A DNA stretch of 64,000 nucleotides from Limonium bicolor (lineage: Eukaryota > Streptophyta > Magnoliopsida > Caryophyllales > Plumbaginaceae), in NCBI GenBank assembly GCA_023374045.1, contig CM041779.1:295936167-296000166 (forward strand), given 5' to 3'. The notes under the pieces are model-generated. The model saw only the letters and a program-made list of their open reading frames with translations, searched no databases and was not told the DNA's origin. Positions 1-64,000 of the stretch are shown one piece after another. Each line of letters begins with the position of its first letter. Position 1 is the first letter of the stretch. Position numbers and translations under genes: made by a program.

Positions 1-1650
1 GGAGTTGAATGTAAAAAGGAAAACAAAGATTTGGGGCCGACCGGACTTGCGACCGACTTGCAAGCTCGGTCGGGACCTGTTTACCCTGCGAAAATTGGCT
101 TCTGGAATGGACCGACCTTGGGACCGGACTTGCAAGGTCGGTCGGGCTGTAAATTGTGTACGGATTGAGTTACTGGAATCGACCGGACATAGGACCGGAC
201 TTGGCAAGTCCGGTCGGGCTAATTTCCGAAGGGGAAAACTCTCTGGAATCGACCGGACATGGACAAGTCCGGTCGGCAAGTCCGGTCGGACCAAAACTTG
301 TAAAAAAAAAAAACAGAAAAGAATGTGACTTATGTAGTTAACCCTAGGGTGTATAATGAAGGTAACCTAGGGTAAGATAGACATTAAAACATGTCATACA
401 ATCATGTTAAATACTTAGTAAGTTTGAAGTTAAATAAATAATTAACCGACGTTACTAATGTGTTTAGGATTCTCTCAAGGTGGAAATCAGTCGAGGCAAG
501 GACCAAGGTATGGTTTTCTTGCAGTCTGTTGCCTACCGGTTTACACCGGCTTGTGTGTTGTTTGTTTTTCTGTGTGTTTATGACTTTGTAAGATTAAACC
601 ATGTAAAGAGTTTACCGTTGTTAAATATCATTATGTTGTTGAGTATGACTCTCTCCTCCCTTGTGTGTGTCTAACAAGACTTGACCTATGATTGTGAATT
701 GTTTGTTGTGTTCAATGATGAACTACTAACAAGGGCTAACGGGGGAAGTGAGGAGTCCGGTCTGTTCCGGCCACGCGGGTGAGTATGGGAGTCGATGTCA
801 TAACCGGTTCGATTCTCTCTGTATGTTATGGTTAAGTTTCCAATTTGGTTTCTAACCTTCCCTTTAGCTTAACCAAGGCTATTTTACTGACTCACGTCGG
901 GCCACAGGGGCATACTATGTGTTATTTCGGTGTGCTTGGATCACTATATCCGAGGCACCTCGTGTTAAGTTAACCGTTCAATCTAACCGGACGGTAACGA
1001 GTTATGTAACGAGCTAAGTATGAGCGTGGCAACATTCTCTAGGCTCTCAATGGGGACTAATTGTGTTGGTTCTCTTCCTAAAAGGAATTGTAAGTTTGTG
1101 ATGTGTGTTATGATGTGTACAATACCCATATTATGTTATGTATGTATGAGTTGTGTGTTTAAAATAAATACCATGTCATCATGACAAATAGTTGCGCGCA
1201 TTCCGGTAGTCGATGGGCTGCGCGTTAACCATGCCAGCCAAGGGTTGCTGACCCCCTCGGGGGATCCATATTTCTTTTACTGCAGGATGAGGATCGAAGA
1301 AGCGGAGTGGCTCTAGATCCTAGGGTGTAGTTACTTTTGGAGTACTTTTGGATGTTGCCCGGGATGCGCCTGTGCTCCCGTGGCGTATTATATACTTGTT
1401 TATGATGGTTTACAGTGAAGTATACAGTGAAGGATTATGTAAACACTCGGTATTATGTTGATGTATATATATGGTTATTAGTTCTATGCTCGGGAGTCTG
1501 ATCATCAGACCGGTACAATTGTATTTATTCAGCCTTGTTAGCCACGTGGGTGGTTGACGGCATTGTAGCACCATTCGTTTAGTTACTGTTTAGTTGTTTA
1601 TTTTCCGCTGCGATTTCAAGTAATGTGTTGTGCGTAGTAGGGGTGTTACA
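1..1650 (+). repeat. LTR G, 3' portion (Tekay-type, cut by window edge)
   Basis: This is the right-hand part of a long plus-strand LTR. It ends in the terminus GGGGTGTTACA shared by the other Tekay-type LTRs here. Its last 1 kb follows the same order of landmarks as the LTRs of element B: a 'cggccacgcg' segment, a G+C-rich 'gctgacccc' block, a TGCAG acceptor-like site at 1281-1285 and a 'ttttccgctgcg' segment near the end. No coding sequence was recognised. Short reading frames at its start come from the GTCCG-rich repeats. The following bases show no primer site, so this is probably the 3' LTR of an element lying to the left, or a solo LTR. Confidence 0.75.
32..296. repeat. CCGAC/GTCGG-rich repeat cluster in LTR G
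   Basis: Inverted and direct copies of CCGGAC, ACCGAC and GTCGG recur at about 60-bp spacing, separated by a partly conserved spacer containing 'ctggaatcgaccggaca'. It resembles in position and composition the GTCCGACCC clusters in both LTRs of element B. Confidence 0.7.
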
Positions 1651-2209
1651 GAGGGGGTTAATTAGCTCATAAAAACCGGTTCCCTATATTACTACTAGTT
1701 GGAGCGTTTTTCGTCTTTTACAGAAAACGCTCGTTATTTTACCCGGTTTTGGTACTGTTCACTAACTGGGCCCGTTTTCCGGAATTTTCTCGTTTGATTA
1801 TTTTTATTGACTATTAAGCTTCCATAAATGTTTAATAATTGTTATTTAATGATTTATAATTTTTACGGGTTTGTTTGACCACTTAAAATCACGTTTTTGG
1901 GTTTTCTCGAAAAACGTGTGCTAAAGCTCTATTAGCGTTTTAATGCATTATTTGGATCCGTTTTCTTCGGGAGTTGTTCCCATATTTTATTTAGGCCTTA
2001 TTAAGCCTTAAGAATCCATATAATACACTAACCGAGGTCTCATACCTCCTATGGTTATTTAACGCTTATTTAGCGTTTTTTGCTTTTTAAGCGTTTCTTT
2101 ATTTCTTTTGGATTTATTTTTCCTTACCAATATTACCTAGGCGTCATTAGGCCCTTAAATACATATTAGATTAATTTTAAACCCCTATATTTAAGTTCGG
2201 GGTATTTCA
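1651..2209 (-). repeat. Inverted LTR fragment I (5' start of a Tekay-type LTR)
   Basis: The reverse complement begins TGAAATACCCC, the start shared by all Tekay-type LTRs in the window. It then follows the beginning of the B LTR, including the 'gaagaaaacgga' and 'gcacgtttttcga' type segments. On the plus strand it therefore ends in ...GGGGTATTTCA at 2209. Its other part is missing, and LTR G abuts it at 1650/1651. The simplest reading is that G inserted into this inverted LTR. Confidence 0.65.
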
Positions 2210-5200
2210 CTTGTTTAGCTTGTAAGTTGGCTTATAATGCCATGAAAATGACTTAAGGGATTAAAATGTAGTTTATAAGATTGTTGGGTGTGAATGGAGC
2301 AAACCGTGAGTTGTATGAATTTTTATAACTAAACTATGTATTATAATGTGGTGTAACATTTTTGGTAAATTAACCTAAGGTATATGTGACATATAATGTC
2401 ATGGAAATTAATTAAATGATTTAAAACACAATTTATAAAGTGTTGTTACAAAACATATCAAAACCGTAAGCTATATTGTCCTTATGGCATTTATAAGTGA
2501 TTTATATTATATATTAAGATTTATAATTAAGCCATGTATTTTTGGCTACTTAATTTAGGTTATATTAAGTTGAAAATGAATTTAAAATAAAGATTAATAT
2601 TACCGTATGTGATTTGGGGTAAGGTTAGTAATTGAATTAAATTTAGAGGCTAAACTATGATTATAGCCGAAAACTAAGCCTTGAAAACTATTAAACTGAA
2701 TTTTGTAAAGTTATATTAAATTTGGGGTCAAAAAATGCAATTTCTGAAAATATTGGGTCAAAACTGTAATTTATTGAAACTATTGTCAAACTTGTGGTCA
2801 ATGGGTCAATATAGACCATGTTAGAAGCTTTGACCAAAATTAGTTACATAACTAATTAAATTGTGAACTTATAATAATGTTATAAGTTAAATATGGAATT
2901 TATAAAAATATTGGGGTATAAGGTGTAATTACCGAAAATAAGGGGTTAAGATTGTTAATATAATAGTTTATATCATAATCATAAAGTTTAGGAATTTTTG
3001 GAATTATACAAATGACAATATTGATAAAAGTGTATAATATATAGTTTTTGTGACACGTAGAAAGTATATATTATAAGTGGGGTCAATGTGTAAATAAGGA
3101 GAAGTTATTGGGGCGGTAAAGGATTTTTAAAACAGTTATGGGTCTGTTTGAAAATAATGTAATTAAAACTATAGGTTATAATGAAATGGTATAATATATA
3201 GTATGTATAACATTATATAATATATGTAGCAATATTGTAATAACGGAAAGATATTGGGAGTTGATGGAAATCAAAATATTGGTACATAAGCTTTACGGCA
3301 GCACCATATGGTTTTATTAAAACCTTAGGTTATAATATGTTATAAAGTTTGAAATGATATAAAATATGATATTTATAATATGGTATAAAATGTGTGGTTA
3401 TTATGTAATAAATGAAAACTATGTGAATAAAGAAATAACAAGTGTATTACACATATGTTGTTTCGGTAATTAAATATAGTTTTTGAAACTATATATTATA
3501 ATGTTAAATGAGATATAAAAATATCATATCATATTGTATAAGATATAAGTGTGACATTGTATGATTTTTATGTGGTCAAAACATAGTTTATAAAACTGTA
3601 CATTAAAACCGCATGCATAACATGCAAGGGATGAATTTATAAACTATGGTTCACAATGTTATAAACACTATAGATATTATATAGTATTAATGTGATTATA
3701 TGAAACAATTACAATTAATAATATTCACATGAAATAATGTGACAATTAATGAGAAATGGAATTTATAAACTAAGGTTGGTATTTAAATAAACCTTAGGAA
3801 ACTATAATATATGTAATGAAATGTTACATAGTATTAAGATAAGTTCTTAATATAAATTGCATAATATAATGCAACAAATGGAAATAATCATCTTACATAA
3901 GATGACAATAATGTGATATATAAAATAAGTGTATAACTTAAGAAAAAATAAATAAATGTATAAGTATATATATGAGTTCTGAAACCATATATTAAAAATA
4001 ATTACATAATGAGTATATAATATAGTTGGAAACTATATAATATAGTGCATGCATACATGCAACTATATAGTATATGACTAAGATTAAATGATGATAATGA
4101 ATATATACATATACATATATAACCGGAAATAATATGTATATATATATATATGGGTGTACAAAACCGAAAATATATGTAAGTATTTACAATATGGTTTTAA
4201 TGTCATAAAATAATAAATGACAAGTGTTACGACATTTGTATAAATATATACATACTACAAGTCACACAATTATAAGTTAAAGTATGGTGTATTAAAAAGA
4301 ATAATGAGATGTGTAATATGTGGTAAAATATTAAATGGTTAAATATTAATACCATAAAACACTAATGCATGAGCATAATACGATGTGAATTAACGTTGCA
4401 TGAGTACATGCAACTATATATTATAATCGTGTATTCGTATACTTAACCGGAACGGTTAAATTGATATGTAAGTATAAACGTGAATATACATTCGTATACT
4501 CGTATATATAAGGAATTAATCTTAACGTTTTAAAAACGCTTCAACTAAGACGTTTTATAACCGACTCGCTTAAATAAACCCGGGCATTGATAGTTAATAC
4601 GTACTACGAGTGACGAGTTCGTATAACGGTACTCTAACAAATAACAGTTGAAATCCGGGGATGTAATGTCGGGATTACTTGTGCTGTTCGGATTTACCGA
4701 GCTTTAATAAGTCATGTGGATTGACTTATATTGTGTTTGTTATTTAGACCGTATCACTGACGAAGGCGCTTGATGAGCTAGTGGTCTACTGCGCAACCTA
4801 GGTCATTGGTGAACGGTACGTAAAGGGGTCTGATCTGAGATGTCCTGAGGGCTTCCTCGGGCTCAGATATGTGTGTTGTTTAATGTGTGATGCATGTATG
4901 TATGTGAGTGGATGTGATTGTATCATGTGATGTTTGATTGTTTAATTTCCCACACCATTTAATTGTGCGCGAACGTCCTCTGGGACTAATACTACGTCGA
5001 CTATAGATCGACTTATATAAAACTACATATGCGAGTTATGTGATTGTGGTTACCGTTCTCTAACATAATACGCTAAATATTATAAGTATGTAGTTATAAC
5101 CTAAGTGAAATGCTTAGGAACGAGACACGACACCGTCGGTCTCTAGAGCTTTGACTCGAACGTGAAGACTACCTAGAATAATTCTAGGCATGCGTAAGAC

Positions 5201-6301
5201 CCACAGGGCAGCCAATAAAATAAGTGATATTCTCCATAATTAAAACTGCAACTGACTATCTAACTAACAATCTAACTAACAAAGTTAAGAGTGGAGTGTG
5301 AATGAATGTGATGATGTACTTTAATCCAGACAGTCATTGGCTGCTGGTCGCGCGTAGAGATCTCTTGGGTTATCCCGTATCGGGTTTTCCCTAGTTAATC
5401 CTAAACGAACCTAGATAGATCGTCAGGCGGAGTGTGCTACCGTTGGCACCAGGCCCTTGGCCACCTGAATGGACGCCTTTACAAAGGCAAAGTGAATAAG
5501 TCCCGGAGTCTTCGGATCATCAGGGCAGTGAGCACCTTGTGTGTACGTGGGACTACTGTCCAAGTGATATTACGGGTTATCCTAACTTGACACCCACTAA
5601 CGTTTGTGATGTGATGTAATGAGGACCCGGGGGGGGGGGTCGTGAGACTAACTAAATAACCTGATCGTTACTAACGGCTGCACGTGTTAATGTTATTATT
5701 ATTGTGTGTGTGTTGTTGTGTGTGATTGCGTGAAATGTAGTGACTGTATTACTTGTTTAAATTACCGTCATCCATGTGTTTACTGCTTTAAATACCTGTA
5801 CACCGGTAAAGCATGTAACGAACTTAATAATGGCGACCATGACTATTAAGTGACCAATAGGGTCCAAGCCTGGCGTACTCAGCGTTTATCGCTGAGCCTT
5901 TATGGCATTACGTGCAGGTGATAACTACCGTCGAAGCCGAAGAGCGGGACCCGGGTAGTTAGAATTATAGTTACCGCACGAAACTTCGTAATGAATAGGA
6001 TGAATGTTAGTTAATGTATTAGTAACGATACATACAGTCGGGAATACCTGGTGCTCACTTGTCGTTAAAGTTACTCTTGGTTTAGAATTATGTATAGGTT
6101 AGTATCTCGTTATCACTGCGGTTATGTATGTATTGTCAGTGTTAGTTCTTATTTAATTTATTTCTGCTTCTTTACTCGTATGGGCGAGTAATAGCATGTG
6201 ACACCCGAGTGAGGTTTATTAACGTGTGACTTCCGCTGTGAGACGCTATTAAATTAATGTTACGTGAGTGATTATTACGTGATTATGAGTGAGGTGTTAC
6301 A
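2210..6301 (+). repeat. LTR C, 5'-truncated diverged relative of LTR A
   Basis: This plus-strand LTR ends in GAGGTGTTACA at 6301. From about 4740 on it aligns in order with LTR A: 'gacgaaggcgcttga', the 'cgactatagatcgactta' TATA block, 'ggactactgtcca', the 'tcgctgag' block and the GTGCAG site at 5912-5917. It is visibly more diverged from A than element D is. The first 2.4 kb are very A+T-rich with many short palindromes of the type 'tataatatata' and no open frame of note. A G run lies near 5629-5638. No gene was seen in this stretch. Confidence 0.65.
4995..5021 (+). promoter_or_regulatory. Conserved dyad plus TATA box in LTR C (possible core promoter)
   Basis: A GTCGACTATAGATCGAC dyad is followed directly by TATATAAA at 5014-5021. 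The same block is kept in both A LTRs and in the D LTR, although flanking sequence differs. A promoter role is inferred from this conservation and the TATA box only. Confidence 0.35.
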
Positions 6302-8046
6302 CAGACCCCGTAGCCTTGGAGCGTTTTATAGTGGAACATGAGAAAGCCTACGAAGCTTTGCAAGTACCTACCGACAAGAAGGTCGTCATTGCTGCTTTCC
6401 ATCTGAAGGATGCAGCCAGCACTTGGTGGAGGTTGGTCAAGGACCATCACCTGGCTACGCCCGACTTTTCATGGGCTACCTTCGTTGAGTTGCTGAGGGG
6501 GAAGTACTACCCGGCACATCTCAAGCAGAAGAGGCGCCGAGAGTTCGAGACACTCTCCCAGGGAGGTCTGACCGTGGATGAGTACTATGCTCGATTCATC
6601 GGTCTGCTGGACTTTATCCCCGGAGTTGATTACTCAGAGATCGTGAAGGTCGAGAAGTTCCGGGGGGATTGTTGTTTCGCATCCAGATGGCGATGGGTGC
6701 TACTCTTTATACTACCATCCAGGTATTAACATAAAAGCCATAAAAATTCTCTACTTACTACATGACCGATTAACTTTGTGAGAACTTACCAATGAGATTC
6801 CAGGATTGTTATGACGCTGCCTCGAGGAGGAAGCTAATGCTCCAGACTCGGGAAGAGACTCTTGGGACAAAGAAGAGAAAGAACCCTGCGGGAGAGTCTG
6901 AGGGTGGAGAAGCATCTCCAGGCGATAGCCAGAGGAAAGGAAAGTAAGGACTTGTCCCATTCTAAATTACTTACCATATTAAACACCTTTATGGATGCTG
7001 ACCCGAAACCTTAAAAAGGAAATTCGTCTAGAAGAAAGGGTAGCAGGGTCACTAGGGAGCGAAGGGGAAAGAGCCCGTCCCTCGGTTGACCGGCCCAGTT
7101 ATAGATGCTCAGCCTTTGAGATATGCGCCTCCTAAGGGTGAGAACACCTTCCTCTTAAATTAAATTGTAACCTTAGCCTTGATACCTACAACTATTAACA
7201 TAAACTAAATGCTACCATTAGGCACCGGACAGCCCCAACGCCATTTCTATTGCAAGCGTTGTGGGAAGGATCATCCTGGGGTCGACTGTAGTGGCCGTAA
7301 AGTTGAGTGTCGGTACTGCAAGAAAGAGGGCCACCGGGAGTTATAGTGTTGGATGAGCCCTGAGGGCCGTAACTACAGACCACCAAAGAATACTCAGAAG
7401 ACCTCAGCTAGAGGATCTGGAGTACCACGAGGCGGTCAGGAGGGCCAGACATCTACTGATGTTAGAGCCCAGAAAGGGAAGGGAGTCGATAGGGCATGAG
7501 TACCCTGAACTCCGAGAGACCACTGGTGGAAGAATTTTGCTTACTTTGTTATGTACTTAGCGATGAATGGTGAAAGAAATATGTTGTAAATATGTGGGAG
7601 TGTGTCATTGACCACTCACCTTTTGTGTATGACTTTTGGGACTAGTTATGTGGACTCGATACGAGTGACCTGAAACCTTGACGGATCAGATATATATGAA
7701 CAGAATGTTAATTCTTACATTATCATGTAGCCCATACTCAACGACGAAAGAGTCAATGAGATCGGTAATTACTGAACCAATATTTCCACCTGCATGGCGC
7801 ACTTGCTATTGCAAGCGCTATGACAATCAAACCACTGAAATTTCCATCTGCCTTGCGCACTTGCTACAGCAAGTGCTGCAACTGCAACTACCACTAAATT
7901 TTAATTTCCTATTAAATACCAAAATCTTCATACCAACTTTTCATACAAACCTTTAAGATTAGAAATCTGTGGAACCTCGGAAAGACCGTTAGTCCAACCA
8001 CAGCAACTGAAGAAATTATACAACCACTGTAATTGTAAACCACACC
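6302..8046 (+). pseudogene. Element D: 5'-truncated, intron-containing gag remnant and downstream interior
   Basis: This begins mid-gag, directly after the terminus of LTR C, so primer site and gag start are missing. Exon 1 (6302-6722) encodes a Tekay-type retrotransposon gag domain with the STWWRLVKDHH, LLRGKYYPAH and TVDEYYARF blocks. Introns with GT and AG ends are inferred at 6723-6803, 6944-7018 and 7138-7221. Their removal keeps the frame and gives two zinc knuckles in exon 4 from 7222 (CKRCGKDHPGVDC, then CRYCKKEGH). Breaks are a one-base loss in the G run near 6661-6666, shared with element A, and a TAG at 7344-7346. From about 7500 to 8046 no coding sequence is seen. Element A interrupts D at 8046/33749. 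Confidence 0.8.
8042..8046. repeat. Target site duplication of element A, left copy
   Basis: ACACC immediately precedes the TGAAATACCCC start of A. The same five bases follow its end at 33749-33753, and D sequence resumes there without loss. Confidence 0.9.
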
Positions 8047-11000
8047 TGAAATACCCCAAACTAATATAACATGGATTAAACATCTAATCACATTAATTAA
8101 GGCCTAAACATGCCTTAAAAGTCAATTGAGAACAACGATGGTCAACACAAAGCAAGATATTGCACCCTTTGACTGTTTAGGGTAAATACATACCCAAATG
8201 AACTTCTTAGGACCTAAAATTTTGTCCTAAGCATATTAACACATAACTAAACATACTAAAATCATTGGACAACACTCCAACACAAAGAACAAGCATTTAC
8301 ATGCTTCAAGGTCAAGTAGGGCAAAAATGTGCTCTAAGAAACCTTAAAGGTCTTATGACCTCCATTTGATATAAAATTGGATTCCTAAGATCAATTATCA
8401 TGTAAGGAGCACAATGAAACTATTCTCAAAGAAAGCAAAGCTCAGAAACACCTTGTGACACAAAATGTGCACTAAACATTGTCGCCTCCATACAGCTGTT
8501 ATTCTCATCCATTAAGCAACCTCCAAACAAATATCTAGCCAATCTAATGAATCACCATTTACTATTTCATAAAGTAAATTACTTTACCTTAAAATCAAAA
8601 TTTGAATTTCTCTTTCCTCCTACCCCATTCCAAACGAGTTCAGCCTTCAAACAGACCCTCCTTCCTCCATTTTAGAGCTAGGAAGCAGCCAACTTCAAAG
8701 AGGAACTCCAATGGCATAAGGTAAACATTCAAAACATGTTATATGTCATTCTCTTCACCTTTTCTTCCTCTTTCCGTTGATCTAAATTCCAACCACTTCC
8801 ATCCAATCATCTAGCACGAGTTGGTGTTCAAAGGGAAGGAGAAATCTCGGCTCAAACTCAATATTCAAGGGAGAAGCAAGCTTAAGACATGATTAAGGTA
8901 AAAATGTGCTTTAAGCACTTAATTCCTTTTATACTTCATTTCCGGTTGATAATCTTAGTTCCCTTGGCTTATAATCTTCCATTTATCATGCTTGATCTGT
9001 AGCAATTGCAACCACATCATTTGGTGGCTGATTCCAAGCTTAAACTCCATTTTAAGCCATTTTAATCAAGGTAAACCCTAGCTTTCTTCTACCTAGATCA
9101 TTGGCTGTTATATAGCTGATTTTGAAGAGTGTTTTGATGCCTTCTTTCTGTTGGAAAATCAGGCCGAGAGTAGCTTGGGAGATCCTTGATTTTTCAAGGT
9201 AAAAGTTCATGTTTTCATGACTTAATATTACTCTTATGGTTAGTTCAAGTTTGGGACCTAACCATATCATTATATTGCTGTTAGAACACATCTAAGAAGC
9301 TGTGGAAATTTTCCTCTAAATAGCCGTGGCCAAACAAGGCCTTATCTTGGCTAAAATAAGGTATAAATCACTTAAACCTTCACTTGGTATATTAATATGT
9401 GTTTAAACATATGTGTGTAATATTGCCGTGAGTGAATATTGATATAAAAGGTCATATTTTGACCTTAGGTGATTAAAGAAATGATTTGGTAAATTTATAT
9501 AAGTAATTAAGTAACATAAAGGTCAAATTAAGACTTTATGTGGAAAATTGGTAATTAATGAAAAATACTAGGTGAGGCCGAGAGTTTAATGCATTTTTGG
9601 GCATTTATGTGTAATTTATTTTATAAGCTAATGTTAGTAATAAGGACATGTACTTTAGGCCATTTTATTTATGTATTTATAAGGTTTTAATTAAGTTTAG
9701 GTAATATATATGTATCACCGCAAAGTATTAGGGTCTAAACCATAATTAAATTAAATTTGGGGGCTATATAATAGTAAAGCCAAAAATTAGAGGTTTAAAT
9801 GAGTTTAAATAAAAATTATAAGATTTCATAAAGTTTTGGGGTTAAATGGTAATTTCTAGAAAATATGGGTACAAACCGTAATATATGGAAATTGATGGTC
9901 AAGGAAATATTAAGGAGGTCAACCTTGACCATATGGTAGGTTTTGACCAAATTAGATAAGTTAAATAACTTATTTAAGGTTTTATAATAAGATAAGTATT
10001 TAATTGTAACATTTTTATAACATATGTGGTAAATATGTTATTACCGAAAATAAAGGGTGTAAAATGGTATTATAAACACCCATGGGCTATTAGGAATTTT
10101 TAGGAATTTATTTGGTTGATTTTGGAATTTAAAATAAACTATATATGTATAATATATAGTTATTATGTCATTATGACACTTTGGAATAGTAGATGGGGTG
10201 GAAATGTAATAACCGAGAACATATGGGTTAGTAATGATAATTATAACCCTTAGGTGAAATTTGGTGATTTTTGGATTAATATAAGAGTGTTATTAAGATA
10301 TATGTATAATATATAGTTTTAATGATATGATAAAACTATATGTTATAAATTGGGCCAAATGGCAATTATAGGAATTGAAGGATTGAAAAATAATATAGAA
10401 CAGATTATGGGCATGTTCGCAATTTAAAATAATATATACCCATAGGTTATATTTATAATAAAGTTTTAAAATGTTATAATATATGATATATATGACATAA
10501 CATTATATATGTGGTCAAATTGTAAATTAGAAAGTTAAAGGGGTTGAAAATTAATTTAAAACAGAATGAGGTCTGTTCGGTAATTTACAAGTGAAAAACC
10601 ATAGGTTATACCATTTTATAAGTTAAAAAGGTTATATTATATGGTATATATAACATGGTATAAATAATGGGGTGATTTTGTAATAAAAGAAAACTATGGG
10701 TTATGGAAAGAATAAGGTTTTGATATGTTGCCCATGCGGCAATATTAAATATAGTTTGTATAAAAACTATAGGTTATAAGTTAAAGGAAAATAAAAATAT
10801 CATATTATATGATATTAGTATATGGTATAACATTACATAATGTTATGGGGTTAAAATGAAATTAAAAGAAAGTAAAGGGCTGTACCGAATTATAAAGGTT
10901 GGATAAATGAATTTTAGACTATGGTCTACAATGTTATAAATGTTATAACAATTATATGGTTTAGATGGAATTAATATAAGTAAGGATATTCACATTAAAT

Positions 11001-13248
11001 AATGCGACAAACTATAAATAAATAAGATTTATAAACTAAGGTATACATTGAATGAACCTTAGGAGTTGAAATTGTACAACATAAAGATGTTACCTAATAT
11101 TAGGATAATAATCTTAATATGAGTTGTATAATATAATACAACTAATGGGAATAATCATCTAATATAAGATGAAAAAGTAACATATAATATAAGAGTTTTA
11201 TAACTCATGGAACTTACCTATATTGGTAAATATATACATATGCAAGAATAATGTATATAAGGATGGATATATATTATGGTTGGAAACCATATAATATAAT
11301 GGTGGTGGTTATTACATGGAAATAGTTTACAAACTATATGTTATAAGTTTTAGAATGCAAATGTAGTTATTAAAGATTAATGGATTATATAATACAAAGT
11401 ATTATAAGGATGGTGGAAAAAATAATACAATATATAAAATCATGCATGTATACATGCAACTATAGGTTATATACCTAAATTAAAGGATGGAAAAGATTAA
11501 AGAAATATAACGAATTAAACTTAACAGTCGAACCATTTTGACATACGAGTTTTAGTAACAATGCCGACCGGTTTAGAGAAACCCGTAACAATTAACTGTA
11601 GAAATCCGGGGATGAACTGTCGGGGTTACTTGTTATTCGGAAATAAAGAATTTAGTTAGTCATGGAGACTGACTTATAGTTTATTACCGTTTAGATCATA
11701 CTTCAGACGAAGGCGCTTGACGAGCTAGTGGTCTACACTACGCATCCTTGGTCTAAGGTGTACGGTATGTAAAGGGGTTTGATCCGGGTTGTCCTAAGGA
11801 ATTCCTTGGGCTCGGATTTGGTTGATATCACTTGTGTGTTATGTGTGTGGATATGTGTATGTGATTATCTGTTACTGCATTATTTATTTATGCACGAGCG
11901 TCCTACGGGACTAACACTACGTCGACTATAGATCGACTTATATAAACATACATATGCATTTAATGTGATGACATGACGGTTACTTGATATAATACCACTA
12001 GTATTAATATTAAGTATAAGGTAACCTAAAGTAAAACACTTAGGTACGAGTCACGACATTGTCGGTCTCTAGAGCATGGATCTCGAACATGAATATAACC
12101 TAGATCACTTCTAGGTATGCGTGAGACCCATTGGGCAGCTAATTAATAAATTATATACTCCATAAGACTAAGAGCATATCTTAAACATTATGAGAGAGAG
12201 ATGGTGTGAGTTGAGGTGAGGAATCCATTGTAGTTTACGAACTACCTAGTTGCGCATTTGTGATCACTGAGGGGTTCCCGATCGGGTTCCGCTCTAGGTA
12301 TATACCCAACGAGCCCTATTTGGATTGTGGGTCAGGTGGCTACGACCTTTATATGGACGCCTTACGAGGCAAAGAGAATAGTCAGGGGCCTCCGGACCTT
12401 TGGCGAAATGAGCACCTTTGTGTGTACGGGAGGACTACTGTCCATGGTGAGGTTATTGGGTTGTCCTAACATGACGCCCAACTGGAATATAAATAATTAA
12501 ACATGGTTTGGATGGATGGGGCCTTGAAGGCCAAGGTAAATTAAATATGGAAACCGTTCGCTACGGCGATTGTACATTGTACATTATACTGCAATTATTT
12601 CGATATGTTCGATTATATAACTGTTGTTGTGATATGAAATGAATGTTTGGATTGGATGGATGGTTATGTATTTATGAATGTTGGATTGGATGGATGGTTA
12701 TGCATTTAAGCATGTTTCTACAGTATTACTTATAACTGTAAAATGGTAAAGCATGAAACCAATCTAATAATAAGATGGTTAAAATGACTAAGTGACCATT
12801 AGGGTCCAGGCCCGGCATACTCAGTGTTTATCGCTGAGACTACACTCATTGTGCAGGTTGTTGATTATCGCCGAAGCCGAAGTGCGGGATCAGGGTAGTT
12901 AGAGTTTATTTTCATTACCGCATATGGAGTTTATTTGTATAACAATGTCAGACTGGGAATTGTATTATGGTACGGTTATGTATATTCGGGATTGGGTAGA
13001 CGCTCACTTGTCGACGTTTATGGTTGATGGACTTAGTATGATGTATAGGAGTTATCTTTTTATCATAGCGGTTAACAGTTTGTTTATAATGGTTGTTGGA
13101 TTTAGTTTGGCTTCGTTACTCGCATGCGCGAGTAATGGCTGGTGACACCCGAGTGAGTATTGTTGTTGTTATTATTTCTTCCGATGTAAGACATTTTATT
13201 TATTGCTACGAGAGAGATTATTACGTGTTTAAGGAGAGGGGTGTTACA
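8047..13248 (+). repeat. 5' LTR of element A
   Basis: This LTR of 5,202 bp runs from TGAAATACCCC to GTGTTACA. The first 1.3 kb contain five AAGGTA-type donor-like sites, with GT at 8721, 8898, 9071, 9199 and 9361. Next come about 2.5 kb of A+T-rich, palindrome-rich sequence, then a more balanced 1.7 kb with the conserved TATA block and an acceptor-like GTGCAG at 12851-12856. Compared with the 3' LTR it lacks about 237 bp near 8478. Apart from that the two LTRs differ at only scattered bases. Small open frames, such as one at 12260-12469, are not supported as genes. Confidence 0.9.
11920..11946 (+). promoter_or_regulatory. Conserved dyad plus TATA box in 5' LTR of A
   Basis: GTCGACTATAGATCGAC is followed by TATATAAA at 11939-11946, about 1.3 kb before the LTR end. 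The block is also present in LTR C and LTR D. It is a promoter candidate only. Confidence 0.4.
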
Positions 13249-13252
13249 AAAG

Positions 13253-13264
13253 TGGTATCAGAGC
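13253..13264 (+). promoter_or_regulatory. Primer binding site of A (tRNA-iMet)
   Basis: TGGTATCAGAGC starts four bases after the LTR end and is complementary to the 3' end of plant initiator tRNA-Met. Bases 13257-13280 form a perfect 10-bp-arm inverted repeat with an AGTA loop that covers most of the site. Confidence 0.9.
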
Positions 13265-13480
13265 GGAGTACCGCTCTGATGACGAGAAACTAGGTTAAGA
13301 CAGTGAGCTTAGGACTTGGGAAATTACGGGAAACGCTTGTGAGGTACGAGACGACTCGTCTTAAAAGGTGTTGTGTTTGGTAACGCAAATTGCGTGATAT
13401 GTTAGCCTTAAAGGCAACTCAATATCTACTGGTTGTGTAGGGTAAATTACCGAGTATTTATGCGACATTCTGTACTACAG

Positions 13481-14711
13481 ATGTCTGGGGGAACTAGAGG
13501 GCGTGGTACCAGTAGAGGTAGAGGCGGTGACCCCGTGATTCCAGGAGTTGCAGAGACGATTGCTGCCGTTCTCGCACAACTTCGTACTCAAATTGGAGGA
13601 ACACTAGCCCACCCGCCACAGCCCAAGGAGATGAACTGGCTGAAGTCAGTTACCGAGACCCGACCACCTACATATTCAGGGGAGCCAGACCCCGTAGCCT
13701 TGGAGCGTTTTATTGTAGAACATGAGAAGGCCTACGAAGCTTTGCAAGTACCTGCCGACAAGAAGGTCGTCATTGCTGCTTTCCACCTGAAGGATGCAGC
13801 CAGCACTTGGTGGAGGTTGGTCAAGGACCATCACCTGGCTATGCCCGACTTTTCGTGGGCTGCCTTCGTTGAGTTGCTGAGGGGGAAGTACTACCCGGCA
13901 CATCTCAAGCAGAAGAAGCGCCAAGAGTTCGAGACACTCTCCCAGGGAGGTCTGACCGTGGATGAGTACTATGCTCGATTCATTGGTCTGCTGGACTTCA
14001 TCCCCGGAGTTGATTACTCAAAGACCGTGAAGGTCGAGAAGTTCCGGGGGGATTGTTGTTTCGCATCTAGATGGCGATGGGTGCTACCCTCTATACTACT
14101 ATTCAGGTATGAACATGAAAGCCATAAATTCTTTACTTACTACATTACCGATTAACCTTGTGAGAACTTACTAATGAGATTCCAGGAGTGTTATGACGCT
14201 GCCTCGAGGACGGAGCTAATGCTCCAGACTCGGGAAGAGACTCTCGGGACAAAGAAGAGAAAGAACCCTGAGGGAGAGTCTGAGGGTGGAGGAGCATCTC
14301 CAGGCGATGGCCAGAAGAAGGGAAAGTGAGGACTTATCCCATTCTAAATTGTTACCATATTAAATACCTTATGAATGCTGACCCGAAACCTTATACAGGA
14401 AATTCTTTCAGAAGAAAGGGCAGCAGGGTCACCAGGGAGTGAAGGGGAAAGAGCCCGTCCTTCGGTTGACCGGCCCAGCTATAGATGCTCAGCCTTTGAG
14501 ATCTGCGCCTCCTAAGGGTGAGAACACCTACCTCTTAAATTAAATTGTAACCTTAACCTTTATATCATCAGATTTTAAGTTAAACTAAATACTACCATCA
14601 GGCACCGGACAGCCCCAGCGCCATTTCTATTGCAAGCGTTGTGGGAAGGATCATCCTGGGGTCGACTGCCGTGGCTGCAAAGTTGAGTGCCGGTACTACT
14701 CTTGCAACTAA
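13481..14711 (+). pseudogene. gag of element A (Tekay-type, three inferred introns)
   Basis: The start MSGGTRGRG matches the MSGRGPGRP start of gag in element B. Exon 1 (13481-14106) carries the retrotransposon gag domain. Introns are inferred at 14107-14185, 14326-14398 and 14518-14601. Exons 2 and 3 (140 and 119 bp) then read in frame to a zinc knuckle CKRCGKDHPGVDC in exon 4. Intron positions 1 and 3 equal introns 1 and 2 of B in both position and phase. Breaks are a missing base in the G run near 14043-14048 (the same as in D), a CAG-to-TAG type change in the displaced frame just after, and loss of the second knuckle to a TAA at 14709-14711. Gag would form the virus-like particle and bind RNA. 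This copy looks dead without repair. Confidence 0.8.
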
Positions 14712-17090
14712 AGAGTGCCACCGGTACACCTTCTAGTGTTGGATGAACCCTAGGGCCGTAACTACAGGCCACCGAGGAATACTCAGAAGACCTCAGTTGG
14801 AGATCTGGAGTACCACGAGGTGGTCAGGAGGGCCAGACATCTACTGATGCCTGGAGCCCAGAGAAGCAAGGGAGTAGATAGGGCTGAGTTTCCCTGAACT
14901 CCATGAGACCGCTGGTGGAAGACTTTTACTTATCTTGTTATGTACTTACCTGGGATGTTAGACAGAGATTATGTTGTAATATGTGGGAGTGTTGTCATTG
15001 ACCACTCGCCCTTTTGTGTATGACTTTTGAGACTAGTTGTTGTGGTTACCGATCGAGTACCTTGAACCTTGACGGATTAGTATATGAAGAATGTTAATGT
15101 TTACCTATCATGTAGCCCATACTCAACGACATAGAGTCATGAGACCGGTAATTACTGAAACCATATTTCCACCTACATGGCACCTTGCTATTGCAAGCGC
15201 TATGACAAGTAAACCACTGAAATTTCCATCTGCCTTGCGCACTTGCTACAGCAAGTGCTACAACAACTAAACTACTACTAAATTTTAATCTCTTATTTTA
15301 TAAATACCAATTTCAAATCAACTTTTTTCCTATACAAACCTTAAGATAGAATCGTGAAACCTCGGAAGACAGTTAGTCCAACCACTACACAACTGAAGAA
15401 TTGTACAAGCCACTGTGATTGTAAACCACACCAGTTTAGATTGTTCGAGAATTTTCAGTCATGGCCTTTTAGCCAAATACCCAGTGTATAACCCGCATTT
15501 AATGCTAATCACTCTAGTGATGAATGTTTAGTCCTTATGGTCATCATACCCTTTGTAAGATGCACCAACCGTCAGTGAGGATGGTTGGGATTGAAGAGCC
15601 AAGTTTGCTCAGCTATTATGCAATCTGCATACATCCAATTAAACGGATGAGGGAACGATATGAACTATGGATGAGATATGATCATGATAACAGGGAGGAA
15701 AGGAATATGTGTTGAACTCAATGAGATCGAGATAGGAGAACCATTTTGCTAATATAGCACGAATTTAACTACACCCACCGAGCTGAATAACGCCGCTTTA
15801 TGGCACGAGTTACCACCGATGCCACTAGGGCAATAGCACTTACAATAAGATAACCGATAACAAGAATCATAAACAACTGAAAGGATCCATCAAAGGGAGA
15901 TTGAACAATAGAACTTCACAATAATCGTGTGACAGACATTACCAGTTTACTAACGAGACATGGACGACCGCACTCCGATAGAGCATGTGGGCCTGACAGA
16001 CTATTATGAGTTAGTCGGGTAAAGTAGTAATGTATCAGTACGGTACCCACCCCATGTATAGACAAGTATGTTAGGAACACGAAAGTAGTCAACTCTGTAC
16101 TAAGGACAGTGATGACAGATTACCTCGAGATGGACGAGAAGAGCCGCAGTTAAACCAATGGGCTAGTTAAACCAAAAACCTTCAACACAGAGCAGTAAAC
16201 AGTATACAGTGAAGACAATGAGACCTTTCAAGGATCGAGATAGAAACAGGGGAAACCCCATTATGGACGAATAATATGTAGAACCCTCATAAGGATCGAG
16301 CAATTTCTTGCAATCCAGAGGAACCTACCAGATGATGTGAACATAAACGCGTGACTACGCAATGAGGAGAGACAAAGCTAATATACTAGCAGATACCTTA
16401 AGTAAGGAACAACGTTATGATAACTAATGGACTTGAATTGTACAAATCACATGATAATTCACGCATCTTATCTGTTGGACTCATTAGATATTAGCTGCTG
16501 AGAGTTTACGCCTCTACACTCTGTAGGACTGAGTGTTTTGTATTGCACTTGTGCATTATTATCTAGTGGAATACAGGAAGATGTAATGGATATCAACACG
16601 AGTGTGTATTAAAGAACTACAACAGTGTGTTACTCCGGAACAAAACCACCAGGAGACACGGATGACTATCATTATCTCCGTGGACATGTAGGCTAGTACA
16701 TCTCAGTATTACAAAGACAAGTGCAAAGAGCACTAAGTACTAACAATAGTCAATGTCATTTGCACCTCAAGCTGAATATCAGTGAGAGAAGAAACCGCAT
16801 ATACGCTAGTAATCCGAACGAGAGGATGCACAGCAATGAAAGAGGCAAACTGAGCCTATTTCATGAGTCTGCACCTCAATACGGAGCGAGTGGGCCCATT
16901 AGAATGAATTCGGGAGAGCACCAACAACAATTCGTGCTCACCCTTTATGTATTGTGGAGCCCGAAGGGCTAGAGTCATACCCGTTCTCTGATATGAGGAT
17001 ACTCCCAGAGGGAGAACTCTATGAGAGCCAAGTATCCAGTGCTCCTTGTTGAGCGGTCTGTTGTATACTTGTGGGGTACGGGGGCATAAC
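14712..17090 (+). other. Decayed interior of element A, no intact pol
   Basis: No reading frame with protease, reverse transcriptase or integrase motifs was seen. One frame at 16371-16418 reads DKANILADTLSKEQRY. That resembles the linker between RNase H and integrase in Ty3/gypsy Pol, so a very degenerate pol may remain. The same tract exists in D at 34698. A segment at about 16476-16580 is shared with the LTR of element E. The rest is unassigned. Confidence 0.45.
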
Positions 17091-17097
17091 CCTTTTT

Positions 17098-17109
17098 AAG
17101 GGGGGTAGA
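17098..17109 (+). promoter_or_regulatory. Upstream polypurine-tract copy in A
   Basis: TTTTTAAGGGGGGTAGA here nearly duplicates the true tract at 17736. It lies about 640 bp upstream and is followed by the hairpin array rather than by an LTR. Confidence 0.5.
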
Positions 17110-17148
17110 GCCTCTTGGTGTGCACGTGTGTCCTAAGTTTTTTGTTTC

Positions 17149-17289
17149 GTAGCGGGGCATACAGTAGTTTTGTGGTATGCGGGGCATACGAGGTTTGTTT
17201 GTTTTGTTGTTTCGTATGCCTGGCATACAGAATTGGTGGTATTCGGGCATACGAGGTTTTGTTGGTTATGTTTGGTACGCGGGGCGTAC
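17149..17289 (+). repeat. Array of five GTATGC-GGG-GCATAC hairpins in A
   Basis: Short palindromes lie at 17149-17162, 17175-17189, 17214-17228, 17239-17252 and 17275-17289. The last is GTACGC-GGG-GCGTAC, a paired change that keeps the stem. The first and fourth have lost one base. The matching array in D (35494-35636) has all five intact in length. It lies between the two polypurine tracts, in what would be the 3' untranslated region. Confidence 0.8.
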
Positions 17290-17735
17290 GTTGTTGGTTT
17301 TGTATGTGTGTGATGCACTTGTATGTATGTATCTTATTAGATACTTGCTTGAATGATGTATATACACCCATGTGTGTAATACCTTTCTTATGATACTTGT
17401 GATATATATTTATATTACTTTGTAGAATGAATACATATGGTATCGCCTAGATATGAAATGAATCATTAGATATGGAATGTGGAAGGATGGTATGTTATGG
17501 ACACCTCGGTGGAGGTTGTCAGGTTGTAGAATTGATAGAAATAATGGTGCTGATGGATCACCTATATCCATATATGATTGAATTAACGCCACAAAGTGAT
17601 GGCTATGTGCGGTATAAGCACAATACGATGTGTGTAAATGATATACCACATAGATATACATTATGGGAATAATGGGTAGTTATATATTTATATACATACC
17701 TATTTGGTGAAGCGACTTCGGGATGAAGTCTTTTT

Positions 17736-17748
17736 AAGGGGGATAGAT
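17736..17748 (+). promoter_or_regulatory. Polypurine tract of A
   Basis: AAGGGGGATAGAT abuts the TGAAATACCCC start of the 3' LTR at 17749. This is the expected primer site for plus-strand DNA synthesis. Confidence 0.85.
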
Positions 17749-18559
17749 TGAAATACCCCAAACTAATAAAACATGGATTAAACATCTAATCACACTAATT
17801 AAGGCCTAAACATGCCTTAAAAGTCAATTGAAAACAACGATGGTCAACACAAAGCAAGATATTGAACCCTTTGACTGTTTAGGGTAAATACATACCCAAA
17901 TGAACTTCTTAGGATCTAAAATTTTGTCCTAAGCATATTAAACCAAAACTAAACATACTACAATCATTGGAAAACACTCCAACATAAAGAACAAGCATTT
18001 ACATGCTTCAAGGTCAAGTAGGGCAAAAATGTGCTCTAAGAAACCTTAAAGGTCTTATGGCCTCCATTTGATATAAAATTGGATTCCTAAGATCGATTAT
18101 CATGTAAGGAGCACAATGAAACCGTTCTCAAAGAAAACAAAGCTCAGAAACACCTTATGACACAAAATGTGCACTAAAACGCCTTAAAGCACGTTTTTGT
18201 GTATGAGCTCTAAGATATTGACTTTTTGTCACTTTAAAGACTATATTACATTCTTTATATAATTAATGAGACATGATAGACTATATTATAAAGTCTAAAT
18301 CAAATTTTAAAAATAAAATCAAAATGAGTGATTTTGGGTGAATAGTACCTAAAATAACATTTAATTACTTAGTTTTAACCATGATCAAATGTCATCCATT
18401 GACTTCACCACCCATTTCCGCCTCCATACAGATGTTATTCCCATCCATTAAGCAACCTCCAAACAAATATCTAGCCAATCTAATGAATCACCATTTACAA
18501 TTTCATAAAGTAACTTACTTTACCTTAAAATCAAAATTTGACTTTCTCTTTCCTCCTAC
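17749..18559 (+). repeat. 3' LTR of element A, left part
   Basis: This starts TGAAATACCCC and matches the 5' LTR from 8047, with about 237 bp near 18175-18412 that the 5' LTR has lost. It is cut by F after CCTAC (18555-18559). Confidence 0.9.
18555..18559. repeat. Target site duplication of element F, left copy
   Basis: CCTAC precedes F and recurs at 29116-29120. The A LTR resumes after it in register with the 5' LTR near 8612. Confidence 0.9.
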
Positions 18560-20197
18560 TGTTGGAGAAATATGTGACTACTTCTACCACTTAGGCAGTG
18601 TACCCAATCGTTTTGCGGAATAGTGGAATTGTGGGGTGTCAAACTCTTGGGGACCTTGCTGTGGTTTAACTGATAGTGTAAATTAACTGAGAATTCTAAT
18701 TAGACTACTGAACAGAAACTTATCATTTTTTTGAGAGAAATTGTGGTTTAGAACTTAATGTAAACAAAACAGTAAAAAGAACAATTAATTAAAACAGATT
18801 AATAATAGCAGTTATAAAACTCATTTGTTTTTAAAGAAAGCACCCTGGGTTGTTCTGCTCACCTATTTTATCCAATTATATTACCATAAACCTTCCCACT
18901 TTAGCAATAAACTCAAGAATCTTAATTAGTTTATTGACCGTTCCCTGCCTAATAAACCCTGATTAATTTAAACAACAAGCGCAATCCCTTGTTCAAGTTA
19001 TTAATAAATTAATCGCATTATTAACAATTCCTATTGGAGACTGGTTAACCTATAGGTGAAAACTCACTTCTAGTCGTTAACCTGTTTTGACTTCTCTTGT
19101 CTAGAATCTTGTCTCAGCACTGCATTTAGCAAGAAACTACAAATATCATGTTAATAATTGGCCTAAAGATTAAAGCGCATTAAGGAGGAGAATCAAAATA
19201 TTGCTTGAACAGATTATATTAGAAAGTCTACGTAACACAATTTAGTAAAATAAGCTTGCTTCCCAACCCAGGAGGCTAAGGTTTTTACTCAGACATAATT
19301 ATACAAACAGACGTCGTAAGCATGACAGCCATTAAAACAAAGTACAATTAAAGAAAAGAAAGAGCTCTCTGCATTCGCACAGACTGTATGGAGGAAAATG
19401 GAATTTCTGTGGAGGAAGTGTAATTTGGAAGTGAACGTGAGTGATTTAGAGAGTAGAGTTTTTGTGTACGAGCGTGAGTTTTTTTTCTGATGAAGTAGCA
19501 GTGGTTTATATAGAGGAAAGGATGAGGATGAAGACAGAACTGGAGTGGAGACAGACAGACAACGCGTGAGGATTTTAAGGCAGGCGCCTGATATTGCTGA
19601 AGGAGTAGATAGATAAGTTTGCAGGCGACGTCGGTGAAAATCGGAGATGACGTCGGTATAGTTGCAGCTATGTTGTCCGTGTTTTGTCCGGCCTTAAATG
19701 GGCGGACGTGTTCTCTCTTGTCCGCGTTTTGTCCGGCCTTAAATGGGCGGACGTGTCTACTCTTGTCCGCGTTTTAATCCGCGGACACACCACGGTTACA
19801 ATTATGTCCCGTCCGGGTTTGTGTCTGGCCAAACATCCCCGGACGCCTCTGTCTTGTCCGACCCTTGTCCGGCCAAACAACCCCGGACGCCTCTGTCTTG
19901 TCCGGCCAAACAACCGCGGACAGAATGAATTTGTTTTCTATTTTCCTGCAATCTTAAACCGGCTCCAGATTCTTCGTTATAAGTCCGTTTTACACGCCGT
20001 TTGTTGCGTTGGAAAGCTTGTGAAATAAACTATTTTATTCCAACACTTTTTCCTGTATTTGATACATAAAATATATCAGTCCATATCAAGACATAACTCT
20101 TAGGAAAAACATACGATAAGTGAGTAATATTATCCTGAAAGTGAGTGAGTATAAGGTAAATTAAACCCTTAAATGTCTATGTATTTCTCACTTATCA
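18560..20197 (-). repeat. 3' LTR of element F
   Basis: In plus orientation this runs from TGTTGGAGAAATATG to ACTTATCA and is 1,638 bp long. It pairs with 27474-29115 and differs at scattered bases and small indels. The tract 19676-19922 is rich in GTCCG and CGGAC repeats. Confidence 0.9.
19676..19922. repeat. GTCCG-rich tandem repeats in F LTR
   Basis: Two near-identical units of about 58 bp contain TTTTGTCCGGCC, 'cttaaatgggcgga' and CGTGT. They are followed by units with CCCCGGACGCCTCTG and TTGTCCG. The other LTR has a matching tract at 28580-28845. Open frames here on both strands are products of the repeat. Confidence 0.75.
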
Positions 20198-20215
20198 AAC
20201 TCCCCCACACTTATC
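20198..20215 (-). promoter_or_regulatory. Polypurine tract of F
   Basis: On the minus strand AAGTGTGGGGGAGTT directly precedes the LTR start TGATAAGTGAG. Two similar GTGGGGGAG tracts lie at about 21032-21041 and 21206-21215. Confidence 0.8.
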
Positions 20216-21449
20216 TTTTGCTTGTCCTCAAGCAAATCTTCATGACATAATGTTTAAACAAGTTAAACAGACAATAATCAAGTTAGGAGAGCATAGAAAA
20301 GGTAATTGCCAATCTTTTCAGATTTTAAAAGGGTACTAATAACATTAAATTTATTAGGTATATTTCTCCATTTCTGAGAATAACTCTGAAGTCCTACAAA
20401 AGAAAGAGAAGTAGTACCATGAGAATTCTGCTTTTAACCCTGAGCCAATCCACCATTTTCTTTCACATTTCCTTGAACGACAAGGGGCATGAAGTAAAAT
20501 CTTATTCCATTATACCTTTCAATGCCACATACTCATGATCCATAATGAAGAAGTTTTTATCATTTTGGTGCAGAATGCAAAGATACTTCAATTTTGAAGT
20601 TCATTTTTCTTTTACCTCAGACTTTTCTCTCCACCCTTGTAGCGGTTTTGGGTCTACTATCCCAGATACCGAGTACCTTAGGTAGCCGGGTGATGAAGCA
20701 CCCCTAAGAACTTAATAACCGAGTGGACGAGGCCTGTTTAGGATCAGAATATGCCTGTTGGATCAGAGGAGTACCTTGCCTTGTTCTTTTTCCACCATTT
20801 CATTCCGATTCAAATCCAGGCTCAAAGTCAAAACAAAATTCAAATGATAATTTCCTAGAATTTTTTAGCATTGAGTAAGGAGCAGAGTTTTTTTTTTTGT
20901 GTACCCTTTAAACCTGTTAATACCAGCATTACTCCCTCTATGGCTCCTTCTTTGATTATTAATCACTTAACAATTTTAAACACAGTGTCAAAAAAGAGAC
21001 AAACTTAAGAGCAAGCTTTTGATTATTATATCTCCCCCACACTTGAACCAAAGCAATGCCCTCATTGCATAGAAAGAATTAAAATAACAGGGCATGCAAA
21101 CTACCTTGGTAATGAACAAAAAGCATGGTAATAAGAGATATTTAAATTTAAAGAGCAAGGTATGGATAGTGTACTCCCTAGAGTTATGCAGAATATGTAG
21201 TATAGCTCCCCCACCCTTGAGTTCTGCTGTAAGAATGCGCAAGATGTACCTGAAACAAATATTCTAAACAGCCAGAAGAACTCAAGTCAATTCTCCTCGT
21301 TCTCTCTTCTTTCTTTTTATTTCACTCTTTTTTTTCCTAAAATAAAATACAAAATATAAACACAATATAGATTATAAAGATAGATAGTAGGGTGCCTCCT
21401 ACCAAGCTGCCCATCTTTAAGGTCTTTGGCTAGACCGTACCTCAGTGAT
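20216..21449 (-). other. Non-coding 3' interior of F
   Basis: About 1.2 kb lie between the end of integrase and the polypurine tract. No env-like frame, membrane segments or other domain was recognised. Two extra polypurine-like tracts are the only clear landmarks. Confidence 0.6.
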
Positions 21450-22790
21450 TTAAGTTGTAACTGGTTCTTTGAGAAAAAGCTCAGAAGCTTCTTCGTTATC
21501 CAACGTGTTTCCCATATACAATTTTATTCGAGCTCCATTGACTTTAAACGATCCACCCTTCTTATTGTCCAATTCCACCGCTCCATAAGGAGAGGTAGAT
21601 ATTATTTGAAATGGTCCAGACCAGAAGGATTTTAACTTACCTGGGAAGAACTTAAGTCTGGAGTTATAAAGGAGGACGTGGTCTCCTGCTTTGAATTCTC
21701 GCTTGGCAATCATCTTATCGTGCCAACGCTTGGTCTTCTCCTTATAAATCACTGCATTTTTGTATGAGCTGTGCCTCAATTCTTCTAACTCCGTCAACTG
21801 GAACTTTCTTCTTTCACCGGCTTGTTGTAGATCGAAGTTCAACACCTTTAGAGCCCAATAAGATTTATGCTCTAACTCCACAGGCAAGTGACATGCCTTC
21901 CCAAAAACTAGTTTGTAGGGAGACACGCCGATAGGTGTTTTGAAAGCGGTACGGTATGCCCAGAGCGCATCATCCAATTTAATGGACCAATCCTTTCGAG
22001 AAGAGCTCACCGTCTTCTGCAGAATCCATTTAGCTCTATTTGTTATCTCTGCCTGACCATTCGTTTGAGGATGGTATGGTAGAGCAACCTTATGTCGGAC
22101 TCCATATTTCTTCAGGAGAGCATCAAACTGGCGATTTGCAGAAGTGAGAGCCGCCATCGCTGATTATTGCTCTGGAACACCGAATCGAGTGAATATGTGT
22201 TTCTTGATGAACTTCATCACAACTTTACCATCGTTAGTAGAGCAAGCAAGGGCTTCCACCCATTTAGAAACATAATCGACTGCTACTAAGATGTATAAAT
22301 TGCCAAAAGAATTTGGGAAGGGTCCCATAAAATCAATCCCCCAAACATCAAACAATTCGACTTCTATAATATTGTTCAAGGGTAGTTCATTACGGCGAGA
22401 AATATTACCTTGCCTTTGACACCGATCACAAGAAGACACAAAGGCATGACAGTCTTTGTGAAGGGTGTTCCAATAGAAACCGGATTCGAGTATTTTAGCA
22501 GCTGTACGGGTTGCACCGTGATGTCCGCCGGTTTCTCTAGAATGGCAATGGAGAAGGATATTTCTGATCTCCGTCTCTGGGACACATCTCCTGATAATAC
22601 CATCTACACAGATTTTGAAAAGAAATGGATCATCCCATAAATAATGTTTGACAATAGAAAAGAACCTTTTTCGCTGCTGATAAGTCATATCAGCTGGGAT
22701 GATCTTTGTAGCCAGATAATTTGCAATATCGGCAAACCAAGGGTCTTTGCCTTTGGATTGTGAAAACTGCCTCGTCCGGGAAAAACTCAT
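21450..22790 (-). pseudogene. Integrase of element F (Athila-type), frameshifted
   Basis: Two frames cover the enzyme. 22790-22164 has the zinc-binding HHCC region ([12 protein letters not shown] ... CDRCQRQG) and the first catalytic Asp in [10 protein letters not shown]. 22157-21450 has [16 protein letters not shown] with the catalytic Glu, then the C-terminal DNA-binding region. Between them, at about 22135-22175, one base is lost and one gained. The frame is restored but the stretch holding the second catalytic Asp is misread and contains a stop. The product would insert element DNA into the genome; this copy cannot. Confidence 0.85.
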
Positions 22791-24562
22791 TGATGGGCCT
22801 TGTCTTCTGGTCCCTCCATCCTTGACAAGTGGTCAGCCACGACATTCTGGATACCTCTCTTATCTCTTATCTCAATGTCGAATTCTTGTAAGAGAAGTAT
22901 TCATCTTATCAACCTGGGTTTTGCATCTGCTTTGGCAAATAAATACTTGAGGGCAGAGTGGTCAGTATGAATAATAACCTTACTACCTAATAAATATGGA
23001 CGGAATTTATCCAAAGCAAAGACGACTGCCAGCAATTCTTTTTCGGTGGTGGCATAATTTTTCTGAGCATCATTAGAGTACGCTTGCATAATAAATGACT
23101 CTAGAATTTTATCCATTTTTTGGCATAGAACAGCACCCACCGCATAATCACTGGCGTCACACATGATTTCAAAAGACTGGGACCAGTCGGGTGATACCAC
23201 AATAGGAGCAGAGACAAGTTTTTCTTTTAATAAATTAAAAGCTGCTAAACATTCATCAGAAAAATGAAATTTAGCATCTTTAGTCAGTAGAGTACAGAGA
23301 GGCTTTGAAATCTTGGAAAAGTTTTTAATGAATCTTCTGTAAAAACCAGCATGTCCAAGAAAACTTCGGATACCTCTTACAGTAGTAGGAGGTGGGAGTT
23401 TTTCTATTACCTCAATTTTAGCGCGGTCCACCTCAATACCTTTGGAAGACACGTTAAGTCCTAGTACGATCCCTTCTCGAACCATGAAGTGACATTTTTC
23501 CCAGTTCAGGACTAGATTTGTGTCTTCACACCTGGCCAAAATAAGATCGAGATTCTCCAGGCAAGTATCAAATGTCAAACCAAAGACAGAGAAGTCATCC
23601 ATAAAGACTTCTATACATTTTTCAATGTAGTCAGAAAAAATAGCCATCATGCATCGTTGAAAAGTAGCTGGTGCATTACATAATTCAAACGGCATTCTTT
23701 TATAAGCATATGTTCCATAAGGACAGGTAAAAGTAGTTTTATCCTGATCTTCTGGAGCAATTGGGATCTGAAAGTATCCTGAATAGCCATCTAGAAAACA
23801 ATAGTAATCTTGACCTGCTAACCTTTCCAGCATTTGGTCAAAAAAGGTAAGGGAAAATGATCCTTACGTGTGGCAGTATTCAATTTCCTGTAGTCTATAC
23901 AAACTCTCCAACCGGTAGTTGTGCGTTGAGGAATCAACTCACCTTTCTCGTTGGGAACTACAGTTATTCCGCCTTTTTGGTACCACCTGCACTGGGCTTA
24001 CCCACTTGCTGTCTGAAATTGGATAGATAATGCCAGCGTCAAGTAGTTTTATTACCTCTTTTTTGACCACCTCTTTTAGAACGGGGTTGAGACGCCTCTG
24101 TGGTTGTGCTAATGCCCTGAAATCATCTTCCATATATTCGATGAGAGCACAGAGATGGGCTTATTCCTTTGATATCCGCTATCGACCAACCGATAGCGGT
24201 CGTATGATGCGTAGCACCCCTAAAAGTTGCTTCTCCTGCACATCTGATAATTTAGATGAGATAATAACTGGTAGATCAGATGGTTCTTTTAGAAAAGCAT
24301 ATTTTAAATGAGGGGGAAGAGGTTTCATTTCAACTGTAGGTGCTTTTCGATGGATGGCTTGGGTCTGTCTGTGTTTCTTTCTACTGGCTCGAATCTTTGT
24401 TGGTAGGAACAGAAATATGGCTTATGCTTGTTTAACTCTTCAGGCATGAGAGCAATATCAGGATTTTCGTCTTCAGCTTCACAAGATGCCATGAGACATC
24501 TTTCTAAAATCATTTCTTCATCTTTGCTGAGGAACGTCTCTTGTACTAAAGTGTCAATAGTG
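22791..24562 (-). pseudogene. Reverse transcriptase and RNase H of element F, broken
   Basis: The N-terminal part (24133-23939) reads EVIKLLDAGIIYPISDSKWV. The main part (23833-22901) has the FLDGYSGY block, the FMDDF catalytic motif (a Y-x-DD variant), a thumb region GFYRRFIKNFSKI and an RNase H domain with CDASDYAVGAVL, TEKELLAVVFAL and HTDHSALKYLF. A frameshift separates the two near 23840-23940. A TGA at 22901-22903 interrupts the linker after KPRLIR where Trp is usual. Upstream, 24134-24562 encodes the poorly conserved protease-RT linker, with further breaks. Confidence 0.87.
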
Positions 24563-25615
24563 TCAATAGAAAAATAGATTTAGTGTATCAGAAGGATGCT
24601 TCATGTTCCGGGTCATGTCGAAAACTACCTGCTCATCATGAAGTCTTAAAATAATTTTTCCTCCTTCAACATCAATTAAAGTTCTTGCAGTTCTCATAAA
24701 AGGTCTACCTAGGATCAGTGGAACATCTTTATCTTCCTCAATGTCAATAACAATGAAATCAGCAGGGAAAATAAATTTGCCAACAGAAACCACTAAATCT
24801 TCAACTTTTCCTTTAGGGCGGATTATGGAACGATCAGCTAGTTGTAGCTGCACAGGAGTAGGAGAGCATTGACCTATACCTAATTTCTTAAATATAGATA
24901 AAGGCATTAAGTTAATACTTGCGCCTAAATCGCATAACCCGTTACCACAATTTATGTCTTCAATTGCGCAAGGAATGATAGGGAGACCTGGATCTCCCAA
25001 CTTCGGTGGTAGCTTCTTTAAGAGTACTGCAGAAACTCTTTCGGTTAGTTTCACCGTGTCATTTTCCTGTAAAGATCGCCTGTTAGACAAGATATCTTTC
25101 ATAAATTTTGCATAAATAGGCATTTGTGTTAAGGCATCAGAAAAAGGAATATTAATAGTTAATTTCTTAAAAATGTTAAGAAATTTTCCAAATTGGTCAT
25201 CCAAATTATTCTTCTTTAATCTATCAGGAAATGGGATTGGAATTTCATATGAAACCTGTGACGGTTTAATAGTAAGGGATGCAGGAGACTCCTTCTCCTT
25301 GGGAATTGTTACGTCTTCTTTGTCAGATTTTTGTTCATCAGATTTCTTCTCAGTTTCAGGGACATCGGATACCAGTTCTTTCCCGCTTCTTAGGGTTATT
25401 GATTTTGCATGCTCCCTGGGATTTGGATCAGTCTGGCTCGGGAGTGACCCTGCTGGTCTTTGAGCCAACTGTTGGGAAATCTGACCTATCTGTCTTTCTA
25501 AATTTGTGGTTATAGTAGCCTGATCAGCAACTTTGGCTTCTATCTCAGAAAATTTTGAATTTATCGCCTGACCTTGTTTTAGAAGCTGATTCATCATGCC
25601 CTTCAGCTCGCCCAT
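24563..25615 (-). pseudogene. Protease region of element F (Athila-type)
   Basis: This 350-codon open segment starts at an internal Met. Residues 1-60 look like a coiled-coil/linker (GELKGMMNQLL, ATITTNLERQIGQISQQL). The Athila signature ITLRSGKEL follows at about 73. The aspartic protease is at about 215-330, with active site DLGAS (Asp229) and flap/C-terminal block ILGRPFMRTARTLID (301-315). It would be part of a Gag-Pol polyprotein cleaved by this protease. It is open throughout, but gag upstream is frameshifted. Confidence 0.82.
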
Positions 25616-26787
25616 ATCTCCTTGTGAGTTGGTTGGCTGTTCCTGTTGTCGGTTGTACTGCGGTTGTCGGTTTGGTTAAAACCTTATTTACTCGACTGTG
25701 GGTCATAATTCCTCCATGGTTGTTGATTGCTCCTCCAATTGTTTTGGTTGTAGGAGTTCGGATAAGGATTTGGTGGTCTGTTGTTAATCACTTACCTCCT
25801 CAAGGGTCCTGTTGCAACCTGAACCATCACAGTCTGTGGTTTCATGAGCTCCTCCACAGTTTTCGCAACAGGGAGTCAAATATGGGGAAGTGGCTACTAT
25901 TTTCACAGCTTTTTGTTGTGGTTGACTAAGAGTTAGTTTTTCCATAACTTTTATGAGTGCAGCTAGTTGAGCAGACACATGATCCTGCGGGGGAATACTG
26001 TAGATACCGGTTTCTTTCTTGGCTTCACCTCTTCCCTTGTTTTTACACCATTGTCTGGTACTGGCGGTCATCTGGTCCAGTAGTTCAACTGCTTTTCTCC
26101 GGTCATTTTCATAAAATTTCCTCCAGACGAGGAACTTAGCACAATTTGTTAGAATCATTTAAGCCTCTAAAGAATGATAAAACAAGTTCCTGGCTACTCA
26201 TACCGTGATGTGGGCATAATATCTGTAATTCTTTGAATCTATCCCACGAATCATAAAGGATTCACCTGGTTCTTGACAGAAGTTGTGATCTCAGCAATTT
26301 TTTCTCTTGTTTTGGACGGGGGATAGTATTTCGCCAGAAATTTGTTCGCTAATTCGGCCCAACTGTGGATGCTGCTGGGTTGTAAACTTCTCAGCCACCT
26401 GGAGGCGCCATCTTTCAAGGAATAGGGGAACAATTGCAGACGGATGCGCTCATTTATATTTCCTGTTTTGTTAAAAGTGTTACAAAAATCAAGAAATGCA
26501 GATATATGGTGTGGAGCATCATCTGAATCTAGCCCGCTGTATTGGCCCTGGTGGTAGAGTGTGGTAATGAAACTTGTTTTGAATTGCCAGGCATCCAGTT
26601 CAGCCTGTGAAACTTGAGGAAGGACAATAGCAGAAGGCCTCCCTTCAACTGATGGTTGCTGGTACTCGCAGAGAGTTTGTCGATTTGTCATCTCAGTTTG
26701 TTGTTGTCGCCTTCTTTGGTGGAGAAATCTTTCAATCTCAGGTTCAAGATCGTTTTGAGGACTACCTGCAGATCGAGTTCGACGCAT
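25616..26787 (-). pseudogene. gag of element F (Athila-type), frameshifted
   Basis: It starts MRRTRSAG at 26787. Residues 60-178 carry the Athila-type gag domain (FITTLYHQGQYSGL, LQLFPYSLKDGASRWLRSL, WAELANKFLAKYYPPSKTRE). A frameshift near 26251-26265 ends this frame after KNQVNPL. The protein continues in another frame through 26158-25784, with a zinc knuckle CENCGGAHETTDC near 25830-25870. A further shift lies before the protease segment. Confidence 0.82.
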
Positions 26788-26959
26788 ATATAGAAATAAA
26801 ATGCAGTTTTGAAAAATGGATAACTGTTAGAGAAAAAGCAATAATTGACTAGTAAATATAAACTACAGAAAAATAACAAAATTAGAAAGAAGCAATTAAT
26901 AGAACAAAGAACTATTTTTTATATTTTTTTTAGAGTAATAAAGTGTAAATAAAGAAAAA

Positions 26960-27360
26960 GGACAGGGGAATTTAAATGACAGAAATTAACTGACTGAGAA
27001 TTTAATGTTAGGAGTTAGTATACTGAAAATTATAAGTTAGTAGTTAGTATACTGGAAATTTTAAGTTAGTTACTGAAATTAAATGACAGAAACTTTAAAT
27101 GACAGAAATTATAAGTTACTAATTAGTATACATAAATAAATGATAGAAATTTAAATGTTAGAGTACTGAATTTAAATGTTAGATTACAGAAATTTAAGAG
27201 TTAGAAGTTAATTTACTGAAATTTAAAGGACAATGGAAATTAAATGACTGGAAAATAAATGACAATAAAATAAAGAGCTGAAATTAGATGTCAGAAGTTA
27301 GATGTCCGAAGTTAGATGTCCGAATTAGATGTCCGAAATTAGATGTCAGAAATTAAACAA
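26960..27360 (-). repeat. Degenerate minisatellite in the leader of F
   Basis: Short units of about 16-30 bp built on 'ttagatgtccgaa', 'ttaaatgacagaaa' and 'agttagtatactg' follow one another between primer site and gag. The clearest copies are at 27283-27354. No coding function is seen. Confidence 0.65.
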
Positions 27361-27449
27361 ACAACAAAAATAAATTAAAATTAAAGAGCAGCAAAAGTTA
27401 AACAGAAAACTCAATAAAATTTAAAACTGTCAGTTAACCGTGCCGGAGG

Positions 27450-27467
27450 TCCCCGGCAACGACGCCA
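27450..27467 (-). promoter_or_regulatory. Primer binding site of F (tRNA-Asp type)
   Basis: The minus strand reads TGGCGTCGTTGCCGGGGA six bases inside the 5' LTR. This is one base away from the TGGCGCC-type site used by Athila and related plant elements with tRNA-Asp. Confidence 0.75.
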
Positions 27468-27473
27468 AAAACT

Positions 27474-29115
27474 GGTTGGAGAAATATGTGACTACTTCTA
27501 CCACTTAGGCAGTGTACCCAATCGTTTTGCGGAATAGTGGAATTGTGGGGTGTCGAACTCTTGGGGACCTTGCTGTGGTTTAACTGATAGTGTAAATTAA
27601 CTGAGAATTCTAATTAGACTACTGAACAGAAACTTATCATTTTTTTGAGAGAATGTTGGTTTAGAACTTAATGTAAACAAAACAGTAAAAAGAACAATTA
27701 ATTAAAACAGATTAATAATAGCAGTTATAAAACTCTTTTGTTTTTAAGAAGCACCCGGGTTGTTCTGCTCACCTATTTTATCCAATTATATTACCATAAA
27801 CTTCCCACTTTAGCAATAAACTCAAGAATCTTAATTAGTTTATTGACCGTTCCCTGCTAATAACCCTGATTAATTTAAATAACAAGCGCAATCCCTTGTT
27901 CAAGTTATTAATAAATTAATCGCATTATTAACAATTCCTATTGGAGACTGGTTAACCTATAGGTGAAAACTCGCTTCTAGTCGTTAACCTGTTTTGACTT
28001 CTCTTGTCTAGAATCTTGTCTCAGCACTGCATTTAGCAAGAAACTACAAATATCACTTTAATAATTGGCCTAAATATTAAAGCGCATTAAGGAGGAGAAT
28101 CAAAATATTGCTTGAACAGATTATATTAGAAAGTCTACGTAACACAATTTAGTAAAATAAGCTTGCTTCCCAAACCAGGAGGCTAAGGTTTTTACTCAGA
28201 CATAATTATACAAATAGACGTCGTAAGCATGACAGCCATTAAAACAAAGTACAATTAAAGAAAAGAAAGAGCTCTCTGCATTCGCACGGACTGTATGGAG
28301 GAAAATGGAATTTCTGTGGAGGAAGTGCAATTTGGAAGTGAACGTGAGTGATTTAGAGAGTAGAGTTTTTGTGTACGAGCGTGAGTTTTTTTTCTGATGA
28401 AGTAGCAGTGGTTTATATAGAGGAAAGGATGAGGATGAAGACAGAACTGGAGTGGAGACAGACAGACAACACGTGAGGATTTTAAGGCAGGGGCCTGATA
28501 TTGCTGAAGGAGTAGATAGATAAGTTTGCAGGCGACGTCGGTGAAAATCGGCGAAGACGTCGGTATAGTTGCAGCTCTGTTGTCCGTGTTTTGTCCGGCC
28601 TTAAATGGGCGGACGTGTTCTCTCTTGTCCGCGTTTTGTCCGGCCTTAAATGGGCGGACGTGTCTACTTTTGTCCGCGTTTTAATCCGCAGACACACCAC
28701 GGTTACAATTATGTCCCGTCCGGGTTTGTGTCCGGCCAAACATCCCCGGACGCCTCTGTCTTGTCCGACCCTTGTCTGGTCAAACAACCCCGGACGCCTC
28801 TGTCTTGTCCGACCCTTGTCCGACCAAACAACCGCGGACAGAATGAATTTGTTTTCTATTTTCCTGCAATCTTAAACCGGCTCCAGATTCTTCGTTATAA
28901 GTCCGTTTTACACGCCGTTTGTTGCGTTGGAAAGCTTGTGAAATAAAATATTTGATTCCAACACTTTTTCCTGTATTTGATACATAAAATCTATCATTCC
29001 ATATCAAGACATAACTCTTAGGAAAAACATACGATAAGTGAGTAATATTATCCTGAAAGTGAGTGAGTATAAGGTAAATTAAACCCTTAAATGTCTATGT
29101 ATTTCTCACTTATCA
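27474..29115 (-). repeat. 5' LTR of element F
   Basis: This is the partner of 18560-20197, 1,642 bp long. Its left terminus reads GGTTGGAG instead of TGTTGGAG, so the terminal base has changed. The right terminus ACTTATCA is intact and is followed by the duplication CCTAC. Confidence 0.9.
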
Positions 29116-29120
29116 CCTAC
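29116..29120. repeat. Target site duplication of element F, right copy
   Basis: CCTAC matches 18555-18559. Confidence 0.9.
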
Positions 29121-32100
29121 CCCATTCCAAACGAGTTCAACCTTCAAACAGACCCTCCTTCCTCCATTTTAGAGCTTGGAAGCAGCCAACTTCAAAGAGG
29201 AACTCCAATGGCATAAGGTAAACATTCAAAAAATGTTATATGTCATTCTCTTCACCTTTTCTTCCTCTTTCCATTGATCTAACTTCCAACCACTTCCATC
29301 CACTCATCTAGCACGAGTTGGTGTTCAAAGGGAAGGAGAAATCTCGGCTCAAACTCAATATTCAAGGGGGAAGCAAGCTTAAGACATAATTAAGGTAAAA
29401 ATGTGCTTTAAGCACTTAATTCCTTTTCAACTTCATTTCCAGTTGAGAATATTAGTTCCCTTGGCTTATAATCTTCCATTTATCATGCTTGATCAGTAGC
29501 AATTGCAACCACATTATTTGGTGGCTGATTCCAAGCTTAAACTCCATTTTAAGCCATTTTAATCAAGGCAAGCCCTAGCTTTCCTCTACCTAGATCATTG
29601 GCTGTTATATAGCTGAGTTTAAAGAGTGTTTCGATGCCTTCTTTCTGTTGGAAAATCAGGCCGAGAGCAGCTTGGGAGATCCTTGATTTTTCAAGGTAAA
29701 AGTTCATGTTTTCATGACTTAATATTACTCTTATGGTTAGTTTAAGTTTGGGACCTAACCATATCATTATATTGCTGTTAGAACACATCTAAGAAGCTGT
29801 GGAAATTTTCCTCTAAATAGTTGTGGCCAAACAAGGCCTTATCTTGGCTAAAATAAGGTATAAATCACTTAAACCTTCACTTGGTATATTAATATGTGTT
29901 TAAACATATGTGTATAATATTGCCGTGAGTGAATATGGTATAAAAGGTCATATTTTGACCTTAGGTGATTAAGGAATGATTTGGTAAATTTATATAAGTA
30001 ATTAAGTAACATAAAGGTCAAATTAAGACTTTATGTGGAAAATTGGTAATTAATGTAAAATACTAGGTGAGGCCGATAGTTTAATGCATTTTTGGGCATT
30101 TATGTGTAATTTATTTTATAAGCTAATGTTTGTAATAAGGCCATGTACTTTAGGCCATTTTATTTATGTATTTATAAGGTTTTAATTAAGTTTAGGTAAT
30201 ATATATGTATTACCGCAAAGAATTAGGGTCTAAACCTTAATAAATTAAATTTGGCGGCTATATAATAATAAAGCCAAAAATTAGAGGTTTAAATGAGTTT
30301 AAATAAAAATTGTAAGATTTTATAAAGTTTTGGGGTTAAATGGTAATTTCTAGAAAATATGGGTACAAACCGTAATATATGAAAATTGATGGTCAAGGAA
30401 TTATTAAGGAGGTCAACCTTGACCATATGGTAGGTTTTGACCAAATTAGATAAGTTTAATAACTTATTTAAGGTTTTATAATAAGATAAGTATTTAATTG
30501 TAACATTTTTATAACATATGTGGTAAATATCTTATTACCGAAAATAAAGGGTGTAAAATGGTATTATAAACACCCATGGGGTATTATGAATTTTTAGGAA
30601 TTTATTTGGTTGATTTTGGAATTTAAAATAAACTATATATGTATAATATATAGTTATTATGTCATTATGACACTTTGGAATAGTAGATGGGGTGGAAATG
30701 TAATAACCGAGAACATATGGGTTAGTAATGATAATTATAACCCTTAGGTGAAATTTGGTGATTTTTGGATTAATATAAGAGTGTTAATAAGATATATGTA
30801 TAATATATAGTTTTAATGATATGATAAAACTATATGTTATAAATTGGGCCAAATGGCAATTATAGGAATTGGAAGGATTGAAAAATAATATAGAACAGAT
30901 TATGGGTATGTTCGCAATTTAAAATAATATATAACCATAGGTTATATTGATATTAAAGTTTAAAATGTTATAATATATGATATATATGACATAACATTAT
31001 ATATGTGGTCAAATTGTAAATTTGGAAAGTTAAAGGGGTTGGAAATTAATTTAAAACAGAATGAGGTCTGTTCGGTAATTTCCAAGTGAAAAACCATAGG
31101 TTATACCATTTTATAAGTTAAAAATGTTATATTATATGGTATATATAACATGGTATAAATAATGGGGTGATTTTGTAATAAAAGAAAACTATGGGTTATG
31201 GAAAGAATAAGGTTTTGCTATGGTGCCCATGCGGCAATATTAAATATAGTTTGTATAAAAACTATAGGTTATAAGTTAAGAGAAAATAAAAATATCATAT
31301 TATATGATATTAGTATATGGTATAACATTACATAATGTTATGGGGTTAAAATGAAATTAAAAGAAAGTAAAGGGCTGTACCAAATTATAAAGGTTGGATA
31401 AATGAATTTTAGACTATGGTCTACAATGTTATAAATGTTATAACAATTATATGGTTTAGATGGAATTAATATAAGTAAGGATATTCACATTAAATAATGC
31501 GACAAACTATAAATAAATAAGATTTATAAACTAAGGTATACATTGAATGAACCTTAGGAGTTGAAATTGTACAACATAAAGATGTTACCTAATATTAGGA
31601 TAATAATCTTAATATGAGTTGTATAATATAATACAACTAATGGGAATAATCATCTAATATAAGATGATAAAATGTAACATATAATATAAGAGTTTTATAA
31701 CTCATGGAACTTACCTATATTGGTAAATATATACATATGCAAGAATAATGTATATAAGGATGGATATATATTATGGTTGGAAACCATATAATATAATGGT
31801 GGTGGTTATTACATGGAAATAGTTTACAAACTATATGTTATAAGTTTTAGAATGCAAATGTAGTTATTAAAAGATTAATGGATTATATAATACAAAGTAT
31901 TATAAGGATGGTGGGAAAATAATACAATATATAAAATCATGCATGTATACATGCAACTATAGGTTATATACCTAAATTAAAGGATGGAAAAGATTAAAGA
32001 AATATAACTGAATTAAACTTAACAGTCGAACCATTTTGACATACGAGTTTTAGTAACAATGCCGACCGGTTTAGAGAAACCCGTAACAATTAACTGTAGA

Positions 32101-33748
32101 AATCCGGGGATGAACTGTCGGGGTTACTTGTTATTCGGAAATAACGAATTTAGTTAGTCATGGAGACTGACTTATAGTTTATTACCGTTTAGATCATACT
32201 TCAGACGAAGGCGCTTGACGAGCTAGTGGTCTACACTACGCATCCTTGGTCTAAGGTGTACGGTATGTAAAGGGGTTTGATCCGGGTTGTCCAAAGGAAT
32301 TCCTTGGGCTCGGATTTGGTTGATATCACTTGTGTGTTATGTGTGTGGATATGTGTATGTGATTATCTGTTACTGCATTATTTATTTATGCACGAGCGTC
32401 CTACGGGACTAACACTACGGCGACTATAGATCGACTTATATAAACATACATATGCGTTTAATGTGATGACATGACGGTTACTTGATATAATACCACTAGT
32501 ATTAATATTAAGTATAAGGTAACCTAAAGTAAAACACTTAGGTACGAGTCACGACATTGTCGGTCTCTAGAGCATGGATCTCGAACATGAATATAACCTA
32601 GATCACTTTTAGGTATGTGTGAGACCCATTGGGCAGCTAATTAATAAATTATATTCTCCATAAGACTAAGAGCATATCTTAAACATTATGAGAGAGAGAG
32701 ATGGTGTGAGTTGAGGTGAGGAATCTAGTGTAGTTTACGAACTACTTGGTTGCGCATTTGTGATCATTGAGGGGTTCCCGATCGGGTTTCGCTCTAGGTA
32801 TATACCCAACGAGCCCTATTTGGATCGTGGGTCAGGTGGCTACGACCTTTATATGGACGCCTTACGAGGCAAAGAGAATAGTCAGGGGCCTCCGGACCTC
32901 TGGCGAAATGAGCACCTTTGTGTGTACGGGAGGACTACTGTCCATGGTGAGGTTATTGGGTTGTCCTAACATGACGCCCAACTGGAAAATAAATAATTAA
33001 ACATGGTTTGGATGGATGGGGCCTTACAGGCCAAGGTAAATTAAATATGGAAACCGTTCGCTACGGCGATTGTACATTGTACATTATACTGCAATTATGT
33101 CGATATGTTCGATTATATAACTGTTGTTGTGATATGAAATGAATATTTGGATTGGATGGATGGTTATGTATTTATGAATGTTGGATTGGATAGATGGTTA
33201 TGCATTTAAGCATGTTTCTACAGTATTACTTATAACTGTAAAATGGTAAAGCATGAAACCAATCTAATAATAAGATGGTTAAAATGACTAAGTGACCATT
33301 AGGGTCCAGGCCCGGCATACTCAGCGTTTATCGTTGAGACTACACTCATTGTGCAGGTTGTTGATTATCGCCAAAGCCGAAGTGCGGGATCAGGGTAGTT
33401 AGAGTTTATTTTAATTACTGCACATGGAGTTTATTTGTATAACGATGTCAGACTGAGAATTGTATTATGGTACGGTTATGTATATTCGGGATTGGGTAGA
33501 CGCTCACTTGTCGACGTTTATGGTTTATGGACTTAGTATGATGTATAGGAGTTATCTCGTTATCACAGCGGTTAACAGTTTGTTTATAATGGTTGTTGGA
33601 TTTAGTTTGGCTTCGTTACTCGCATGGGCGAGTAATGGCCGGTGACACCCGAGTGAGTATTGTTGTTGTTATTATTTCTTCCGCTGTAAGACGTTTTATT
33701 TATTGCTACGAGAGAGATTATTACGTGTTTAAGGAGAGGGGTGTTACA
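29121..33748 (+). repeat. 3' LTR of element A, right part
   Basis: This continues the LTR cut at 18559 and ends GTGTTACA at 33748. It matches 8617-13248 of the 5' LTR with only scattered differences, including the TATA block at 32437-32444. Confidence 0.9.
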
Positions 33749-33753
33749 ACACC
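33749..33753. repeat. Target site duplication of element A, right copy
   Basis: ACACC matches 8042-8046. Confidence 0.9.
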
Positions 33754-35493
33754 AGTTTAAATGTTCGAGAATTTTCAGACATGGCTTATTAGCCGAATAC
33801 GAGAAGTGTATGCCAGCATTTAATGCTAATCACTAATTGTGATGAATGCTTAGTCCTTATGGACAAGCATAACCTTGGGTGAAATAGAATACCCTTTGTA
33901 GATGCACCACCGTCAGTGAGGATGGTTGGGAAGTGAAGAGCCAAGTTGCTCAAGCTATTATGCAATCTGCAATATATCCAATTAAACAGATGAGGGAACG
34001 AATACGAACTATGGATGAGTTGTGATCATGATTAAACAGGGAGAAAAGGGAATATACGTTGTATTCAATGAGATCGAGATAGGAGAACCAATTTTGCTAA
34101 ATATAGCATGAATTGTTTCTTACACCGTGCCACTAGGGCAATAGCACTTACAACAATATAACCGATAATAGGAACTAATCAACAACTAAAAGGACATCCA
34201 TCAAAAGGGAGATTGACAACAGAATACTTCACAATAGCCGTGTGACAGACATTACCAGTTTACTAAACGAGACGTGGGACGACCGCACTCCGATAGGAGC
34301 ATGTGGGTCTGACAGACTTATTTATGAGTTAGTCAGGTAAGTAGTAATGTATCAGTACGGTACCCCATGTATGTAGACAAGTAGTGTTAGGAACACGAAA
34401 AGTAGTCAACTCCGTGTCAAGGACAGTGATGCAGATTACCTCGAAGATGGACGAGAAGAGCCGCAGTTAAACCAACGGGCTAGAGAAACCAAGAACCTTC
34501 AACACATAAGAGTAGACAGTATACAGTGAAGACAAGGAAACCTTTCAAGGATGTAAATACTAAGGATAGAAACAGGGTAAACCCATTACATGGGCGAATA
34601 ATATGTAGAACCCTCATAAGGATCAAGCAAATTCTTGCAATCCAGAGGAACCTACCAGATGATGTGAACATAAACGCGTGACTACGCAATGATGAGAGAC
34701 AAAGCTAATGTACTAGTAGATACCTTAAGCAAGGAACAACACTATGATAACTAATGGACTTGAAATGTACAACTCACATGATAATTCGTTCATCTTATCT
34801 GTTTGACTCATTAGATATTAGCTGTTGAGGGTTTACGCCTCTGCACTCTGTAGGACTGAGTGTTTTGGTATTGCACTTGGGCAGTAATTAATCTAGTGGG
34901 AATACGGGAAGATGTAATGGATATCAACATAAAGTGAGTATCAAAGAACAACAACAATGTGTTACTCCGGAACAAAACCACTTGAAGACACGGATGACTA
35001 TCATTATCTCCGTGGACATGTAGGCTAGTACGTCTTAGTATTACAAGACAAGTGCAAAGAGCACTAAGTACTAATAATAGCCAATGTCATATTGTACCTC
35101 AAGCTGAATATCAATGAGAGAAGACACACGCATGTACGCTAGTAATCCAAACGAGAGGATACACAGCAATGAGAAGAGGCAAACTGAGCCTATGTTCATG
35201 GGTCTGCACCTCAATACGGAGCGAGTGGGCCCATATGAATGAATCCAGGAGAGAGCACAAATAGATCAATGCCCCACCCTTTATGTATTATGGAGCCCGG
35301 AAGGGCTAGAGTCATACCCGTCTCTCTGATATGAGGATAATCCACGAGTTGGAGAACTCTATGAGAGCCAAGTATCCAGCGCTCCTTGTTAAGCGGCTGT
35401 TGTATACTTGTGGGGTACGGGGGTGTAACCCTTTTTAAGGGGGGTAGATCCTCTTGGCTGTGCACGTGTGTGCACTAAGTTTTGTTGTTTTTC

Positions 35494-35636
35494 GTATGCG
35501 GGGCATACAGTAGTTTATGGTATGCTGGGCATACGATGTTTGTTGTTTGTTTGTTTCGTATGCGGGGCATACAGTGAATTGGTGGTATGCGGGGCATACG
35601 ATGTTTTGTTGGTTTTGTTTGGTACGCGGGGCGTAC
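35494..35636 (+). repeat. Array of five hairpins in D
   Basis: 15-bp palindromes GTATGC-n3-GCATAC lie at 35494-35508, 35520-35534, 35558-35572 and 35585-35599. A covariant GTACGC-GGG-GCGTAC lies at 35622-35636. Spacers are T/G-rich. The array matches 17149-17289 in A. Confidence 0.85.
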
Positions 35637-36083
35637 GTTGTTGATTTGTTTGTGTGTGATGTGCACTTGTATGTATGTATGTATCTTATGAGATACCTGT
35701 TTGAATGATGTGTATACACCCATGTGTGTAGTACCTTTTTTATGATACTTGTGATATATATAATTATATTACCTTGTAGTTTGATTACATATGGTATCGC
35801 CTAGATACGAAATGAATCATTGGATATGGAATGTGGAAGGATGGTATGTTAGGGACACCTCGGGGAGGTTGTCAGACTTTGTAGAATTGATAGGAAACAA
35901 TGGTGCTGATGGATCACCTATATCCATATATGATTGAACTAACGCCACAAGTGATGGCTATGTGCTGTATAAACACAATACGATGTGTGTAAATGATATA
36001 TCACATAGATATATATTATGGGTTATATGAGTAGTTATTAAAACACCTATTTGAATGAAGCGACTTCGGGACAAAGACTTTTT

Positions 36084-36096
36084 AAGGGGGGTAGAT
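36084..36096 (+). promoter_or_regulatory. Polypurine tract of D
   Basis: AAGGGGGGTAGAT abuts the LTR start at 36097. A second copy lies upstream at 35437-35448. Confidence 0.8.
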
Positions 36097-39000
36097 TGAA
36101 ATACCCCAAACTAATAAAACATGGATTAAACATCTAATCAAATTAATTAAGGCCTAAACATGCCTTAAAAGTCAATTGAGAACAACAATGGTCAACACAA
36201 AGCAAGAATTGCACCCTTTGACCGTTGAGGGTAAATACATACCCAAATGAACTTATTAGGACCTAAAATTTTGTCCTAAATATATTAACACATAAAGGAA
36301 TGTACTAAAATTATTGGAAAACGCTCCAAAACGAAGAACAAGCATTAACATGCTTAAAGGTCAAGTAGGGCAAAAATGTGCTCTAAGAAACCTTAAAGGT
36401 CTTATGACCTATATTTGATATAGCATTGGATTCATAAGATCAATTATCATGTAAGGAACACAATGAAACCGTTCTCAAAGAAAACCAAGCTCAGAAACAC
36501 CTTGGGACACAAAATGTGCACTAAAACACCTTAAAGCACGTTTTTGTGTATGAGCTCTAAGATATTGACTTTTTGTCACTTTAAAGACTAGATTACATTC
36601 TTTATAACATTAATGTGACATGATAGACTATATTATAAAGTATAAATCAAAGTTTAAAAATAAAATCAAAATGAGTGATTTTGGGTGAATAGTACCCAAA
36701 GATAACATTTAATTACTTAACTTAAACCATGGTCAAATGTCATCCATTGACCAAGCCATCCATTGCCGCCCACTTAGCTGTCATCCTTACCCATTAGTAA
36801 CATAAATATCTAGCCAATCTAATGAATCACCATTTACTATTTCATAAAGTAACATTAAATGACATAAAAAGCATAATTAGCTTTCTTACCTCATTACCTT
36901 CTTTCCCAGCCGACTCCAGCAGCCTCCACTCTCTCTTTTTCTCCTCCATTACCGTAGGAAGTCACCAAGTGCAGAGAAGAACACCTTGCTACCTAGGTAA
37001 GCTTATTAAGCCATTTTATGTTCATTCTCTTCACTTTTCTTTCCTTTTCCATGGAGCTAAGAATCAACCATTTCCATCCATGGTTCTAGGTTGTTTTGGA
37101 GGTTAAAAGGAGTGTGTTTCTCGGCTGTAACAAGGGAATAAGGAGGAGAATTCTAATCTTGATCTTTTAAGGTAAAAATGTGCTTTAAGCACTTATCTCT
37201 TCATTCCTTTCATCTCCGGTTGGAAAGTTTGATTTCCTAGGCTTATAATCTTCTTCTTCACATGCTTATTCAGTTGGTATTCAAGAGCTTCAAGGAATAG
37301 CCAAATCCATGCCAAGAACACCATTTTTGGTATCTTAATCAAGGTAAAATTAGCCATCTTCTAATTTGAGTTATACCGGTTTTATGCCTTGGTTTAGTAG
37401 CTCTTTTCATGCTCTTTTTTTTCTGTAAAAATAGGCCGAAGATCACCTTTGCTTGCCTTGGTATTTTAAGGTAAATTTTACCTTGAAAATATACATTAAA
37501 CACTTCTAATGGTTAGCTCTTGTTTGGCGACTAATCATGCCTTAATTGCTGTTTGAAAACATGTAAATAAAGCTGTGGAAAATTTATTCCTAAGCAGCCG
37601 TGGCCAAACAAGGCCTATACTTGGCAAAAATATGGTATAAATCACTTAAACCTTCACTTGGTATATTAATATGTGTTTATACATGTATATATATGATTGC
37701 CGTGAGTGAACAAGGTATAAGAGGTCATATTTTGACCTTAGGTGGTTAAGAAATGATTTGGTAAATTATATAAGTAATTAATTAACATAATTGTCAAATT
37801 TAAGACATTATGTGGAAAATTGGTAAATATGGAAAACTATATGGTGAGGCCGAGAGTTTAATGCATTTTTGGGCATTTATGTGTAATTTATTTTATAAGC
37901 TAATGTTTGTATTAAGGCCATGTACTTTAGGCCATTTTATTTATGTATTTATAAGGTTTTATTTAAGTTTAGGTAATAAATATATATTACCGCAAAGAAT
38001 TAGGGGTTATACCATAATTAAATTAAATTTGGGGGCTATATAATAATAAAGCCGAAAATTAGAGGTTTAAATGAGTTTGAATAAAAATTATAAGATTTTA
38101 TAATGTTTTGGGGTTAAATGGTAATTTCTGGAAAATATGGGTATAAACCGTAATATATGGGAATTAATGGTCAAGGCAATATTAAGGAGGTCAACCTTGA
38201 CCATATGGTAGGCTTTGACCAAATTAGATAAGTTAAATAACTTATTTAAGGTTTTATAATAAGATAAAGTATTTGATTGTAACATTTTTATAACATATGG
38301 GGTAAATATGTTATTACCGAAAGTTAAGGGTGTAAAATGGTATTATAAGCACCCATGGGCAATTAGGAATTTTTAGGAATTTATTGGGTTGATTTTGGAA
38401 TTAAAATAAACTATATATGTATAATATATAGTTATTATGTCATTATGACACTTTCGATAAATATATGTGGTGGAATAGCAAATACCGAAAGTATATGGGT
38501 TAGTAATAATAAATATAACCCTTTGGTGAAGTTTGGTGAATTTTAGAATAATATAAGAGTATTTAATAATATATGTGTATAATATATAGTTTTAATGATA
38601 TTATAAAAGTATATGTTATAAAGTGGGTCGCATTGTGATTATAGAAAGTTGGTGGGTTGAAAAATAATATTGACCATATATAGGGTATGTTCGCAATTTA
38701 AAATAATGTATAACCATAGGTTATATTAATATTAAGGTTTAAAATGTTATAATATATGATATATATGACATAACATTTCATATGTGGTCAAATTGTAAAT
38801 TTGGAAAGTTAAAAGGGTTGGAAATTAATTTATAAACAAACATGGTCTGTTCGGTATTTTACAAATGTAAAACCATAGGTTTTACCATTTTATAAGTTAA
38901 AAATGTTATATTATATGGTATATAAAACATGGTATAAATTATGGGGTGATTTTGTAAATAAATAAAACTATGGGTTATGGAAAAGAATAAGCTTTAAATG

Positions 39001-40342
39001 TATATGCCTATGCGGCAATATAAATAGTTTTGTATAAAAACTATAGGTTGTAAGTTAAAGGAAATAAAAATATCATATTACATGATATTAGAATATGGTA
39101 TAACATTACATAATGTTATGTGGTCAAAATAAAATTTAAATGAAATATAGTGCTGTACCGAAAATATTAAGGTTGGAAAATGAATTTTAGACTATGGTCT
39201 ACAATGTTATAACAATTATATGGTAATAATGGGATTTAAATGGTATTAATATAAGTAAGGATATTGACATTAAATAATGTGACAAACTATAAATAAATAA
39301 GATTTATAAACTAAGGTTTATATTGAATAAACCTTAGGAGTTGTAATTATACAACATAAAATGTTACATAATATTAGGATAATAATCTTAATATAAGTTG
39401 TATAATATAATACAACTAATGGGAATAATCATCTAATATAAGATGATAAAATGTAACATATAATATAAGAGTTTTACAACTCATGAAACTTACCTATATT
39501 GGTAAATATATACATATGCGAGAATAATGTATATAAGGATGGATATATATTATGGTTGGAAACCATATATTATAATGGTGGAGATTATTACATGAATATA
39601 GTTTACAAACTATAAGTTATAAGTTTTTGAGTTCAAATATGGTTATTACAAGATTAATGGATTATATAATACAATGTATTATAATGGATGGTGGAAAAAT
39701 AATATTATATAATGAATAATCATGCATGTATTCATGCAACAATAGGTTATATACCTAAGTTTGATGATGGACAAGATTAAAGAAATATAATGAATTAAAT
39801 TCAACAGTCGAAACACTACGACCTACGAGTTTAGTAACAAAGCCGACTAGTTTAGAGAAACCCGTAACAATTAACAGTAGAAATCCGGGGATGAACTGTC
39901 GGGGTTACTTGTTATTCGGAAATACCGGATTTAGTTAGTCATGGAGACCGACTTATAGTTTTATTACAGTCTAGATCGTACTTCAGACGAAGGCGCTTGG
40001 CGAGCTAGTGGTCTACACTATGCATCCTTGGTCTAAGGTGTACGGTATGTAAAGGGGTTTGATCCGGGTTGTCCTGAGGAATTCCTTGGGCTCGGATTTG
40101 GTTGATATAACTTGTGTGTTATGTGTGTGGATACGTGTATGTGATTATGTGTTACTGCATTAATTATTTATGCACGAGCGTCCTACAGGACTAACACTAC
40201 GTCGATTATAGATCGACTTATATAAACATACATATGCGTTTAATGTGATGACATGACGGTTACTTGATATAATACCCTTAGTATTAATATTAAGTATAAG
40301 GTAAACTAAGTAAAACACTTAGGTACGAGTCACGACATTGTC
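36097..40342 (+). repeat. 3' LTR of element D, cut at its 3' end
   Basis: This starts TGAAATACCCC and is colinear with LTR A, with moderate divergence. It is interrupted after 'cacgacattgtc' by the inverted LTR H. The TATA block is at 40219-40226. The A+T-rich middle has no gene. Its last about 1.1 kb is missing from the window. Confidence 0.85.
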
Positions 40343-40461
40343 TGTAACACCCCTACTACAACAATACACTTAATAACCATTTTGCAGCGGAAAACATACA
40401 TCATCACATTACTTAGCTCGTTGGCGTTACACGCCGTTAGCCACCCACGTGGCTAACAAGG
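40343..40461 (-). repeat. Inverted LTR H, left part
   Basis: The plus strand starts TGTAACACCCC, the reverse complement of the common LTR end. It continues with the reverse of the end segments seen in LTR G ('gcagcggaaaa', 'gccacccacgtggc'). Element B inserted after CAAGG. Confidence 0.75.
40457..40461. repeat. Target site duplication of element B, left copy
   Basis: CAAGG precedes the LTR start of B at 40462 and recurs at 54782-54786. Confidence 0.92.
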
Positions 40462-43400
40462 TGAAATACCCCGTAATTAAAAATAGTGATTAATTAGGCT
40501 AATGAATAATTTAGAAGCTTAATTAAGTGTAAATAATCATGAGGGAACAAATCCCGAAGAAAACGGACCCTTAAAACGAATCAAAATCACTAACGAACCT
40601 TAAAGCACGTTTTTCGAGGTAACCGGGAAAACGTGTCTTAAAGCGGGTCGAATAGACTTGTAACAATTTTGGTCAACTAAATAATCATTAATAAATATTA
40701 GTGAAGCTTTAGAACCAATAAAATCAATAAAACGAGAAATTAGTAAAAACTGTCAAAAACGGGAAATTGTGGGGTAGAAACATAAATAACCAAAACATAT
40801 GTGTCCACTTTGAAAATAAAAAGTAAAAGTGATATGTGTGTGCTGTGTGTGTCCGATTGGGACTCCCCCTCTCTCACACTCTCTCACACACTCACTTACT
40901 CATTTACTAAACAACAAAATAATAAAGTGACTCACATTACTACTTTATTCTCTCACACTCTCTCTCCTATCTCTATTCTTTTCTCTCACGTAGAACCCCC
41001 ACCCCACACTCTCTCTTTTCTCCTTTCTTCTTCCCCATGCGATTTCCATGGAGTTTTGAAGACCCACTCACAAACTCTATCTTCTCTCATCTTGTAACCC
41101 TCTTGAACCTTCTCCAAAAATTATAAAAACTACACCATTGGAATCCTCTCATCAAGAGCTACACTCCTATCTTTCCAAAATTCGAAAACAACAACTTTCA
41201 TCTCCATGGGTATGGAGCATTTGGAGCTTCAAGACCACCATTAGAACCACCTCATTCTCCTTGTTCTTTTGAGGTAAAAATATTCTTAAAACTCCATCTT
41301 TTTCTAGCCCTTGTGGGCAAAACGAAATTTAAACTAAACCCTTGCTTGCTCCTTGTGTATCTAGCCGATTTTGGCATTGTTGGTGGAGCTTAAATCTTAC
41401 TCTTGAGCTATTACAAGCATTACTTATACCCTTGGAAGGTAATATAAATTCTAAACCCTAAAACCTACAGTGGAACTTACATAATGGTTAGGGTTAAATT
41501 GTGTATTAAAATGGTGTATTGAAATGTATATGTGAATGGGCTGTAGTGTTAGAATCTTGGTTGCTAAACCGGTGGGAAGAGGAAGAGGAAGGAAAGAGAG
41601 AAGGAAGAAGGAAGAAACAAGAAGAGAAAAACAACTTGAAGAAGAACAAGGTAAAATGATGCTCTCTTGTGTAGTTTAGTAATGCATTATGTAACAGATT
41701 TTTAGGAGTAAAAATATGTATTGTAAAATGGTAATGTAGTAGTAGTGTAATGTGTAGGAGAATATAAGTATTTTGAACCTTTAAAAGACATTTAAAACTT
41801 GTTGAAACATGGATGGGAATTAATGTTTGAGTGCAGGAATTTAGAGTGTGTTAGTGTTGGTAATTGTGTATGGGAGCCTTGTATATGAATGCTATTGAAA
41901 CAGGTGGATTGGGTAACAATATGTGGGTATCAACATTGTGGTGAGAGTATAAAATATAGGGGAGGTCATGGCAAAATTTACCTAGGAATAGAACACTTAA
42001 GAGATTAGGAACTAGGTGAATGGCATAGGTTGTAACAGATCTTAATAGAGAAAGATAGAGGGTATATTAGGAGAGATAGTCAATGTAGTTGTGATGTATT
42101 AGAGGTGTTAGGAATGACATTAGAAGAGGGAGTTATAGAAGGGGAGTGTTAGTATCAAAATCTGTAGCAAAATGCATTAAGGAAGGAAACAAGGTAAGTG
42201 TTGAATAGAAACTTAGAGAATTGTGTATATAAGTTAGTATAGAATTATGTAATGAATTAGGAAATGAATTAGCATGATTTAGAGTGTTTAAATTGCACTA
42301 AAACATGTTAGGATGTATGTAGGAAGATTGGGGAAGCAATGGGTGAAATTGGGAAAAGAAAAATAAGGTCTGTAGCACAATCTGCTGCCGTCCGACCCAG
42401 AGCCTGGATCGGACAGTGGGTCGGACGGGGCTTAGGCAACGACAATAAACCTTTCTGGAACGGTCCGACCCAGGACCGTGAGTCGGACATGGGTCGGACA
42501 GGCAAAAAAAAAATCTGTGTCGAAGTTACTGACTTCGTCCGACCCAGAGTCAGTGGGTCGGACGGAGCTTGGACACGGGACCGAAACCTTCTGGAACGGT
42601 GCGACCCAGAGGAGTATGGGTCGGACAGAATAGTGCTGGGTCGGACGGGAAGAATTTCAGAGACGGGAACCTACTGGAACGGTCCGACCCAGGGCTTGGG
42701 TCGGACGCTGGGTCGGACAACCCATAACTTACAAAAAAAAAAACTGTAAGCTTATAACTAGTATATATATATATGTATACCCACCTATACATATGTACAT
42801 ATATATGTAAGTAAACCATCGTTAAGTAATTGAAAGTAAGTAAATAAAATGTTAGTATAGGAACGTAAAGACTTAGTAAGTATGGGTTAGGAAACGTAAG
42901 AGTAATCGAATTGAGTTAATGACAGTTAGATTAATCATTCGATTGTATGTATATCATAGGATTTGATTTGTGACACCGGAGGAACGTTCGGAAACACGTA
43001 CAACGGTGAACGGTATGAATTCCTCATGCCCCGTATGCTATCTTGGTTACTCTGATTTGTGTGTTGTGTGCTAATTGATCATCAAATAAGATAAATGCAC
43101 GAATCGGAGTTATCATGTTTACTTGTGAATATGTAGTGCTGTATATTGGTGTATAGTTTTCTTAATTCTTAGTTTGTATAATTCATGAAATGTATGGATG
43201 AATATGAATGTGTGTATGAATGTTGTACTGTACTGTGACCGATTGTGATTGTGCTTGGACTTCTAACTTATTCCTAACAAGCTAACCAATCTAACTTAAA
43301 TTGGTAATTAAATTGGAATGAGTAGAAGTCCGATATAGTTTCGGCCACGCGTGAGGATGCGGAGTCACGAGAGGTTGGCTCCAATTCCTGACTCTTAAAC

Positions 43401-44330
43401 TAGTTCGTGGCCCAAATCCCTTAAGTGGGTAGCATCCCGGATTGGTGAGTCAAGTAAATCCCGGAGGTGGGACGGCGTAGTCCCCAGGGCCGGAGGTCAT
43501 ACCGACTTAACTTGAGTATAAGTAAGTAAGTAAGAATGAGTAAGTAAAGTAAGTGAAAGTGAGCATGTGCAAGTAAGAGGAAGTAAGTGAAATGAGTAAA
43601 AGAGTAAACAGCATTCCGATTAACCCGGATGCGTAATTTGGCTAACACCGTGAAGGTAAGTATTGTATGCACTATTGTATTGGTGCCTTGAATTGTGTAA
43701 AGAAATGAGTATGCATGTACGTTGTATGAAAAACATGTATGTATGAAATTAATGAATCGCATGTTTAGTGGGCGTCAAATAGTCGGCGTGCCCTAGCTAG
43801 CACGCGGTATATGCGGAGTTTATGCGCAGCTTTTGCTGAGCCCGTTGGGGCACCGTTTTTACTACACGCAGGTACTCGAGAAGGATGAAGAGGACGAGGA
43901 GTTTTATTTTGATTTCCTTTTGGGCTGTAAACATTGAATGATGATTGGTGTACTAAGTAGTACACGGCTGTAAGTTTTTGTTAGCTGGTGTACCATGGGG
44001 TACACCTTTTTGGATTGGGGTATAGATGAGTAGCTTGTAGAAACTCATTCTTTTGGGAAGTTTGAATTGGGATGTAATTGAATACACTTAAATACTCGGT
44101 GATCCATTGATGTAAGTATTCGGTATGTGGTATTTTGGTAAGTAATATAATAGCTCGGTATATTATGTTCATCAGACCGTTACTGTAAGTAAGGTAAGCC
44201 TAGCTAGCCGTATGGGCGGTTAGCGGCGTTGTACCACCCGCCGCAGTACGTAGTAGTATTCCGCTGCGAACTGGTAGGATTAATAGGACAATTAGACGTT
44301 AAGCGCAGGAGTGACGGTAGGGGTGTTACA
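40462..44330 (+). repeat. 5' LTR of element B
   Basis: This runs from TGAAATACCCC to GTGTTACA. Near 40860-41090 a CT-rich tract resembles a plant promoter/leader region. Donor-like GT sites follow at 41274, 41439, 41651 and 42194, and an acceptor-like CGCAG lies at 43867-43871. A GTCCGACCC cluster lies at 42384-42722, a TA repeat near 42760 and GTAA-type repeats near 43515-43600. No protein is supported. Confidence 0.93.
42384..42722. repeat. GTCCGACCC/GGGTCGGAC cluster in 5' LTR of B
   Basis: About a dozen direct and inverted copies of GTCCGACCC are spaced irregularly, with 'ctggaacggtccgacc' repeated. The 3' LTR copy is at 52815-53150 and differs by small gains and losses of repeat units. 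Confidence 0.8.
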
Positions 44331-44335
44331 AAAAG

Positions 44336-44347
44336 TGGTATCAGAGC
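44336..44347 (+). promoter_or_regulatory. Primer binding site of B (tRNA-iMet)
   Basis: TGGTATCAGAGC lies five bases after the LTR. Bases 44340-44363 form an inverted repeat with 10-bp arms (ATCAGAGCGT / ACGCTCTGAT) and an AGTA loop, overlapping the primer site. Confidence 0.92.
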
Positions 44348-45224
44348 GTAGTAACGCTCTGATGTCCTTAGTTACCGAGCATAGGGGATTACCGAGTTAG
44401 GATTTCAACCGTCTTAAGACGGATACTTAGAAACCTAAATAGGAACTACCGTTGTTAACAACGGATACCCTTGACATTCTTAGGAACGATACCTTGTTTA
44501 AATTCCAAGACCTTTGAGTCATATCTTGCGGAGCCTAATGTAACTGCTAAATGTTCAGATGTCCGGAAGAGGTCCAGGTCGCCCTAGAGGAGGGGGCAAT
44601 GACAGACCCGGCACACAGACGATAGCGGAAATCATCGCTGCCACGGTAGCACAGATGCTACCATAAGTAATCCAAGCTATGCAACAAACTCAACAAAATC
44701 AGCAGACACAAGCGGGACCAATCCCTCCCCCTCCACCCAGAGAAGCTAACTGGGTAAAAGCTGTAGCGGAACTCCGCCCTCCTTGCTTTAGGGGCGAGAG
44801 TGATCCGGCTAAGCTAGAGGCCTACATCTCCGAGATGGAGACAGCCTTTGAAACCCTCGAAGCTCCTGCTGGAGTTCGAGTCAGAGTAGCAGCCTACTAC
44901 TTAAAAGATGCAGCCATGGATTGGTGGAAACTAATCAAACATGAGCACATCAGCGACCCCACCTTCGATTGGGAGTCTTTTGCATCACTCCTCCGATCAA
45001 AATACTATCCGGAACATGTAAAGACTAAGAAAAGGCTAGAGCTGGACGCCTTGAAGATGACAGACAAGATGTCTGTGGATGAGTACTACAGAACCTTCAC
45101 TTTTATTCTCCGTCTTCTACCCGACCTTGGGTACACCGGCCAGGTGTTGGTCGATCGCTTCTATGGCGGTCTGAGCCATCGCCTACGGTACGGTATGGGC
45201 TACACCAGATTTACCTCCCTTCAG

Positions 45225-45336
45225 GTAAATATCGGTCAACCCTTAGTATCATTTCAATTCCTTAAATTCCTTGAATTCCTTGAATCTCCTCTTATCCCTT
45301 CTTAAATGAGAATCCCGGCTAATACCTGAACTTCAG
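45225..45336 (+). other. Inferred gag intron 1 of B
   Basis: CAG/GTAAAT to CTTCAG/GAG, 112 bp, contains stops in the gag frame. The exons on both sides join at LQ/ECYHAAS, exactly where A and D have IQ/ECYDAAS or its equivalent around their first intron. Confidence 0.8.
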
Positions 45337-45616
45337 GAGTGTTATCACGCGGCTTCTCGCGTTGAGATCACTTGCCAACTACGGGATGAAGAAACCGCGC
45401 TGAAGCGCAAGGCAAACAGCAAGAACACAAGTGCCAAGGAGCAGAACCAGGGGAAAAGCTGGAAGAAGAAGAAGGGAAAGTTCTTCGGTCAGACCTCCAA
45501 GAACTTCCCAAGTGAGAGCAGTGCCCATGCTGAGCAGGGCAAACCAGTTGAGCTTCTTCAGCTTGGTTCATCTGCACCGGTGGCTGCCAAGCCACTGAGA
45601 TCACACCCACCAAAGG

Positions 45617-45701
45617 GTAAACTTCTATTCCTAAATCGTATTCTTACAAGTACCATATCTAGTATACCCACGCACACATGTGCTAACCCTCTAAACCTCA
45701 G
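45617..45701 (+). other. Inferred gag intron 2 of B
   Basis: AAGG/GTAAAC to CCTCAG/GTT, 85 bp, phase 1. The joined exons read PLRSHPPKG/SGSD. Element A has the same site as its third intron (PLRSAPPKG/TGQP). Confidence 0.8.
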
Positions 45702-46182
45702 GTTCTGGCTCAGATTTCACCAAAACCTTCTCCGACGGCCGCACCTATGTGTGCAGAAAATGCAACCAAGACCATCCCGGCAAGGACTGCTATGGGAGAG
45801 AAATCAAGTGCTACAACTACCAGAAACCAGGACACACGGCCAACAGATGCCCAGAGAACGCCAAGCAAAAAGGGAACTTCCAAAGCTACAAGTAGAGGGA
45901 AGGCAAGGAGGTTGCATCTGGCGATGCACCGACCCAGCAGGCACCGCAGGGACAGGGATCCTGGGGACCTCAGAGGGGTGCACCTCAGAGGCAGCCTGTC
46001 CTTCATGTTATCGACCGTGATGGGTCCGGTTCTAAGTCCGGTCCAGGTAATTAATCTAAACCTTTAATCCTTGGAGTAGCATGACTAAGTAGTAGAGTAA
46101 CTGTTTGAATGAATGATGAGTAAATAAAATGAAGTGTGTATTAAGCATGAAAAGAAGTAGTTGAAACTAGTACTCACCGTAG

Positions 46183-46941
46183 ATGGAATTTGTAACCTTA
46201 GCAAGCTTTAGTATCTGTTATCCGATACCGGTAAACCTGAATCAAGAGGAGACCAACATCACCAACCACTACTACACCAACGAACAGTGTCAGGTCATCC
46301 GACCAGGTATGATCTTATTAAGGGGATACCTGACACCCGAAGCGCAAATCTCAATCATCCGACGATGCAACGAGCTAGGAACGGGTCAAGGTGGATTTTA
46401 CACACCCGAATTCCCCAGTGGAGCGAAGATGAAGCTAAAAATGATGTGCTTGGGAAAGGACTGGAATCCTTATACCAAGACATACCAGGAGACACGACCA
46501 CAAGATGGAGCAACGCCACCGACAATACCTCTAGAGTTTCAGACACTCGTCACACAAGTAGTAGAACTTGCACAACAATGCGAACATGATCCGATCCCCG
46601 CACTGGAAGCGGACCTCTGTATCATCAACTTCTATGAGAAAGAAGGACGACTTGGGTTACACCAAGACAAGGACGAGACAGCGGAATCTCTTGAACAAGG
46701 AGTGCCCGTAGTGTCTTGGTCCATTGGTGATGACGCCGTATTCCTGTATAGCGAGCAGAAGCGTGTGGACCTCGCACAGAAACTGGTATTGAGATCAGGA
46801 GATGTCCTAATCATGGGTGGAAACTCTAGGATGCTGTATCACGGGATCAACAAGATCAAACTGAATACGGCACCGCCGGCAATAGTCAATGCCACACACA
46901 TGAAACCAGGACGCCTGAACCTTACCTTTAGAAAGTATTAA
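46183..46941 (+). CDS. AlkB-family Fe(II)/2-oxoglutarate dioxygenase, ALKBH1-like, captured
   Basis: The ORF has 252 codons, no introns and is intact. The core fold starts near residue 39 (RPGMILLRGYL). MCLGKDWNPYTKTY is at 88-101. NFY at 149-151 matches the AlkB N-x-Y that touches 2-oxoglutarate. The iron ligands are His160 and Asp162 in LGLHQDKDE, and His220 in MLYHGI. Arg244 and Arg250 in RLNLTFR bind 2-oxoglutarate and substrate. AlkB enzymes oxidatively remove methyl groups from bases in DNA or RNA. The layout with MCLG-x2-W and SGDVLIMGG is closest to plant ALKBH1-like proteins, as judged by eye. The start codon follows an AG. A later Met at residue 43 is inside the domain, so the first ATG is preferred. 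It shares strand with gag and pol and sits between them. Substrate and expression are unknown. Confidence 0.92.
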   Translation: MEFVTLASFSICYPIPVNLNQEETNITNHYYTNEQCQVIRPGMILLRGYLTPEAQISIIRRCNELGTGQGGFYTPEFPSGAKMKLKMMCLGKDWNPYTKTYQETRPQDGATPPTIPLEFQTLVTQVVELAQQCEHDPIPALEADLCIINFYEKEGRLGLHQDKDETAESLEQGVPVVSWSIGDDAVFLYSEQKRVDLAQKLVLRSGDVLIMGGNSRMLYHGINKIKLNTAPPAIVNATHMKPGRLNLTFRKY

Positions 46942-47010
46942 ATTCATAGTATCATGTAATGTGTTAGTAACATGTATTAGAGACACGGTATGTATGATGG
47001 TTGGTTTATC

Positions 47011-47016
47011 AATAAA
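47011..47016 (+). promoter_or_regulatory. Possible polyadenylation signal after AlkB
   Basis: AATAAA lies 70 bp after the AlkB stop, inside the intron, with T/G-rich sequence around it. It could end an AlkB transcript or be a relic of the captured mRNA. The hexamer alone is weak evidence in plants. Confidence 0.35.
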
Positions 47017-47081
47017 GAGCAGTGTTGATTTAATTCCACTTGTGTCCACCATCAATACTTAACCACTTGTGAATTCAATAG

Positions 47082-50000
47082 GTTGTGGACTCGGTACCGA
47101 AGGTAACCTGAGTATCCTTACCGAAGCACAAGCCGGCAGAAGCGGCACCATCTTAACGGGAACATTCCCAGTAAATGGCATTGATGCCAATGTGTTATTC
47201 GACTACGGCGCCTCTCACACTTTCTTATCACCATCCTTTGTGAAGAGGTTGAAGCTAGATGCGGATGAGCTACCGAATTTCATGGTTACTCTCCCATCGA
47301 AGGAGCGAGTAAAGTGCACCAAATACTACCAATCAGCCACCATAGAAATCAAAAACAAAGTGTTTCCCATCTCCTTCATCGAGTTTAATGGATTGGGATT
47401 CGACTTAATCATCGGAATGAATTGGTTGGAGCGGCACAAGGGTAGAATCCTCTGCGCCGAGCATCGATTGCTGCTCAAGAGTCCTTCTGGGGTTACCGTA
47501 TCTTACCGCCAGAGACCGAGAGAGCCTTCGACCACACTTATATCTGCTATGGCTATGTACCGGGAGCTCAGAAAGGGCCATGAAGTGTATCTATGTTATG
47601 TACAAGACCTGGAGAGAGATCCAGAGTTCAGCGAAGATGTACCGATAGTATCCGAATTTCCTGATGTATTCCCTAAGGAGCTACCCGGCATGCCACCACC
47701 GAGAGCAGTGGAATTTGAAATTGATCTTTTGCCAGGTACCGGTCCCATTGCTAGGGCACCGTACCGCATGGCACCTGCTGAAATGACGGAGTTGAAAGAG
47801 CAGTTACGTGATTTACTTGACAAAGGGTTTATACGCCCGAGCGTATCACCCTGGGGAGCACCGGTCCTCTTTGTGAAGAAGAAGGACGGTAGTCTCCGAC
47901 TTTGCATTGACTACCGCGAACTGAATGCGGTTACAGTCAAAAATAAATACCCATTGCCACGCATCGACGACCTATTTCATCAGCTAAAAGGAGCATCAGT
48001 CTTCTCCAAGATCGACCTCTGTTCTGGGTATCATCAAATTGCTATCAAAGAGCAAGACATTGATAAAACGGCATTCCGTACCAGATATGGCCACTACGAA
48101 TTCACAGTGATGCCATTCGGTTTGTCAAATGCACCAGCTAAATTCATGGACCTCATGAATCGACTATTCAGTGAGCAGTTGGACACTTCAGTGGTTGTCT
48201 TCATCGACGACATACTTGTATACTCCAAATCAGTAGAGGAACATGAAACTCACTTGAGGAAAGTGCTTGAGACACTGCGCGAGAACCAGCTGTATGCGAA
48301 GTTCTCCAAATGCGAATTCTGGCTAGATCAGGTATCATTCCTCGGTCATGTCATCTCGAGCGCAGGTATCTCAGTTGACCCTTCTAAGATAGAAGCTGTA
48401 CGATCATGGCCTAGACCTAAGACTGTTACCGACATTCGGAGCTTTCTTGGTCTAGCCGGTTACTACCGGAGATTCGTAAAGGACTTCTCGAAAGTCGCTA
48501 AGCCCATGACTACATTGATGAAGAAAGATGCTCTGCTTGTATGGACAGACGAGTGCGAATTATCATTTCAGAAACTAAAAGACTTATTGACCTCCGCGCC
48601 CATCCTTACTCTTCCAGAGGGCACAAAGGGATTTGAGGTATATTGTGATGCATCAGGCAAAGGAATGGGATGCGTACTCATGCAGCATGGCAAGGTTGTT
48701 GCTTATGCCTCCCGCCAGCTGAAAAAGCATGAGGAGAATTACCCGACACACGATTTAGAGTTAGGAGCCATTGTCTTCGCCTTGAAGATATGGCGACACT
48801 ATCTCTATGGGGTAAGCATCACCATCTACTCCGACCATAAGAGCTAACAGTATGTATTCACACAGAAAGAACTCAATTTGAGACAGAGAAGATGGATGGA
48901 GTTTCTTTCAGACTACGACATCGACCTACAATATAAGGAAGGGAAGGCAAACATCGTAGTCGACGCCCTGAGTCGTCGAGCACACTCGCTCCATTCGCTA
49001 CTCGCTTCTTCTAGCTTGGTTGACGAGGTGCGAGACGCTCAGTTGAGCGACCCTTACCTAACCGAAATCAGACAAAAGATTGAAAATGGTACATTTGAGA
49101 AGAAGAAGTATGACTTCAAGCTACATGAAGATGGTTTGATTCGGTTGAATGGCAGGCTATGCGTCCCCCGAAGCAATGCTGAGCTAAGGGATCACATCCT
49201 GCGAGAGTCACACAGTTCCACATTATCAGTCCATCCAGGAGCCTCCAAGATGTACAAAGACATGAAGAGGTACTTCTGGTGGTCTGGAATGAAATCGGAT
49301 GTGACAGAATTCGTATTGAGATGCTTAACATGCCAAAAGGTGAAATTTGAACATCGTAGACCGGGCGGAATGGTACAATCGATGCCAGTTCCAGAGTGGA
49401 AATTTCATGATATCTCCATGGATTTTGTTGTAGGACTCCCACCTGCCAGGGGAGGACTCAACATGATCTGGGTGGTAGTCGACCGCCTTACCAAGGTTGC
49501 CAGATTCATACCGATGAAGGACACCTGGAAGGTAGTGAAGCTAGCTGAGCTATTCGACAAGGAGATTATCAGGCATCACGGAGTCCCGAAAACCATAGTA
49601 TCTGACCGCGACACCAGATTTCTTTCGAGATACTGGAGAGCTACACGGGAAGCGCTGGGTACAGAATTGAAATTGAGTACCGCCTTCCATCCTCAGACCG
49701 ACGGTCAGACAGAAAGGACCATCCAAACACTGGAGGACATGCTTCGGGCATGTGCCTTAGACTTTCAGTGGAGTTGGTTAGACAAGCTTCATCTTATCGA
49801 ATTTTCATACAATAATAGTTCTCATGCCTCGATTAAGATGTCGCCCTTCCAAGCTCTATACGGTAGACCCTGCCGTACACCCTTGTGTTGGGATGAGTCA
49901 AGCGAAGCGGTCATCATAGGACCGAAGTACCTTGAGCAAGTGCAAGCTGAAGTTCAGCAGATTCGAGCTAATATGAAGGCAGCCCAAGATAGACAGAAAT

Positions 50001-50461
50001 CCTATGCGGATGTGAGACGACGCGACCTTGAGTTCGCCGTGGGCGACCAAGTGTTCTTGCGAGTTTTACCTATAAAAGGCGTATTCCATTTTGGTCAGAA
50101 GGGAACGCTTAGCCCAAAGTTTGTAGGGCCGTACACTATTACCGAAAGAGTTGGATCCGTAGCCTACAGGTTAGCATTACCTGAGGACTTGGGGCGTGTC
50201 CATGATGTATTTCATGTGTCACAACTCAAGAAGTATATTGCCGATCCTTCTCATGTCTTGGAGCCCGAGAGACTATCCATTGAGCCGACTATGCGATATG
50301 TTGAAACCCCCGTGAGAATCCTTGATAGGAAGACCAGAGACATTCGCCATAAGTCCATACGAATGGTGAAGGTCCTATGGTCAAACCATGATGTCAAAGA
50401 AGCGACATGGGAGTTGGAAGATGCCATGAAGGCTAAGTACCCACAGTTGTTCATAGACTAG
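47082..50461 (+). pseudogene. pol of element B: protease, RT, RNase H, integrase, chromodomain; one stop
   Basis: Protease comes first, with [10 protein letters not shown], where Tyr replaces the usual Ser/Thr of the active-site triad. Reverse transcriptase follows ([23 protein letters not shown], and FIDDIL at about 48199-48216), then RNase H with [21 protein letters not shown] and YSDHKS. TAA at 48845-48847 interrupts the RNase H end; the same frame then continues to 50461. Integrase has H-H-CLTC zinc residues, Asp in MDFVVGLP, Asp in VSDRDTRF and Glu in QTDGQTERT. The last 50 residues form a chromodomain (ILDRKTRDIRHKSIRMVKVL), the mark of chromoviruses, which in this group guides insertion to heterochromatin. 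The pol exon opens by splicing from gag. Confidence 0.92.
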
Positions 50462-50875
50462 AGAGTCTAGCATCTAGTAATACGGGTACGGGTCGTACCC
50501 CTTTTAAGGGGGGTAGAGCCCTTTTTGCTTTTGCATTGCTTCGGGGTAAGCATTGCATAGTGTGTAGGTATTGTAATAGGTTTTGTATGGCACATGTAGT
50601 GCGGAGCGTATGTGTATGTATGTGTAATCTGTGTGTATGGATGTGTATGTACAGTGTGTGATGTATGTGTAATGTGAATTGCAATGTTGTATTGTGGAAT
50701 GGTATGAATTGAAAGCGGTGAGTTGTGTATGATGCTTGAACTGTGTATGTTTGCAATGTGGAATGAAGTAAACACCTCATTGATGATAGTAAGATGCATT
50801 ATGGCAATTGGTTGCCTAATGAGTAGAACTACATAAACTATTAAACCGTGAGCAACTTTGAGGGCAAAGTTTCTT
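50462..50875 (+). other. 3' untranslated interior of B
   Basis: About 0.4 kb is T/G-rich with TGTGTATG-type repeats and no gene. A second polypurine copy lies at 50506-50517, 45 bp after the pol stop. Confidence 0.7.
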
Positions 50876-50888
50876 AAGGGGGGTAGAT
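50876..50888 (+). promoter_or_regulatory. Polypurine tract of B
   Basis: AAGGGGGGTAGAT abuts the 3' LTR start at 50889. Confidence 0.88.
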
Positions 50889-53182
50889 TGAAATACCCCG
50901 TAATTAAAAATAGTGATTAATTAGGCTAATGAATAATTTAGAAGCTTAATTAAGTGTAAATAATCATGAGGGAACAAATCCCGAAGAAAACGGACCCTTA
51001 AAACGAATCAAAATCACTAACGAACCTTAAAGAACGTTTTTCGAGGTAACCGGGAAAACGTGTCTTTAAGCGGGTCAAATAGACTCGTAACAATTTTGGT
51101 CAACTAAATAATCATTAATAAATATTAGTGAAGCTTTAGAACCAATAAAATCAATAAAACGAGAAATTAGTAAAAACTGTCAAAAACGGGAAATTGTGGG
51201 GTAGAAACATAAATAACCAAAACATATGTGTCCACTTTGAAAATAAAAAGTAAAAGTGATATGGTGTGCTGTGGTGTCCGATTGGGACTCCCCCTCTCTC
51301 ACACTCTCTCACACACTCACTTACTCATTTACTAAACAACAAAATAATAAAGTGACTCACATTACTACTTTATTCTCTCACACTCTCTCTCCTATCTCTA
51401 TTCCTTCTCTCACTCACGTAGAACCCCCACCCCACACTCTCTCTTTTCTCCTTTCTTCTTCCCCATGCGATTTCCATGGAGTTTTGAAGACCCACTCACA
51501 AACTCTATCTTCTCTCATCTTGTAACCCTCTTGAACCTTCTCCAAAAATTATAAAAACTACACCATTGGAATCCTCTCATCAAGAGCTACACTCCTATCT
51601 TTCCAAAATTCGAAAACAACAACTTTCATCTCCATGGGTATGGAGCATTTGGAGCTTCAAGACCACCATTAGAACCACCTCATTCTCCTTGTTCTTTTGA
51701 GGTAAAAATATTCTTAAAACTCCATCTTTTTCTAGCCCTTGTGGGCAAAATGAAATTTAAACTAAACCCTTGCTTGCTCCTTGTGTATCTAGCCGATTTT
51801 GGCATTGTTGGTGGAGCTGAAATCTTACTCTTGAGCTATTACAAGCATTACTCATACCCTTGGAAGGTAATATAAATTCTAAACCCTAAAACCTACAGTG
51901 GAACTTACATAATGGTTAGGGTTAAATTGTGTATTAAAATGGTGTATTGAAATGTATATGTGAATGGGCTGTAGTGTTAGAATCTTGGTTGCTAAACCGG
52001 TGGGAAGAGGAAGAGGAAGGAAAGAGAGAAGGAAGAAGGAAGAAACAAGAAGAGAAAAACAACTAGAAGAAGAACAAGGTAAAATGATGCTCTCTTGTGT
52101 AGTTTAGTAATGCATTATGTAACAGATTTTTAGGAGTAAAAATATGTATTGTAAAATGGTAATGTAGTAGTAGTGTAATGTGTAGGAGAATATAAGTATT
52201 TTGAACCTTTAAAAGACATTTAAAACTTGTTGAAACATGGATGGGAATTAATGTTTGAGTGCAGGAATTTAGAGTGTGTTAGTGTTGGTAATTGTGTATG
52301 GGAGCCTTGTATATGAATGCTATTGAAACAGGTGGATTGGGTAATAAGATGTGGGTATCAACATTGTGGTGAGAGTATAAAATATAGGGGCGGTCATGGC
52401 AAAATTTACCTAGGAATAGAACACTTAAGAGATTAGGAACTAGGTGAATGGCATAGGTTGTAACAGATCTTAATAGAGAAAGATAGAGGGTATATTAGGA
52501 GAGATAGTCAATGTAGTTGTGATGTATTAGAGGTGTTAGGAATGACATTAGAAGAGGGAGTTATAGAAGGGGAGTGTTAGTATCAAAATCTGTAGCAAAA
52601 TGCATTAAGGAAGGAAACAAGGTAAGTGTTGAATAGAAACTTAGGGAATTGTGTATATAAGTTAGTATAGAACTATGTAATGAATTAGGAAATGAATTAG
52701 CATGATTTAGAGTGTTTAAATTGCACTAAAACATGTTAGGATGTATGTAGGAAGATTGGGGAAGCAATGGGTGAAATTGGGAAAAGAAAAATAAGGTCTG
52801 TAGCATAATCTGCTGCCATCCGACCCAGAGCCTGGATCGGACAGTGGGTCGGACGGGGCTTAGGCAACGACAATAAACCTTTCTGGAACGGTTCGACCCA
52901 GGACCGTGAGTCAGACATGGGTCGGACAGGCAAAAAAAAATCTGTGTCGAAGTTACTGACTTCGTCCGACCCAGAGTCTGGGTCGGACAGTGGGTCGGAC
53001 GGAGCTTGGACACGGGACCGAAACCTTCTGGAACGGTCCGACCCAGAGGAGTATGGGTCAGACGGAATAGTGTTGGGTCGGACGGGAAGAATTTCAGAGA
53101 CGGGAACCTACTGGAACGGTCCGACCCAGGGCTTGGGTCGGACGACCCATAACTTACAAAAAAAAACTGTAAGCTTATAACT

Positions 53183-53214
<32 letters not shown>

Positions 53215-54781
53215 CCCACCTATACATATGTACATATATATGTAAGTAAACCATCGTTAAGTAATTGAAAGTAAGTAAATAAAATGTAAGTATAGGAACG
53301 TAAAGACTTAGTAAGTATGGGTTAGGAAACATAAGAGTAATCGAATTGAGTTAAAGACGGTTAGATTAATCATTCGATTGTATGTATATCATAGGATTTG
53401 ATTTGTGACACCGGAGGAACGTTCGGAAACACGTACAACGGTGAACGGTATGAATTCCTCATGCCCCGTATGCTATCTTGGTTACTCTGATTTGTGTGTT
53501 GTGTGCTAATTGATCACCAAAAAAGATAAATGCACGAATCGGAGTTATCATGTTTACTTGTGAATATGTAGTGCTGTATATTGGTGTATAGTCTTCTTAA
53601 TTCTTAGTTTGTATAATTCATGAAATGTATGGATGAATATGAATGTGTGTATGAATGTTGTACTGTACTGTGACCGATTGTGATTGTGCTTGGACTTCTA
53701 ACTTATTCCTAACAAGCTAACCAATCTAACTTAAATTGGTAATTAAATTGGAATGAGTAGAAGTCCGATATAGTTTCGGCCACGCGTGAGGATGCGGAGT
53801 CACGAGAGGTTGGCTCCAATTCCTGACTCTTAAACTAGTTCGCGGCCCAAATCCCTTAAGTGGGTAGCATCCCGGATTGGTGAGTCAAGTAAATCCCGGA
53901 GGTGGGACGGCGTAGTCCCCAGGGCCGGAGGTCATACCGACTTAACTTGAGTATAAGTAAGTAAGTAAGAATGAGTAAGTAAAGTAAGTGAAAGTGAGCA
54001 TGTGCAAGTAAGAGGAAGTAAGTGAAATGAGTAAAAGAGTAAACAGCATTCCGATTAACCCGGATGCGTAATTTGGCTAACACCGTGAAGGTAAGTATTG
54101 TATGCACTATTGTATTGATGCCTTGAATTGTGTAAAGAAATGAGTATGCATGTACGTTGTATGAAAAGCATGTATGTATGAAATTAATGAATCGCATGTT
54201 TAGTGGGCGTCAAATAGTCGGCGTGCCCTAGCTAGCACGCGGTATATGCGGAGTTTATGCGCAGCTTTTGCTGAGCCCCTTGGGGCACCGTTTTTACTAC
54301 ACGCAGGTACTCGAGAAGGATGAAGAGGACGAGGAGTTTTATTTTGATTTCCTTTTGGGCTGTAAACATTGAATGATGATTGGTGTACTAAGTAGTACAC
54401 GGCTGTAAGTTTTTGTTAGCTGGTGTACCATGGGGTACACCTTTTTGGATAGTGGAAGTATTGGATTGGGGTATAGATGAGTAGCTTGTAGAAACTCATT
54501 CTTTTGGGAAGTTTGAATTGGGATGTAATTGAATACACTTAAATACTCGGTGATCCATTGATGTAAGTATTCGGTATGTGGTATTTTGGTAAGTAATATA
54601 ATAGCTCGGTATATTATGTTCATCAGACCGTTACTGTAAGTAAGGTAAGCCTAGCTAGCCGTATGGGCGGTTAGCGGCGTTGTACCACCCGCCGCAGTAC
54701 GTAGTAGTATTCCGCTGCGAACTGATAGGATTAATAGGACAATTAGATGGTAAGCGCAGGACTAACGGTAGGGGTGTTACA
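50889..54781 (+). repeat. 3' LTR of element B
   Basis: This is colinear with 40462-44330. Differences include a longer TA repeat near 53185, repeat-unit changes in the GTCCGACCC cluster and a 14-bp gain near 54453. It ends GTGTTACA, then CAAGG. Confidence 0.93.
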
Positions 54782-54786
54782 CAAGG
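54782..54786. repeat. Target site duplication of element B, right copy
   Basis: CAAGG matches 40457-40461. Confidence 0.92.
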
Positions 54787-55121
54787 CTAATACATATACA
54801 TTGTATCGGTCTGATGGACCAGATTCCCGAGCAACTACACATTACAATCTCCTTCCATTACCAACATTCGTTATACATTTACATTCAACCGTACCGAGTA
54901 TTTACAAACTAATGCCGATAACAATTTCGGTCTTACTGCACCTACAGTACATACACAATAAAAACGGCTACCCATGTATAGACAACTACCCCGTCCTACT
55001 CTCGAACGGCTTCCAGCTCCATGTACCTGAAATAGGAAAGAAAGGGTGGCCCCCAAGGGGCTCAGCACCTTTGCTGGTATGGTAATCCCGCAGCCCGCAT
55101 GCTACCGGGCCACACACAACT
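54787..55121 (-). repeat. Inverted LTR H, right part
   Basis: The reverse complement continues LTR H from 40461. It contains the 'gctgagccccttggggg' block and a 'tttcaggtacatgg' acceptor-like site also seen in LTRs B and G. It is cut by element E at 55122. Confidence 0.7.
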
Positions 55122-58100
55122 TGAAATACCCCTAAATTAATTTAAATTAATTTAGGGGATTTCTTTTATTAAACCTTTAATAATACTATTAAGTATTAAA
55201 TTATTATATGGAATTATGAATATTAAATTAGTATAAGGAATTATGAATATTAAATTATTGTATGGAATTATGAGTTTTAATATTATATGGAATTATGGAA
55301 ATTATTTTAGGGGATTCCTCCTATTTAACTCTAAAGAACACAATTAAATATTTAATTATTATATAGTATTATGAATTTAATAATAAGATTTATAAGTCGA
55401 TAAATCTTGGGAAAATTTATAAACATTCCAAATATATTATAAAGATTTTAGAAAGAGTTGGAACATTGTTTTGAAACATAAAAGTCAAAATAAAATTATA
55501 GAAACCTTAAAGCTTATTAAGCCTTGCTAGGGTTGACTTTTTGAGAATGGTCAAACTAGCACATGAAACCTATACCAATAAATAGGTTATGGAAAACCAT
55601 TAAGATCGATAAAAAGAACGTCAAAAACGGATCATCCTAGCCAAAGTTATGCTAGATTGAAGTTTAGAGTCAAAACTTTGAGATCTGCCACGTGTCAGTC
55701 AATCACAGGCCGCCCAACACTTAGTCGATTTTCTCCTTGTTTTTCGCCAACAGAAATAAGTTTTTTTGCCCTATCTTGTGACCTTCATAACTTTCTCATC
55801 TTATGGAATTTTTGAGTGCCGTCTTCTTTGGTGCCTTCTCCAACATTTACTCTAAACAACCATAACTCACACTAACCATAACTCATCCTAAATCAACCGA
55901 AAAATCGAATCAAAGTAGCCACCCTGCAAAACCGTAACCGTAGTTTTCAGTTTTTCCCTTCGAATCAGGTAACTTCGTCTAGCCATAACTTCTTCGTTTC
56001 TCATCCAAATTTCATGTTATTTAGCTCGTTTTGAAGAGCTATAATCCCTCTACAACTTTCATGTTGATAACCAAAGCTAATTCCCAACCGTTTGGAAAAG
56101 AGAGGTGTCTAAAGTTTCGGATTTGTCATCACATAAAATCATGGATTTTTCCGAAAAACGTAAGGTATAAACTCGTAACTTTCGGCTTAGATTTCTTTCT
56201 GTGTATTGCGAGTTAGAGTGAGTTCTTGCTATCAATGTGTAGAGCTATGTTTCTTCTTTCTAATGAGCCCAAGAACATGTCCTAACTCGATCTAGAACGT
56301 ATTTTATAGATCTCCAAAGTTCGCTACTCGAACAGCTCGAGTTCGAATTTTATTTCCAGAAACCGATTACGATTTCCGTCACCGGTGCTTCCCTGGTAAG
56401 TCTCCGTTCAATTCCTCATACTTTGACACTCGATTTTTCAATATCGACTTAGCCCAACTGTCAATTTGATCAATTAAGCCTTGTATTGAGAGAAGTTTGC
56501 AAAATCGAATTCGGAAACCATTAAGAACCCTAGCTTCGAAACAGAAATCGAAACCCAATGAATACTGCATTATAATTGGGGAAATTGATATCATTAGAAC
56601 CGTAATTGAATTTCGAAGCCATAGAAACAAGAATCACTCAATTTGGTTCTGTATATTGTGAGAAATTAGTGATTTAGTACTCGAGTTGGGTTTGGGGGCA
56701 GATGATGAACTCGACATACAGCAGCCGTCCGATCGTGGTTATAAGAAACGGACGGCTGAGATTAGATCGTTTCAAATGAAGAGTATAAGTTTTTATTATG
56801 ATTTCATAAATAAACCCTAACTTGTTGAATTAATTTAAATACCTTCCCGAATGTGTTTTGACTTGAAATTTTAACCATAGATTCCTTATTTAATCTAGTT
56901 TATTTTAATGTAAATTATTATGGTTTTGGAGTTTTTAAACATAAGTTATGATTTTTGCAAGTTTCGGGTTTTCTGGAATTATTTGGCTAAATTAAAATGA
57001 TATTTTTATGAAATAAAATTTTTATAATATTTCTAAAATGTTATAGTTACTGTATATTAAATTTGGGGATTTTTGGGCAATGGTAAAAGGTTTTAAAAAT
57101 TGTGTTTATGAGTTTTTCATAAGAATAACTTATAATATATGGTTTTTAATGTAACCAAAAATTAAAGTATGGTTTGTTAATAAAATTTTTAAGCTGGGAA
57201 AAATATGGGACACTAAATTAACATTTTATAACAGTAAGTTTATAAATGTTTTGGTATTAGCTTTTAAGGGAAATGGAATTATTTACATATATGTATATAT
57301 ACTTATTTAAGTAGAAACTTATGTAAATCAAGGAATTTAATTATTTTTACGTTTTATTTATTATACTATATGGGAGTTAATATTTTTAATTTAAACTAAG
57401 GAAAATGTATATACATTTACACATATATAGAAAGGAAATAAAATAGTAACTTAGGGTAAAACAGGGAGCTAATAAATTAACACTTGTATTAACTAAATAG
57501 TATAAGAGCTAGTATCCTAAGATATAGTAAAGAAATACTTTGTGAAACATACATGGAATGCAGATAAATGTTGAGGTAATAAGATAATTTAAATTCAATA
57601 AGCTACATAGGGGATGTATTAATTAAATTCTAATACAAGTATACATATATATGTATTAAATAAATAAAGGGAAACACTTTATTTTATAAACCGTATATCG
57701 GTTGTAGTTATGCCTAAAAGTTATTAAACATAATTAAATACAATAAAACTACATAAATAATGTTTTGAACAAATCCTAGTATATATAAATATATACACAT
57801 TAAACATAATAAAATTAAATACCCTATAGGAAATATAATATGAAGGAATTAATAAGTTAAACTAAACCTCTACATAATACTAATAGGAGAATATTATATG
57901 AGGTGGTATTAAATTATAGTTATGTATTAGGCTTAAAGGGTTACCTTTGAATTCCCAAGGTTTATATATAAACCATGTTAAAATACATGTATAGTATTAT
58001 TTGTCAATGATCAGAATGTAAATCTAAAATTGGGATTTAGTAATTAATAAGTTAAAACTTAGGAAAAATTGTGATTAGATTACATAAAATGTTGCACAAA

Positions 58101-61009
58101 TAGATCTTATTCAATAATTAAGGATAAACAAATGTAATACGTTTACATCTAAATATTCTTGATATATAAACCATAATAAAAATAAGTAAAATACTTTTAC
58201 ATCTAAATGTGAGGTGGATTAGTAAGTCTAGATTTAATCATTTCTTAACATTTATGGTATTGAAATATAACTTAATGTTTTAAGATAGAATCATTAAAAG
58301 GATTATGATATAATCTATATTAAATGATGATTTGGAAATTTATCTAAATAATTATCCTTAAGGTTCTTAGAATTAGATAAGCCATATAAAATACATTTGT
58401 TACCAATATTCAGGATGTGAGTTTACAATTAAGTGAGGTATTTAGTAGTGAGGATTTATAGGAAGATTTATAAATAGGAATTTGATACTTAAAACCTTTG
58501 AACCTTTTATTAGATAAAACTAAGTTACATAAGATATTATATTGATATACTTTACGGTAATGGGAAGTAATGATAGGTTATTTGAATATAAGATATGAGA
58601 ATTTTCATAATAGATTATCTTATTAAATAATTAACAATTTCACTTATGAACCAGAATTTAATTCTCTGATAAATTCTACTCTGTGTGGATATATTGTCCA
58701 TCCTAAATACAATAAAGGAAATTAATTTATTAGGTTATTCCTTTGAAACCTTAGATTTTGTAAAACAATTTAAAACGTATTTAAGGCTTAAGTTTAATGA
58801 AGTTTAGTACAAAGGATTATGCATGGTCTATAGAGAGAATGTGTGTAAAAATAAAACATTTAGGAAATTAAATGTAAGTAAGGATACATAGAAGGTTATA
58901 CTAAACACCTTATTGTATAGGTAATAATAAAACATATAATATACCTTGTGAATACTAAATGTAAGATTAATTCGTTAAATCTAAGTTAACTATAGTATAG
59001 TTATTCAGGATGAGAAGCTATTTAACATCTTATGACAAGTTTATTAGATGGTTGTAATTAAAAGTCATTCTGAACTAAAGATATGATAATTGAGTTTAGT
59101 GGCTCAACTAAGTTATAATAAAATGTATCTACAACACTAAGATTCCAATATACAAGAGGTAGATCTTAATTAAGTTAAGGGGAAACTTAGTCATGATGGT
59201 TTATTTGGTAATATTTTTAAAGTACATAATCATTACATTGTGAATTAATAGTATAGTATTCTAAGATAAACCTATTGTAGGTCATAAGACAATGTTTATT
59301 CTAAAGTAAGAGTAAAAGTATTGAGCTTAAGAATTGTTATTGAAATTCTAAGATTGATTGAATAACATATAATGCACTTATGTTATAAAGGTCTTTAATG
59401 TGAGAATTATGGTTAAGTATGGGTAAAGTGGATGAGGGTGGAACAATTAACAAGTGTTTATAAAATACATTCCTTGGTCTTACAACCTTGAGTTATACAA
59501 CATTCTAAGACAAGTCAAAGGTTATACATAACATTTAAGTGAGGGCTTAAAAGACAATTGGGACTTAGAAATAAGAGTGAGGAGTTTATTTAAGCTTAAC
59601 GTAGGCTACAAGTGATTGATGATAGACTACCTTTAATATTCTTCAGAGTACTGTTGATTGTTTGTGCAAGTTGACTAGAACTGCTACAGCGTTATCCAGG
59701 TACGATTTCTCGTACTCCGTTACTTTTGCTGATTGACTTATGAGACGTTTTCGAAAAACGCTAACTGACTTTAAGAGGAATTTCTAAAAAGGAAATGGTT
59801 ATGTGACTAACCCAGCTTGTGTGACTAACTGAGCCTTGGATGTGAAACTCACTTGGGTATTGGTTCCTTCTATTTGGTTGTTCCATTAGACATTGACTGC
59901 TTAGGGTTTACGCTTCTGCACTCTGTAGGACTGAGTGTTTTGGTATTGCTCTGGGTAGTTGGTGATCTAGTGGGAATTTGGAAAAAAGGTCAATCTTGGA
60001 AATTCTTCTTTTGACTCTAGATATCGTTTCATCCATGAGCTGGTTCTTGAGGTTTCGACGTGCGCGCGTCTTCAATGGTAACAGTGAGGGGCTGTATATC
60101 CCCTGTCCCAAAAAGGGACGTGATAGACAGTGAGGGGCTGTATATCCCCTGTCCCAAAAGGGAAGTTGTAGACAGAGAGGGGTTGTATATCCCCTGCCCT
60201 TAGTGGACGTAGTTAACAGAGAGGGGCTGTATATCCCCTGTCCTTAGTGGACGTGGTAAACAGTGAGGGGCTGTATATCCCCTGTCCTAAAAGGACGTAC
60301 TTGGCGGTGGGGGCCATCTCTCCCAGTTGAATTTATTCCACTCTTGAGTATATTTTGTCTATGGGATTCAGCTTTCTGAAATGGTGGGGACATAAACTGT
60401 CTACCACGGGTTATGGGTATTCATATCATTCCTAGTCCGTTGTGACTACCTGAGTCTTTCTATTCTTAACCAGAATTGGTTCTAACATCAATATTGGATG
60501 CTTACTAACTATATGGTGTGACTTCTTAAGTGGTTGATTTGGTTTTTAAGTTCTTTGTCTCTATCCTTACCTTGTTCTCTCTTCTCTATGACTGATTGTT
60601 TGAAGTGCCTCCTTTCCCTGTTTTACTTTCAAGAGTTTGATTTCAAGTTACTGTTTATTTTGAAGAGTTATGTTTTATAAGTTTGTTTTTGGAGAATTGT
60701 ACCAGTTCCATTCCAGGGAACTGACTCACCCCTCCCGGGGTGGGCTGCTTGGTTTCATCTTGCAGGTACAAATTGATTTACAGGTGGCCACGAGGAGCAT
60801 GAGTGATTGAGATGGGATTAGGTTTATGGAGAGTGAATGTATTTTATTATTGTTTTGTTTATATTAAGTTTTCTCGAAGTTCAGACCGTAACTTAGTTAA
60901 TGGTAATGGTTGTAATTGGTGAGGTTGGTACCGGGTATTTGGAGCCCGATGGTCTGTAGCACCTTTAGTTTATTTTCCGCTGTTGTTTTATTATTATAGG
61001 GGTGTTACA
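55122..61009 (+). repeat. 5' LTR of element E
   Basis: This LTR of 5,888 bp runs from TGAAATACCCC to GTGTTACA. Donor-like GT sites at 55969, 56165 and 56396 precede about 3.2 kb of A+T-rich sequence (56750-59650). Then come a segment shared with A and D interiors, a 44-46-bp tandem array and an acceptor-like TTGCAG at 60760-60765. No gene was seen. Confidence 0.85.
60082..60304 (+). repeat. Five tandem 44-46-bp units in LTR E
   Basis: Units start at 60082, 60128, 60173, 60217 and 60261. Each begins CAGTGAGGGG or CAGAGAGGGG and contains the imperfect palindrome AGGGGCTGTATATCCCCT followed by a GTCC...GGAC dyad. Confidence 0.88.
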
Positions 61010-61014
61010 GAAAG

Positions 61015-61026
61015 TGGTATCAGAGC
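61015..61026 (+). promoter_or_regulatory. Primer binding site of E (tRNA-iMet)
   Basis: TGGTATCAGAGC starts six bases after the LTR. Bases 61020-61041 form a 9-bp-arm hairpin with loop AGTT, as in A and B. Confidence 0.9.
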
Positions 61027-62862
61027 GTAGTTACGCTCTGAACCCGAGAAAACAAACCGAGTGAAATACTTAGATTATAGGTGCACTTAAAATTGGGGAA
61101 TTGGGGTAGAATTGGGAAGTGAGGATTCCAGTAAGGCACGACTCCTAAGCCTTCTTAGATTAGTGAATGATTTCTTTATACATTTTTCTTTTTATGAATG
61201 TCTGTAGAGAATAGTGTGTTGTTATTCTGTTCGAACATTAAACTACAGTAGAAATATAGGTTGGAATATCATATATTGAGTATGTTAAGATTATGGTTGG
61301 GATAAATCATATATTAAGCTATTTTCAAAAGCATACTTAGGGAGAATACATGGCTAAGAATATAATTCCTTAAGAGCAAGTACACATGCTCCTAGAAATT
61401 TTAAAGAATACTTTTGGTTGAAAACAGTATACAAATAGAACTTTACATAACTAAATTAGTATTGATATTATGTGAAAGTACTTCAACTCCTTTAAGGTTT
61501 AAAAATAAATCTCAAGAATTACTTGGTACAAATGTTGCCTAAAGGTAATATTTGGATAAATCTTAAGTATAGAGAATTATTAAGTTAACAAACACTAGTA
61601 GCATACACCCGAACCCATAAACCACACTAAACTCTATGCTAACTTTAGAAAGAAAATACCTAAACCTAACACCCTACGGGAAGTGCCTGGTGCGACGAAC
61701 TCCTAGGCTGAAAGTAGTGGGGGTGCACACCCACTTCTAGAAGTTTAGGGGCTAGGCAAGCCTTGTCATCTAACCGTAAATAAACTTCTACGCAGGTGAT
61801 GGATTGTGTTGAACTTGAGGGGAAGTGGTGGTAAGACGTTACCATCATGAAATCTTGAGCTAGGTATATTTCATTACTAGCCACAATGAACAATTCAAAA
61901 CTTATGTATTAAGATCCAGTACTAAATTCATACATGTAAAGAGTTTACCGAGTTAAATCCTTGGTGAAAAATACTTACCTATGGAGTGAAACACATGAGT
62001 AATAATAAACTAAATATTATTGAGCCTTAAATACTTGGAGTATTGAGCGTCTAGTGAAAAATTGAGAGTTACTTAAAGATTTGGAAATCCTCATGTTTAT
62101 TTAGAAGTTTAAAGAGTGATATTTACAAAAGCCACCATTGCCTAAGGGAGTACTAAGATTTAATAATCAGAAGAATACTTACATAGAACAAACCTTAAGA
62201 AAAATAATTACCAAGAGTGAGTGAGTTTTCATTAGACTAGTTCATTTGACTTAAAATTTTATATAGAGTCCCTACCTTAAAAAAATATATAAATTTTAAG
62301 ATAAAGGAATCAGATTTTTGGAGCTACATTATAATTAATAAGAACTTCCTAAAACTCTGTCTTGTGTGAAATTATGTAAATATATAATAAGTAAATTTTA
62401 TGAAGTAAATACCTAATGGTTCGTCTAGAATACTATAGTTAATTATAAAAACAATTGAAACTTGAAAAGTCACAGAAAATATTTATATTATAGAGTTTTA
62501 ACATATGGTTGGCTAATAAACCCTTGAAGATAATTTTGAAAGATTATCTAGGATTATTAAATGATCTGAAATATTATTTTAAACTACTCAAGTGTGTTAC
62601 ACCTGAGTTGTAGCTTGTTAATAATTGATATGATAAAATGAACATATAATGGACATATAATGAATGGATAATAATCATAAGATAAAATTTTTATAACAGT
62701 TAAGAAAATACAAATACAAAACAATCAAGAGATACAGATATATATATCGATCGCAGATAAAATCAACGGTGCAATAAAATTTACAACGAAGCTGGTTAAT
62801 AAGGTGTTGAATTCTTTGAATGTGTCGTTAGTAGCGGTACGAGGGCGTACCTTAGCTCTTTT

Positions 62863-62875
62863 AAGGGGGATATAC
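62863..62875 (+). promoter_or_regulatory. Polypurine tract of E
   Basis: TTTTAAGGGGGATATAC matches the tracts of A, B and D but is not followed by TGAAATACCCC. Confidence 0.6.
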
Positions 62876-64000
62876 TGGCATACTCTTCCTTCGTCACCTC
62901 ATCCAGATTATGCCATGTTGCCTTATTAGCAGAACGAGAGGTGTTTGTATGTGCGTGGTTTTTACATAATGACACAGTATGGGACTGTTGATTTTCATCA
63001 TGCTATGTCTTGGTATATCTTGGTTCGTTTTGATTTTGAGTAATCTCGAGTGGAATGTTGTTATGGAAATGGATGGAAATAAAGGATTGGTGAGTGCTTT
63101 CATAAGGTTTTCTAACTTATCCTTATCAGAAATTTTCTCCAATTTCTCATTTTCCTCCACGAGTTCCTTGTTCTCATTTTACAAAGCCTCTAGTTGATCA
63201 ACTAGTATAAGAGAAAACTTTCTAAGTCGAGGAAGTTCAGCTTTTAGAATTTTCTTTCTAATTTTAGAGTAGTTTACCTTGTTTTGATCTTCTTCTTCTT
63301 CAGATTCTGACATCTCCTTGTCTTGCGCCATAAAGCAAACTTCCTCAAGCCATAGGTGAGCATTCTCATCCTTCGAGAGATCATTATCTGAGGTTTGATT
63401 GTTGCCACTTAGCTCTGAGTCTCCCTATGCAGAAACAAATGCTTCTTTCCTTGGCCCTTTGTTGAACGATCTTTGGACAGGTTTCCTAACCTTGTCATTG
63501 TCCTCTCGAGATTGTTGAGGACAGTCTTTGATGTGATGCCCACGTTTTGAGCACCCCAAACTCTTGTCATTGTTCTTTTTGCGATGATCATTAGTCTTCA
63601 TGGGCTCTCTTCCTTTCCTCATGTTGTTTCTTATGAACTTCCGAAAGTACCTCTTAGCATAGAGGACCATCTCATCATTGTCTTCTCCTGTCTCAAAGTT
63701 TTCAGCTACCTGAAGGCAGGGGCGGAGCCAGAAATCAAAGTTGAGGGGGGCATGAACAAAATTATCAAAAGTTAGGGGGGTCTTTAATTAAAATTTTCTA
63801 AATTTTTTTTTTACACTATAATTTTGTGCAATTTAACAAAGTTGGGGGGTGTTTTGCTCCCTCCTGCACTGCCCTGTCTCCGCCCCTGCCTGAAGGGCTA
63901 TGCCTTTTCTCTTTTCTTTTGTTGAACTTTCTGAGTTTCGTTGTTGTAGTTTTAATTCAAACGTCATTAAGGAACCTAACATGTCCGCCAAAGACATCTT
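62876..64000 (-). pseudogene. Ty1/copia gag fragment, minus strand, runs off the window
   Basis: Read from 64000 leftward, the protein has MSLADMLGSLMTFEL, RKGIALQVAE, DNDEMVLYAKRYFRKF and a zinc knuckle GCSKRGHHIKDCP. This is the copia-type gag layout (UBN2 family). The first knuckle Cys is Ser. A glutamate-rich stretch and a coiled-coil NENKELVEENEKL follow, before the expected integrase region. Stops are TAG at 63425-63427 and TAA at 63179-63181. A MITE interrupts it at 63717-63888. The left end abuts the polypurine tract of E. Confidence 0.78.
63717..63888. mobile_element. 172-bp hAT-type MITE
   Basis: Terminal inverted repeats CAGGGGCGGAG/CTCCGCCCCTG flank a non-coding core. An 8-bp duplication CCTGAAGG stands at 63709-63716 and 63889-63896. 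Removing it and one duplication restores the copia gag frame. An 8-bp duplication and CAGGG ends fit the hAT superfamily. Confidence 0.85.

Follow-up and report, generated by a model that had tools for sequence, protein, structure and literature searches.

The locus studied here, in a window of 64,000 nucleotides from Limonium bicolor (contig CM041779.1), raises the question of what an AlkB-type demethylase gene is doing between the gag and pol genes of a retrotransposon, how it would be expressed there, and upon which nucleic acid its product would act. A sequence-only reading of the window had described a 252-codon ORF between gag and pol on the same strand, inside an element bounded by LTRs and a CAAGG duplication, and each of these statements proved correct. 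The ORF (46183-46941, + strand) encodes 252 aa, gag lies 5' and the pol domains lie 3' of it, and the element spans 40462-54781 (14.3 kb), with LTRs at both ends and CAAGG at both flanks (Table 1). Pfam searches placed gag domains 5' of AlkB, and protease, reverse transcriptase (RT), RNase H and integrase together with a weak chromodomain match 3' of it, all on one strand; the chromodomain match after the integrase (PF00385, E 3e-4, 21.1 bits) is below the cut-off of 25.1 bits. The primer-binding site at 44336-44347, TGGTATCAGAGC, is presumably of the methionine-tRNA type; such a site is a criterion for chromoviruses. Methionine-tRNA primer sites are not used by non-chromoviruses (PMC6317226). 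By its anatomy, the element would be of the chromovirus type, and this anatomy is consistent with the Tekay label that it had been given.

Table 1. Features of the AlkB-bearing element (positions counted from the first nucleotide of the window)
Feature	Position	Strand	Evidence or remark
Target-site duplication CAAGG, 5' copy	40457..40461	.	sequence context CAAGG/TGAAAT...
5' LTR, 3,869 bp, TG...CA	40462..44330	+	K2P vs 3' LTR 0.0102 over 3,852 sites
Primer-binding site TGGTATCAGAGC	44336..44347	+	sequence
gag exon 1 (capsid region)	44559..45224	+	Pfam Retrotrans_gag 2e-15; start ATG in 19/20 copies
Predicted intron 1, phase 0	45225..45336	+	GT 20/20, AG 19/20; in-frame stops 20/20
gag exon 2	45337..45616	+	copy comparison
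Predicted intron 2, phase 1	45617..45701	+	GT 19/20, AG 20/20; in-frame stops 6/20
gag exon 3 (zinc knuckles to ...VIDRDGSGSKSGP)	45702..46046	+	per-copy translations
Predicted intron 3, AlkB route	46047..46201	+	donor 46047 GT 20/20; acceptor 46200-46201 AG 68/69
First six codons of reported ORF, probably intronic	46183..46201	+	N54/S2; ATG missing 13/69; 1-nt deletion 3/69
AlkB (ALKBH1-type) exon, 246 codons incl. junction codon, then TAA	46202..46941	+	predicted alternative last exon of gag
AATAAA poly(A)-signal-like hexamer, 3' of AlkB	47011..47016	+	53/60 copies
Predicted intron 3, Pol route, whole AlkB exon within	46047..47081	+	GT 19/19, AG 19/19, L031 excluded
pol: protease, RT, RNase H, integrase, chromodomain-like end	47082..50461	+	ORFs, Pfam
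Polypurine tract	50874..50888	+	sequence
3' LTR	50889..54781	+	ends ...GTTACA/CAAGG
Target-site duplication CAAGG, 3' copy	54782..54786	.	sequence context

In the window copy, gag exon 1 carries an in-frame stop near its beginning, gag exon 3 carries an in-frame stop as well, and pol is broken between 48847 and 48878 (RNase H/integrase); in several other copies pol is open over 1,180 aa. The LTR pair of this copy differs by 39 substitutions (Table 1). Rates used for LTR dating range from 7e-9 to 1.3e-8 per site and year, and at these rates the insertion would be about 0.4-0.7 million years old. On the minus strand, both LTRs also contain an ORF of 113 aa (43421-43762 and 53856-54197), and the two are nearly identical.

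The product of the ORF was examined by domain, structure and copy comparison. It matched PF13532 over residues 42-250 (E 4.3e-45, 154.7 bits against a cut-off of 31.2). The active-site residues that had been named from the sequence were all found where they had been placed (N149-F-Y151, H160-x-D162, H220 and R244-x5-R250); N149, Y151, H160, D162, H220 and R250 were conserved in all of 60 copies and R244 in 59 (the remaining one having R244H). The iron and 2-oxoglutarate residues, as read from the sequence, are intact, and demethylase activity is predicted. The best solved structure by sequence was rice OsALKBH1 (5xeg, E 1.3e-72), and ALKBH5 was absent among the 24 sequence matches to solved structures at E up to 10. 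Moreover, the predicted structure (pLDDT 91) matched the fold of OsALKBH1 (5xoi) at TM 0.82 and about 50% identity over the domain, with the active-site residues shared; E. coli AlkB and animal ALKBH1 came next. Sequence and modelled fold thus place the element AlkB with the plant ALKBH1 type, closer to ALKBH1 than to ALKBH5. The difference is one of setting: OsALKBH1 is a non-mobile host gene, whereas the element AlkB is mobile.

A search of the genome with the AlkB protein gave at least 150 matches, each of which spanned residues 5-252 or more. Identity was 91-96%, and 100% for the window copy; by reading, 27 of the 150 listed matches contained an internal stop. When the C-terminus of the host protein was used as query, three host exons (86% identity) were recovered along with at least 147 other places at 65-70% identity. 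The latter are taken to be element copies; a spot check of this list against the first one showed zero overlap in the places checked. Its absence from this place in other copies had been named as a refuting result, and the opposite was found: 20 copies, the window copy included, were examined together with their flanks, and AlkB lay between gag and protease in every one. As a control, copies were also picked by pol, taking every fifth rank of the 75 nearest pol matches (15 ranks, of which 11 were readable and 4 were not; two of the 11 were already in the AlkB-picked set and nine were new). AlkB was found at the expected distance in all 11 readable copies, a result that speaks for near relatives only, since the sample was drawn from the 75 copies nearest in pol, and more distant relatives may therefore lack AlkB. 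In these pol-picked copies the AlkB frame was open over codons 1-252 in 4 of 11, and in 6 of 11 when counted from codon 7. AlkB is a standing part of a high-copy retrotransposon family in Limonium. One of the 20 copies with flanks (L031) has about 1 kb of additional sequence inserted between AlkB and the protease.

The gene appears to have come from a host. A Limonium host ALKBH1 gene (L073, C3:700900-704450) is split beside the places of residues 56 and 161 by stretches with stops, which were read as introns, and no such stretch occurs in the element AlkB. With these two introns missing, the gene must have been captured via spliced RNA, in agreement with the earlier suggestion that the element had captured a host ALKBH1-like cDNA. 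Three host ALKBH1-like last exons are found on one contig (C3:704116, C3:132821415 and C3:133828275), two of which score equally; the one read here is the first. When 47 proteins were placed in a tree, that of the element (P0001) formed a clade with P0002-P0005 (support 100/100, stem 1.93), which are 59-71% identical to it and come from ENA or "lgn" contigs (the latter taken as Logan). The Limonium host ALKBH1 fell outside this clade, whose place among the host genes was weakly supported (39/82). P0002-P0005 may be elements in other plants. Among the best 120 of 2,651 matches (from 7,994 scored candidates, those with the most shared words), no named plant protein scored like P0002-P0005, and the nearest, P0242, had a doubled domain and lower identity. 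Relatives of the element AlkB were not found among viral contigs (A3).

How the AlkB frame would be translated was approached through the gag-pol reading frame, which is interrupted by three conserved GT...AG stretches (Table 1), with AlkB wholly within the third. In 19 copies (those with flanks, L031 excluded for its insertion), the splice dinucleotides of the three candidate introns were intact in 18-19 copies, and by coordinates and translations the exon phases agreed at every junction. Counting the AlkB acceptor, there are 14 splice-dinucleotide sites; these had taken 2 changes, compared with 11.8 expected at the intron rate (Poisson P 6e-4). The contrast was weaker when other GT/AG dinucleotides of the introns, also well conserved, served as the reference: 33 of those 61 were intact in 18 or more of the 19 copies, compared with 7 of 7 splice sites (Fisher p 0.036). 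The end of gag exon 3, ...VIDRDGSGSKSGP, is strongly conserved. Intron 2 breaks the frame at its usual length of 85 and has in-frame stops in only a minority of copies (Table 1). A frameshift within gag in place of introns was considered and is unlikely in view of the conserved splice dinucleotides and phases and of the in-frame stops that intron 1 contains in all 20 copies. A precedent is offered by Ogre elements, in which a partly spliced intron lies between gag-pro and pol and the spliced transcripts are a subset only (cited in PMC6317226). In both cases an intron lies between the front of the polyprotein and the remainder of pol, the Limonium case being one of conserved signals only. Compared with Ogre, the Limonium element has three candidate introns, the last of which holds a captured enzyme with its own predicted acceptor, stop and poly(A)-like signal.

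The sequence-only reading had taken AlkB to be an ATG-started gene of 252 codons; the open frame stood and the start did not. In 69 copies, codons 1-6 had taken 54 nonsynonymous (N) and 2 synonymous (S) changes, and codons 9-22 had taken N15 S41. The ATG at 46183 was present in 56 of the 69 copies and missing in 13 (ACG in 10, ATA in 2, GTG in 1). None of these 13 copies was disrupted in codons 7-252, compared with 9 of the 56 copies having the ATG. Two groups of three ATG-less copies clustered in the tree (support 0.89 and 0.78), the others were scattered, and the ACG copies formed no single clade. Another three copies (L031, L074 and L080) shared an identical one-base deletion in the A run just after the ATG and did not group. 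An amplified ATG-less or deletion lineage was rejected as an explanation, the tree supporting nothing past the two groups of three. An in-frame stop lies at 46180-46182 in 68 of 69 copies, and codons 7-42 of the window copy contain no ATG. Given the unconstrained codons 1-6, the missing ATGs and the upstream stop, coding seems to start somewhere between codons 6 and 9, which would need an upstream exon, and the protein probably does not start at the ATG at 46183. That start had been accepted at first and was dropped since codons 1-6 are unconstrained; Met43, the first residue of P0002 and P0004, was rejected as a start because of the constraint on codons 9-22.

Constrained coding would thus begin at about 46201/46202, probably as an alternative final exon of gag. 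Eight AGs between 46123 and 46230 were conserved in at least 90% of copies, and only that at 46200-46201, present in 68 of 69 copies (most of which read AACCATAG/GAAGC at 46201/46202), both fits the phase-1 gag donor and leaves the AlkB frame open. On the majority sequence, joining it to the donor of gag exon 3 gave an open frame of 246 codons (GSFSICYP...). The AG at 46181-46182 was conserved in 67 of 69 copies and gives an open frame only when joined to a phase-0 donor, donor 1 being one; a fusion of donor 1 to acceptor 46182 is possible and would be in phase, but it requires that codons 1-6 be coding. The AG at 46210-46211 is open with a phase-2 donor, and none of the three element donors is of phase 2. 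Most simply, the element would have AlkB and pol as alternative last exons, with both isoforms predicted. Within the predicted intron, position 46192 is G in 36 and A in 33 of the 69 copies, far above the variability of its neighbours; this split is possibly a subfamily marker.

With the ATG kept in 56 of 69 copies, a free AlkB, translated from 46183 on unspliced or otherwise spliced RNA in the manner of ORF2 in the orchid elements discussed below, has to be weighed as well. The frame from 46183 is open in most copies, and the conserved AG at 46181-46182 lies directly 5' of the ATG. We nevertheless consider a separate protein unlikely, given that copies without the ATG, the two trios among them, show no disruption further on, that three more have a deletion immediately behind the ATG, that codons 1-6 are without constraint, and that on unspliced RNA the ORF would stand behind gag.

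AlkB enzymes remove m1A and m3C, and both of these modifications stop reverse transcriptases. In the mechanism that we propose, the gag donor at 46046/46047 would be joined to 46202 to give Gag-AlkB, for which AlkB supplies the stop and the poly(A) signal; joining to 47082 instead would give Gag-Pol. The Gag part would carry AlkB into the particle, where the enzyme would act on the RNA template (or primer), removing methylated bases' methyl groups that impede or stop reverse transcriptase or that expose the RNA to host control. On balance, we lean towards the broader form of this reading, in which a selected, intron-less gene of ALKBH1 type is expressed as Gag-AlkB by alternative splicing and likely clears methyl groups from packaged RNA, its activity being predicted. 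A narrower form is offered only tentatively: acceptor choice would yield Gag-Pol or Gag-AlkB, AlkB would repair m1A/m3C-like template bases in the particle, and P0002-P0005 would point to an old lineage. In Arabidopsis, the host demethylase ALKBH9B frees ONSEN RNA for mobilisation (PMC12786077).

For the substrate, two other proposals were weighed against packaged RNA. OsALKBH1, the closest solved relative, is known above all for acting on DNA 6mA, which is for that reason the main rival substrate. AlkB would then be a nuclear eraser of 6mA (or another base) on new or integrated copies and would aid their escape from silencing; many database relatives of the element protein are, moreover, named "DNA N(6)-methyladenine demethylase". 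The predicted fusion to Gag argues for the particle and not for chromatin, and we judge action on DNA to be improbable. Human ALKBH1 demethylates m1A58 of the initiator tRNA, and the Limonium element has a methionine-type primer site, so that AlkB might target host RNAs or the primer tRNA, dampening defence or altering priming, and leave its own template alone. The orchid study, too, proposes cognate or cellular RNA as the target (PMC9289625). Against this stands a published statement that m1A58 is critical for initiator tRNA stability (PMC7475180), and this proposal appears quite doubtful to us. We retain the RNA packaged with Gag-AlkB as the preferred substrate.

Selection was measured on parsimony counts over one tree, a rough estimate with the neutral spectrum taken from, or rounded after, the element introns. 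The 69-copy set comprised 60 copies (the window copy included) chosen for their similarity to the AlkB protein, a choice that favours intact copies, and the 11 pol-picked copies as control, with an overlap of two. On internal branches of the 69-copy tree, codons 36-252 gave N26 S160 (omega 0.07) and zero stops compared with about 27 expected under neutrality. The 11 pol-picked copies alone gave N11 S35 with one stop (omega 0.13) on internal branches and omega 0.21 on end branches. Among the 19 copies with flanks, AlkB had an internal omega of 0.05, gag exon 1 one of 0.07 and protease one of 0.11; the constraint on AlkB is accordingly about as strong as that on the capsid gene, in a sample that is mostly AlkB-picked. 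Mean heterozygosity at codon positions 1, 2 and 3 (60 copies) was 0.034, 0.017 and 0.078, respectively. AlkB is under purifying selection through many copying rounds, as seen in a set in which 60 of 69 copies were picked by AlkB likeness. The view that AlkB is a neutral passenger, for which a dN/dS near 1 across copies had been named as the sign, draws on the decay of individual copies (a stop or indel in codons 1-252 in 7 of 11 pol-picked copies) and is, for the family, largely refuted and in our estimate very improbable, given the internal-branch omegas, the stop-free internal branches of the full tree and active-site residues that are invariant or nearly so.

The remaining question was whether such an element had been seen before. 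The sequence-only reading knew of no described retrotransposon lineage with an AlkB gene, and here it was overtaken by the literature: Alvarado-Marchena et al. described in 2022 Gypsy elements of Phalaenopsis, of another lineage, that carry an AlkB of another subfamily, namely an m6A demethylase of the ALKBH5 type with in vitro activity; the other genomes in their set of 121 gave no AlkB (PMC9289625). Besides the orchid one, no other AlkB-bearing LTR element was found in the open-access literature searched. Gypsy_Pa_2799 of Phalaenopsis and the Limonium family have in common that both are high-copy plant Ty3/Gypsy elements with a captured AlkB whose cofactor residues are intact (PMC9289625). 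They differ in that the Phalaenopsis element belongs to the Ogre/Tat lineage, measures 25 kb, has an arginine-tRNA primer site and encodes its ALKBH5-type domain in a separate ORF2 of 565 aa (PMC9289625), whereas the Limonium element is, by anatomy, of the chromovirus type, measures 14.3 kb and carries between gag and pol a domain of the ALKBH1 type, not ALKBH5, which is predicted to serve gag as an alternative last exon. The Ogre kind of arginine-tRNA primer site is absent from it, a methionine-type site being present instead. Because AlkB subfamily, primer site and architecture all differ, the Limonium family is best read as a second, independent capture of AlkB, its lineage being set apart by anatomy.

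Two further systems resemble this arrangement. Retroviral dUTPase is encoded between nucleocapsid and protease, joined through frameshifting and carried with Gag; like the Limonium AlkB as predicted here, it is a nucleic-acid housekeeping enzyme located at the gag/pol junction. It is a different enzyme, however, and is joined by a frameshift, whereas the Limonium AlkB is predicted to be joined by splicing. AlkB domains are also named in plant flexiviruses and closteroviruses (PMC9289625), which like the Limonium element are plant RNA parasites with a captured AlkB; theirs is an RNA-virus domain without Gag or reverse transcription, both of which the Limonium element has. That two LTR-element lineages took up AlkB enzymes of two different subfamilies argues that such elements meet a real obstacle in the base methylation of their nucleic acid, and it makes this question testable with one domain and one RNA. 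If Gag-AlkB is produced as proposed, the particle would contain a template-repair or mark-erasing enzyme derived from an alternative exon, and not from a frameshift or a separate gene.

Other repeats were noted in the window. Two further gag genes on the + strand, at 6292-6690 and 13433-14155, are 42-46% identical to the element gag; a second pol close to that of the element was not found within the window. The gag at 13433-14155 is flanked by stretches that are 97.6% identical (8619-13249 and 29116-33749) and may represent a gag-only element. Apparently nested in this candidate element is a second Gypsy-type element on the minus strand (21450-25615), with protease, RT, RNase H and integrase, which resembles Athila elements. 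At 60081-60298 lies a short direct repeat, its units of about 174 bp overlapping and 87% identical.
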